A stretch of 64,000 bases of DNA. Origin: Thuidium tamariscinum. Taxonomy: Eukaryota > Streptophyta > Bryopsida > Hypnales > Thuidiaceae. This document shows, piece after piece, positions 1 to 64,000 of the stretch (position 1 is the first letter of the stretch; each line of letters begins with the position of its first letter). A program made the translations under genes and the position numbers. The DNA lies in the NCBI GenBank assembly GCA_947034885.2, contig OX344749.2:14275501-14339500 (forward strand), read 5' to 3'. Below the pieces are notes generated by a model. The model was not told where the DNA came from and did no database searches. It worked only from the letters and a program-made list of their open reading frames with translations.

Positions 1-906
1 CAAGAACAGCAGAAGTTCGTCCAAGAATGTTTGCGGAACACTGTACAGATTGATCATGTTCATGATAACTACACTAGCTTGTAAGCGATTGATAGGACAA
101 CCTTCGTACAAAGGGTGGGTGGATTCTTGAATTAGCTCCTCCATTTCTACAGCATTGAGGTCACCATCTTCTTCAACCTGGGCTTCCTGGTTCTCCTGTG
201 GAGCCCCTCGGTCTCCGTGCACGTCAACGTGGATGTCATCCGCTCGGGTGAAGGCATCCCGAACCATGTCTTCCACTTCTACTTCGATTCGACGAGGCCA
301 AACGAAACCTGGTTCGTCATTGTCATGCCCTCTCTAGGCATAGGCTTCCTCACCGTCTTCGACATTGTCTACTGGGCCTCTAATATTGAGACCATCAACC
401 GTCTGCGACCAGGTGAACCACGAACACTTTAAGATTGATTCAGTTCCATTGGAGGCATGTTCCTAATCTACATAACTACAGTCGAAGACTACGTCACACA
501 ATCAACATAGTTCAAACTCATGGAGAACGTTGCATTGGAATCAGAACTTGGAGTTCCCTGTGCACTCGAAATCAATTCTCTTTGAAGACTTCCTACACAG
601 AATTCCCAAACTCAATACATCTTGTCTACAAGTATACATAGTACAAATTCATGTCCACATAGATCCAAAAAACAACAAAACTGAGAGAGTTCGGAAGATA
701 TCGTTCAGTGGACAAAAACTCACCATGATTGGGTACAGTAAGTAAGGATCACGACCATGCAACTTGTGGTGCCTTGCTACTAATGCTGTGGTGCGGATTC
801 GCCCTCCCTGGCACTGTCTGCATGCACAAGGGTACTCCGGAAGACCCTGTCTGAAAGCTATAGCCCTTTCGATGTGGTACACTGAACCCAACCGCCGAGG
901 CCTCAT
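1..906 (-). CDS. Tnp2-type CACTA transposase, N-terminal part, runs off left edge
   Basis: Two exons can be read on the minus strand. Exon 906-724 encodes 61 residues starting MRPRRLGSVYHIERAIAF; it has a Cys cluster EYPCACRQCQGG followed by a His-rich HHKLHGRDPYL, like the small N-terminal zinc motif of plant Tnp2 transposases. It ends at a good donor (ATG|GTGAGT). Exon 333-1 starts after an AG acceptor in the same phase. It contains acidic spacers, the sequence EVEDMVRDAF, and then LIQESTHPLYEGCPINRLQ, the conserved Tnp2 entry motif (family form: x-PLYEGC-x). It continues open through base 1, so the catalytic DDE part lies outside. An in-frame TAA just before the Met at 906 supports that start, although a non-coding or short upstream exon cannot be excluded. 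The protein would act in the nucleus to cut and move CACTA elements. Confidence 0.75.
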
Positions 907-3900
907 TCTTTATCAGAAAATAGACACTCCTTGAGTCCCCCTGGTCTCCTAGACACCGGAAAATGAAATGTAGTGCGTACGGCAAAAAAGAATTCCTAAT
1001 CCTGAAGTCAGAATGCAATGGCGTTATACGAAATTGAATTTGAAGGCTACCAGAGTGGGTGGAGGCCAGTGAATTGCCGATTTCCTTGTTGAAGAAACGT
1101 CATTTGCCCTTGTCAGTTACATTAAAACTCTTCCTCTAGTATGCTTGTATTCAAGTAAATCAGGTCTTTCCTGCAAGAACAGTAGAAACAACGTTAGTGT
1201 TGCAAACTGGATAAATGACAAAGTTGAAATTAGTGTGTCAGTGTTAATCCAATCCATCAGACTACATGGTGAATCACAGAACATCACCCGCTTGGACTTT
1301 ACTTCGTCCAGAGGACACCCAAAAATCGGAGAATCCAAGCTCATAGAAATCTTCTAGAAACACCAACTGAAATCCTCCCTTTCAGAATGACATGCACTTC
1401 ACATATTCTTGAATTTAACTTCGAATTCCATAATCATGCGCATTGAGTCCTCAGTTTCATACAGCATATACATATATGCATATAATATATACATAATCAA
1501 ACCTTTTTTACTATACCCGTCTCAAAGTCAGACTAGCCTAACTGCAATATAAGGGACACGGGGTCCTTGGACTGAGAAATGGTCATTGCAACATGTTCAT
1601 TTGCACACCTCCCTGACATTCACGAGGACACTATAATGTAATATACCAAATAGGAAAGAATGCTCTACTTCTCTTGCAGACCAACTGCAACGTCTCTTGT
1701 CAAAATCAATGTAACGAGAAAAACCTATTTGTATAGAAATTGCATCCAAGAAGTTTCGGCACACTATATATGGTTTCTCAATATATAGAGGAGATGTGTA
1801 CCACAAGTCTCATACAAACAGATTTACCAAAAAAACGCATGCACAACTTTAAATAAACGAACTCCTATTACAACACTCATTCAATCTACACAAACTGCAG
1901 CAATGAATGAGAACTTGGGTTTAGGGTCTTCGACATACTAAGAGTGATCGTGAACTGACTAAGCAAAGGCAGTTCTGTGTCTACTTCTTTTGCAGAAGTT
2001 TTATTAGAGAAATTTTTCTTTTCCCGAAAGAAGCAGGCAATTCGTCGGGGTAGTTCTGAATGTCGGTTGGTATTATGTTCGAGGGAACAGGGCATGCTAT
2101 TTCATTTTTTTCGAAAAAAGATAGGTCCTCTTCAAAGAGTTCTCGGATTATTGGTCTCAAACCTACTTTCCTTCTACATTTTCGGATGGGTTCTATCTTC
2201 ATGTGATTTTTAACCTCGGGAAGCAGGTATGAATTGGTTCTAACCACATCACCGACCTCCTACACATAGTTAACAGAACTTCCTGATGACCCTATGGTGC
2301 TCTCATGTGTAACATGTGCACTCTCGTAGGCTTTAGTATATTTCTCCAAGATTGACAAGGAAAAATGCACTTGGCCCTCAAACTCCTCGGTGTCAAAATC
2401 TGATTCCCATTGAGGTTCTTTCCAAGGCATCGATTCATCTCCATATGTTGTAGGCCCTCTAAGTCATTGCTACTGGTTCTACTCCTCTTCCCCATTAGTA
2501 TGGCGTTCGAATTGCCCGCTTCTGACATACTGTACCAAATACTCACTTAGCATACTCGTAGAGATTTAGTTTTGGCAGAAAAAGGACAGAAAAAAAAGCG
2601 AATTAAAAATTCCGTGTACTGCTTCTACGTTGACATATGACCAACAACTACTGACATCATTGCACAGTATATGAGTACTAGGACCTAAAAAAGGCTTAAT
2701 GAGGAAGAAAAAATTCCTTAAATGTATAGAAGAGGCAAGGGAATAGTAAGGAGCTTCTTCTAGGAAGAAGGTCCTCCAAAATTGACTGTTTCGATTTCAG
2801 GGGCAACGGCCACTCACAGAACGTGACGAACAGACCTCACGTTTTCGAAAAGAGTCGAAGGCATTGCCACGGGAAATGGATAGCAAGACTGCCGCGTGAA
2901 TTCATTCACGATGAGTTCACGGACATCAGGAATGAATGAATTCACTGCACTTAGGAAGGGCTCAAAAATAATTCTTCCACAATTTTCATGTCCTACCGTT
3001 TCTTTCTTGTCAGGGTACCGAAAAGAAAGGCCCCTAAGTTTCATCAATTATACTAGTTCTCTGCACTACAAAAAAAGAATTCAGAATGTTTTTAAGAAAA
3101 GTATGAAGAACATTACTTCTCCAGAACCCTTGAAGGCAAAATCCTGATGTATGCATAAGGGCAATTAGAGGAATACATTCACAAAGACCCTATTCCATGA
3201 ACTACTGATAAAAGAATTTTGCAATTGCCCCGAAGCTCCTTCGAAGTGACAGTGAAGTACTAGTATAAACCTAGGGAGGATACGGCCATACCTTGGAGGC
3301 CGTTGAAATTTATGACGTCAACTTCAAGGCAGGTCTCCTGTAGCACTCCTACTCGGGTCTTCGGGACGAAGATACTTGGGATTGCGTGTTGTTGATATGC
3401 AGAATTTCCTCCCCATGACTCATCTACACAGGCATGTACACATATTCTGCAGTCAGAATAGAAATTACGACCTCTTCCGTTTGCCCTGAAGTCCTCAATC
3501 CAAATAACACGCTCGTAATTTAGGAATGACGATTTAGGACTATTGTGTACAGGAACAAAGAGCACGCAGACTTTAACAATACAGGAGGGAACAACACAAC
3601 TTTGTCTTTAGTGGTGCATTCGGAAGGTCAGTTTCCTGTGAAATGAAATGATTAGGGGTAGGCGGAGCTTCTATCTGTGCACATTGATTGTCTGGAACTC
3701 AAGTTTACGGTGGTGCCCCAGTGCAGTGTCATTTCAACATGAAAATCTATGATGGAGGTGCCTTCCAGAAGTAACTCCTCCGTGTGTATTCAAAAAGCAA
3801 ACATGTCTTCTCTCATTAATGTGGGTGGCTTCTCTCACACACTGCCCATTTTCATAACACCCCTCAATCGACCTGATGTAATTCACCACTTCCAATCCCT

Positions 3901-3986
3901 ATATGCTGGGCGAAAGAGAGAAGGACACATGAAGCGGAAGGAAAGTAGAAGAAGAAAGTGTTACCTGATAGCGTACTATAGAGACC
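907..3986. other. Spacer between the divergent CACTA genes, with exon-like segments on the minus strand
   Basis: No gene can be named here. On the minus strand several open stretches look protein-like and end at plausible splice sites. One is about 3571-3265 (includes the Cys-rich CRICVHACVDESWGG, donor CAAG|GTATGG). Another is 3047-2820 (includes DVRELIVNEFTRQSCYPFPV, donor TCT|GTGAGT). Others lie at about 2470-2285 (includes DFDTEEFEGQVHFSLSIL) and at 2250-1981 (includes LRPIIRELFEEDLSFFEKNE). They could be upstream exons of the Tnp2 gene or a third, unidentified gene. The phases were not all reconciled, so no gene model is proposed. The region just left of 3987 would hold the promoter of the plus-strand gene. 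Confidence 0.3.
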
Positions 3987-6900
3987 ATGGCTGAAGACGA
4001 TGAGGCCACTGGAAGATTACTGATGGAAGAGATTGACGCCCTCCTTTCGAACATCGGAATGACACACGCACAGTGAGTACACAATCGGAATAGTCTTCGA
4101 AGTTGATCCCGAAGCCTACCGCAGATCTTGGGCGGCGTGGCGGCTTGTAGTCAACAACTAAAATGGGGACCTTCGCTTTGCATTGAATGACCATGGCTGC
4201 GCGTACTGAGAGTTTGCTATTCCAACATTCTAGTTCCGTAGTATAAGGATGCACCAAATGTACTTCACTAAGTTGTCACTGTTTTCGGCGCGATCTAAAA
4301 TAGGTTGGAGAAATGCGGTGACGTAGGACATGTAAGTCAAGCTTGAAGTATAATTAGAATGCGGCGAGGTAAAAAGAAGCGGAGGGATTTGTGACAGAAG
4401 AAGCGAGAAGGCACAACAATCGAGGAAGTCCAGAAATTTAGGTTTCGTGGCAACCTCTCTTGGATGGAAAGGAGCGGATGAACGGACGAAGTAGGGCACT
4501 GTTTGAAAGGGGCAATGCATGTGGATGCAGATTTCATAGCGCTCATAACTTTGTCAGTCCGAGTGCATGCCGAGCTCCTTTGATCTGCATTCACTAGATC
4601 ATTGTGGTAGTAGAATTATGGATCTGTTTTTTGGATTGTGGAGTTGCTCCTTTCCTTCTTAGGGGTGTTCTGTTCCATTTGCTGGAGACGCAGTGCTATT
4701 GACGGTGGGACATTAGAGGCACTGGTGAAGTGTATTTGTTTTCCGCCTCCTTAGCGATTTACGTTTAAGCACTTAATGAACATGTAGTGGTGACTCCCAC
4801 TAGATTTTTGAGAATGTGTTGTTCTGCAAAGATAACGTTCAATGTCTTAGGGTTCTCGTCTTCTCGATGGCATGGTAAGAGCTTGCTTGTGTTTATGAAA
4901 CTTGCAGTGTTAACTTGGACGACGGAACCTGCTTTCTGACAACAGAAATTAGGAAGAAAGCAACATCCAACCCAAATCAGCTCGCTCAAGACAGCTACGC
5001 TGTTTGTGTGGGCGGATGCAGTGTCTCCAATTCCACTGAGGAGGACGTCAGAGGATGCAAGTCGGAGATTGAAGGTATTGTATCTCCTGGCAAAGTAGAG
5101 TTTTTGACTTCGAAATTGAAGGCCAGCCAAGGTTGATTGACGGTCGAGGCTGGTTTGAATTTGTCGCTCTCAAGAGCATCGATTTCAGCTTTACAAATAT
5201 TGTGATACGTGAAACAAATTTGTAGATGTGTCTGCAGTATTTCGAAGTGAAGGAATTAAACATCCGAGGAGCATCGTCTGTACAACCCAGAAAGCGCAAA
5301 GAACTGAACGAATCCATTGCATAGAAGAAGCCTCCAGCGACATTTCTGTAGGGTCAGAACATGACCCGTGTTGGCAACCGACTTCCGAGTGTGTGGTGCG
5401 TGACAAACCGTTTACCACGGTGGGTGGAAGACGTGTAACTAGGGCTGCTCTGAAGAATACTGTGCACTTGCTCCCAGCACGGGGACATCACGAAAAGGTG
5501 AAATACGTGAATATTCACCTCATACCGCAAACAACTCGAGTTCCACCCTACTCCTGTTTGTGGTTCAAATCACGTCCGTATCATGTAGCTGACATAATAC
5601 TGGAATCTGCAAGTCCCTATTTGAATCCGGCATTTCTGTATGAGGGAAGTGGACTATAATTTTTTCAGATCTGTGAATTGGAGTAGTCGATTTCAATAAT
5701 GCTGAACGGAATGCTCTTCAAATATTAAAAATGCGTGCAGACGTAGAGTTCTGCCTTTCTGAAGAACGAATCAACAATACACATGTTTGCATAGGAGTAC
5801 AGTAAGGTTGAGGTCAATGGAATTCGAGGTTCCTGTTTAAGCCTGCAGTTCGTAACTGCGAGGTGTGACGTGAGGAAGTACAGGGACGTAGGTGAAGGGT
5901 ATATACATTTATGAGGTCGTTGGTTGACAGACTGTTTTTCAAAGGTGTTATAACTATGTGCTCATGACATTCACTCCAATGTTTGTGTTCTTGTTGTAAC
6001 ACAGAGTAAGAGTGCACGGTGTGAAGCCTAGTGTTCGGCACTAAACGGAACATTGAAGGTGAAGGTAATGTATTTCTGTTCTTGCCATTTTTTAAAATTC
6101 ATGGAGTGAAGTGTAAGAAGAGTACACAATGTAGTGTAGTCTTAGAACCGAATGCATGTTTTTATATATTTTTTTATTATTAACCTCCAAATCTTCATAC
6201 GTAAAGTGTCATAAGGGAATCCGGTACTCATAGAAGAGGTCGGTACAGATCAAGAGGGAAGAGTCCTGTGAAATGATGTGCAGCCACCGCATAGGACTTG
6301 TTCATTCCACAGTTGGAACGCAAATATCTGATTAGCGTACAAGATGGTCACGTTTTCTGAAGAGGGCAGAGCATGGGTATTTCTGAGTACTTAAAATTCT
6401 GACTTTTAATTAAGAGCACCCTGAAGTACATGTCATGCCTGTGAGTCGCTGTGAACTTGTGCTCCAAGAAATAAACTGAAGTGTACGTGTATCTAGTTGT
6501 CGTTACACTCTTTTCACCTTGTGCCTTGAACTGGCAAATGTTAATGTGTTTCTTTTCTTGAAGAGCAGAAGATTTCGTTGGGAATGGGTAAGCAGAAGGA
6601 GTCCTTTGAAGAGTGGAGCAAGCCACAAACTAGAGGAAGGCCCGGTACTAGGGCAAATCCTGAGGAGGACATCCACAATGAAGATAACAACAGTGGATTG
6701 AAAGAGAAGTTCAAGACACCTGTGAATGAGACTCCTCAAGCGAGGGGAATGAAGAAAACGGTAGGGTCAACTGGCGGCGGTGGAAATTCTGATGCAGGTG
6801 GTGAAAGGCGTAGTACAAATGTGGAGGTTGGTATCCGTAAAAAAGGTAGGCAGTTGGAAGGTGCCTTGGAAATTGGTGGAGGACCTAGTACTGGATGTCC

Positions 6901-9361
6901 AATGGAGTCGGGAAATGTTTATGAAGCACTTCCGGTAAGGACTTCGAAGGATGACTCACTAGCGGAATTAGATGTCGATAAAGTCTCAGGGGATGCTACT
7001 CAAGAATTACCGGGCGGAAGAGGTATGTTGAACCTCTACCCTACAGATGGAATTGCAAGACACGGAATCGTTGTGGAGATATAGGGCCGAATTGTTTGAC
7101 GATGTCACAGAATGTTCCTTGAATACTTGTATTCACCTCTGGTTCAGATCTTGACATTTCTCACGTACAGTGTGGACATCTTCTGATTACTAACAAGTGT
7201 CTCAATGATTTCAGAGAAGGGTAGTCCACAATACCGGAATGAAAAAAAGCACGGAAGAACCAGAAGACATGACACAATTACTCATCGTATGCAAGGGGAG
7301 ATGAGTACTAGGTCCTCTCCTCAACAACAGAAGAAGATGAAGTCTATAGAGCTCAGTGGAGACTCCAGTGAGCATTCGTACTCCAAAAGTGACCGTGGCA
7401 AACAGCGCAAATCATTGAATTGTGATAGTTACAGCTCCCATTCCCTAGAGGTGAGAGCATACCTTTTTTTAATTCTTGTCACTTGATAGAGTCCATGTAG
7501 TATAAGTTGGGAACAAGAAGTGAATGTGTTTTAGAGAATTGGTGGATGTTTTAAAAGTCTTGTGAATTTGGACAGTAAAGTAGGGGAGAGTGTGGTTGTA
7601 GAAAGTAGTTTTTCATGTAGTTTTCATCGAACGTGTCGTCATCCCTGTGATAGAGGTATCGGAGAGGAAAACGTCCACGGCATTATCGTAGAAGGCGGAG
7701 GAGCTCTAGTGTATCTGAAGAAGAGGAATATCGCAGAGGACGCAATGTTGGTCGCCAACAGAGAAGGCATGAAAGACATGACCAAGATTACAGAAGGGAT
7801 GAAGCTGAGTGCAGTAAGCACGTAAGACGACATAGGTCAAGAAGATCAGACTCTGAAGAGGAGTATGCAGACCAACACCACCGAAAAGAACAAATTGTGC
7901 AAAGGGACTCAGAAGAGGAGCTGCGAAGCCTCTCAAGGAAAGAAGAATTGTCGGTCAAGGTAGAAAATAATATTGGCAATGACGAGACAGCGAAGCGCAA
8001 AGGTCGGCGACATAGGCAGAAAGAAAGGGAAGACAGAAGAAGGCAAAGAGAAAGTCAAGGCCTCAAAGGACACTACATAGCAGTAGATGAACATGGAGAG
8101 CCTTATTCATACGGGGTTAGCGCATGGAGGCTGCAATTGAATAAGTTGTGTGCATCGCTTGACCCTTCTGTAATGGACATTCGTTGGCAACCGGAGGAGT
8201 CTATGAAGCTACTAAGAAAGAGACTGAAGGAAAACTTGAATACAGCGCACCAATATCTCGGGCGTACATCCGATCTCTTGCTGGAAGGAATGTGATGCAA
8301 CGTCGCAATAAAATCATGAACTCTATGCGTGCGGATGCTCCTCGTTCGGCTGGAATGGATGCCAATATTTGGCGGAGATTAGACAGAATCAGGCAAAATC
8401 CAAGACGAGAGGAACTTTCTCAGTGAATGAAGTATGCGACTCCTGTAGAATCAATGTTGGGCGAACTGGTCCGAAAGGCTTGAGTGGAGTATGTGATGAT
8501 TTGCGTGAGAAGTTGGGTAGAGAAGCTGATCCAAATGAGGTTCAGGAAGATCTGCGTAGAAACAAAGGTTATGGTGGTCAGAAGCAAAAAAAAATTACTG
8601 GCGTCGAAGGTGTCATCAGAATCGGAGACAGAAGAGGAGGCATTTGAATCCGGAGGAGAGCCAGTGAAGAATGTCGAGGAGCGAAGACAACTGAAGTGGA
8701 GTACTGAGGAGGGGCCGACAGGTGATGGAACTGAACCGCCAGCACATGACGAATACATAAAGTCCTTGGAGAAAGAAATAGAGGAATTGAGAGCGAAGAA
8801 AAAAGTAGTGGAAAAGGTATGGGGATGTAGTAACTTTGGAACAGCGGACCGTATTGGAAGTCGTCCGAGTAGCATCAAACAGGGAGAGGGAGCAAAAGAG
8901 AGTACGAAGGAGGCAGAGGTAAGTTGAATTGTATTGGGGAATGTGTAGTATTCTATAGAGTGTCATGAATTACTACGAAGAAGCACCATATTGTCAATCC
9001 TGTGTTTATTAAATCCTGTTCCAGATTCATAGAGGAATTGTGGAGGGAGTGGTGTGTTTATGTGTAAATTCTATTTAAGTAGGTAGTGATTTTATGAAGA
9101 GCGTTCAGTGCATCAATGGGAATTTGGTGAACTGCATGTGAATGCGGGAGTATGTTTTTTTCTGTTAAATCTTTAGAATGTGAACACTGCGAATTGCTTT
9201 GTTTAGCACCCAACAGTGGAGTTATATTGTGGTTGACTGATTTGGGCATGTAGGTTGCAGGATTGTTAAGCGGAGAGGATTCTGAAGGGACTTCGGAAGG
9301 TACTGCATTACCAAATGTGGGATTTCCGGAGACGAGGAAGCGAAGCAGACGGAAATGGTGA
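3987..9361 (+). CDS. RS-rich TnpA-like protein of the CACTA element, seven exons
   Basis: Exons traced by phase: 3987-4072, 4908-5074, 5226-5497, 6569-7022, 7215-7450, 7654-8918, 9254-9361. Donors are mostly strong (GTGAGT, GTATGT, GTGAGA, GTAAGT). The start ATG has a Kozak-like context (gaccATGG). The protein begins MAEDDEATGRLLMEEIDALL. Exon 6 starts with an SR/RE-rich tract (RRRRRSSSVSEEEE and many RR, DR, SEEE steps), then a compact domain with YSYGVSAWRLQLNKLCASL and further on RAYIRSLAGRNVMQRRNKIM and PRSAGMDANIWRRLDRI. The latter resembles the 'RNKANR...G...W..L' core of the plant transposase_24 (Ptta/En/Spm) family; this is a judgement by eye. A coiled-coil-like EYIKSLEKEIEELRAKKK follows, and the last exon ends in KRSRRKW. 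Within exon 6 the protein-like frame changes about three times between 8230 and 8590, the last change at a run of nine A. The copy is therefore either decayed or mis-sequenced. Expected role: a DNA-binding accessory protein for transposition. Confidence 0.6.
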
Positions 9362-10980
9362 AGTGGACAGGTATGTGTTTTGTGTGAATTAGTAGATGAT
9401 TGCAACGTATAATGAGGTAAAAATAAAATCATAAATGACAGAGATATTAGTAAGAAAAGAAGTATGGCAGTGTTTTGCAGAAATTATAGGACGTAGGGGC
9501 ATTAGAGGTATAAAGTTCTAGTAATGGAGTTGGGTGTTTTGGGCAGAGAACCACCAAAAGAATATGGTATGTTTGAGGAAGGCATTGACAAGTGTTGCAT
9601 GGTCCAAGAGTCCATGAATTAGTGGAAAGAACAATTTATGTACAGTTACAGTCGAAATGGGAAGAAACCTGTGCTATATTGGTACACTTTCTTATAGTAT
9701 ATTTCTTCAATTAATAGCATGTGCTAAGTGAATGAGGACTTAGAGAAGGAGATATTCTAATTCTCATAAGTCAGGGAAATAAAATCTCATGAACCAATGT
9801 TCATAAGTAAGCCGTGCCAGGGAGTTCATGAAGGTAGTGCCTGAAACTTATCTTGTCCTTCAGGGTTGATGTGTATGAGAATCTAACATGAGAATTCCAA
9901 TTACTTTGATGTTTGGCGATTAAAATGTTGGTCTGTGGGTGGACTGCAATTAGTGAAAGTGACATGGGAGGTTTGTTGTTATATCAGGTGTAGGCATGAG
10001 GAGTTACATGATGCGTTAAAGTGAGAAGAACAGCCAAGGAAGTCCAAGACGTACACAGAAGTGAAGGTTATGAGTACGTGTAAGTGGAATCTGAGGAGCT
10101 GGACTATGAATCTATGGATGTGATAGTGGTGAGCTTTTAAAGAATAAGGGGAACAGTTCAGAACCAGCATTTCGGCCAGAAGTTGTTGGATTTGATTTTG
10201 TTTTTCTATTCAGAATAGGTATTGTGTGAAATCCAAGTTTTCTATGAGCATAGGTCGTAGCAGCATTGCTGGAAGTTAAAGGTGATGATGAACTGTTTCA
10301 GAAATGATCGCCTTGTAAGTGTGTGTTGGAAACTATATTTTGAATTTCAGAAGTCCAATATGTGAATTGGCATTCATGGGATTAGCAGAGCTTTGGAAAT
10401 GTTTTGTGGTTGAAAATGTTCACATTTCCTGGAGTGGTGTACGGTAATGTTACTCAAGAAAAGCATGAAATGTACTGATTACAAATTGAATAGGGGGGAT
10501 TGAATCTTGGATAAAAGATGCTGCAAAAATGGAATCGGAAAATTGAATTGGAATTTGGTTGCAAAAAAAGCAGATATTCCTAGAAGCCGTAGGTCCTATT
10601 TTAATCGAACAGTGAAGGCCTTCAATAAGTGGGCAGCCGTGATTACTATAGGGAGCCTTAAATAAAAAAATCACCCCGAATAGGCATTCGCTATTTGTCA
10701 GAATTTAGCGAAAGCAAATGTATAATTTAAGAGAAGAGGGTAGTCATGAACCACCTGCCTCATGTTTATTGGCTCATGTCACACAGCTGGAATGACGTGG
10801 ACTGTGTACACAGAATGCCAAATACAGTAAAATACGAATAAAATGCAAGGACTTTCATTTTTAGGAAGCCTCCGAAAGGTACCAACCGGCTAGTCAGCAA
10901 TGTTTAGTCTTTTGTGGAAAAGGTTCCCATTTAGCAGTATGTGGTAAAACTGAATCCATTTTTATCAAATTACATGATCT
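9362..10980. other. Non-coding 3' part of the CACTA element
   Basis: I see no exon with convincing codon structure or splice sites here. The sequence has moderate AT content and many stops in all frames. It lies between the stop codon of the TnpA-like gene and the subterminal repeat cluster, as expected for the trailer and sub-end of the transposon. Confidence 0.5.
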
Positions 10981-11150
10981 CCACGGTGGCAGTACACCGT
11001 GGACATTGATTTCGGGAGCTAAGAATGACGTGGCATGGAACAACAGAAGTCAGTTAAAAGTGACCGAATCTAGTGGTCCTAATCAACTGACCACCGTAGT
11101 AGATATGTGTTGAAAAGCTGTTAAGGAGGACGGTGGTTCTTCTAGTAGTG
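10981..11150. repeat. CACTA right end: subterminal repeats and terminal inverted repeat
   Basis: The short motif ACGGTGG occurs repeatedly in both directions. A perfect 8-bp inverted pair CCACGGTG / CACCGTGG (10981-10988 and 10995-11002) is separated by 6 bases; CCACCGT is at 11091 and CGGTGG at 11131. The outermost 20 bases on the minus strand are a typical CACTA terminus. Flanking TAT at 11151-11153 is a candidate 3-bp target duplication. Confidence 0.7.
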
Positions 11151-11173
11151 TATGCAATGTCTAAATTTTTGTA

Positions 11174-14100
11174 TTAACCCTAGAGTGTCCGAGGGGTGAA
11201 AATGTCACCTCTCAATTTTGAAAAATGTCCTTATTTGACAGTTATAAACTTGTCAATGGTACAATCAAAAGGGTGCATCCCTTTCTATGTACCTCTGGGA
11301 ATGGTAAGTTAGTGTGGATCATTTTTTAGGTGATAGTTTAGTTCAAATGAGTATAAAAAGGTTTGGATTTCATTGATCTTGGGTGGGTACTCATGGGCTC
11401 AATGTTTTCTTGCATCTATTCAAAGTTCTTTAAAATGTACTTTCAATCAAAGAAATTTCAAGCTCTAATTATAAATCAATCAAAAGCTAAAAGCTCATTC
11501 AAGAAGGACAATATGATTGGTTGGATTGAAAATGCTATAAAGGCATGATGAATGACTCCAAGACTAATTGGACTTTAGTCAAATTATTATTGTATGCACT
11601 AGTAGGGCAAATGATTGCAACCCTCAATGCTTGAACTAATAATAATATTTTCATTGCAAAATGATCATGATAAATAATTGTAATTCCTAAATGTCAAAGT
11701 CATATTTTGAGAACAAAAGTCAAAGGTATTCAATCACTTAAATGGATATCCATTTTTTAAAGCATTATTCTATATTTAATTGAAATTTAATTAGCTTGAT
11801 TTGAATATAATCTAATTTTGTAGGTACACCATTAGCAAAGTCATATATAAAAATTAGGATGAAAATCAAGATGATTGCAAGAAAGAGGTGTGCTTTTCTG
11901 CATCACACTAGGAATAACAAAGTTGTCATCTATTGTATCCTTATTTTTGAAAAATTTTAGAAATCATTTTGTAATTAAATTTAAATGTAGCTAATCTATC
12001 ACACTGTACAATTTAGGATTTTTTACTATTGAGGAGTATCCAAAATTAATGATCTAAAGCTGAAATTTTTGTAGTCTATTTCTACACTAGATAGACATGT
12101 ACCTACCAAAAGAAATTTGCAAAAACATTATTTTATAGCTTGCTAATAGGGCTCCCTTGTGCACTTACTTCTGAACATTCAAGATGGTTTTAAGATTATT
12201 ATTTTGGTGAAATCTCTTCATCCTAAAGTTTTTTCAAAATGCTTGTTTCATAAGAGGTTTTTTTGGGATATTGAGAGATTGTTTTAGCCTTGTTCCCCAT
12301 TCTGTGAACCAGCCACTACTGGTCAGAATTAAAAAATATTAAAAAAATATTAAAAAAATGAAAAAATGAAAAAAATGAAAAAAAAATATATATATATATT
12401 TTGATTTAATAAAATATTATTATCTAGATGTAGCAGTCTCTGTGCCACATTAGATTAGCTGTTGGGACAGTTTTCAGCGAGTTCCCACAGTCTGGGAACT
12501 CGCAGTCTCCCAACATGGTAAGAAAACCTCTTATGCTAGTTTTTTAGAATTTTTTTTATTTTCTTTGAAAAAATTTTGTTCCTATTTTCTACAAATTAAA
12601 ATGTCAAAGTTTCTATTTTTTCTTAAAACCCAATTACTTTATTTTGGGAATAACTTTGATCTACATTTTTTTTAAGTCTCAAATTTTGGTGACATGCAGC
12701 TTCTAGTATTGTACTAATTATGTATGTTTTGTCTTATTTCATCTTTTTCTTTCTTTCTAAAAGGTCATAGTATAGCTAGTAAAGAGCCAAACACTACAAA
12801 AATGGTCTTGGCCTTTGATGCAATGATTCATCATTGATTATTTAGTATAATAATAATTGCTTGATTGTTCTTTTAGAAGCCATTTTTTGCTTTTGCAATT
12901 CTACAACATTCCTATTCAACCTTAGAAGGTCAAAATTGTGACATTCAAAACCACCTCACCCTACCTCAAATCAATGCACATTTTCAACCAAGTTTTCAAC
13001 CCTATACTTTTGAAATTCATAGTTTCAACTAGAAAGCTTTTTTTTTTTCTATTATTGTAGCCAAGCCTTCTATTGAAGAATAAAAATCTTTATTGTTGAT
13101 TCTAACATTCCAACTCTTAACCATTTCATGATTAAAATGAGATTTTGCATTTGTGGCCAAGTTTCTATGGATGCAATTTTTATTATTCTTTTTTTCTAAA
13201 TTTTTATACAAAGTGGTATATATTTCAAGCTCTCTAGTAAGTCAATTTACAAGAAAAACAAATTTATATCATTTTAAATTTTTCTAAACTTTTGGATAGC
13301 TAAAAAATCATTTCTTAAAATTAAAATAATAATTCTTGAGAAGAATGGATATGTATTTAAAACATAAAATTTATTCATTATGTTTTGATCAATGGTGTAA
13401 AATTTGTGAGGAGATTGTTTGCAAGAAATTGTAGAATTTATTGGAAAAAAAACAAGTATTGTTCATGTTTAACTCTATTGTCACAATTCTTGAAAACTTA
13501 GAAAAACATTTAGTTTAGATGGCTTACAACAACATTTATCCTAGTGAGATTGGCATGGTTGAAGTCTCTATAAGATTTATTAGCAATTTAGTTTTCAAAA
13601 TGATCTTGCTCATCTAATTACATAATGATTCCTCTAAAGGACATATATCAAGTTTTATATTATTGATTTTTTTCTTTAAATTTTCTCAAAATTTTCAAAG
13701 TTAAACCTTCTTTACAATAAAGTATTGAAAAATGCTTGTTGTCCTACTTTGACATTATGATATTGGAGGCACTTAGGAAATAGTCTTTGAAATTGGTATG
13801 TGTAGAAATATATATACAAGTTTGGTGCAAAATCATAGTTAAAAATTGCAAAAGATATTTACAAATTTATCTACTCTACTACTTGTTTTCAAATTGTATT
13901 GTCTTGCAACAATTTTGCTCCAAAATACCAAAAATATAATAGCAATTAACCCATATATGCTTGAGAGGCCACAAATGGTCTATAGTTGAATTTTAACTCT
14001 TCAAGGAGATGTAGAAGAATAATTTTCCATCCAAACTTTATATTTATAGGGACTTATATGAATGCTTTAGCAAGAAGATGCCTTCTCAAATATTCTCTTT

Positions 14101-14600
14101 TTGTGGTATTATTGACTTCTTTACATCTTTAGGGAGATGCTCAATCAATAAATCACTATATACATATTAGTGTATTTTGGTGAGGTTTGCCATTATGTGA
14201 GCCTAGGAGTCTAAATGACTATACGCTTGTATTATAGGTGTCTATTTCATATAAACCTTTTATGATTGAGTGTGCTAAGTTTGGCAAGTAATAAGGGTGC
14301 CTATTTGAATAAACTATAGGAATAGTCACACCTTATCTAAGAAAGAAAATTCTATGAAGTCAAAGAAATTGGTGAAAGAAAACAAGAGCCAATGTCTAGC
14401 CATTTTGTGTGAAAGAGGTGTGACCCCTCTTTTTGCCATTTGGAGCGATTCTAAAGAAATCTGGTACCTACATAGCTAATGGGAGCTGTGCAAGTCAAGT
14501 CTAGCCAACCAAACTACAAAATTCCTTAAGAAATTTTTCCTCAAGAATGTTTCTTTACTTCCGAAGGGGAAGGAATGGCACTTTGAATTCCCCATGGAAA
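11174..14600. mobile_element. AT-rich block starting with a TTAACCC terminus (piggyBac-like end)
   Basis: The block opens with TTAACCCTAGAGTGTCCGAG followed by AAAATGTCACCTCTC. That matches the pattern of other termini in this window (13946, 43492, 44477, 49345, 62710): TTAA, then CCC, then a conserved AAAAnG.C.CCTC motif. The interior is very AT-rich and has no gene. A second terminus of the same family (TTAACCCATATATGCTTGAG) starts at 13946 in the same direction, so nested or adjacent copies are likely. No matching right end was found, so the extent is a guess from base composition. TTAA target sites with CCC ends are the known pattern of piggyBac elements; assignment to that group is an inference. 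Confidence 0.4.
12249..12535 (+). mobile_element. MITE with CATAAGAGGTTTT terminal inverted repeats, copy 1
   Basis: The 287-bp element starts CATAAGAGGTTTT and ends AAAACCTCTTATG, a perfect inverted repeat of 13 bases. The interior holds GTTCCCCAT...GTGAACCAGCCACT and an inner inverted pair GAGTTCCC / GGGAACTC. A related copy in the opposite direction lies at 42771-43065. It has no coding capacity. The superfamily is unclear: no clean target duplication is seen, although TA inside the repeat could be one. Confidence 0.75.
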
Positions 14601-15627
14601 CCAAGTTATGCCTACCATGAATTGCCAACTAGCAACCGCCACATACACTTTCTCTCAGAATTGTAGCGATGCTGAAGAAGGTGTGAGAACCTCAAATGTT
14701 ATGCCCATTGACATTTCTAGGCATCTCAGTGACATCTACCTTTCGTGGCAGAATGATGAAACCATAGTGCGGACTTGTAGACCTTGTCACATGGCTGCTG
14801 CTAAGTTAACATGATTTGGCATGTGGTCCAGGCCCAGGCATGGTGGGCACGCTCTTCTTACCCAACTACCCAATTATCCGGAGCTGATGGAGCTTCAGAA
14901 GCCACCATGCAAGCTCTGAATGCTCTGAAAACCAGGAACGAGATTTTCCGAAACTTCTTTAGTCTTTCACCGTTGCAGGGTAACCCACCAGGTCACGTTC
15001 CTTTTTTGGAAGTAGTGTGCCATGTGCCGTTGCCACACGCAAAATCGAAGTAAAAGTAATTTTCTAATTAACTCAGAAATCCATAACTTTCCCTCCGTCG
15101 CCACGAAACAAAGCCTGTGCACTCCTCGCCGGAGCTTTCCGACGTTAACAAGCACGCGACGGGGAACGCACGCGTCGGGAGATCTCAACGTGATAAGCAA
15201 ACTAAACAAACAAACAGCCGAAAACAGTGAGAGACCAGCCAGCGCAGGAGTACAATCTCCTTGCAGCAACTCCGAGAAATTTCAATCCATGTAGGAACAA
15301 GCAGCTCCGTATGGGCATCGCATCTTATGTAACAGTTGGGTCGTGGAGAATTGATGGAGGAGGTTGATTCATCCGAGGTAGAGTAGAGTAGGATTAATTT
15401 CCGGTCTCGGTTGGGGGTTAAAGGTTTAGGGTACAGATTGTTTCGACACTTTGACTGATGGTGATTCTTCTCTCCGATCATCACTGACAGATTCTGGTTT
15501 TAATAAAATTCGGTCGCCCCTCTTGATTGTATTCTTGGTGCGTGCGAGTGATGCTCGGAGTGGGAACAGTCGATCAAGTGCACCCGCGTCCGGGAATTTT
15601 GGAAGCTTCTGTAGCAGATTGGTAGCC
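14601..15627. other. Upstream region and 5' leader of DGAT2
   Basis: Base composition changes from AT-rich to mixed near 14600. No separate gene is recognised. The last few hundred bases up to 15627 must contain the promoter and 5' leader of the DGAT2 gene; no clear TATA box was found. Confidence 0.35.
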
Positions 15628-18600
15628 ATGGCGATTGGAGAGGATGGACGTGTGAAGATGTGGAGCTTCGTGGCGATGGCGATGTGGTTGGGAGGGTTCC
15701 ACATCAACCTCTTAGTGACCGTCCTTTGCATCTCCCACTTGCCCAGCACCTGGGCCATCACGTAAGAGAAACTTTGAACGCTGATTGCTTGCTGTTCTTA
15801 TGCGCTTTCTTCCTGCTGGCAAGGTTGACGAAAAGTAGGAATCGGTGTAATTTTCCTTGCAGTTGCGAGGAAAAACAAAATCTCGACGAGTGAAGCTTAC
15901 AATTCACATGACCCTCTGAGTCTCTGCCCCACCCTGCTGTCTTGTAAACCCAAAAGACTAAGAGGCCCGAATTGGGTCATGTTATTTTAGCTGTTTTTAG
16001 CAGGTCATATGGAGGGTTTCTTTTGTACAATTCTACATGTTTTTAGAACCACACGTGCGATGTTCTTTACTGATTTCGGTTTTATAGTATTTGATCCATC
16101 TGAATTCTATGGTTTTCTCAGTTTGATCAATTGAATTGTTATTTTCAATACCATGAATCCTTGGTTCGTTAGGGTTGACATTCGTTGGTAAAATGCTTCC
16201 GAATTTCACTGCAGGCTTCTGAGAATCTCATTTTGAATTTATGTTTGCAGACTACTGGCGATCTGGGTGACGCTTTTGTTCCTTCCTGCTGAGTATGAGA
16301 CTCCTTTGGGATCAATGGTTGCCAGGTACCTAGCCATACACCCTGGCGGGGAGTTCTTGTCCGTGACCTCTAATTTTTTTGGTATATTTGTGCTGGACTT
16401 AAAACTCATGAGCATTATGGGATTTGATCACTTCAATCTTGATTGCCTTTGTGTGCTTTGATTCAGATTTATAGTTAAACATGCAACAAATTACTTCCCA
16501 ATCAAGGTGATATTTGAGGATGAAAATGCCTTTGATCCAAATCAGTCTTACGGTGAGCGTATTTTCCGCACTAACGATTCTGCAATACCGATAAATAAAC
16601 GTGACCGATTGCCGTTTCCGTCTGGCTTTGGAATACTTGTCAATGATGTGTAGTCGTAGGAGGTTGTGTGGATGCCTCTACTTATAATATGCAGACAAAA
16701 ATCAAATTTTCGATTTAGGTGCTTTCTCTTGTGTAACCCGACTTCAAATGTCAAGAAAAAGAAAAGAAATCTCAGAGTCACTAGAGTAGAATAAATTTCC
16801 AAAAAAGAGTATACAGAGAAGTCTGGCGCTAACTGGAAGGCAACCTAAAAATAAAAGTACACGATTGGTTTTAATGTAAAGCATAGTATAATTGAAGAGA
16901 CTAAAGAAAATGCATGGTCCTAGTAATTTAAATAGACTGCAATTTTCTCCTAATGAACTATGAAGTGTTACTGTAATAACAATTCAAAATACGTCCGAAT
17001 AAAGCTTGTGGCTTAGTAGCAAAGAAACTGCAAGTGCCGTTGTTTTTATTTTGATACATTTTGGGGATGTATATTATTTTACAGTGTTCACGGTTGAGCC
17101 ACACTCAGTGCTCCCTCTTGGAGTCGTTGCCTTGACTCCTCAAAGTGGGGTACTCCCAGTCAAAAGATTACGCGCTCTGGCAACTAGTGCGGTAAGATGC
17201 TTGTAGCCCAAACAAGTGTGAGGAGTTTGTATTAGAGCTCACTGCAGACTTCGGGTTTTCTTGATCCGTTGAGATTCTTGCTCAAGAGATTTTGTGAGAG
17301 AATTGTGTCAAAATTTCAATTGCGTGATGATAGGTTTTCTGGACACCTGGAGTGCGGCACATTTGGACATGGCTGGGGGTTGCACCCGTCTCAAGAAAGT
17401 CCTTCTCGCAGTTTCTACAGAAGGGAATCAGTTGTCTTATTGTGCCAGGAGGTGTGCAGGAGTGTTTGTATTTGGAGGAGGGCCGTGAGGTTAGCAGTTC
17501 TATCTACTGAAACCTCTAGCCAGTCTCTCGGACTAGAACAATAGAAATGAACTGATAAGCCGGGACTATCTTGGTTTCTCTCGTAATTTGGTTATCTCAA
17601 ACATCCTGATATAGTTGAGATATCCTGTAATTGTGGCAAAGTGGAGGTACGGACTGTATTTAAAGAGGTGAGGACTGTAGCTGTGAGTCAGTAAATATGT
17701 AGGTCAATCTAAAAATGTTTAACAAAATGGTGGTTGGATTGAATTTGCTAGTTCTGGCAAGTCCTGTTGGGGTCGTCTATTCTCCTTATTAATTGGAATG
17801 TAGTCGAAAACCCCATGAGTTTAATGGAGTATTCTATTATTGACATAAACTGAAAACCACACCCAGCTGTTTGAAAGTTTATGTGGTTAGGAGAGGATAT
17901 CTTAAAATAAATAATGTCGTACTGATGTCCCCCGTTTATGGGATCAGTTCGTTCATAGATTGACGGATATTTGCAGGTGGTATTCTTGAAACAAAGATTT
18001 GGCTTCATCAAACTTGCGATGGAATCTGGCTCGCCAATTGTACCAACGTACTGCTTTGGTCAGGTTTGTCTCTGTGTATTACCTGCGGTCTCTTCTCTCT
18101 GGTTAATCCTGGTCACTGCATGATGATATTTTTCCAAATTATTTGTTGGATGATGGTGCGCTTCAATTCACGCACTGACAAAAAAGGGCCTCTTGCACCA
18201 TGTCTGGTCAGAGCAAATCTTACAAATGGTGGAAACCTACTGGCAAATGGTACAAGCAACTCTCTCGAGCTATTGGCTTCACACCTCTTGTGTTTTGGGG
18301 ACGATTTGGGTATGGCTACCCTCCACCTCTTTTCCTCCTACAATGTTCCTTTTTCCTCAGAATTGAATGACCTCTCTAGTTTGTGCATGCAGATTTTAAA
18401 CTCGTCGAAGTTATACTCTAATATTTGATCTCAGACGAGAGAAATGAATGCATATCCGGAAAGTAACCTTTGAGATTCACATTCGTTTGGCGTTGTTACA
18501 GAGGACCAGTTCCGTTCCGAGCACCCATGCACTTTGTTGTGGGGAAGCCCATCGCAGTCACGAAATGTGCCAACCCTTCACACGAAGAGGTACAATGCTC

Positions 18601-18949
18601 TTCTTTTTTGTTCATGCACGCGAATTAACTTGTTCATAGCACCGCACTCATTATCCCAGTTATCTGTGCTGTTTCTTAGTAATGAATAGGTCGTTCATAG
18701 ATGATATATGCGACCGGTAGACATGAACTGCTAAGGAGTCTTTTGAGTGTCTTGCAATATCCAGGGATTACTTCTTGGCTCATGTGCAATCTAGAGTGTG
18801 GTTGCAATTTTCGATCATCTTATTGCAATAAACTCTTTGATGTTCAGGTAGCTTTGGTTCAAAGACAATTTATAGAAGCTGTGGAGACTCTATTTGAGAA
18901 TCACAAAAAGGATCTAGGATTTGAGAACACCACTTTAGAGGTTTTTTGA
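15628..18949 (+). CDS. DGAT2: Diacylglycerol O-acyltransferase 2, nine exons
   Basis: The enzyme adds the third acyl chain to diacylglycerol at the endoplasmic reticulum, the last step of triacylglycerol synthesis. Exons: 15628-15761, 16251-16325, 16467-16552, 17085-17191, 17334-17489, 17977-18063, 18212-18309, 18502-18589, 18848-18949; all phases join to 310 aa, close to the usual plant length of about 310-340. Two N-terminal membrane segments (about residues 13-70) are followed by [17 protein letters not shown], then the plant active-site motif EPHSVLPLG (His about 105). Further on come [12 protein letters not shown], the VPGGVQE motif, [23 protein letters not shown] and MHFVVGKPI. The chosen ATG has a strong context (gccATGG); an in-frame ATG at 15451 would add 59 residues with low complexity and is less likely. 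All conserved blocks are present, so the gene looks functional. Confidence 0.93.
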
Positions 18950-19925
18950 CAGGGTTGTAAACATAGCACACTGTAATTGTCACTTTCACCGAACGACAAC
19001 AATGGTGGATGACTTGTACAAGAGTTTGCAACTGAAGTTGGAATATACAAAGTTAACCCCTCGCACTCCCTTTCGAATTGGCGGTGACTTACAAACAGTT
19101 GGTATGCTTGCATCCCCCAAGCTTAGCTATCGAGAGCAAAAGATCACTTCACCTTGTCTTTGACACTGTAGTGCACTAGTTAGTCGCACCGGGTCATCAA
19201 GTCGTCATTGGTAGTGACTGAAACTTTCCAACTAGTGCCTGGGTAGGCGAAACTTGTCAATTTTGTAAAACTCCTGGCCTGCAATTTCTTGCAATCCAGA
19301 TGGAATATTCTCACGTTTGGACAACATTTAATCGAGTACCGGGACCACTTGATTGTGAAAATTGTAGGTGACTATTGAAACTAATGGTGCCGTCTTCGTG
19401 TTACGTTGTTTACTAGTTTTCTGGAGTCCATTTATTTTGAGAGCTTGTTTTCAGCTACGGGAATTGCACATGAACTCTCTCATGGACGACTGATGCGAAC
19501 AACTGTCTGAAGTGAAGTTGACTGATGCGGATAATCTCAAATCAGCGGAAGTCAAGCTGCCGTGGCTTAAAATTCGAGGTATCTCACAATCTCCTCTTTG
19601 TTCAGGATAAGCAGCAATTTGTTCAAAACTGTGCTTGCAGCTTCTTGGCCTCAGAAAAATCCTACTGTCCTACTGAATTCAACCCAACTTGAACACTAAT
19701 TCGATACGGGTCATTGAGCGAGAGTTTATTACAATGAGGCACTCCGTCACAATGTGGATGTTCTTTTTCATAGGCGAACTTACTATAGTAAATGGTCCTT
19801 TAGTGCCGCTAAATTCTCTCGAGGCTTCGGTGATGCTCTACATCCTTCCATCAAACCGTGAATAATCAGGCAAGCAATTGAAGATGGGCGAAATATGTTT
19901 GCCATCAAGAAAGTTTTGGCAATGG
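18950..19925. other. DGAT2 downstream region, no gene seen
   Basis: The stretch contains the DGAT2 3' trailer and unremarkable spacer. I found no open frame with splice sites or recognisable motifs on either strand. Confidence 0.5.
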
Positions 19926-20110
19926 CTAGTTGGCCGTGTTAGAAAGGTAGATGCCATCGAAGCTCAGATACATGGCAGCCTTCGTATGGGAGATCGATGT
20001 CAGATTGACCAGCTTGTCATCAACTTCACCAACTTGCCCACACTGCACATTGTCGTTGAAGTTGTACTTTCCACCATAGCCGCAGGCTGCCATCAGCGTC
20101 TCCGTCACAT
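19926..20110 (-). pseudogene. Relic last exon of a GDSL esterase
   Basis: After an AG acceptor at 20111 the minus strand reads DVTETLMAACGYGGKYNFND and continues to YLSFDGIYLSNTAN and then stops. This aligns along its whole length with the last exon of the intact neighbour (NVTEPLKACCGAGGYYNFNS ... LSWDGIHTSN). The DGIH active-site block reads DGIY, so the catalytic His is lost. The frame stops about 35 residues before the expected end. No other exons of this copy were found in 20111-22493. It is most simply a decayed tandem duplicate of the adjacent esterase gene. Confidence 0.75.
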
Positions 20111-20240
20111 CTAATCACAAATTGCAAGCACTCGAAGTACACTCAGAACTCTTTTAATTTATGAAAAACCTTTTAGATCTCAAATTGATTCAAAGCATGA
20201 CATATGGAGACTGATTCTCCACTCACATGTGTACACAGCA

Positions 20241-20316
20241 TCTAGTAATCCAACATCTAAATTAATAATCCAACTCAATCACAACAACTAATAATCCAAC
20301 ATCCAATAATCCAACT
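20241..20316. repeat. Degenerate short tandem repeat, unit near TAATAATCCAACATC
   Basis: The core AATCCAAC occurs four times (within TCTAGTAATCCAACATC, TTAATAATCCAACTC, CTAATAATCCAACATC and CCAATAATCCAAC) with irregular spacing. It is not coding and is probably slippage-derived. Confidence 0.5.
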
Positions 20317-20821
20317 TTTCTTCAAACCAACTTCTGCAATTCAATGCGATCGAGGCACGTAATGAACAGATGAAACTCACATTCTCACTGCATTGAATCT
20401 CGATCGATCCGTACAAAACAGTGCCCCCACTGGCGGAGAGGATCGATCGGTGGGTGAATTATGCCGGAAACATTGTTGAACTGAAGGGTAGTCACATCAA
20501 CAGAAGAAAACGGTCTTTTTCACGCTGGGTCACCCACTTAAATCATTTATTCAGTTCCTGCATGAGAAAGCTCACTCTGCTACCTGGTCTCACTCAAGCC
20601 TAAAATCAGTGAGAAGTTAGACGGTGAAACTGAATGTTCAATGCAATGAAAATTGTGTTCAAACGTCATTTCACGTACAGTACGATCCAACGGCCAAAGC
20701 GGGTCAGGGGGTAACTTAACGCCCAAAACAATCCACCCGTCGATGATCATCGATGTCATTGAACTTGAAGACAGAACGATGTACATGTTTAGTGGGATTG
20801 ATTTTCAAGATCGTGCAACCG

Positions 20822-20861
20822 GTCGACCTAGCTATATCGTCACTGCTCTAGCTAGGTCGAC
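20822..20861. repeat. Perfect 13-bp inverted repeat (hairpin)
   Basis: GTCGACCTAGCTA at 20822-20834 and its exact complement TAGCTAGGTCGAC at 20849-20861 leave a 14-base loop. The stem could form in DNA or RNA. No terminator-like role is expected in a plant; it may be the core of a small foldback element. Confidence 0.6.
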
Positions 20862-22493
20862 AAACAGTACCTGGTTTAGAATTCATGTACTAATCCACAG
20901 GTCTAAAGTATTTAATAATCGTCATATCTCTTTAATTGGCGCATAATTTCAGAGCGCCAAATGTATGGCATTCAGATGCACAGAACTCGATCTGAGAACT
21001 AAGCTAGGGCTTGTTTAGATCTGAGGTTCCTTGCGTACGCGCACCTGCAAAATTGCCAATTTCCTGAAATTTTGTCATAAATTCTTCAAATATGACACAA
21101 TCTGGCCACCGGTTTTCTCTATTGAGGAACCCTTACTCAGGGATCTCATCGTCTCTGAATATCCCCACCGAGAGACCCTCTTTCGGAAGTCAAAACTCAA
21201 AAGGTTTATACAGCACACCGTAGATTTGACAATCATATATTCTAGGCGCAATATGGCAGATTATTGTGGCATATAATGGTGGGCTTTTGTTTTGAAGATC
21301 GAACAAATTGCTTCTCAGTCACTTTCATGTTTCCCTAACTTAGATGATTCGTGTTATTCAAAGAAAAACATATCAGGTGGAGAATTCTTTGTTTACTGTA
21401 AACTAAGTAATCATGAGCCTGAGACGCAGATGGCCGAGGTCGGAAGCAGGGTTTCAAACAGAGTTCTCCTCCCAGGGGATTTGACCACGAGCATACCGTA
21501 GCTTACGAACTAGTTAAATATTGCCATGATGCAGGAAAAGTAATAATCTACATGTGGGGTGTAAAAGTTTGATTTGGGGTTATTTGACTGTTTCAAGAAT
21601 ATTTTTAACAGCATCATGAAGTAGGATAATCTTTCAAATGACTTGAAGAGAGGTCTCCCTATTGTTACTACGACCATATGGACGCCTGTCTATGAATCGT
21701 GGAAAGGGGAACCGGCCTCCACATGAATTAGGTTATTTTATGATGTTTAAAAGTACTTGAAACAGCCTAATCTTATTTCACTGAAATCCGTGAGTTTTCG
21801 GAGGTGATGCGTAATATTTGAAACATAGTTGGTGACACACAAGATTCATAATAATAAAGCAAATCATGAAATGTACTTGTCCAATTCTCCTAGATTTCGA
21901 GCTTAAACAGATCTGTAGCCAATATGGGTACCAATCCATGCATCCGGAATTATAGACAATATCGTTAAAATGGCGTGATTCTAGCGCGAAAAATTGAGAC
22001 ATTCATCATCACAAAGCTCTCCGAACTAGGGCAAGCATAGATTTTCGTTGCAGGCTGAGTGCCTTGAAAAGTGCCCGAGGAGGGAATCCTCCAATTTAAC
22101 TACATGGACCATTATTTTATTTCACAGAGATCAAAAGGTCAAGGCCCTAAATCACCAAACACCGTCGGTTGATTATTTCCAAGGGACGGTAAATTGTTCA
22201 AAGTTCCATAGAGAAAACACAACAAGAAGCTATATAGCTGCATGTTCATCTCTCAGCTCAAAATCAAAGCGTCCTAAACTCCAGCAGATTATCTAAACCG
22301 GAAGTTATTGCTTGCAAGCTACGAAAATCGCCTCTAAGAGAATTTCAGGTATTGTCGGTTGGGGGCTGAACGTGTTATTGCTGGTTCTTAAAACATCTAA
22401 AGTTTGCTTGAAAACAACTGCTGGAAACTCTTCCTTCGAGAGTTGAACCATTGACACGGGAACTCTGAAATGGATGCGAACGCAATCCATGCT

Positions 22494-24727
22494 TCAGTAT
22501 CGTGCATCCCAGAAAGTGAAATCAGGGGAGCAGTTCAGCCCAAGCGCAGGGGTGATGTAATTGCCATTCAGAAATTCTGTAGCCACAGCCTTGTTAAACG
22601 TATTAGAAGTGTGGATACCGTCCCAGCTCAAGTGCCCAGCTGGATTAGCACAATAACTGTTTGTCAAGTTTACAAACTGAAGGCCAACAACTCCTGCGTT
22701 GCCACAGGTCACCTTCGAATTAAAGTTGTAGTACCCCCCCGCTCCACAGCACGCCTTCAAAGGCTCAGTAACATCTGTGAATATGATGAATTAGAAAACC
22801 AATTCATTAGTACAAAAAAGGCATTCAAATCACAGTTATAGGCATCATTCTTCTCAAATCTTGACACAATCGCCATACTCTCTCAACAATGGCAAAGCTT
22901 CAAGAAATTGGCGTCACGAGACCTAGTTTTTAGAGCTTTGGCATTCGAGTGTCACAATTTTGGCTCTCTAAAACACGCCAGAAATATTCAAATCAAGAAG
23001 ACGGTCTAGGATTGGAACTAAAAAAAGAACATTAGTTAATTACAGGGCATGATCGACTTACTGTAACTCCGGGGGTCTGTGAGTATGTTGATGTAGACGC
23101 TGTGGAGGTCGCCGTAGTAGAGGTTGACGTCAGGAAACTTGGCCCTCAGTTCGATCACAGATTCCTCGAGGACGGCGTTGTGATTGCTTGTGATTCTGTT
23201 GATTTCCTTGTAACAGCCTCGACTGTCATAGCTATCGGGGGAGTTGTCGGGAAACAAGGTGAGCAAGGCAGGAATGCATCCCAGTGGCGGCAGATTTATC
23301 ACCAGCAGGTCACGTCCCCCAAATGCCACAATCCCCTGCAAATCAAAACAGAGGAACATTCGGCAACATAAACAATGAATTTTAATCGGAAGGGGCCGCT
23401 TTAGACTCGACCCAATTGATCCCAGTGCAAAACTTGCGCTCAGAATGGAGCTTGAAAGCCCAAGAATGGGTTTAGCTTCTGAAAGTTGGGTCTCGGTACG
23501 TCCAGGTCAAGAACACCTGACGCAATGCCTCTTTTGGTTTAGTGCTTTTTTCTTGCACTTGCAAGATGGAGAGTTTTTCTCCTTTAGGGTTGGCGTGGGA
23601 AAATCATTGAAGAATTAAGAAGACTGTCTCCAGGTTCTCACCTCAATAAGATCAGCAATGGCTTGCACCACGGGGTCCACGAGCTGCAGCGTTTCTTGAG
23701 GAGTCAGAGCGGAGTCGTAGAGGCTGAAGAAGTAATCTTGGTAGCCAGCGTATACAACATATAAGGATGAATTCAGTGTTGCGATTGTGGGCAGGCTCTG
23801 CACAACAACTACGGACCCCACCCAAGAGACAATATCCCACCAAAACGGAAATCAATTATCAACAAAATAATGTCACAAAATCAAAGAGTCCAGAGGCTGA
23901 ACTTAGATACACAAGGAATAGATAACGTTTGTGAAAGTAGACTTAGCATCTTACTAAGTATAACATGCCGAGCTGCCACGGGAGTAGTAACTCAAGGGAT
24001 GTTATTTCAAATTGAATGCTTTCACATTCTTGTACAAAACACTCTTTTGTTGGATCTTGCATCAATCAAATGCTCAGGACACCGTAACTTCAAATTAAAG
24101 AGAGATATTAATTACGAGCATAAGTTAGTTATAAACACGGTCTGTCTTCATATCCAATGCATACTGCATTTTATCCAAGGAGGTCATAAGGATTCAACAA
24201 TGAAGCACAAGTGAAGAATCAATCGACTTACTGACGGGGTCTTGGTTTTCATAAAAGGAGAGACGCACTTTGAATCGCACCAGCCACTCCAGTTGCACAT
24301 CCAGAGAGAACGGTGTGTGGAATCCCGAGTCTCTTGTCCACCCAGTGCTGGGCCTGGCTGTGGCCCCCGAAGCCGCGAAGCTGACGCCGTATGTGAAATC
24401 CGCGCTGGTGCCTCGTAAGATGGGATAGATGGGGCGCCGCCGAACGCCGAACGCCAAGAAGTCCACCAGCAATTTGCCGTCGCAGTACCGATCCGCCGGG
24501 TGCGTGGGGAACAAGTTACCGTTGGGAGACAGCTCCGCGTTCGCAAACTGCGACGGAAAGGCCGCAATGCTGTTGCCCACGTCCGACAAGGAGTCGCCGA
24601 AGGAGTACACGGCGGGGTACGAGCAGTTTCGCAGCGCTGCCGAAATTGGGAGAATGCAACAGCTGAAAATCTGGAGCATCCACAGCACTGACGCAATTCT
24701 TCCCCTCACGCTTGCTTCCATAGTCAT
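22494..24727 (-). CDS. Secreted GDSL esterase/lipase, four exons
   Basis: Exons on the minus strand: 24727-24236, 23797-23642, 23335-23062, 22774-22494. Phases join exactly to 400 aa, normal for plant GDSL hydrolases. A signal peptide (about residues 10-31) is followed by the nucleophile block YSFGDSLSDVGN (Ser46). Next come block II GVSFAASGATA, DPSLPTIATLNSSLYVV, the block III region AGYQDYFF, NLPPLGCIPALLT, the ...C-CGAGGYYNFN Cys-rich turn, and the Asp-His pair in LSWDGIHTSN (Asp359, His362). Block III normally reads GxND; here the Asn is Gln (GYQD). The enzyme should hydrolyse esters in the secretory path or cell wall; the substrate cannot be told from sequence. The first intron donor is taken as GTCAGT because it keeps phase with exon 2 (acceptor TTGTTGTGCAG). 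A relic of a second copy lies downstream. Confidence 0.92.
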
Positions 24728-24922
24728 CTTCGACTCTTTGGTATTATTGAAACAGTGAAGAAAAACTCAAGGATTCAGAGTCACAGATCCAGTAATCTCT
24801 CTATGTTAGACTCGACTTGCAGGGATGATAATTACTACAAGAGAATAGATTTGTGACCTCTCAACTTGTCAGTGGTGTTCGATCAATCGTCAGTGCGTGA
24901 TGACTAGTTTCGGGCCCTGGAG

Positions 24923-24928
24923 TTTATA
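24923..24928 (-). promoter_or_regulatory. Candidate TATA box of the GDSL gene
   Basis: The minus strand reads CATATAAACTCC here, about 195 bases before the start codon. The position and sequence suit a plant TATA box with a leader of roughly 165 bases. It is supported by sequence and spacing only. Confidence 0.4.
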
Positions 24929-27300
24929 TGTAACAATGCACACAAGAGAAGTCGTCGTGATTTTGTCGTAAAAGTAGGTTTGAGATTGATGTGTCACCAG
25001 CTCTTCTTTGGGCACTACAAAGTTTTTCTAAATTATTGTTTTAAAAGGAGCTCGGAAGTGGACAGGGTGCACGCTTTCAAATGTTTGGGGCTGGGACAAT
25101 TACAAATGCTGTCTCTGTCTCGTTCTTTATCTGCTGGCATAGGTTCATGCTTTGCCAAGAGTTGACAATTCGCTTCACATTCTTCAAGTCAAGCTTGCAA
25201 TCAGCGATCTCCCCTCTGATGTCGACACTTGCTTGATATGAATTTCAGAGAGGAGATTACTTTAATTTGCTGCTGGAGCTTCTGCATTTGGTGACGCAGG
25301 GTCACAATACGATCACAAATAATCTGGTGCACTCTACAAGCTCCTTAGTGCTTCTTGTTTTGTGTTAAAATTGGCTTGCAAAAAAGTAAAAATTTAATTT
25401 TGACAATCACAAGCAAGCGGATAAAAGTCCCTAGTCCCAATAAAAGAAAGTAGTTTTTTTGCGCTTAAGATGATTAACATTGAACTGGGTGCATTCTGGT
25501 AACAGAAAAAATTGCAAACAACCCCCCCCCCCCGCCCACCAATTGCAATCCAAAACTGCACCAGACGCAGTCCAGAGACCGACTGTATTATCCGCTTGAC
25601 AAAATGGGAATTGGCAATTGAAAGACTTTGATGTAAATGACAGTAGCTTGTAGTTACATTTTAATTGTGTGCACCGCAAGATCCAGACTCAACAACTAAT
25701 GTTGTTCAATCCTCACAAGAGGCGTACTTACAGAGAGTCCACGTGACGTCAAGAATTTTCCGAAAGCGAAGGACTTCAAACTATGCACTCCGCTGGAAAG
25801 GCATGTGCAAACCAGAATTTAAGAGAGCAGGTTGTAATTTCAGAGATTATCACCAAATTACCCTTACTTGGTCAACAGATGAGCATTAAAATTGATAAAC
25901 AGTACTGCACGTGTGTATGGATCTGCATATTTGAATCATGGTCTTGAACAGCCATAAAAGTCGGAACCAAAACTTACCCCTTTAGGACTTCGTCACTCGA
26001 ACGCAGGATACTTCGAAACAAGGTTGAAATGCCCGCTGTTAGTAGCCGCATCACAAATTCAGTTTGGAGGCTGTTCTAGCAGCGAGCTTCTTCCACGATC
26101 TTGATTTGTTTAAACTGCATCCTTCCGATGTCCAAGGTGCATGTATTCACAGAAATGCCAATTGTATGAACCCATCTGTCTCAACATTCAACGTGCTCTA
26201 CGACATTGCTTCAGCAGGATAGCTATAATAATTAATCACAAATTTGGAATTGTTTCATCTCTTTTTTCTTTTTTTGAAACAAATGAAATGGAATTTCATT
26301 GCAGAAAGAGAAGTACAAACCCACCAGCCACCAGGGCCTGGCAGGGGAATTGTTTCATCTTTGATTTAATTTGCACATGCTTTGCACAACATCCCAATTC
26401 AGATTCCCGACCATTAAGTCACGTTGTGTACAACGCCATGAGCGCCATTCGGCATGTGTCTTGAGATTAACATATAGTGCCCGTAATAAATTCTCAAGTC
26501 GAAACTTTCGCTTCTCGGTCATACATGGAACCCTCCTCGAGCAAATTCATGTGAACACGCAATCTACTTCATTGAAAAAATTACATCATTTAGTATTACG
26601 CACAAACGTTAACTTTGTTTCCCACCACCACGATAAAGCCACAGAAGAACAGTAGTGTGTCGGCGAAGCAGAGATGAATAAGAATCATTACATTTATGCA
26701 CATTTCAGAACCATCCTCAGGATACTAATTTTTAACACATTGAAGTGGACGATCAACTCTGGACTCTCCTCATTGGATGAGATAGCCTTGTATTATTTGC
26801 AAAACTCCAGAACTCATTTCATACAAATGAGACACAAATGTGTCAAATTTCGACTTCCAGCTTTTCAAACACTCTTCCTAGTCTCTTCTCAGCTATCAAA
26901 AAACATGAACTGACGCACTGTACATATTGTACAAAATAAAATAACTCACGATCATCTCCAATGCAACCATTTACCTGAAGAATTTCTCAAACTATCAACC
27001 TGTAAACAATCAATTCACACTCTCTTCCAACTAATAAATACGCTTGCCAGGGTTCCCGCGTTTACACTCAATTAGATGCTCAGCAATTGTCCATCTCCTA
27101 GACCAATATGTACCTGCATCAATCAAAGAAAGCATTTTGAGATACTTATCAATAAAAACTCACTTCATGAGTGCTGAAGTTCTTTAATACGTCAGAATCC
27201 TCTTTCAATGGCCAACAAAAAACAACAATAAAAATATATATCCAATCTATTACACGTCAACAACAAAAGTTCATACCTTAGAATAAGTCCGTTATTAATT
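24929..27300. other. Intergenic region between two minus-strand genes
   Basis: No gene is supported on either strand. It holds the GDSL promoter side and the 3' trailer of the membrane-protein gene. A run of 11 C followed by GCCC at 25521-25535 is the only notable simple sequence. Confidence 0.5.
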
Positions 27301-30300
27301 TCACTTGGGCAAGCCCTTGGGACTCTCTTGAGCATGAATGTGTGCGTAACGCTGCTTCTTGTTGCGGTGGTTGGCAAGAATCCACGCGACCGTCAACAAG
27401 GTCAAGGCAACGGACAACAGCAGAAGTGGAATCCACAAGTTTCGAAGAGCAGATTTGGCAGGGCTACATCGCTGAGTCACTATGGTGTTGAACGTGTTGT
27501 ACACGAAGGAACAGTTGGTTAAACTTGTTATTGATGGGATGATACTCACGAGGCTTTGCCCACCTGTAGGAAGAAGAAAAGTCAGTCATAGGTTGAGAGA
27601 TTCACACCCCAGCTTACATTAGCCCCAAGTTGTAACGTACACAAAGCTTCGACAGCGAAAAGTTTGGAAAGGTTACAGGAACCCAAATACAGCAGGTTCT
27701 GCTTTTTAAATATGTCAACTACGAAATTAATTTAAAACCCTCCCCATTTTTAAGAGTAGTTGTGACGCACTTCAGATAAACAATTCCAGGGTCATACGTA
27801 TTTTCACGATTGTTGAAACAGTTGAACCCTTAATACTTAACCAACAGCTGAAGAACTCTAAATCCACCACCTCTTCAATTTGCATTAAGCCATAACCGTA
27901 TTTCTCCCAAAGTTTGTAGAAAGAAAACGACAGACTATGATGGATAATTATGAGCTCTACAGTGAACGCTGAAGTACTTGGGTATACTTGGATGCCAAGA
28001 AAATAGAATGAACAAAGGTTTTATTTAACACTATCCCTCTTGACCAAAGAGAACATCACTAAGCATTATGATATATACTTCATCAAGTCACATATCCTAG
28101 TATGTTATAACGGTAATTTGTAACTAATCACGTGCATCTGTAAGCATAAAATTTCAATCTTAGCAACTTCCACTACGCTGATCAAGAAAGGAGGAAATAC
28201 CTTGAGAAAAATCCTCTGCAGTTGTGTTCTGAGTTGGAGTGACAACACGCCCTTGAGTCAAACATTCGTTTGAGATTGGTTCTACTGAGCAGACGTAAGG
28301 TTGTAAAACCTGAACATATTTAGTCAGTATACGAATGGTCACATTAAATTCAGCAACTGAGCACTCAACTAAGACGAAAAAATGTATTGAGATCCAGTGC
28401 TTACTTGTGGCAGTTGACCAATTTGAACCGTCCCCGCTGGACAAGTATTTGAATAAGTATAGTCGGGGGCTGGACCGATTGGATCACATACACTAGGAAT
28501 TGTAGAATTTCGGCCTGCGCGGGCACTTGTTTGTCGTATTTGAGTAACAATACTGTTAGCCTGTCAATCAAGGTATACCAACTGTCAGATAGAACATTTT
28601 GCGGCTCAGCACAAGCTACAGCTAATTCCGTAACGCAGAAAACGAATTCAAAAGTGAAAATACCCGCAGTCTTCAGGCTAAGATAGAAAAAGAAATTCCA
28701 GTGAATATTTAGATTGTCGTGGAATTTGCAGAAGGAATGTGCCCCATGTTCATAGAGAAGTCTCCTTATAGTCCCCTGTCAGATGAAGCCCAAAGACTGA
28801 AAGAGAAAGATTGAAAGCTTGTTCGCACCTGCACAATAATATTATCAACACCCTGTCTGGCAACATTCGATGCAGAACTCGCAGTAGCTAAGTCCACACA
28901 AGGAAGTAGACTGTCAAGTGTGGTATTCGCTGGAGCTTGTAGGTACTCGCTGAAAGCTTGGCATGTGTCCGAGGTCACGCTGCAATGTCAATATCATACC
29001 CACGTCAGACTTAAAGTTGAAACACCAGAAAATCAATTTGGAAACATAATAAGGATTACAAATGCAAACATCCCGGCAAACAATGCTTCAATGTGAATAT
29101 TTAAATTAGCATTGACGAATAACAAACAACAATGATAGAGAGAGTAATTTTCGTACTTATTAACAGCGAAGAAAACGCCGAATAACACCCACGTCAAGAT
29201 CGTCATTAGCCATCCGAGTAAAATGACCCTGTTAAACATGATTGGCAACAGTAATTCAGTGTCAAGTGATTTCGAATTCTCAAATTTTTTTCTCTTCTGC
29301 ACATCACTTAGAACACTGCAAAGACTTCCTGAACAATACTAGGTCATAAGCAACTCTAAAACCACTTGATTGACAGAAACAACAAGCTGAATAGTCCAGG
29401 CGTTGGACTCACAAGAACAATATAGTCCTCCATCCCAAGAAGGCCGACACTGCAAGTGCAACAATCACAATGTCAAAGACGAATAATGTTTCAGACCAAT
29501 ATGTGTGGAAAGAAAACAAACTTATAGATATTTCTAAGGGTCCAAATGGTCACAAGTTTACATAAAAAGAAGATGAAATGAATCATTTAGGAAGATCCAA
29601 TGAAGCCAGCAAAATACAATTATAAAAAGATGAAATCTTTCCCTAAAGCTTTAAAACGAACTGTCCGAAGGTAATTTTGAGTGGTAGAAATGTGTTTAGA
29701 AAGTTACTATAGCAACAAGGATCCATATCTTACCTAATCCCACAATGACGAGGAAGAGGGTCACTGCCAAAATAACATACAAAGCAATTTCTCTGCAACC
29801 AAGGAAGCAAATAATTAGATTCATTTGCACTAGTCGACCATCGCGGTCGAAAACCATCATCGTCGGCTTAAGATGAATACAGAGAATGCTCACACAATCA
29901 TGGCGGGTAGATGCCTTAGAAGTCGAAATCAGCAATGGAAAACGAAAAGACTCACATTCCATTGACAAGTCTATTAATCGTCCGAATGTTGTCATCAACG
30001 TCCTTCGTGATGCTGTCAGCTTGTTGATTGAGTTGAGTCACAGTTGAGCCAATTTGACTCAACCCCGCAATGTTGTACTTACTGACTAACGCATCCACCT
30101 TGGTTAAAGTGGAGGACACGTTGCGAACTGTGCCTGTAGCATCATCTGCAGAATCGGATATGGAATCCCTGACAAGGAAGGCTTGCGTATGAAATTGTTT
30201 GTTGCGTATGAACAGTGTAATGATGCATCCTCTGCACACAGACAAGACTCAAAATTAGCAAGTAAACAATGTCTCGGGGACTAAGAATGATTGTCGGCAA

Positions 30301-32691
30301 ACTATCAATGCAGATATAAACATCTGCGCAATCAACATCGGCAGACTGAAACCATGCCAAATTATCAAGATAAATGACATTCTTCGGCCATTCCAAGCCT
30401 ATTCTTTGAAAATCAGTATCATTATCGCATTCTGACATGACAGAAAGGATCTTAGAAACTATAGTGGCAACTGCGTAAAATGGAAAAGGAGAACATTATC
30501 TTCAAATATAATCAAGACCAACGACCTTGACAGAGTCAAAAAAATAAGATCCGGAGCAATGGGGAGGGAAAAGTCTTACATGGCAAAGAGGGACAGAAGC
30601 AGCACGAGAATTCGAGGAATCCAATAATAAATGGATTTGTGAGGCTCCGTTGACCTATGGCGACGGCAGCAACAGAGCCTGCAGCACGCGGCCAAGATGA
30701 GGAGAGCTCCCAGAAGCAGCAATGCCACAGCGATGGCAAACCCGTAAACACCCGTGTATATCGCTGACTGCAATCACGTCAAACATCGCATTCTCAGTGA
30801 AAGGCTATACTCACAATTGAAAGAAAGGGGGATACATGTGTAATAATTGGAAATATCGTCAGTTACGATACAATAACAAAATGAACAGGTCAATAAAACA
30901 GACATTGTCGGTTCGGAGCGCCAAAAATATGGCTCTAAAAACTCTGACAAATAGCAATTCGAAATGCCCTGAACTGCGAAAACTAGAACTTCCAAGTACC
31001 ACTCGCTTTAAAAACTAGGGCTTACAAGTGCTCAGATGGGTTTTCAGCTAGCATGCTGAGCATTGAGTTCGAGAATCTAGGACTAGTATAGATATCGAAT
31101 TCAGGTCTCAATTGGTCGACTCAGAAATTAACCTTGGATTCGAGGGATTTCGCCGATTAAGTAAATTAACAAATATAGGTTAGAGAATCGTCCGAGAGGT
31201 CAGCGCGCATCAAGGATAGTGATAGGGATAATCTTCACAACAGTCGGGAAGCTGACCCTGGCTGTACACTGACTATTGCTCGTAACACTTAATTAGCATA
31301 ACTGTACATTTTGGCGCATCAAGTAAGAATGACATACCGCCCAATAATGTTTGTTCTTCACGTCATATCCTCCTCGGTACTTGCGAAAGCTTTTCAACGG
31401 ATCTCTGCGATCTCCGCGCACAGCTAGTAGTCGGGTTGTGTTCGACGGTTGAGTCTGCAACAGTCGCCTCCTTCCGAAATCTGCGAGCAGCAAACACGCA
31501 AGATCCATTTGAGCTTTTTCAAAAATTTAAGACACATAATTAGCATCTCCTTAAGAGGTTGCAATAATTATTCAATCTACCTAAGCTTTCCTTCTGTCGT
31601 CAAAGTGGTAGCCTTAGCTGCGTCCAAGTATGACCTCATAGCAAAATCCAGGTTCTAGAATCTAGAATGTAGCCAAGAATCTATTGCCGTCTCAGTATCA
31701 CTACCAGTTGTCTTATTCAAAAAATTGGACGTATGGGGGAATTCGAGAGAGCTCCGAAAGTTCTAAATCTGAACGCCCATTCAAGAACTCAAAACCCCGC
31801 TTGAGAAGAAGTTTAGCCCTGAGAATCTCCCCCACGTGCTCTTATGAACCAATTCACGTCTGGGTAACAGGGCAAGCGTAGCCAACAAAAACGGGAGTTT
31901 TCATATGGAAGTCCTGACGAACGCCAAAACGTACTCTATAATTACGCTGATTGATCAACAAGATGATTCAAAACAATTTCCGGCTACTAAGACACGTGAC
32001 GGCTGCAAGTAGGAGTGGCTTGCTGGATTTGGCTCTTCCCGGCAATTAATGGTGAGAAAGAACGAAGTAGTCGAAACATTGAACCTTTACCGAACCATAC
32101 AATCTTCAAGAAAATTCCGATTTGTCCAAATCATCCACTGCAGGTGTAGATTAACAAAGTATCGTGCACATTGCTTTGCAAATAGCCACACTGGAGTGCA
32201 AGCAACGCGAATCATTCTCACTGACAACCATGGACATTCAACTATTTCATACACTTGAACCACATTCCCCGCTACACAACCAGATTGACCAAGTCTCCTG
32301 AAGATTGACACCCTCAAGAGCAACCAATGATCTGCATCATACCAAGAACATCTCCGAACTGGAGCTGCCGCTGCTCATTCCCAACCTTGGCACTCCCCCA
32401 CAGCAGAGGAGTCTCCTCGCTCCGACTGACGTACGCTACCACGGCACCATCTTCACTCGCCACACGCTCATCTCCGAAGACTCTTGCATCCACCAAAGCT
32501 CCAGGCGACAACACTCGCAGCAAAAACACCAGAGACAAAAGCAGTGCGAGCCTCCAGCTCGTCCTTGCGTCACAAAATCCAAGTCCACAGGAAGAAGCTT
32601 TCCTATTCTTCAAAGTGGACGTCTGTTGCGCAGAAGTGACGTCCATGTCGATTGATTCCGCACTCTCAGGAATTGGAAACCTCAGAAGCAT
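27301..32691 (-). CDS. Plant multi-pass membrane protein of the At2g12400 / DDB_G0292058 family, eleven exons
   Basis: Exons on the minus strand: 32691-32343, 31480-31338, 30767-30580, 30231-29956, 29792-29734, 29449-29413, 29228-29157, 28979-28829, 28560-28405, 28309-28201, 27563-27301. All junctions keep phase and give 600 aa. The N-terminus holds a signal or anchor segment (about 46-66). Next is the family motif DPLKSFRKYRGGYDVKNKHYWA, split here as DPLKSFRKYRGG then YDVKNKHYWA. Two membrane segments flank a CCRLCCCRRH patch; a long extracellular stretch (DSISDSADDATGTVRNVSST) follows, then two to three membrane segments (ALYVILAVTLFLVIVGL, GWLMTILTWVLFGVFFAVN). Next is a Cys-rich domain (TSDTCQAFSEYLQ, LLPCVDLATA, SVCDPIGPAP) and a last membrane span (LWIPLLLLSVALTLLTVAWI) with a basic tail. 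The architecture resembles tweety/prominin-like proteins. Plasma-membrane placement is inferred; the molecular function is unknown to me. Confidence 0.85.
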
Positions 32692-33806
32692 TCTGAAAAT
32701 TCTGTGAATTCTGCGGGTTCTGTAAATTCAAATCCCCTCACACACTGAAAGCACTGGATACAGTAGACCGACGACTCACCCACTATGCCTTCTCGGGCCT
32801 CTTCTCACTGAATCCTGTGTCCCGAGCTTGGCAACAAAAGCATTTCAACACAAGCAGTACGGCAGCAAACTGTAGGACATCACCCAATTTGCAACGAACG
32901 AAGTACAGACAGCGCACTGACGGATTCAGAACGTGATCTGCAGCAGCTGGGAGTGATTCTGGAGCTGCATGAGATCGAGCTTGAAGGCGTGTGGGGGACT
33001 ATCAAGGCAAGAACGGCAGTACATCACCAGAGGAGTGGTCTTTTTTCCTATTATACAGGCGGCTGAGGGCTAGGCACCTGGGAGTGGTCGGTTAGTGAGT
33101 TACTAATTCAGTTCGCGAGTAGGTCCAGTGAGAGGGTTTAGGCAAGTTGGAGAGAATCTAGGCTTTGCCACACAAATGAGCTGTAGCATTCAGACGAGTG
33201 TCTTGCTTCCGGGACCACCAAACCCTTGTAGAGGGTGTCCACGTGGCTAGATGGATGAAGTTCATCCATGAAACGGACGGGAATTGAGTAATGGGGATGT
33301 AAAATGAGGTTAGCGAGGGAGGCGAGTCAGATTGTATGAGTTTCAAATTCTTGTGAAATCGAGTTCCTGTGCTGTTGGCGGGCGAGGTGCCTGGTTAGAG
33401 ATTTGGGTAAAAAGTGAATTTTTATTTGACTGGGTGTGAAATTCGTTTTAAACATCTTCTAATTTTCATGATAAGGGTTACACATTGTACACAACCTGAG
33501 GCTGGAGAGGGGAATCATGGGAAGAAGTGATGGTATCTCCAAAGTTCTTATCATTATAAACAAGGACATTACGTGACATCAAACACAATGGGTCGATTAG
33601 CCCTGTCCGTGTTTTGACTACAGGTTTTCCAGATATTAATCCCAGGCAAATGGGATTTTGGGTTTCATAGCTAGCATTAGTCAGGAATATAATCAAAACC
33701 ACAGAAGTATCGATTTTTTTTTACGCATGTGAAGCAGAATTCATTGCAAAGATAAGCCAAAACAATGACACCAGCCACACGCAGAAGGTAAGTTTCAATG
33801 CAGGAC
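32692..33806. other. Upstream region of the membrane-protein gene
   Basis: It contains the leader and promoter side of the minus-strand gene that starts at 32691. A weak TATA-like TATAATAG lies on the minus strand at 33055-33048. No other gene is supported. Confidence 0.4.
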
Positions 33807-34038
33807 GTTAAAGAGAACCATCGAAAGGGGGTCCAGCGGGGCAAATCTCATTTTACTAGGGGTTGACAAGGGTTTGGGGTTTATATTTGTGTTGGGTTTT
33901 TTGGTATGTTCAAGGTCTCATCGGCTAATTTGGGGTCTCTGATTCGGAATCTGAATTCAGAATTTGAAAAAAAAAATTAAAAAAAATTAAAAAAAAATTC
34001 AGCGTTTTTCCCCGAGGGCTTCAATGGTTCTCTTTAAC
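33807..34038 (+). mobile_element. MITE family A, full copy 1, TTAA inside its ends
   Basis: The 232-bp element has ends GTTAAAGAGAACCATCGAA and TTCAATGGTTCTCTTTAAC, which are inverted copies of each other with one mismatch. The interior contains CAAATCTCATTTTACTAGGG, TTTGGGGTCTCTGATTC and the family core GAATTCAGAATTTG followed by A-rich DNA. If the flanking TTAA is the duplicated target, the element proper is 33812-34033. A second full copy in the opposite direction is at 39461-39713. Confidence 0.75.
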
Positions 34039-35396
34039 ACGCTCCAGTTTCAATTGGGTACAGAAACACTGAGAATGCCCTTATTTCCTTTGGGGCAGAA
34101 ATGAATGTAACATCCCAGCACATGGGGCGGTCATTGGAACGTAACATCCTCCCTAAAGTAACATATTGCACATCAGCATAACTTACCATACCATGTCAGT
34201 TTGTGTGGGTTGTTGAGGTTTCACCAAGACATCAATGTGTAAGGCAGAGCACCACTTGCATGTATTTTCAAAGACATATACCGTCAAACTTGTATTTTTA
34301 CATGTCCACATTGAACATAAGTTTGGGGGTAATTAGACTTTCTTTGTTGAAACTTTAGTTTGAGGGAGGGTGTTGTTAAAGTCACCTTTTAAGAGCTGAT
34401 TGCATGTTCGGGAAGCTAAACTTCATGAAACAATTCTCAATAAATTTTTATAGAAAGAAAAATGGAATTGGCATCCAATCCAAGTCATTTCATATTTTTT
34501 GGACCTTAGTGGAATTAGTTACGAATTTCTGAAAGTTGATATGCAATGGTTTCTAAAAGCAATCCCCTCCTAAAATGTACATTGTTGGTACATTGAAGAA
34601 AGCAAAGTCTACCTCTCTGTTAGAGGTCCCTTTTAGAATTTGGTCCCTTTTAGAGCACCCACCGTTAAAGCACATTCATTTACATGTTGGCCTGATGGGC
34701 AAGTATAGTGCTTGTTCAAGCAATAAGACAGAAGAGGCTTCACCAATTGTCTTGCTAGGGTGGGCAAGCAAGAGTGGAGAAGGATAAATTTCACCAATTC
34801 TGGTGAACAATGTCATTGGTGGAGACTTGGAGAAAGCTTGAAAGAATCTAAAATGTGTGCTTTTCTCCCACCCACTAGGTCCACATGAAAATGCAAAGAC
34901 TATTTTTCCCTGTAGTTCTCCCAGCAAAGTTTCCTTGCCCACCGAAACATGTAAGGAGGCCCTTTACTCCTCCATTGAGAAGTTCTGTCGGTTGCGCCCT
35001 AAAACCAAATTGGTAAGAGAAGAGGTCGTTGATGATACAGTACGGTGGGGCAGCAGCTCGGCTCTGTCCAGCTGTAGTGGAGCTCAGAAGGGGGATAGGA
35101 ATTTCGTCTAGGATTCTGAAAAAAGCAACGGAGACCAACAAAACTTTCTTATCACAACTGCCTGCTGGATAACTTAGAGCCGAGCTCACTGCTGCCCAAC
35201 CGCCCATTTTTTTATTGATGTATTTATTACTTATTTTGGGCACAACCCCCAATCATCCATTTCAAAAGCATAGTCGATCTGAAAGTTGAAATGGCAAGTT
35301 TATTGTGGGGGGCGAGGGAATCGGTCAACTTATTATTGTTGAAGATGGTGGAACAGTGTTGGGCCGCTGATTGAGCGGAAGCTAACAAACTAATCC
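34039..35396. other. Gene-free spacer
   Basis: No gene is recognised. A short direct repeat TCCCTTTTAGA occurs at about 34628 and 34644. Several minus-strand frames stay open around 34676-35252, but they lack motifs or convincing splice sites. Confidence 0.4.
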
Positions 35397-35455
35397 AAAG
35401 GTTCATACCTTCTTATTTGTGTCAAAAAAAAAAAAAAAAAAAGGTTCATACCTTC
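35397..35455 (+). mobile_element. Tiny retroposon insertion: 27 bp with 16-bp target duplication
   Basis: AAAGGTTCATACCTTC occurs at 35397-35412 and again, exactly, at 35440-35455. Between them lie TTATTTGTGTC and a run of A. This is the signature of target-primed reverse transcription that stopped after copying only a poly(A) tail plus 11 bases of a transcript or LINE/SINE 3' end. The perfect repeats suggest a recent event. Confidence 0.8.
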
Positions 35456-35799
35456 GATCATAACCTAAGTTAGAGTCCATTCTCATCAGGAGCGGGAAAG
35501 GCATTGATCTTTGCCTCGACAAAAATGGGAGCCTCTGGAACTGTGCACCAATAGCAATAGGATATTGGCACTGGACTACTGTTGGGCGAAATCGCCAGAG
35601 GCACGAAATCCGCTCAGGCTCTGAAACGGCCCACCTCCTGTTGGGCTACATGTTGCTATTCCACCAAGCTCTTTGGGGAACACTTCTTGATGTAGGCCGT
35701 GCCACTTTGATGAAGATCCACAAAGCAGCTAAACTTCGGCCTCATCAAGCTCCTTCTCTCTAGGAGAATTTTGACAAATGCTGACTTCAGTCCTCGGTG

Positions 35800-36003
35800 T
35801 TGGCCACTAGAACATGGTGACCAAATTTATTGGAGTAGTAAAGGCCCTAGTCTCTATTTATTTAGTTAGTGTTCTCTTTTGTTTCTCTTTTTTCTGGTTC
35901 TTGGTTCTCTGTCCAGCCGCTTGGCTTGGCCGATTTTGTATCTTGGTTCTTTTTAATGCCATGGGGTCTTCCCATTTGTTCAAAAAAATAAAAAAATAAA
36001 AAA
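35800..36003 (+). mobile_element. Probable LINE (L1-type) 3' end
   Basis: The stretch is T-rich in the plant L1 trailer style (TTCTTGGTTCTCTGTCC ... TTGTATCTTGGTTCTTTTTAATG). It ends CCCATTTGTTCAAAAAAATA followed by further AATAAAAA repeats. The same ending, CCATTTGTTTCAAAAAATA, closes the retroposon at 49388-49863. The 5' limit and target duplication were not resolved. Confidence 0.45.
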
Positions 36004-37639
36004 TTCATTAGTAATTCAACAAAGCTCCAAAAAATATGAAATGACTTTTGTTAGATGACAATCCCACTTGTCTTTTAAGGAAAATTGACCAAAAAATATT
36101 TCAAGAACTTTTACCCCCACAAAATTTAGTTGCAGTTCTTAGATGAGCAATTTTTGACCTTCGTACCTTAGCACATTGTTAGCCAATGGAATTGGAAAAA
36201 GATTTGGTTGCAATTTGAGGATATCTGAATAGAAAAAGGTGAAAAAAAACTATAAAATTTCAATATGAAGTGAAGTCATATTGAGAAAAAGTGTCTTGTT
36301 TCTAGAAAAAAAATCAAAACTAGAATTGTAGAAAAATAGCTACTAAAACTCAAAGAAATTCTAAACATTGCACTAGATCAAAGAAAGGAGGTTGCAAAAG
36401 GTACATGAGCAAAAGGAAAGTTTGGGACTAGGAGTTTGAGAATTTGAGTACTACAAGTTTACCAGTGGAGCCTTATTATGTCATGGTTGCTTAATAATCC
36501 CTAAAAAATATATCCTGAGATGGTGTAATCAACCTTATTTTCTTTGCTTTGTATGTTTTATTTTGCTATTACATCTAAAAGACAAATATTTTATTTTATT
36601 TTATTTTTCAAAGATGGGGGGGGCACATGTCTTCTATTAGCCATAAAATTTTCAAATTGTCTTGAATTTTGGAAGAAAATGTGCAACAAATTTGTACCTA
36701 ATATAGAATTTGTTTTTAAAAACTAGAAATTTCTCCAAAATAGTATATTATATTGTGTTTCATCCTTATACCAAAATTTTGTATCATTCTACACTGAGAT
36801 AATCAATAGGCAATCAATATAGATCTAAAGTTCAAATTACACTTAAATGTGAAAGTTTTCAAAAAATTTAAATATGAAACAAAACTACACTTTGAAAACT
36901 TCATTTCATTAGATGGATAGAGATTCAATAAATGCATAAAACTAATTCAAAGTTTGAATGGGAGTCATTGAATCATCAAACAATTCATAAGTTTCAACTA
37001 TCTTTTATTCTTTGGCCTACTTCTTCATATGTGACCTCTCTAAATGTACATGAACCTCTCTTAGAACATCGTCCCAGCACCATGCATGAAGAGAGGTCCA
37101 TTGTACTAGTTGGGGTGAATTGGCCCCTTTGCTTGACCACTCCAAGTAATTTCAGGGGTGCAAGTAAAGCAAAAAGTCCCCTATTTTGTGCTTATCTAAT
37201 TTACCTTGGACGCTCTTCCTAGCAAATAGGGGTTGTCATGGCACTTCCAAAGCCCTTCCCATTCCTTGAGAAAGTCCAAGTGGCATGCACGGGTGTAAGT
37301 GGAAGGCGGAACTAAAATTCTCGTAGAATTTCGAGTGCCATTTCTTCTCCTCCGAAGGTGAAGAAACGACACTTGCTCTCAATTTAGTTTTCTTGAAGAA
37401 ATTTTTATCTCACGCTCCTTGTGTTTCATGCTTCTGCTTCATTACATGGGGCACTCAAATAATAAGATTTACATGTTGTATTTGATTGGGCCTTGATTTA
37501 TGCCAAGGTAAAACAATCCTTGAGTTTTGATTGTGCACAATCAACCCAACAAAAGTAGTGTCATGCCTCCTTCATGTGCAACAAGTTGGCCACTTTTTTC
37601 TCGGCGATTTCTGTGACTTCACAGAAATTTGCTTCTTGG
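36004..37639. other. AT-rich spacer, no gene
   Basis: This strongly AT-rich DNA has frequent stops in all frames. The part from about 37240 to 37440 shares words (TTCTTGA-GAAATTTTT, CTTCCCATTCCTTGAG) with 14530-14590 in inverted form, hinting at a shared old repeat. No coding region is supported. Confidence 0.4.
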
Positions 37640-37740
37640 AGGAGCTATGACAACCCCTAATGGAGCCTCTGATTGCAAATGTGAATTCAGAATTTGCAAA
37701 AAATGAAAAATTCCAACGTTTTCCCAAGTGGCCGAGCTAT
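37640..37740 (+). repeat. Partial copy of MITE family A core
   Basis: It contains GCCTCTGATTGCAAATGTGA and then the core GAATTCAGAATTTGCAAAAA, closing with TTCCAACGTTTTCCCAAG. This matches the centre of the full copies at 33807-34038 and 39461-39713, but terminal repeats are not evident. Confidence 0.6.
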
Positions 37741-37746
37741 AGGTTA

Positions 37747-37905
37747 GGGCCGGTTCCCATGGGGAGCCTAGACGTCCAGGCCTGGACCTCCAAGTCCCCT
37801 CCAGCCTCCAGGTCCCCTCCAGCCTCCAGTTCCTGCGACCCCCGCCTGCAAACCTGGAGGGACCGGGCCCCGCTTGGAGGTCCAGGCCCCCATGGGAAAC
37901 GCCCC
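37747..37905. mobile_element. GC-rich foldback element of about 159 bp
   Basis: Left arm GGGCCGGTTCCCATGGGG (37747-37764) pairs with CCCCATGGGAAACGCCCC near 37888-37905. GGCCTGGACCTCCAAG (37779-37794) pairs exactly with its complement at 37873-37888. The left arm also contains the 14-bp palindrome GTCCAGGCCTGGAC (37774-37787). The centre has CCCCTCCAGCCTCCAG repeats. GC content is far above its AT-rich surroundings. It resembles a hAT-like or foldback MITE; no target duplication was found. Confidence 0.6.
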
Positions 37906-37984
37906 TCAGTTCACCCCAGGCAGGGAGAACTGACCCCCTTATTGCCCCAGTCAACACCATGTTGACTAAATTGCCCCCTATTTT

Positions 37985-38105
37985 GTGCCGTATATTTCGG
38001 ATTTTTTTCTCACCTCGTAGCTAATTGAGGGCCTCTGATTCCAGATATGAATTCAGAATTTGCAAAAAATAAAAAATTCCAGGGTTTGCCCCGGCGGGGC
38101 AATAA
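37985..38105 (+). repeat. Second partial copy of MITE family A core
   Basis: It reads GTAGCTAATTGAGGGCCTCT, then GAATTCAGAATTTGCAAAAA, then AATTCCAGGGTTTGCCCC. It lies about 350 bp after the first partial copy and in the same direction. The following CAATAAGGGGGTCAATTCACC also recurs, inverted, near 37915-37945. Confidence 0.6.
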
Positions 38106-39460
38106 GGGGGTCAATTCACCCTGCCGGTTCACCCCGGCCGTTGTCCCAGTACAGTGTCATCCAAGTACCAAAGCTGCTGAACCTCCTACTTCTAATCTGG
38201 CAAGCAACACGTGTTTTTCAAACCACCTTTCTTCCAATTTTGAAACCCCTCAATTATTCTCCTTCCAACAACCGACTCCCCAAAGAACAATTCCATAATG
38301 AAAAGCACACCTGGCCTGTTCCTTTTCCTCCATGCAAATGTTTCCTGCTTTCCATTTCCCAGGTGTTGCCTTTCGCAGATATCCGGGGATGGAGAAAAGG
38401 TCCGTCTCCGACGAAGTTTGGATTCCTGCGATTCGTGGCCAGGCATCACGATTTCCCAACGCCTCCGCTGACTGTGGATGCCAACTTTGCTGATCGATGA
38501 GGTGGGTTCCAACGCCAATCCCACAGTCCCACTTGTCCTCCTTTCCACGCTCCCTGTTTCTTCGTCGCCGGCCTCTTCGCCACTCACTTGAATCCGTCCG
38601 TCTCTTCCGCAGGCGCCGTTTCTCGGGGCTGGCTGTGAAGACTCTTTCTCCCGTGGATCAGACGCGTGTGCCTAGTGAAGAGTGGTTGCGGAGTTGCGTT
38701 TTGTAGGTGCCTGCAGCGCTCACTGCTACAGTCGAACTTGTACTGTGTACGTTCAGATACTGCAGCAATTTTTTGGGGGGTGGTGGTCCCTTGGTCTTCG
38801 CAAAGGATTGAGAGTCTTGGGAGGGAATCCTTTTCTCGTACAAAGCTGCAGTGTTGTTGAAAGGTCAAACACCTGCAGCGGACGGCTGGCTGGCTGGGAC
38901 TGACAGGAGGCTTTGCGACTACTAAAACAGATTGTGGGGACTGACTGGTGAGGGTGTCGTCCTGGGCGCCGGAGTTGCAAGTGTTGCACTGACATGTGGG
39001 AAGCCCAGGCAAGCAGGCGACCGCACTTGGGGGATGAGACAGAGGCAAAGTGCAAACCCATCACCGAAACTCAAAAACAAAGCTCAAGGCGAAGGCAAAC
39101 GGAGGAGCACTCAGGTTCTTTCAAGGCAATGAAATGCCCAATTTCCTTTAAAAATAAATGGGCAGCTTTGAGCTTCTGGAAAAAAAAATGAGGGTAAATG
39201 GGTCTTGAAACACAAAGAAAACACCAAGGTAGATGTACCCATAACTGATAAAATAAGCACATTTGGATATAAATCACGGTAGTGCTAGGCAAAGCAAATA
39301 TTTTCAAAGATGCATTGATAGAAATAATGGGAATTGCAAAAAATTGGTAATTTTATCTTTTGAATCGAAATTACTATGAATTTTTGAAAGGCAAAAGTTG
39401 GGCTTGACATGTAATTAATATCTAATGTCATCCAATTTCCATAATGCAAGAATGTGCAGC
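38106..39460. other. GC-richer spacer without an identifiable gene
   Basis: Composition at 38330-39120 is close to that of host gene regions, and open frames exist on both strands (for example + 38060-38500 and - 38192-38587). None carries a recognisable domain or a consistent exon model. Pyrimidine-rich tracts and splice-like sites near 38600-38710 leave open a non-coding or decayed transcription unit. Confidence 0.3.
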
Positions 39461-39713
39461 GTTAGATCATACCATCAAAGGTGGGCCCCGCAGATTGGAT
39501 TTACCCAAGGAAAAACGCTGAATTTTTTTATTTTTTGCATTATCTATTTTTTTCAAATTCTGAATTCAGATTCAAAATCAGAGACCCCAAATTAGCTATG
39601 TGCATCCAAAACATTCCAAAAAAACCAACACAAATATAACCCCCAAATCCTTGTCAAGCCCTAGTAAAATGAGATTTACCCTGTTGGATCCACCTTCGAT
39701 GATATGATTTAAC
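39461..39713 (-). mobile_element. MITE family A, full copy 2
   Basis: The 253-bp copy has ends GTTAGATCATACCATCAAAG and, on the other strand, GTTAAATCATATCATCGAAG. The interior matches copy 1 in inverted order, including CTCATTTTACTAGGG, TTTGGGGTCTCTGA and the GAATTCAGAATTTG core. Its terminal repeats are more diverged from each other than those of copy 1, suggesting an older insertion. Confidence 0.7.
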
Positions 39714-42700
39714 GTTCTGCTGCAAGAATATTTTCCTACTAATTACTTCCTACATTTATGCTCACTTATGTGTCATTAACTTATTGGTCCAAGCCTTGAA
39801 AAAGTACAAACACACATTCCAAGGAAAAAACGGAAGTCCATTCCAATCTTATTTGGAATAGGGTACCCTATTTATTAGTTGATGGAGCATGTATTAGTAA
39901 TGGGTACATCTACCTTATTTAGATTGAAAACACTTGACTTCATTGGCTTGTGGAAGCCTTGAAGGCCGAATGGGCTTATGCCCATGGATTCAAGGCTCAC
40001 AATTCTTCTCTTTGTTTGTTGCCATCTTACAATGACAATGACAAAATATATAACACAATGATTTTCAATATTCAAATGTTGAAATTGAGTTTTTATGTTA
40101 GATTTTTACATATGGGGATTACATCACTTCACACCAATCATTAGACATGTGGCACTTTTTCACAATAAATGATTGAATTACTTTTGAAAATTTAGACCTT
40201 GACATAGGATATGAGTGAAGTATTTTACATTTATTCTTGAAAGATGAAATTTTGTGTCTCGTACAAGTGCAAAATTTTTCAGATTTTTTTTGTAATAAAT
40301 TGAAATTATTGAGAATTATGTATTATAGTGTCTTATTAAAATCAGTAAGTTCTTCAAATTGAATTTTGTGCTATCTCATTCTCTACTTTCCCTTCATTGA
40401 TTTTAGTTTAGATTGTCTTTTTAGGATGTTGAACTTTAACAATCTTGCCCATTGTTTTAGATATATATTGTAGAAAAAAAAATTACTTTGAATACATTGT
40501 AAATTCTCTATGAATGATTTTGCATATAAAAATTGAACCAAATTATCTATATTTATATAGATTATAGAAAAATTCCAAACACTCATCAACTATTGTGTTC
40601 AATGATTAAATTCCTTCTAGGATGATTGCAAGAATCACTTATTGATTCTATTGCATTTCATTGTATTTATGCCTTTTTTTCTAGAGTACTTTAAAACTAG
40701 AAAATAATTTTATGAAAAATAAGGCCAATGTATGTACCTTTAAGATGAAGGTAACCACTAAAGGAAATTTATAGAAAAATTCTCTAATTAAGAGAGCTAA
40801 AAAAGTCCTGAACCTTGAGAAGAGAGATATTTTGATGTTTTAATTAATAAAAAATTGGAAAAAAAATAAAAAAATAAAACAAAGATTGGCCATTTGTAGC
40901 AATTCTTTGGAGATGGTCACTCCTCTAAATAACCACTAAATTTTTCTTTTCATTTTTCAAAATGCAAGTAGAATGAGGCTCACCTTGGAGACTTCTATAT
41001 AATTAATGTTTTAAGTAATACTTCGAACTATAGTCAAAAGTATATTGTAAGACCATTTTCACTAAATTTCACATCTAAATTCATTTTTGGTGGTACTACT
41101 TTGTGGAAAAAATTGAGCAAGTGTGACAAAAACTAAAGGTTGTTTTTGCATAATAAAATATTATTTTTAATCCAAAAAAGCAAAGAAGGTATTTAATAGC
41201 CTTAAATTCTTTGCTTATAATTTTTAGGTCTTTTGAAGTCAAGAATGCAAAAATTATGGCCAAAAAATAGATCAATTTGTAAGGTGTGATGTAAATTAGT
41301 ATACATATTTCTTACAATCACTCTCTAAACGATTAGGAGGAATTCTAAATTCTAAAACTCGTAATATATATTATGAAATGCAATACAAATAAATAATTTA
41401 ATAGAGGACATTCATGTAGTTGGATCTATTTTGTTATACTAAAGAATAATCTATCAACAATATTGTAAATTGAGCATTGATTTTTAAAAAGAAATTAATT
41501 CATATTGAATATTTGCAATTTTGTTTGAATTCTCCCCAAATAAGTTCAATTTTTTATTAGTTATTTTGATTTATAAATATTTCATTGAATTAATTTACTT
41601 ATTTAAGTCAACTTGTAGGGGCTATATTTTAATCTTACCCTCTATTTTAACCTCTAAAGGCCCAAAGCCATTTTTCTGTCAAAAAACATTCAAAATTTTT
41701 ATTTTTGCTGCATTCACCCAAAAGAACAAAAAAAAGTATTTTTTTAGAATATAACTATATAATCTTGTATTTTATTTTTCTAGGACTATGTGGTAAAAAT
41801 TTCATAAAGTTTGATCTCGTAGATTGGAAGATACTTGCATTCAAAGTTAAAAAAAATAATTTTTTTGAACATTGTCATGTAGTTTCACATGATTTTGACT
41901 ACCTCATATTGAAATTTTTGCACTATGGACTTTGAATTTCAAAATTTATTTGTGTGGTTTTCATTCTTTAAGAAATTATTAAATAGAGGTGGATCTAAGA
42001 TTGAAAGAAAAACTAAATCATTAATAGTTTTAAGATGGAATTGAAATACAATAATTCCAACAATGAGATTCTTCTAGCAAGATATTTAAACCTTGTCAAG
42101 AAATTTTTTTCTTGAAGAATTGTGAAAATTGCATTAAAAAATGAACCTTGTAAGTTATTTTTTGAAGGAAATACTCAAACTACCTAAAAGACAGGAATCT
42201 TCATAACTTTCACATACCTAATCCAACTAGAATCAAAGCTTCAAAGCTTCACATGTAGACAAACATATCGTCTACAAGATAAAAGAGATTTGAATTTGAA
42301 TTTCTTTTTTTTATAGATTTATTTATTTTACTTATGAAGTTGAAATTTGGACCTTTTGTGGTATAACTTTTACTCCCATGCACCATTTGAAATAAAAATT
42401 ATATTCCCACATAGCTGATCAATTTCCCTATCATATAAGAAAGTTTCAGAAAGTTTCATTAGAAATTGGGGTCATCGGAACCTATGTGATCTCCACATTG
42501 TATCTTGAGGGGACAATGAGCTTTTAGGAGTTAAAATACTTGTAAACAAAGTCTTCAAATGTATATCAAACAAATGATATAGAAATAACAAAATAACCTA
42601 TAATAATTACACAAATGAAAAATCCAAAATTCAATGTAATGAGAAAATGTTTGAATTCATTTGTTGTTAGAAATTGAGCACTTCGTTTTTTAGGAATTAA

Positions 42701-42770
42701 TCCCTAAAAAATTTTAGTGACCAAATTTTTTTTTCAATTTAGGGCAATTTCTTTGAATTTTTGGAATTCA
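39714..42770. other. Long AT-rich gene-free block
   Basis: There is no coding frame of note on either strand. Composition matches 11174-14600 and 62710-64000, and both this block and the first contain one copy of the same CATAAGAGG MITE. It is probably old transposon-derived DNA. Confidence 0.4.
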
Positions 42771-43065
42771 CATAAGAGGTTTTCTCACCATGTTGGGAGA
42801 CTGTGAGTTCCTGGACTGTGGGAACTCACTGGAAACAGTCCCAGCAACAGATCTGATGTGGCATAGAGACTGCCACATCAAATAATAATGTTTTATTAAA
42901 TTAAAAAAATATTTTTTAATTATATTTTTTCATTTTTTAATTATTATTTTTTCATTTTAAAAATATTTTAAAAATATTTTTTTTACTCTGACCAGCAGTG
43001 GCTGGTTCACATAATGGGGAACGAGGCTGAAACAGTCTCTCAATACCCCGAAAAAACCTCTTATG
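42771..43065 (-). mobile_element. MITE with CATAAGAGGTTTT terminal inverted repeats, copy 2
   Basis: The 295-bp element starts CATAAGAGGTTTT and ends AAAACCTCTTATG. Read on the minus strand it follows copy 1 (12249-12535) closely: GTATTGAGAGACTGTTTCAG, GTTCCCCAT, GTGAACCAGCCACTGCTGG. Interior A/T runs differ most. It carries no coding region. Confidence 0.75.
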
Positions 43066-43491
43066 CCAACAATTATATTTGAGCAACTAAGAAATTTTAC
43101 TTCTTTTCAAAAATAAATTATTTGATCTTATAGAAATATGCAAAAAAATTTAATCATTCTATTTTGATTGATGGATTGAAAATTTGATGAGTTCCATTTA
43201 GTAGGTATGCAAAAGAAATTTGATCATTTTATTGTGATTGATGGATTGAGAGTTTAACAAGCTTCATATAGAGGCAATTATTGCATCTTTGTACAAAGTA
43301 ATATTTGGAGTCAAATCTTAATATTTCTCAAAAAACAAACAAGAAAATAGGATACAAATTCTACAATAACATTCTCGAAAGTGAAATCATTTTATTTAAA
43401 TTATGTTTCTATTTATTTGTAACTATTTGTTTATTGCTAGTCTATACAATCATCTATATAAAAACATACATTCAAGTCTAAAATGTTTTCG

Positions 43492-43563
43492 TTAACCCCT
43501 AAAAGACCACAAGGCCGCTAGGTGGCTTTCACAATACAAATCCAATCCATTAGGGGTTCAATA
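43492..43563 (+). repeat. TTAACCCCTAAAAG terminus with nearby inverted echo
   Basis: TTAACCCCTAAAAGACCACAA begins at 43492 (same style as 62710, TTAACCCCTAAAAGTCCACA). CCATTAGGGGTTCAA at 43548-43562 is a partial inverted match. This may be the end of an element that runs right, or a very short deletion derivative. Confidence 0.4.
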
Positions 43564-43842
43564 GTCAACAATTGCATTTATCATGTAAAGGAGGAAATTT
43601 TAATTTAGCACTATTTTAGGACATTACAATGGTATTTTGAGACATTTTATGTCTTGACACAAACAAAGGAGAGAAATTCATGTTATAAATTAAACACTTC
43701 CATTCAGACAAATTCAATGATAAATTGCATTCCTCTTACAACACAATGTGACAATGCCAATGCAATGTGACGAAAAGAAGCAGTCATTGCTTGTTCGATT
43801 AATTTTCCTACCCCTAATCATTAGAAAAATCAACAATTGTCG

Positions 43843-44120
43843 GATACCAATATAGATACTGAATACAAATACGGATATTGAATACAAATACAAAATACAG
43901 ATACACAATATGGATACCAAATACAAATACAAATATTGAATACAAATACAAAATATAGATATACAATATGGATACACAATATAAGTACTGAATATGGATA
44001 TTGAATTTGGATACTAAACATGGATACTAAATATATGTACAAATACTAGTATGTATATTGAATACATATATCAATATTTAAAATTGATATGAATATGAAC
44101 ACTAATACTAAATATAGATG
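43843..44120. repeat. Tandem array with a period near 6 bp (AAATAC / GGATAY variants)
   Basis: Units such as GGATACC, AAATAC, GAATAC, AGATAC and GGATATT recur in register over about 280 bases. Higher-order blocks (GATATTGAATACAAATAC) repeat every 60-70 bases. The reverse strand gives a low-complexity Ile/Tyr/Cys frame that is not a gene. It is probably a minisatellite formed by slippage. Confidence 0.7.
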
Positions 44121-44476
44121 CAATATACATTATACAAATTATCATATCATTTATCCCATATCTTTTGTCTCTAAGCCCATCTTCTGAGAATTATAAGAGG
44201 GGGTGGGGGAGGAGGTTTTACCAGTTAAAAAAGATTTAAAATTTAATATTTAATATTTATATCAGATTGGGAGGAGGGGTTTTCAAAAGTTTCAAAATTT
44301 TAATACTCCGTATTTAAATTTTTTTAATATTTAAATCAAACTAGAAAGAGGGGAGGTGCAAAATTTTTTAATTTTTATAGTTTTTGAGCTCATTATGACA
44401 CAGTTTGTCACAATGACAATGACAACGAGCTCAAAAGAGACAGTCACTGCCTCAGTCACATTTGGACATCAAAAGA

Positions 44477-45260
44477 TTAAACCCTCAATACCCAAGGGAT
44501 ACGAAAATGGCCTCTCATAGTCTTGGAAGTTCAATTCAAAGTGTTGTAACTTTTGCATCCAATGTTCAAATTCAATAAAACTTGTTGGTAAAGTTGTACA
44601 TCTTAGTTTAGTTTGCATGGTTAAATTTTCAGATCAATCCAAGATGTACGGGTTTTTTGGAAGCCAATCAAAGTTCACAGGTTCAATTTAAGTTCACCAA
44701 ATTGTAGTTGATGGTTCCAACTTTGGGGGCTTGTATTTCCATCTTTGAAAGTTTGTTTTCAATCAAATTTATTGGATTATGTTCTAAGTTCTAAAACCAA
44801 ACATTTTTGGATTATAGTGAACTTTGATTTAGAAGCATTTGAGTAGGAGGTTCAATCATAGGTGTGTTTTTTGCACCCTTTTTTGCTATTTTTCTAACAT
44901 TTCAAAGTCATTTTGCAAACATAATGAATCAATTGGAGGACATTTTTTTCATCAATGTATTTGTATGTTGATTGTGAAGCACATTCTAGTTTAAAGTTTT
45001 TCATTTGAGTAGGTTTAGAAATCAAATTTCACCTCCAAATGTGTTTTTAAGAAAATTTCATCTTTTTTCAACACTAAAACATTATTATTTTGTAGTCTAC
45101 ATAACCAAATGAGTCCAAATTTGATCCATGTCATTTACAATATGCACACTAAAAGATTGTGTGGTTGAAATTTTCATACCTTAGTGACATGTAGACATAC
45201 AAGGCTTGAAAAGCAATGATGTTTTTGAACCCCAAAAGGCATTGGGCCTTGAAGGGTTAA
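44477..45260 (+). mobile_element. Short TTAA-flanked element with CCC ends (piggyBac-like MITE)
   Basis: TTAA at 44477-44480 and at 45257-45260 flank a 776-bp element. Its left end reads ACCCTCAATACCCAAGGG and its right end, on the other strand, CCCTTCAAGGCCCAATGCC: an imperfect inverted repeat. Just inside the left end lies AAAATGGCCTCTCATAG, which recurs at the other family ends. The body has no coding region. Part of it (GTTCAATTCAAAGTGTTGTA onward) matches 49881-50030. Confidence 0.6.
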
Positions 45261-45349
45261 CACCCATAGAAAATGAATCTACAATCTATTATACGGAGTA
45301 TAAGATAAACACTTAAAAAACTAACTTGAAGAAGAGGACATATGGAAAG

Positions 45350-46403
45350 CTACTTGAAAAAGATAAACATTGGCTGAAGAACATATTGGGAAGGCTGTTC
45401 AAAGAAGATAAACGTTGAGCACTTCGTAAGAGTCACGTACAACACATAAGCTTTGCTAACAAGTTCCCATTTACTTATTTGATGATTTTCAATCGTTTCA
45501 ACTAAAAGCAGGCTTTGCATTGATGAAAAACACATGTACGTAAGCAGGTTCGTGGAGGACCTTACTGAAAAATTGAGCCACTGCAACAGGGGCAAAGCCT
45601 TGTAGCATTGCTCATTGTTCAGATTGAAAATCCTGCACATAACTGCCACAATTCTCAAAGGAGAAATGAGGAGCTCCAAGAGAAGAGTAGCAAAAGCCCA
45701 TGCAGCCCGCTGTTGCAACTCAAGAATCAGTTCAAATATAGTGAGTTGTATATGTTAGGCCTGCTCCAACCGATGCTGAAATTGGGCTAAAAATTCAAAA
45801 ACTCAGTTGAATTGCCAAACAAAGTGCCATACAATGCAATGATCTAATTGGAACCATGGCCAGGTTGCACAATAGAGAGCTCAGTGATACTAATCCTTAG
45901 AGGATCAAAGAACACGATTAATACTATGTCAAAATCATCCAATCTCACATACATTACCTTCATCAGAATGTACTGTACTCTTAACATTTTTGAACAACTG
46001 TTATTCACTTCTCAACATCTTCATTGTCTTTCTGGTTACTAGACAGTCTTCTCGTTTATTCCCGAGCTACTTGATTCTTTCGCCATAATGTCCACCCTTC
46101 TTTCCATGATTCTAATTGTTCCACCTACTCCTGCACATAATTTCTTTCAAAGGTTGGACGCCCAACTGCTTCAAGAATGTTTTGACAAATGTTGTGTGTA
46201 ACATCATCAATCCAACACGGTACTTGGTGCTGAATAAATGAGAAATAAGAGCGGATTGATGATACTCTAAGCTCACTCCATTGCAGGAACCATTGTTCAG
46301 CTACCAACAAACTAGAGACCTGCACTGAAATGAACGGAATCATAATATATTGATCAACGGATGGTAAGTACAGAACTAGTAAAGCTGCCCTTGTCCTGAA
46401 CAA
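45350..46403 (-). CDS. Possible exons of an unidentified gene
   Basis: Two minus-strand stretches look coding. About 46398-46125, after a TTTTGTTCAG acceptor, contains EQWFLQWSELRVSSIRSYF and HQVPCWIDDVTHNICQNILE. About 45745-45575 contains LLLELLISPLRIVAVMC and NNEQCYKALPLLQWLNFS and ends at a strong donor (TCA|GTAAGG). The amino-acid composition suits a helical soluble or membrane-associated protein. I do not recognise the family. No start codon or complete model could be built; it could be the remains of a broken host gene or part of a real gene with more exons. Confidence 0.3.
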
Positions 46404-47232
46404 AACGCAAAATTTTAAGTCCTAGCAGATGCCATACAACCTCCTAACGATGAAAAACCAGGAGGATTCTTCAGAAGAATTAGTAACAAAAATAGGGGAA
46501 ATACAGTAGATATCAATGAGCTGGTCGAATTCTAAACTTCATTTCCATTCATGTCACCTCTTGGCACAAAAAGTGAAGGATTAAGTAACAATTTCTAGAT
46601 AGTACATTCTCTGTACAAAATCTTCTTCTCCCATTTTTCGACTTCAATACTCGATCAATTAGCTTTCACTCAAAGCGTTACTCTAAAGAGGCCACACACC
46701 CCACTCCCCAAAATGAGGGAATGGGGAGCGCCATACCGTCACTGCCACTAATATAGCAGCCCAATGGATTGAGCCATTTACTAGATCATCTACCAACGCT
46801 CACTAAATTAGGTTCAACGAATTCGTTGAATGCGCTAGCTAACTGGAGGATTTTTGAGGAGGCACTTTCCCATTCAACAAGATGGAAGAATGAGGAGAGC
46901 ACAACTGTGACTCCCCATATGGTAGCAATCTAATGAACCAAGTCGATTACGACTACTCCAATGCTTGATGGATCCGGTTTCAGCCTATTCTTTCAAAGCA
47001 CTACCCGAAGGACTACGAGGAAGCCACATCCCCCAGTTCATCAAGATGGCAGAATCATGAGCGCAAAATGATGACTGCCCTAATAGCTAATACTCCATGG
47101 TTAGGGTTTTCAGTCATTTTGAAGAAAGTGCAAACAGAAGGAATCGCTTTCATCAAGATGGGTCAAGGGAAGCTCACAATCATGACTCCTCCTGATGTCA
47201 GACGAGGAAACCGAATGGACGCAGCCCTGCAT
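46404..47232. other. Spacer downstream of the glycosyltransferase gene
   Basis: It holds the 3' trailer of the minus-strand glycosyltransferase gene. Two related phrases (CCATTCAACAAGATGGAAGAATGAGGA near 46870 and CCAGTTCATCAAGATGGCAGAATCATGA near 47030, quoted only in part by the shared word CAAGATGG-AGAAT) suggest a local duplication. No gene is seen. Confidence 0.35.
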
Positions 47233-48273
47233 TTATTGGATTGCGAGCAAGGATTCCAAGCTATCCGGCATGAACTTTCTAGCAAACAAGTAACAAACAT
47301 GCCCGGGCTTCCCATTGTACACACACCCCTCGTCCCCTCGAATGCGCTTGTAAAACTCCACGGCATCCTCTTTCCCGAACTCCCCCGGATGCGAGCCTCC
47401 TTTAGTCCAATCCACTGCCGTCACACTCCGCATAGCCACTAACTTCCTGAACTCGATCCACAACATAGTCGGAATGTAATGCTCATCCACATAACAAATG
47501 GGCTGACAAAACTGCCGAAACTTCGGATAGTACTTCACGTCCGCCACGACGTACGTCGCAAGCTCACGAGAAACTTCGAACCACTGCGCGCCTTTGCGCC
47601 ACTGCTCGATCGCGACCTCGGGCAACATGCGCGCATCGTAGCGGCCTCTTCCCACGGGAGAAGGATCATCAAACACACCAACAAAGCTTTGAACCGACTT
47701 CAGGAGGTAGCGGTACGTGAACGTGAAGTTGCGCAAGGGCGCGCACGATTCCGAAAGCAAGATGAAGCGGGCGTTGTCGGGGTCGAGAAGCGCGTTCGCT
47801 AACAGGCGTCGCTCGGCGTCGCACATAGAAATCTCCCCCCATATCGTCGGCTGGCTGGCGACATGGCGATGGAAGAAGACTGAAGAGGAAGGGAAATCGG
47901 GCACGTAACCTGGAAGCGAATGGATGTAGATGCTGTACTGATTCCGATGCGCATTTTGGAAATAGGCCTCCCAGAGAGGCGCCAGAGGCAACGGCCCCAC
48001 GGTGAGAAACATGAAGGCGACTTTTGGGGTGCGGGAGACGGGCAGGGTCGCCCTACGTAGAAGCTCCGCGTCGTCCATAGCCAGACCGTGCTGAATTAGG
48101 GTTTCACCAAGGTTGGGTTTGAGGTGCACCCCAGTCGTGATCCGCATGTAGCTCAACATTTGGAGCGTCGCCACGACTCCCAGAAGCACTCCGGCGGCCA
48201 GTGTGAGGAGCGTTCGTCCCACTCGAATCCCCGATCCATGGTGATGTCTGCCTGCTACCGCAACTTCCAGCAT
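47233..48273 (-). CDS. Core-2/I-branching glycosyltransferase (GT14, BC10-like), intronless
   Basis: A 346-aa type II Golgi membrane protein: a short basic cytosolic tail, one anchor (about residues 21-43, LLTLAAGVLLGVVATLQMLS), a stem, then the full plant GT14 domain. Conserved blocks are KVAFMFLTVGPLPLAPLWE, YSIYIHSLPGY, ISMCDAERRLLANALLD, FILLSESCAPL, DDPSPVGRGRYDARM, QWRKGAQWFEVSRELA, CYVDEHYIPTML, VDWTKGGSHPGEFG and CYLFARKF. Family members transfer sugar in the Golgi and, as with rice BC10, affect wall polymers or arabinogalactan proteins. The exact donor and acceptor are unknown. Many plant homologues have introns; here the whole frame is a single exon with no sign of decay, which could reflect intron loss. 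The start Met at 48273 directly precedes the basic tail. Confidence 0.92.
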   Translation of the reverse strand: MLEVAVAGRHHHGSGIRVGRTLLTLAAGVLLGVVATLQMLSYMRITTGVHLKPNLGETLIQHGLAMDDAELLRRATLPVSRTPKVAFMFLTVGPLPLAPLWEAYFQNAHRNQYSIYIHSLPGYVPDFPSSSVFFHRHVASQPTIWGEISMCDAERRLLANALLDPDNARFILLSESCAPLRNFTFTYRYLLKSVQSFVGVFDDPSPVGRGRYDARMLPEVAIEQWRKGAQWFEVSRELATYVVADVKYYPKFRQFCQPICYVDEHYIPTMLWIEFRKLVAMRSVTAVDWTKGGSHPGEFGKEDAVEFYKRIRGDEGCVYNGKPGHVCYLFARKFMPDSLESLLAIQ

Positions 48274-49344
48274 TTCTGAAACCTAATTCTAGCGATCTTT
48301 GCCTTCAGTACGGCATCGGGCGCTGGCCTCCACGACTCAAAGCAAATTCGTAAACCAGCACTTGCACGGTGGTGAACATCGCCGCTCGATAGCTAACTAG
48401 TACTTCAAACCAGATGGAAAATTGAATGTTTCCCGTCGATCAGAACTTCTCCATAGCCAGGTCTCGCACCACTCCGAGCGACGATTCGATTGACAACCCA
48501 ATCTAAAATCGACTGCAAGCTTCAATTCAAATTGCCATGAGTCAGAATGCTAATCGAACACCTCGCAAACCCTTCATCTGCCGGCACGCCATGTCCCAGC
48601 TCCTTCGTTCAACGCTTGCCCTTCAACCATCCCCTGTACGAAAACAAAGACTGCTTCCGGAGCGCACCTGCCAGAGGGAATTGTAGAGATCCCAAGACGA
48701 GTACCTTATGAATGATCCTAATCACGATCTCTATCGAAAGATTGGTCGTACTCTGCACATGTGGGGAGAAGTCAACAGAAGTCGCCGCGCTTTGAACACG
48801 GAATACCGACAATTGTAATAGTTTGCTTGAACATGCATGGTACCGACTCGGGGCGCAAGGATCGATCTCGTGGTGCATCCGTTTTAAGCAACCCGTTCCA
48901 GGGATCTAGGCGAATAATCAATGCATGCATTCGCAGTTTGGCACAAACAGGCGTCCACTCTACGACACAAGTTACTTCGAAGGAAATTTTTTGTCTCACA
49001 TGGAATCTCCAACTGTGGTAGGGTGTGCATCTAGAGTGGCAAGCTTCGAAACTCTCACGCTTTGAGCCTACACCCTTGGAAGAAGGAGCACGAGGAGAGC
49101 CATACTTGAAGCTTGATGATTCGAAACTCATTACTGGCCTCCAATTTCTGACAAAAGAGGAAGAGCAGTGGCTGTAACTGGGAATGAGTACAACCACTCC
49201 ACTTAATTCAATTATTGTGCCTCGCAATAACAGCTTGCACTGATTTCAAAATTGTTAGAATTCGATTGGTGTAATAATATGATATAGTTCATTATATATT
49301 GAAGATGAAATTACTATAGAAGCTTACGACCCACTTCCAGCCAC
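48274..49344. other. Upstream region of the glycosyltransferase gene
   Basis: It should contain the leader and promoter of the minus-strand gene at 47233-48273. No additional gene is supported on either strand; no clear TATA box was noticed. Confidence 0.4.
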
Positions 49345-50030
49345 TTAACCCCTCAATGCCAAAGGAGCTCAAAAGTCACCTCACATAAGGTAGAACCACC
49401 TACAAGCGATCAACACCCTATCTCCAACTGTAGACTTCATTTATTTCCAGTAAGGCTGGAACAAATTTCCAACCAGAGCTTAGAATGCGTGTGTACCAAA
49501 GCTAGTGAACAAGTAAGAAAGAAGTAATGAATAGGAATAGAGTTCTTCTATGGTTGTAATTGAAAGAGTCTATACATTGGCTATAGGTCTGCAACACTTT
49601 TGGCCTTTTAAAATTCATAGTAATTTTAGTTCATGTGATAAAATTACCAAACTTTTTGCAATCCCTATCATTTTTATCTTTGCACCTCTGAAAATATTTG
49701 TTTTGCTTTATACTACACCTGATCATGTCTCTAGTACCTTAAATGATTGGTTATAGGTGGCTCTACCTTAAAATTGCTTTGCCAGGGTACGCCTTTGGTT
49801 CGATGTACAATACTATTTCCTTCATCAATGGAAATTGTCCATTTGTTTCAAAAAATAAAAAATAAAAGTCGCCTCACATAGTTTGGCAATCAAATTCAAA
49901 GTGCTATAAGTTTTGTATCTAATGTTTGAATTCAATGAAACTTGTTGGAAACGTTGTGCATACGAGTCTAGTTTGTGCATTTAAATTTTTCAATAAATCG
50001 AGTAGTGGAGTTTTTTCCAACGACCAATTA
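49345..50030 (+). mobile_element. TTAA element with CCC end, split by a retroposon
   Basis: It opens with TTAACCCCTCAATGCCAAAG and AAAAGTCACCTCACATA, as in the other family ends. After the inserted retroposon it resumes with GTTTGGCAATCAAATTCAAA, which parallels the body of the 44477-45260 element for about 150 bases (AACTTGTTGG, GTTGTRCAT, TAGTTTG). Its right end was not found; near 50030 the sequence passes into the gypsy fossil. Confidence 0.55.
49388..49863 (+). mobile_element. Retroposon insertion (476 bp) with 17-bp target duplication
   Basis: AAAAGTCACCTCACATA at 49371-49387 recurs as AAAAGTCGCCTCACATA at 49864-49880, with one difference. The insert ends CCATTTGTTTCAAAAAATA plus more A/T, the same tail as the LINE end near 35980. 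There is no coding region, so it is a 5'-truncated LINE or a SINE. Its host is the TTAA element that starts at 49345. Confidence 0.75.
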
Positions 50031-53000
50031 AACATGAATCAATAACCTTGTGCACCTCCCACTCCACATCTCTAGTAGGGATAATAATCGGTGGAGGTGG
50101 TATACAGCAATGTCTGGGAATGGTGTCTCCACGATATTTTTCAAGTAAACAAATATAGAAAACGTTGTGAATGCATGATGTCTTAGGTAGTTTCAGCTGA
50201 TAAACAAGATCCAAGGGTTTAGCTTTTACTAGAAAGGGTCTAAGAAACTTAGAAGCTAATTTATGAGATGGCTATGTAGTTGCAATATTTTCATTGCGAA
50301 GGAGGACTTTGTCACCTACTTGAAAGGTCGGTTGTAGTTGTACTCCTCGATTGTAGTTTCACTTAGCTTGTTCCCCTACATTCATAATCATAGTCTTGAG
50401 TTCCTCATAAACTTGTTGTAGATGTCGAACCCAGTCTGCCGTTGCTGGAACAGTGGATGTTGTAGGTGTAGAAAACGATAATGCCAGATGGTAACCATAA
50501 GTTGTATAGAATGGAGAAAATCCTGTTGCAGAGTGGCATGCGTTGTTGTAGGTGAACTGTGCTACTAGTAAGAGATCAACCCAATTGTCTTGACGTTTTG
50601 TGATAAACATTCAAAGAAATTGTTCAACTACTTAGTTCACCCTCTCCATTTGTCCATCCCCTTGCAGATGAAAAGTCGTCGTTAGTGAAGGCCGGATCTT
50701 GAGAAGTTCATATAGTCTATGCATAAACTTTGACACAAAAATCAAGCCCTTATCTAATATAACCTCATCTAGCATGCCATGAATCCGTGATATTTCCATA
50801 CATTGTTCAAATATAAAGATGCAGTCTCATTAGAGCCAATGGTCTCCTTTGTAGGGACAAAATGAGCTAGTTTATTATTTTTATCAACAACCACTAGGAT
50901 AGAATCATACCCTTTGCTTTGGGGTAGTTTGAAAATGAAGTCACTAGAAACGCATTTCCTTGGAGCATGAGTAGCTAGAATTAGTTGCAGTACGCCATAT
51001 TGAGGATGATGTGTCGCTTTTGACCTTTAGCACAAATCGCACCCATCAACATATCAATGAACATAACGATGAATAGTTGGCCAATAAAAGATTTTGGTTA
51101 CCAAATCTAAAGTTTCAGCCCAACCTTGATGTCCTATAGCACGGGCGTCATGCCTCAATTGCAAGATTTGTCGCCGAAGTTTGTTGTCGTTTGGTAGTTG
51201 GTACATATAACATATCTTTGAACCAAAGAATTCCATCAGTAAAGGTATATTCTTGAAACTGACAACAAATGTCACACGGGTTTATTTTTAATCCCCCTTT
51301 TAAAAATTCCAGCATTGGTTGCAATGTGGGGTCTTCATCAATGGATAATTTTATTTGTTCCAAAATATGGGCATCACTCCAAATGGATTCACAATCCTTC
51401 AATGTTGCCAAACGCAAAAGGGATTAATTTTCTTCAATTCAGCCTTCTATGACATCAACTCTTCTTGAGGGGCATCTGTACGGCCATTTAATGAACCAAG
51501 CCAATGCTGGATGTCAAAATCGAAAGTTGATAAAATTTTTGACCACCAAGCCTGTCGTCTATTTAATTGTTTGGTTGTAAAACAATACTCCAAATTTTTG
51601 TGATCCAAAATTACATGGACTTGATGTGGTGACCCTTCTAAGTACACACGCCAATCCTGAAAAGCTAGAATGATGCTTAGAAGTTCTTTGTCATAGATGT
51701 CGTAATTCTGCTCCGCTAGAGACGTTTTAGAACTCTTATATGCACACGGATGTAAGTGACTGTCATCCCCATGCTCCAAAAAAATTGCACTTGTTGCCAT
51801 ATCCAATGCATCCATTTCAACTATAAAGGGCTGTGTGAAGTCAGGGTGGAGCAGTACCGGTGCTTGAAGAAATTTGGATCGGAGGTCCCTAAATGCTTGA
51901 TCTACTTATAAGTTCCATTCAAACGGTTTGTTTTTTGCCAGGTCAAAATAGTGAGAGGAACGGTGATTTTAGAATAATCAAATATGAACTGACGATAAAA
52001 ATTTGCAAATCCAAGGAAAGCTTGAATTATCTTCGTAATGAATGTTGGAATGGGCCAATCTTTTATAGTTTGCATCTTGTATGGGTACATTTCAAATCTC
52101 TTAGCCAAGACAATCATTCCCAAAAATTCTACAAACTGTTGATGGAATTGGCATTTGGATTCCTTTGCATATAGCCCATGTTCTTGTAATCTTTGTAACA
52201 CATCTCTCACCACTTGCCGATGCTCTTCAAGGTTCTTTGAAAAAATTAAGATGTCATCTAAATATATAACCACTGATATGTCCAAAAGATCATTAAATAT
52301 ATCTTGCATTAAAGATTGGAATTGAGTCGGGGCATTAGTCAACCCAAATGGCATAACTAAATATTCAAATAACTCGTACCGCGTTTTGAAAGCTGTTTTA
52401 AATTCATGGCCCGCAGCCATACAAAGTCGATGACAGGCTTGCCGAATGTCCAATTTAGTGAAAATTGTAGCCCCTACTAACCGGTCCGTGAGTTCTAGAA
52501 TAAGAAGCAGGGGATAATGGTTATGCACGGTAACTTTATTAAGATTCCAGTAATCCACACAAACCTGAATTGAGCCGTCTTTTTTCCGAGCGAATACAAT
52601 CGGTGTTGAAATGGAAGACTTGGATCTTTGAATCCTTTGCCCAAAATTTCATCTAAGTATCTTCGAAGTTCCTCCAATTCTACCAGGGACATTGGTCGCA
52701 ACCTAGTGTTATGGGGCTCTTGTCCTTATTTAAATTCAATCTTCATGTTGCAAGCACCATGGGCTAACAACTCATTTGATGCTACCTCACTAAAAGCTTC
52801 TTTTAAATCATAATATTCTTTTGGGATGGAGGTAGAGGAGGATAATGGGGTATCAACTTCAGAAATCTCGATAGCATAAATTTCTACTTCCTTTGCCAAA
52901 AGACGAAAGGTTGCCGCTAACACCAATGCATGCTTTGGAGCAATTAATTTTGGAATTTTTTTTCCTTCATTGAAATTCAAAATATTTTGTCCTTGATCCA

Positions 53001-53100
53001 AATCCCAAATCTTCTGTCTTGGCTTGAAAGTTCTTTTGCTTTTTCTATCAAATATTCCATTTTTATCCTTGTTTAAGGAGGCCCCATTTTCATTGGGTGG

Positions 53101-53321
53101 GACAAACAGCTACTACGCCGGCCTTGGCCCTGCCAGGCAACTACCCTGCCGGTCCCCTGCTAGGCGCTGGCTTCATTCTAGCAAGGGAGCTTGGCAGCCG
53201 GCCCTACTACTGCTAGTAGGGGGTCAGGCATCGGGCCTAGTCTTGGCAAACACTAAGCCGGCTTTGCTAGGCTCTAGCGCTGGGGCTAGCTCAGCTACCC
53301 GGTTGCCTCCACCAACATGCT
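53101..53321. repeat. GC-rich island of GCCGG / GCTAG words inside the gypsy fossil
   Basis: About 220 bases between the protease and reverse-transcriptase parts are strikingly GC-rich in an AT-rich element. GCCGG and GCTAG recur several times each in loose register. It looks like a low-complexity or tandem-derived insertion. I see no family assignment. Confidence 0.5.
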
Positions 53322-54540
53322 CTATTTTTGGTTTATTTCTACAAAATTATAACTCCTTCAAAATTTCTTCATATTTCATTTCTTTGTTGCTTTTCCTTTC
53401 TCCTTGCACTACCGGCATGATGCACACCGCCTGCCAATAGAAAGAATCAAATACGACGCTTCGTTGGAACCACCAAATAGTTGGATTGTGGCAGATCAAT
53501 CAGGGAATGCCTAAGATACATGGATATCTGCCTGTATTTGTAACATCAGCTACCAAATGAATCTTTCACGATGATTTCTAATTATAAGTTCCATAATGAC
53601 CTCATGGATTATAAGCCCAGAGCTAATCATCCGTTCGTCAATTACTCTAACTTCACATGGCACTGCCTTTATAACATCGCATTACATTACTTAGCAAACC
53701 TTAGATGCATAAATATTCCCGTGGCCCCCGAATCCACTAATGTGAGGCCTAGGAAAGAATTGATCTCCGCATTTAAAGTCACATGTGCACCGAGATCAAG
53801 AGTGGAACGTGAGTATAATGGATCCAACCCGCCTTCTGCCTCCCTTGAAATTGCCACGACATTATTTGACCACATAGTACCCCATTGTAGATTTTTCCAA
53901 GGAAACGACTCAAGGTGTTGCTCCATCATATAGTCCACCCTTCTTGTTGCTTCAAAGTTCAAACGTGGATGTCTTCTGGATGATAGCAGCGGCGATTTGA
54001 ATGATGCCCATGTACTAAAGCTTCTCCTTTAGTCTTGGACTTTCTCTTTTCCCGAGGAGGTGCCTTCCACTCCAATGGTAGCTGAAATAAAAAATAAATT
54101 GGAGGGATTTGTTGGACAACGCAATCGAATGTGACCCAATTCACTACAATCCCAACAATGCCCTTGACGTTGATAATTCTACCGTTTCGACGCTGTCTTT
54201 GCTAAGGATGTAGTAGGAACACACACTACACCAAGCTCCATTGGCACTAGACCAAAGGTATTTGAGTTAGATTGGAATATCCCTACGGCATTTCGTGGCA
54301 AGATTGGTGGAGATTGGAGACTTAGAGCCTCGAGCTACAAGCAATGATTTTGACACTGACGCCATAATCTCTCATCGATTTGTGATGCCATCGACATTCA
54401 TTTTTGTAGCTGCTATGGTTGAACCTCAGCTATCGCCACCGAATCCAAAATTTTGTCCTTGAGTCCTCCACAAAATTGAACCAACAAATTGGATTTATTC
54501 CAATCAAGATGAGCCACATATTCATTAAACATTGAAATAT

Positions 54541-55707
54541 CACTAGAAGAAAACAAGGGGTTTTACAACTACAGTTTGCAATTAGTTTTGTAGTTGCATC
54601 GGGCGTTTGCAATTAGGTGATAATTTAGAGACTGTAGTTGCAATGAACAAGTTGCAATAGTTGCAAGCTAGTTGCAAAAAGTGACAAAATTATTTCTCAT
54701 CCAATAGTCTTTGTAGAACTTTGTTGATAAACTCTTCCGACGTGGTTGCTGATGTGGAACTTGATTGCCTTGACTTGTTGCAACTAGTTTGCAATTGGCT
54801 TACAACGAGCTTGCAATTAACTTGCAACTAACTTACAACTAGTTTGCAACTGGCTTTCGAATGGTTTGCAACTAGCTTGCAACTAGATTATTTGTAGATT
54901 TTAAAATTTTAATCTCAATGATTTGGAGATTTCAAAATTTTTAATCTATTTTTTTTTAGATTAGCAATCCAAATATTTATATTGATAGATTTTACTACTT
55001 TAGAAAATTTTACAATTTTATAGATTTTTACAATTGGTAGATTTTTGTAGACTATAGAAATCTAAAAATAGTAAAAATTTATAAGTTGTAGAAATCTACA
55101 AAGTCTAGAAATATTATAGATTTTCACCATTAAAATTCATTATACAAGAGTGCTATAACTTATGAATCTTATAGATTTAATCTAATGGTATTCCTAACAA
55201 TTGATATTGGATAGTTGATATGAGACTTAATCTAGTTGTTTCTTAATTGTATACTAATTGTTTCTTAATTCTAACATAGTTGCTTAAGTATTAGTTGAAT
55301 TCTAGTTGCATGATAGTGGAATGCTAGTTGTAGAGTAGTTGAAAACTAGTGGTGTAGTCACATTGTAGTTGCACGATAGTTGTATAGTTGTATAGGACTT
55401 GCACAAATACATAATAGTTCCACAATAGTTGCACAGTCACACAAAAGTCACACAAATATATAGTAGTTGTACAATAGTTGCATAGATACTAGTCAACAAT
55501 TGTAATAAATATTAGATGTAGAATACCTTACGATTCTTTTTTTTCTCATTCCTGTAAACTTTAAACTTCATTTTGCAACTACTTTGCAACTACAACAATG
55601 TAAACATTGATTTGGTGCAAATATAGAGGGCTGTAGTTGCACAATAGTTGCATAGGATATGTAGTTGCAGTGCAGTCGGTTGTAGTGGACACGTTTTTCT
55701 TCTAGTG
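54541..55707. mobile_element. Non-autonomous CACTA element, 1167 bp, complete
   Basis: It begins CACTAGAAGAAAA and ends TTTTCTTCTAGTG, a perfect 13-bp terminal inverted repeat. It is flanked on both sides by TAT (54538-54540 and 55708-55710), the 3-bp target duplication of CACTA elements. The subterminal regions are crowded with TTGCAACTAG / TAGTTGCA motifs in both orientations, the typical TnpA-binding type. The AT-rich interior carries no gene. It inserted into the gag region of the gypsy fossil and is therefore younger than it. Confidence 0.92.
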
Positions 55708-56360
55708 TATAATTGGCTATTGACCCAATTTGTCAAAGCTTTCCAAGATGATCTTCGGCATTGCTCCTATGATCAAGATCCTCATAGACAGCAATCACGG
55801 ATTCTTGAAAAGCATTGTAATTGCCCAATAAGCCGTGATCACGTTCCTCGTCTAAAGCTTGAAGAAGAAGCATAGCGTAATTTTGTGCCACTCTGGTCAT
55901 ATACGAAAGAGCATAAGCTACTTTATCTGCATCAGAGTTATAAGTTCATCGTTTACCTCAGAATACAAGACAGAACTGTGCAAACCATCGGTACACCTCA
56001 TTTCCATTCTTTCTGGAAAATTTATCCAGTTCCGCCACCTTAGATTCCTTGTGTTCAACGTTCAATTCTACACCCTTCTCTGCTAATACTCCTCCTTTGC
56101 TGGATGTCAGAGAGCCCACTAGTCGTGGTCTTCCAACCTCTCGGCCTGAAATTTCCTACATCAAATGAGGAATTACGGCTTGGAAAACACTTTGAATTTG
56201 TTGATGAATGAAGGCCGCCTACTTCAACCCCACCCCATCCGGTACCAATGCTTCCCCTAGGTTGACCACCGATGGCTCTTGATCCATCAAATAATATCAG
56301 GTTTACGAATCAATAAATCATACCAAATCCCTTGTTGCGACGGCTACGGGTCGGAGCCAT

Positions 56361-56665
56361 TGGTGTAGCTTCAACCTACAATCCGAATCAGAGCATGGAC
56401 TTTGCATCACTTGAGATTATATTATGGACTGACTTCACGAAGGAGTCGATGCTCTACTCGGATTACTCTTAAACTAAATTGCTACTAATTTACAACGACA
56501 AGAATAAAAACCAAGGCTTGCGCATTGTGTTGGATTCATTTCACCTTCATTAAGCAAAATGTCAAGTGAGGAACAAACCTCCCCTCATGGTTCTTAAGGA
56601 CAAGAGAGAGACCAACTAACCTCAACCGTTACAACTGTCTACTTGTTAAAAAAGGGTTCGTAACA
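56361..56665 (-). repeat. Candidate 5' LTR of the gypsy fossil
   Basis: On the minus strand the segment runs from TGTTACGAACCC to ACACCA and is followed at once by TGGCTCCGACCCGTAGC, which has the TGG start of a tRNA primer-binding site. Length about 305 bases. The boundaries rest on these motifs only, since no second LTR is present to compare. Confidence 0.4.
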
Positions 56666-57450
56666 TCTAATTGAATGTGATGCCAAATAGGATTGGTCTT
56701 TCTTGCAATCAACTAACGTACATGAAATAAATAGTAAGTAGAAAAAAAAATAGAGAATGACTTATAATACAAAATTGTTTAGAATTTATTTATAGAATGA
56801 AAAAAATGCCAATCCTAATGATTGCAATGCAATAATGTTGTAATAAGGAATCTATGTCCTTTAATATTTTTTTTTTCAAAAAATATTAAAAATTCAATAA
56901 AATAAAGGACTTCAAATTTTTTTGATGAAAGTAGATTAAAGTCAAATGAATATTAGATTAGAACTACACTATATGAGGTTTTATGAAAATCTAATAAATC
57001 ACATTTATTTTAAAAAAAATCATCCTTTATTTTTCCACCTACCTTGTACTTAAATTTTTTTAAATTATATATATATATATATTTGAAGTATATTAGAAAT
57101 TTAATGATTTTTGGACCTAATCAAACTAATTGTTCTATTCACCCAATGATAATCATTCTTTTCAAGTGAAAAGAAACAAGGGATGAAACAACATGTCCAT
57201 CACTATTATCTTTTACCCTTTACATCTCATCTTATAATTCCAATTGTTCAATTTTTGAAGATTTAATTGAATTTGAAAAGAGCATCTATGTTATTGTGTT
57301 TAAGAACTTCATGAAATCTCAAACATGCACAATTTTAGAGTGCTAGAACAAGACAAAATTTAGGAAACACAAGATGAAAAAACAAGAAATGACTGTATAT
57401 TGATTCTATCTAAAATAGTGTGAACCAAGTCCCATATTATTAGTGTGGTT
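56666..57450. other. AT-rich spacer between the gypsy fossil and NADK2
   Basis: No gene is seen. It contains an (AT)n run near 57067-57082. Composition rises sharply in GC near 57450, where the NADK2 gene region appears to begin. Confidence 0.45.
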
Positions 57451-58502
57451 TCTTTGCCTACGTCGGACACCCTCCCGCGACAGTTCATATTAACCGTGGA
57501 TCTGAGAGTTACGGCCTTCGCATCCAAGCTGCGGGCGCTCAAGCCCCTCGTTCAGCTGGTGCATCTCCGCGACTTGGGTCGATAAGGGTGAAGAGCCCGG
57601 GAGTCCCTCAGGAAGAAGCACGCCTTCCACATTCTTCCGAGCTTATTTGCTGGGTGACAGGATTTCAGGTTGCGAAGGAGCAGAATCAGAGACAGAAACA
57701 GAGACAGAGGCAGGAGCAGGTGACGGTGAAGTGGAGCACCACTGAGCCTCTGGTGCGTGAATTCCAATTGCTTGAACTGCTGGATTTCGTTTTCTGGCCA
57801 GGGAAAGCATTTTAGGGTCTTGCTTTGTTGATTTGGAGGTTCGGAGGTGGGATTGTTGTGGATTGAGTCCGGCTGTGGTGGTGTCATCTTTACAACGGGA
57901 AGGGTGCGGTGATTGTTTTGGAGGGATTTGGAATGGTCTATGCGATTGGGGCAGGGTTTCTGTTTGGTTTTTCTTTTCGGTTGTGATAATGGAATTGCGA
58001 TTGGACGAACTTAGTTGGATGGAGATTAGCAAGCAATTGACGTTGCGTTGGAGTTTGTGACTCTCAATTTTCAATTGATTGTGTGGCTGATCGGGAAGGA
58101 CTACTTTGTCTTAGAATGATTATGAATCCCAGCTACGCCTTGAGCATTCGGACTTCATTGAGATGGTGCTACAGATCAGTTGAATTTCTTCAAGGGCCTA
58201 GTTATCATTTACTGGGTTCTCTATGATTAGGGTACAGAAGTTTGATATGCTTCTTCCAGTTCTGATAGTGATGCCGCAACTAGGGTCTTGTGGTTTTATT
58301 GACCTAATTTTAGCAAACCTCCTGTTTTTTTATGGCACAGGTGACTACTTCTTCTGACGGCCCTGGGAGATGAAGAATTTGGAGTACTTGAGTGGTTTTC
58401 AAACTCAGACATCTGATGATCTGGTCCCGCACACATGCCGGGATATGACTCTCCGTTAGTCGGTGAAACAATTTCTTAGTTCAGAGCAAACATTTCCTCT
58501 GA
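57451..58502 (+). promoter_or_regulatory. NADK2 promoter side and 5' leader with probable leader intron
   Basis: The stretch is GC-richer than the spacer to its left. A purine tract of CAGAGACAGAAA-type repeats lies at 57680-57720. TTTTTTATGGCACAG ending at 58340 is a good splice acceptor, so a leader intron ending there is plausible; the donor is uncertain (GAGCAG|GTGACG at 57720 is one option). Several short upstream ATGs precede the main start. Confidence 0.4.
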
Positions 58503-61439
58503 ATGGAAATATGGTGCAGCACTCTTGACATCTGCCTTTCATGTTGTAGTAAACGGCGGATCATGGCAACAACGGGGTTTAACACCGTTCTTGGCTCACC
58601 CCAGAAGAGTTTCTCTCGGAGAGTCTGGAAATTGGGTTGCAACCCACATGTTGGGAGGGATGGAGTTGGGGTGTTGCGACGTGTGGAGATTGACTCCCTA
58701 TCATGTAAGATTGGTCTACCGCCAAGGAAGAGATTGCTAGTGAACGCTAGTTCCAGCGACATGGTTTCAGCCGAATGGACACCGTCATTGTCTCTTGAAG
58801 AAGTTGTGCAGCTGCAAGCCCAAGAGGAGGAATCCAGTTTCTTTCGGAATGGACCACCCCCTGGAGACCTTGCAGAAGTGGAAGCCTATTGCCGCATTCA
58901 CAGGTTGACGGAAGTCTTGCACGCGGCTGTGATGACCTCGCTTCGCACGACGTCGATGGGATATGCCAACGATCGAGATATCCCTGTTTGTGAGGAGAAT
59001 GTTGTGGCTGGGCTTGCTCGCATAGGGTCTGTGCTGCAGCAGGGCCGTGGTGAGGTTGTTGGAAGCCGACATCTCGTCAATATAGTGAATTCTGCTGAAC
59101 AGGTTCCTCCGTTGGCGCGAATGCGAGCGGAGCTCAAGGAGGCTTGTGAATCCCTTCAAAAGGCCCTGGAAACGTGTCTATACCCTTCGCTCATTCCCGA
59201 AAGTATCTACAGGCCGTTGCAACGGCTGCATAACATATGCCTAGATGCTGGATTTCCAAGAATGGCAGAATATCCTAGTCACGCTGACATTCCTAACCTT
59301 GCTTCCGTCAAGCTGCGTCCTTTCCAAAATGGTAATGGGGACGACGAGATTGCGTTCTGGCGAGGGGGTCAAGTCACCGAGGAGGGTGTGGAGTGGCTCC
59401 TGAAGGAAGGGTTCAAGGTGGTGGTCGACATGCGATATGAACAGTCGGGAAGTCCATTTGCGCAGTCGATGCTGGAAACTGCTGAAAAGACCAAGAAGCT
59501 GAGGATCGTCAAGTTACCTGTTCCGTTTCGGACGGCTCCCACTGCAGAGCAAGTGGAGGCGTTTGCGAAACTGGTAGCGGATCCTGCGAATAAGCCTCTA
59601 TATCTACACAGTCAGGGTGGAATTGGGCGTGCTTGTGCTATGGTATCGAGGTGGCGTGAATTTGTCCTCCAGGGAGGGACGCGTTCGGCGAGGACCTTGT
59701 CACCAAGCAGTGAAGATGATACCAATGAGAGTGGAGGGGCAGCTGTGTATTCTGCTGCAGCAATTGATGAGTATGCCTCTGATACCAGCGGTTCTGATAA
59801 GAGCGTTACTACTGAAATGGACGTATCTTCGAGTGGTGAAAATTCAGGTGTGGACGAAGACAATGATAATCGGCAAATGATTAGGGCAGTTAAAAGCTCC
59901 TTCGAAGCGCAACGACCTGGTCCAGATGTGTTCAGTAAAAATTCAATGTCGCAGTTCATGAGGCGGCCAAAGACGACTCCTCAGGAAACCGGGCCAATCG
60001 TTGGAAAAGACGATTTAGCTACAACTACAGCAAGGAGGGACCGAATGGGTTTGATTTCCGGGCCGGCTGGGCATTGGGGATTAGCTGGTCCAGGTATCTC
60101 TCGGGCTGCTTCGGGTGCCGCTGATAAGCCCAGTGAGAATGGGGGACTCAACCGACAAACCGACGCTGAGAATGATAGAACTGGTGAAGAAATAAGACAT
60201 GGGAATAATACGAATGGCGCCGTAATGGCTGACGCAGAAGCTCCCTCGAGTGATGAGCAACCAACGAATGGCGCATTGGTCAGAGTTGACTCTGGCGAGA
60301 GCCAAGGACGATCTGAAGACAATACGCCTGAAGTGGAGGGAGATATGTGCGCAAGTACGACAGGCGTTGTGAGAGTTCAATCCAGACGCAAAGCTGAGAT
60401 GTACTTAGTCCGAACTGACGGGTTCTCGTGTACCCGGGAGCGAGTAAAAGAGTCCACTCTCGCATTCACTCATCCCAGCACGCAACAGCAAATGCTCATG
60501 TGGAAAACCGCACCGAAAACCGTGTTGTTACTGAAGAAACTGGGGAATGAGCTCCTGGACCAGGCCCAAAATGTGGCGTCTTACTTGTTTCACCAGGAAG
60601 GCATGAACGTGATGGTGGAACCTGACGTGCACGATGAGTTTGCCAGGCTTCCGGGCTATGGCTTTGTGCAGACATTCTACAACCAGGACAGCAGTGAGCT
60701 ACACGAGATGGTGGACTTTGTGGTGTGTCTTGGTGGGGATGGAGTGATTCTGCATGCCTCCAATCTGTTCCGCGAGGCTGTACCTCCTGTTATCTCTTTC
60801 AATTTAGGCTCACTCGGGTTTCTGACAGCGCATCCCTTCGAGGTTTTTAAGATGGACTTGAGATCTATCATTCATGGAAGTGGCGTTTATATCACGCTGC
60901 GCATGAGACTCCGGTGTGAGCTCTTTCGGAACGGGGAACCCATTCCTGGCAAGGTGTTTGAAGTGCTCAACGAAGTGGTGGTGGACCGGGGATCCAACCC
61001 TTATCTGTGCAAGATCGAGTGCTATGAGCGCTCTCGGCTCATCACGAAGGTGCAAGCGGATGGAGTCATCGTGGCCACTCCCACTGGCAGTACTGCATAC
61101 TCCACAGCAGCAGGAGGCTCTATGGTGCACCCAAACGTACCTTGCATGCTGTTCACTCCCATTTGTCCTCACTCGCTGTCCTTCCGGCCTGTCATTCTAC
61201 CCGACTCTGCGCTTCTGGAGCTGAAGGTCCCTGACGAAGCCCGAAGCAACGCCTGGGTGTCCTTCGACGGCAAGAAAAGGCAGCAGTTGTGCAAAGGCGA
61301 GTCCATGCGAATCTCCATGAGTGAGTTCCCCATGCCCACTGTGAATAAGCACGACCAAACCGAGGACTGGTTTGGCAGTTTGTCTCGCTGCTTTGGCTGG
61401 AACCAACGAATTGAGCAGCGGTCAATCTCGTTTTACTAG
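58503..61439 (+). CDS. NADK2: Chloroplast NAD kinase NADK2, intronless 978 aa
   Basis: It phosphorylates NAD to NADP in the plastid and so supplies NADP for photosynthesis. The protein has an N-terminal transit-like region and a plant-specific N-terminal domain starting near FRNGPPPGDLAEVEAYCRIH. A phosphatase-like fold follows with FWRGGQVTEEGVEWLLKEGF and HSQGGIGRA (residues 369-377). Next is a Ser/acid-rich disordered insert (about 400-620) where Arabidopsis NADK2 binds calmodulin, then the kinase domain with LGGDGVILHAS (GGDG 744-747), NLGSLGFLTAHPF, VLNEVVVDRGSNPYL (Asn-Glu at 823-824), VATPTGSTAYSTAAGGSMVH (857 on) and ICPHSLSFRPVILP. It ends in NKHDQTEDWFGSL. The phosphatase signature HCxxGxxR has Ser for Cys, so that part should be inactive, as in other plant NADK2. 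A second Met (residue 21, 58563) has the better context (atcATGG) and may be the true start. Confidence 0.95.
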   Translation: MEIWCSTLDICLSCCSKRRIMATTGFNTVLGSPQKSFSRRVWKLGCNPHVGRDGVGVLRRVEIDSLSCKIGLPPRKRLLVNASSSDMVSAEWTPSLSLEEVVQLQAQEEESSFFRNGPPPGDLAEVEAYCRIHRLTEVLHAAVMTSLRTTSMGYANDRDIPVCEENVVAGLARIGSVLQQGRGEVVGSRHLVNIVNSAEQVPPLARMRAELKEACESLQKALETCLYPSLIPESIYRPLQRLHNICLDAGFPRMAEYPSHADIPNLASVKLRPFQNGNGDDEIAFWRGGQVTEEGVEWLLKEGFKVVVDMRYEQSGSPFAQSMLETAEKTKKLRIVKLPVPFRTAPTAEQVEAFAKLVADPANKPLYLHSQGGIGRACAMVSRWREFVLQGGTRSARTLSPSSEDDTNESGGAAVYSAAAIDEYASDTSGSDKSVTTEMDVSSSGENSGVDEDNDNRQMIRAVKSSFEAQRPGPDVFSKNSMSQFMRRPKTTPQETGPIVGKDDLATTTARRDRMGLISGPAGHWGLAGPGISRAASGAADKPSENGGLNRQTDAENDRTGEEIRHGNNTNGAVMADAEAPSSDEQPTNGALVRVDSGESQGRSEDNTPEVEGDMCASTTGVVRVQSRRKAEMYLVRTDGFSCTRERVKESTLAFTHPSTQQQMLMWKTAPKTVLLLKKLGNELLDQAQNVASYLFHQEGMNVMVEPDVHDEFARLPGYGFVQTFYNQDSSELHEMVDFVVCLGGDGVILHASNLFREAVPPVISFNLGSLGFLTAHPFEVFKMDLRSIIHGSGVYITLRMRLRCELFRNGEPIPGKVFEVLNEVVVDRGSNPYLCKIECYERSRLITKVQADGVIVATPTGSTAYSTAAGGSMVHPNVPCMLFTPICPHSLSFRPVILPDSALLELKVPDEARSNAWVSFDGKKRQQLCKGESMRISMSEFPMPTVNKHDQTEDWFGSLSRCFGWNQRIEQRSISFY

Positions 61440-62709
61440 TGAGGAACTGCACTAACTTGTACAGAAATATACTGAACAGGACGACTACTCTCAGAATGTT
61501 GTCGTCTCATGTATCACTATCTGCGTTGCTTTGGCAGGCGCAAAATAGGTTTTCGAATTCTTTGTAATGTAGATGATAGCTCTTTCTGCTGTGGTTGGCA
61601 GGACCCGAAGGATATTTTGTTAGGTCTGGGTTATTGTGATATTTGTTTGTCTATAACAGCCATCTTTCTTGCTTCCAGATCGAGCTAGTCCATATTTGGA
61701 CACTGAGTAAAATAGATTATGGGTCTACCAACCTCATGTAGGACAACTTAAGCAGAAATGCTACGATTGATGGATATGTGACTCATTTGATTTTTTCTGG
61801 AGTTTTGTGAAGATGAAGGATCTGTCCTTGTCAAGGATTGTCTTTCCTGACGTTCTTGCTTTTCGACATCAGATTCTTCCTGCATTTGCCTTTATTAGTT
61901 AATACCTGTACTGGAAAGTGATGGTACGTTGAATGTCCTGCATCTTTATGCAAAATTCTCGACTCGTGCAGGTTAACAATGGGATGATATATTATTTAGG
62001 CAATATATAAATTTCCACCTGAGATAAGCGTAGACAATTTGCTCTGGACTGTTATGGAAATGCTTCATATGCGCCATGGGGCCTTCAGTTTGGAAGCAGA
62101 TTGGTACTAACTTTGGGGAGTACAAGCTCTTGTTCATAGGAAGCATTGATAATAGCAGTGACATCCAAGGGTCGGAATTCATGTCACAACCCATAGACCC
62201 CAATAGGCAGGACCGCAGGACTGCAAGAACCTTTAAATAGAATGCTGTGCGATGCACATCATTGAAATAGGAACAAAATATGACGCACATTATTGAAGGC
62301 AAACCCATGCATCAATAGTTTACAAGTAATTGTCTATGACGAAGTTAGTGCATATTTTGGAGAGTGTGGATTGTCTGAATCAACTTTTCTAAACATGCGT
62401 GAGCACAAATATCGACGGGAGGGAGGTTCCTTTTCAAGTGAGAAGCAAACCATTGTTTGGTTTAGAATGAAAGGAGTGACATGAAATGCAGTTGTAATAT
62501 TTAGAAACATTCATTTATTTTACCTCAGCCGTTGGGGCACATATGCACAGCAAGATTAGTGCTATTTGCTTGGAAATTCCCATGCATCTCCCCCTTTAGG
62601 TAGGTGTAAATACCCAATTTAGATCTCGTGACTAAGGCCTTTGATGATGAATTTGATTGTTACTGCCAAGTTATACAAAGTTTGTGTTGTCTTGATAGTA
62701 AAAGGCATG
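61440..62709. other. NADK2 3' trailer and spacer
   Basis: It contains the NADK2 trailer (possible poly(A) signals near 61560) and spacer. Open frames here, such as the minus-strand 61973-62308, lack domains and splice support. Confidence 0.45.
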
Positions 62710-64000
62710 TTAACCCCTAAAAGTCCACACATCCAAAAAGTGGATGCGCCTTAGTCAACCTTGATTCTAACTTTCAATATAACCATTTTTGGTATTTGAC
62801 TTAAACTAAGAAAATGAAGCTTGACAAGTTTTCTTTCTACTTCAATTTGAAATTTTGAAAAAATCCAAAAATTAAATGAGTTATTGCAATTGCAAGCTCT
62901 ATGTGTTGAAATACAAAGAAAACAATATCATATTGTTTTTCATTCATATTTTTTCCTTTTAAATTTTATTTTAAATTTAAAATACAAAATTAATTTTTCC
63001 ATTCTAATCTTCATTAATGGTATAAATTTCAAATTATTCTTTTATATATATATAAAAGCTTTAACTTTAAGAAATTACAATCATTGTATTTTTCATCAAA
63101 AATTTTGAAAAAAAATAATAAGTAGAAAGTAAAATTTTCCACTAGTAAAAAATATCAAAATTTTATACACGTATTAAATAAAATACTAAATTTGGTTTAA
63201 TAGTTGAATTTGACTTAAAGGTCTTTATTGTAGTTGTTTTGGGTTTAAAAAATATAATAATTAATTGAAAATTTTGTACACTAATCTTCATTGCTACTTG
63301 TAACTCTTGAGAAAATTTCAAATAAGTCGGATCATTTTTGCTATCTTTACTTATTTATTATTACTTTTGCAACAAAAATAATTACAATTACAATTTTTCA
63401 CAAAATCAATTGAAATTTCTCATAGTCATATACAATTCATAGTTTCAAGTAATAAAAATATAAGTTTGATGTTTGACCAAAATCTAATATGCTAAATTTA
63501 GCTTGGACATAATGTTTGAACAAAAAGTAACGGATCTCATCTTTTAATAGTCAAGGGGGATAGATAAAGATTAACCTAATAATACTATTTAACAATGGAA
63601 TTGTGGGGTCATTTGAGTGTGCAAAAAAAATTAATTCAATTGCCCATTACCTCAAAGCACATTGATATAGGCCAATTTTCTTATAATTTCTTCTCAATTG
63701 TATTCATTTGTCAAGATGCCAATTCCTTCTCCATTTTTAACCTATTTGTTGAATTTCTCAGGTAACTACACCTAAAACTTTTCCCTTTCTAAATGCAATC
63801 TGTACATATTCTTGTCTTAAATGCACTCTCACTATTCATGACACTTTGGGGACAATTTTAGAAACACCTATTTTCAACACTTTGAAAATTCATAGTATAT
63901 TCATAAGGTGTCCAAAAAATGCATTCTAAGAAAATTTAGAATCCGCTTCTAATTGCCAACAAGACCCTACAAAAAAAAATTCAATATATTAATAGAAACT
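62710..64000 (+). mobile_element. AT-rich block starting with a TTAACCCC terminus, right end outside window
   Basis: TTAACCCCTAAAAGTCCACA at 62710 matches the terminus at 43492 over 14 bases and the general family pattern. From here to the window edge the DNA is very AT-rich and gene-free, as in the block at 11174. The element, if real, extends beyond 64000. Confidence 0.4.

Follow-up and report, generated by a model that had tools for sequence, protein, structure and literature searches.

Divergent Tnp2 and TnpA-like genes in a CACTA transposon and related loci of the moss Thuidium tamariscinum

Near the left end of a 64,000-nucleotide stretch of the genome of Thuidium tamariscinum (contig OX344749.2; hereafter the window), two transposon-like genes are read away from one another on opposite strands, which raises the question of whether both belong to a single transposon and, if so, how their arrangement compares with that of known elements. 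An earlier note on this sequence had proposed an autonomous CACTA element with a Tnp2 gene on the minus strand, a TnpA-like gene on the plus strand and about 3 kb between their starts. The present element resembles En/Spm in its membership of the CACTA superfamily, in the combination of a Transposase_21 transposase (TnpD in En/Spm) with a second protein (TnpA), and in its 3-bp duplication.

Key to this question are the limits of the element, which we define as a CACTA (EnSpm) DNA transposon of 16,265 bp spanning window positions -5114 to 11150. The CACTA end recognized earlier at 11150 reads TTCTAGTAGTG followed by TAT; its 16-bp terminus (CACTACTAGAAGAACC in minus-strand reading, 11135..11150) adjoins the right copy of a 3-bp TAT target-site duplication (11151..11153). 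The left terminus and TAT duplication that the note had proposed to seek leftward were both found outside the window, where TAT (L003:4883-4885) precedes CACTACTAGAA at -5114 (L003:4886, C1:14270386). The two ends form a perfect 11-bp terminal inverted repeat, CACTACTAGAA, beginning with CACTA, so that CACTA-starting inverted repeats, a 3-bp duplication on either side and the Tnp2 domain set described below all place the element in the CACTA (EnSpm) superfamily. No terminus, which in the note's view would have spoken against a single element, lies between the two genes: the 16-bp terminus has no copy with up to 4 mismatches in window 1-11134, and two matches with 4 mismatches, at -3128 and -1911, fall within the Tnp2 region. 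Two other candidate ends were rejected. One at -9215 (2 of 16 mismatches) lies beyond the -5114 end and is flanked by AGT rather than TAT. The second, at C6:6482887, is the one further exact match to the 16-bp terminus; it was set aside because its surroundings have no blastn similarity to the element's ends.

The Tnp2 gene lies on the minus strand, as had been supposed, with a DDE exon that begins in window 1-333 (exon region 1..402) and continues left to -1067. The DDE-containing exons looked for in the left flank are present there, with profile matches to PF02992 (Transposase_21, 8e-56), DUF4218 (8.8e-31) and DUF4216 (2.6e-07), all three above their curated cut-offs; the DUF4218 and DUF4216 exons occupy -2762 to -1848 and -4128 to -3487, respectively, on the minus strand outside the window. 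Towards the N-terminus, an exon with EYPCACRQC (715..909, minus strand) shares 65% identity over 65 aa with a relative on contig C8, and the PLYEGC and Cys/His (EYPCAC..C) motifs noticed earlier are real and common to this relative. The most upstream exon conserved in C8 (EEFEGQVHFSL at 2338-2415) is contained in the minus-strand open frame 2260..2463, and the ATG of this exon, at 2430-2428, is likely to be the Tnp2 start codon. The suggestion that this N-terminus is unusual fits the absence of Pfam matches for its two exons (E up to 1 for 649-909, up to 0.01 for 2260-2463); the same search of both exons detected no transposase-associated domain. A sequence search of the PDB returned nothing for either Tnp2 or the TnpA-like protein at E<=1.

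The plus-strand gene was likewise confirmed, its exon 7654-8295 having at least 149 matches in the genome including itself (148 loci after one double row was merged; best 150 of 248 candidates scored). The first conserved exon region (MGKQKESFEEWSKP.., 6584..7084, the open frame ending at 7084) begins with an ATG at 6584 in an exon conserved in relatives on C8 and C5. It is followed by the main exon region (7654..8927), which comprises an Arg/Ser-rich stretch, a Transposase_24-like domain and a coiled-coil-like end, and by a probable last exon (9254..9363, limits inferred) with the basic C-terminus RKRSRRKW and a stop, a similar C-terminus being found in C8. The gene is a strongly diverged Transposase_24-like (TnpA-type) gene. 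We use "like" rather than assigning membership because the Pfam matches lie under the curated cut-off: the search of the two Pfam families that the note had advised was clear for PF02992, but PF03004 (Transposase_24) was matched by relatives only, with a best score of 20.4 bits against a cut-off of 28.7 and no match passing. A genome-wide Transposase_24 profile search gave 0 matches at E<=0.001.

Such weak profile matches leave room for another explanation, namely that the plus-strand gene is a captured host gene carried by this CACTA clade. The exons of the present copy have no Pfam match of their own and all the Transposase_24 matches of its relatives are under the cut-off; furthermore, CACTA elements capture genes, in one case in opposite orientation according to an excerpted account from grapevine (PMC2528002). 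We nonetheless consider capture improbable, since Transposase_24 was the best of 24,736 Pfam families for 3 of 8 TnpA relatives (two of these being close kin of each other), each time from profile position 1, 41 columns of the domain are invariant across the 8 relatives, and in 89 pairs the gene accompanies Tnp2 and varies along with it.

Both genes of the present copy are broken. Three stops (334-336, -125 and -866) interrupt the frame of the main Tnp2 exon, and the main TnpA-like exon is dispersed over the frames 7654-8295, 8163-8426, 8312-8647 and 8484-8927, with its domain split over three frames and containing a stop. The copy is therefore not autonomous today, contrary to what had been proposed, and could be mobile only through proteins supplied by other copies.

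To place the head-to-head order in context, we turned to related loci across the genome. A TnpA relative was present within 20 kb of 91 of 118 related Tnp2 loci (27 had no such match), and 89 of these 91 pairs are divergent, one is same-strand and one convergent; a further pair, at 22 kb, is same-strand. For this Tnp2 list 118 of 653 candidates were scored; 118 of 119 loci were kept after removal of the second piece of one locus (C2:41980000), and 148 of 149 TnpA loci were kept after a similar removal (C11:6215613). Random placement yielded a mean of 2.4 and a maximum of 8 in 500 trials, and an independent Tnp2 list (the best 150 of 627 candidates, with the element's own Tnp2 added by hand and no rows merged) gave 48 of 49 divergent; the random controls for both lists assumed uniform placement on contigs of approximate length. 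The order described earlier is thus real and general in this genome. Similarity of the two genes is correlated over the 89 pairs (rank correlation, rho 0.645, p 9e-12), and nonsynonymous difference is far under synonymous difference in both genes (for TnpA in 7 of 8 relatives, the shortest, L032, being left out); a misregistered value for C8 against C5 was excluded from this comparison. The two genes are co-inherited, and both proteins are under purifying selection.

A second complete element, on C8, spans 15,068 bp; its exons are collinear with those described here, and its two genes are likewise opposed. It is flanked by AAA on both sides, a weak duplication given that these flanks sit in A-rich sequence. 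Elsewhere, a search of 10 kb at a relative at C1:3.87 Mb revealed no second end, and an end homolog on C4 does not start with CACTA. A second Tnp2 clade (C11:6859176), considered as a possible same-strand control, has no TnpA relative in 9.9 kb on each side; its neighbour is a same-strand 786-aa ORF of the high-copy DUF7869 family. Of the 57 copies of this family among the matches listed, 3 have a listed Tnp2 no more than 20 kb away. In a CACTA-rich genome with 627 first-look Transposase_21 candidates chance neighbours do exist, and they may account for the two non-divergent pairs. That the present locus itself consists of two separate or nested elements, accidentally head to head, is however refuted on the present data and extremely improbable: both genes sit inside one pair of termini flanked by matching TAT, no terminus lies between them, and the layout recurs in C8 and in 89 of 91 pairs.

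The region between the divergent genes (2431..6583) presumably holds both promoters. With the likely Tnp2 start codon at 2430-2428 and the plus-strand ATG at 6584, it measures about 4.2 kb rather than the approximately 3 kb initially estimated; in C8 the corresponding distance is about 3.5 kb. As candidate 5' exons, the plus-strand frames considered from 3989 to 5659 were rejected for want of a convincing counterpart in C8 or C5, the best match being one of 41 aa to C5 (E 0.049). The motif ACGGTGG, previously described as a subterminal repeat, is indeed over-represented in the window (9 copies, a count reached in none of 100 shuffles, where 2.6 would be expected), but is not the subterminal repeat of the family, occurring in only 2 of 8 element ends examined. 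Three of the nine copies fall within the element's final 168 bp (10983..11136, at 10983 plus, 11091 minus and 11130 plus), none is at the left end, and three lie between the genes (3707, 4702 and 5417). CAACAGA is present in 1-3 copies in each of the 8 ends, six of which are mutually homologous. Possibly the ACGGTGG copies near the right terminus, together with those in the intergenic region, are TnpA sites by which the element regulates both promoters.

Taken together, the element very probably belongs to a CACTA clade in which Tnp2 and Transposase_24-like TnpA genes diverge from an internal region of about 3.5-4.2 kb. By analogy with En/Spm, the element would move by cut and paste: Tnp2 would cut at its CACTA ends, which the TnpA-like protein would draw together by binding repeats near them. 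The strands further suggest that the two proteins would be expressed from two promoters, possibly within one bidirectional region; with the genes on opposite strands, one spliced sense transcript of the En/Spm kind cannot yield both.

Comparison with known systems, drawn here from excerpts of the published accounts, sets this organization apart. Most of maize Spm forms one transcription unit from which tnpA and tnpD arise by alternative splicing (PMC1636069), whereas the genes of the present element, like those of 89 of 91 paired loci, lie on opposite strands. Soybean Tgmt* (20.5 kb) and snapdragon Tam1 (17 kb) are similarly large CACTA elements that combine a transposase of the Tnp2 type with a second protein, diverged and DNA-binding (as is predicted for the present one), but in them one and the same gene is spliced into mosaic transcripts (PMC2613891). 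In lettuce, tnpD-tnpA pairs linked to LsC1 likewise consist of adjoining Transposase_21 and Transposase_24 genes, whose contiguous transcripts were detected and said to be required (PMC8195511); no such transcript is possible from a divergent pair. Jozin of Chenopodium shares Transposase_21, DUF4218 and DUF4216 in its transposase frame (ORF1) and in some copies has Transposase_24 in ORF2, but differs in its size (8.3-10.1 kb), in an ORF2 read within one aggregated coding sequence, and in a transposase-associated domain (PMC8978399), which was not detected in the present element.

Somewhat less probably than not, a divergent arrangement of Tnp2 and Transposase_24-type genes is commonplace among CACTA elements and has been described or annotated before. 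Soybean TgmR*, with ORF1 at 920-7481 and ORF2 at 9347-12255, would be compatible with this, the relative direction of the two not being stated in the excerpted account (PMC4219821), whereas En/Spm, Tam1, Tgmt* and the lettuce pairs, in the excerpts cited above, are transcribed as one unit or give contiguous tnpD-tnpA transcripts. In the portions of the open-licence literature covered, no divergent clade of CACTA elements was found described.

In classic CACTA elements, splicing of one transcript sets the ratio of the regulator (TnpA) to the transposase (TnpD). Since its genes lie on opposite strands, the divergent clade must set this ratio otherwise. We tentatively propose, at somewhat less than even confidence, an old and successful CACTA clade in which TnpA has been uncoupled from Tnp2, with divergent genes, separate promoters and regulation through ACGGTGG. 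The clade also brings to light another conserved family of transposon proteins, the second, whose link to Transposase_24 is hardly visible to profile searches. Should the clade be active, a contiguous tnpD-tnpA transcript, regarded as a requirement in En/Spm, would not be needed for CACTA transposition in general. The 89 divergent pairs in one genome provide a natural experiment for asking whether CACTA transposition and silencing depend on shared transcription.

In the earlier note this element was taken for a CACTA transposon that carries two divergent genes and extends past the left edge of the window; the flanking sequence bears this out, since both the Tnp2 exons and a left terminus were found to the left of the window. 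The genome searched was a 363-Mb assembly of 19 contigs, in which the window lies at C1:14275501-14339500. For a chlorophyll a/b-binding protein of this genome the top PDB matches, behind two multi-domain chains of 9vfj, are the Physcomitrium entries 8htu and 7xqp, which points to a probable moss host. Minus-strand frames of the left flank (sequence piece L003) carry DUF4216 (L003:5869-6588), DUF4218 (L003:7235-8179) and Transposase_21 (L003:9134-9874), the exon region of the last continuing into window 1-402. The left terminus, CACTACTAGAA, lies at L003:4886 (window -5114) and is immediately preceded by TAT, and another TAT adjoins the right end at window 11150. From end to end the element measures 16,265 bp, with a perfect inverted repeat of 11 bp. 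A terminus between the two genes was also sought, and window 1-11134 holds no match to the 16-bp terminus even when 4 mismatches are allowed; the minus-strand Tnp2 gene and the plus-strand TnpA-like gene therefore belong to one element.

The first conserved exon of the TnpA-like gene (MGKQKESFEEWSKP, plus strand) opens with an ATG at 6584, and its MGK start is common to the window copy and the relatives on contigs C8 and C5. The most upstream conserved Tnp2 exon likely starts at 2430, so that the two starts lie ~4.2 kb apart. Common to eight TnpA relatives are an Arg/Ser-rich stretch and a domain in which 41 columns are invariant, and the longer relatives, the C8 copy and the window copy itself have an extra segment like EYIRSLEKKIEEL that is coiled-coil-like by eye. 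Transposase_24 is the best Pfam match for 3 of the 8 relatives (E 6.1e-4, 2.7e-3 and 0.078), two of the three being close relatives of each other, but all of these matches fall under the cut-off and a search of the whole genome with this family returned no match at E<=0.001; the plus-strand gene is therefore named Transposase_24-like.

The right end of the window element has five homologs elsewhere in the genome. For the one on C8, both ends were located (C8:12226026-12241093, 15,068 bp), with AAA on either side, which is weak as a duplication because the flanks are A-rich; for a relative on C1, a second end was not found in the 10 kb examined. The C8 and window elements have collinear Tnp2 exons; in C8 the TnpA domain lies at the same place on the strand opposite to Tnp2, and the start-to-start distance is ~3.5 kb, compared with ~4.2 kb in the window element. 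The main C8 Tnp2 exon is stop-free where the window copy has three stops, and the C8 TnpA frame is open across the conserved domain, but a frameshift or an intron puts its coiled-coil-like part into a different frame.

This divergent arrangement is general in the genome. Searches for TnpA relatives gave at least 149 matches, of which 148 loci were used in pairing. Tnp2 loci were taken from two lists, the best 150 matches by family and the best 119 by the C8 protein (118 loci used). In the latter, 91 of the 118 Tnp2 loci had a TnpA relative within 20 kb among the matches listed, and 89 of these pairs were divergent, 1 same-strand and 1 convergent; random placement (500 trials) gave a mean of 2.4 pairs and a maximum of 8. 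Divergent pairs likewise made up 50/51 at up to 10 kb, 93/96 at up to 30 kb and, in the family-based list, 48/49 at up to 20 kb. Across the 89 pairs, the similarity-to-query ranks of Tnp2 and TnpA were correlated (rho 0.645, p 9e-12), which indicates that the two genes are inherited together. The 27 Tnp2 loci without a TnpA relative within 20 kb among the matches listed may reflect truncation, divergence, or a TnpA beyond those matches. At C5:27952584-27978899, a relative has a homologous right end and a TnpA exon, but the listed Tnp2 nearest to this exon, which is 85% identical to C8, lies on the same strand at a distance of 22 kb; this exception to the divergent arrangement may represent a rearrangement or a second element.

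Comparison of the window and C8 copies over three Tnp2 exon regions gave proportions of synonymous differences of 0.71-0.80 and of nonsynonymous differences of 0.13-0.19. Among 21 pairs of 7 TnpA relatives, the corresponding ranges were 0.30-0.90 versus 0.02-0.30 for the TnpA domain and, more loosely, 0.23-0.93 versus 0.13-0.63 for the N-terminal part. Selection has acted on both proteins across deep divergence. The window copy, with three in-frame Tnp2 stops and a TnpA domain spread over three frames with one stop, has decayed; the clade to which it belongs was maintained by selection. Stops within the best 150 Tnp2 matches were mostly TAG (34 TAG, 8 TGA and 2 TAA, counted by eye). At three Tnp2 loci (L009, L011 and L013) every TAG stands at the position of a Gln in relatives, which is what mutation of CAG to TAG at methylated CHG sites would produce; the three Tnp2 stops of the window copy fall outside this pattern.

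The window contains 9 copies of the repeat ACGGTGG versus 2.6 expected (3 in the element's final 168 bp, 3 between the genes and 3 outside the element), with a further copy at window -2385, and CAACAGA occurs in 1-3 copies in each of 8 ends examined. A putative TnpA binding site in both the element end and the middle region is only suggested by these repeats, because neither the left end of the window element nor any part of the C8 element has ACGGTGG, and six of the 8 ends with CAACAGA are homologous.

A second, distinct Tnp2 clade (C11:6859176, C11:6989702, C11:635451 and others) has 482-aa exons that are open and, among the matches listed, the highest Transposase_21 scores of the genome; at C11:6859176, no TnpA relative was found within 9.9 kb on each side. 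A high-copy DUF7869-domain gene family (e.g. C11:6863871-6866228, L043:2871-5228) looks like an active mobile element: of 969 candidates, 57 loci were scored, and many of these have open frames of 957-989 aa with >80% identity, especially on C11. Three of the scored loci have a listed Tnp2 within 20 kb. Elsewhere in the window lie a GDSL lipase exon (24194-24766, minus strand), a Core-2/I-branching glycosyltransferase-like gene (47233-48282, minus), a retrotransposon reverse-transcriptase piece (51902-52648, minus) and a 978-aa open frame (58503-61439, plus) that joins a phosphatase-like PTP-NADK domain to an NAD kinase and is likely a chloroplast NAD kinase gene.

By analogy with En/Spm, the TnpA-like protein would bring the element ends together and Tnp2 would do the cutting. 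The products of Spm are described as spliced from one sense transcript (PMC1636069), whereas the opposite strands of the genes in the window element preclude this route. Within the portions of the open-licence literature covered, which leave the gene directions of soybean TgmR* unstated, we found no recognisable description of divergent CACTA genes; an earlier description, for example in subscription papers or repeat databases, is quite possible. A lettuce paper (PMC8195511), citing Masson et al. 1991, names a contiguous tnpD-tnpA transcript as a requirement. If the divergent clade has an active member, this requirement would be contradicted as a general rule.
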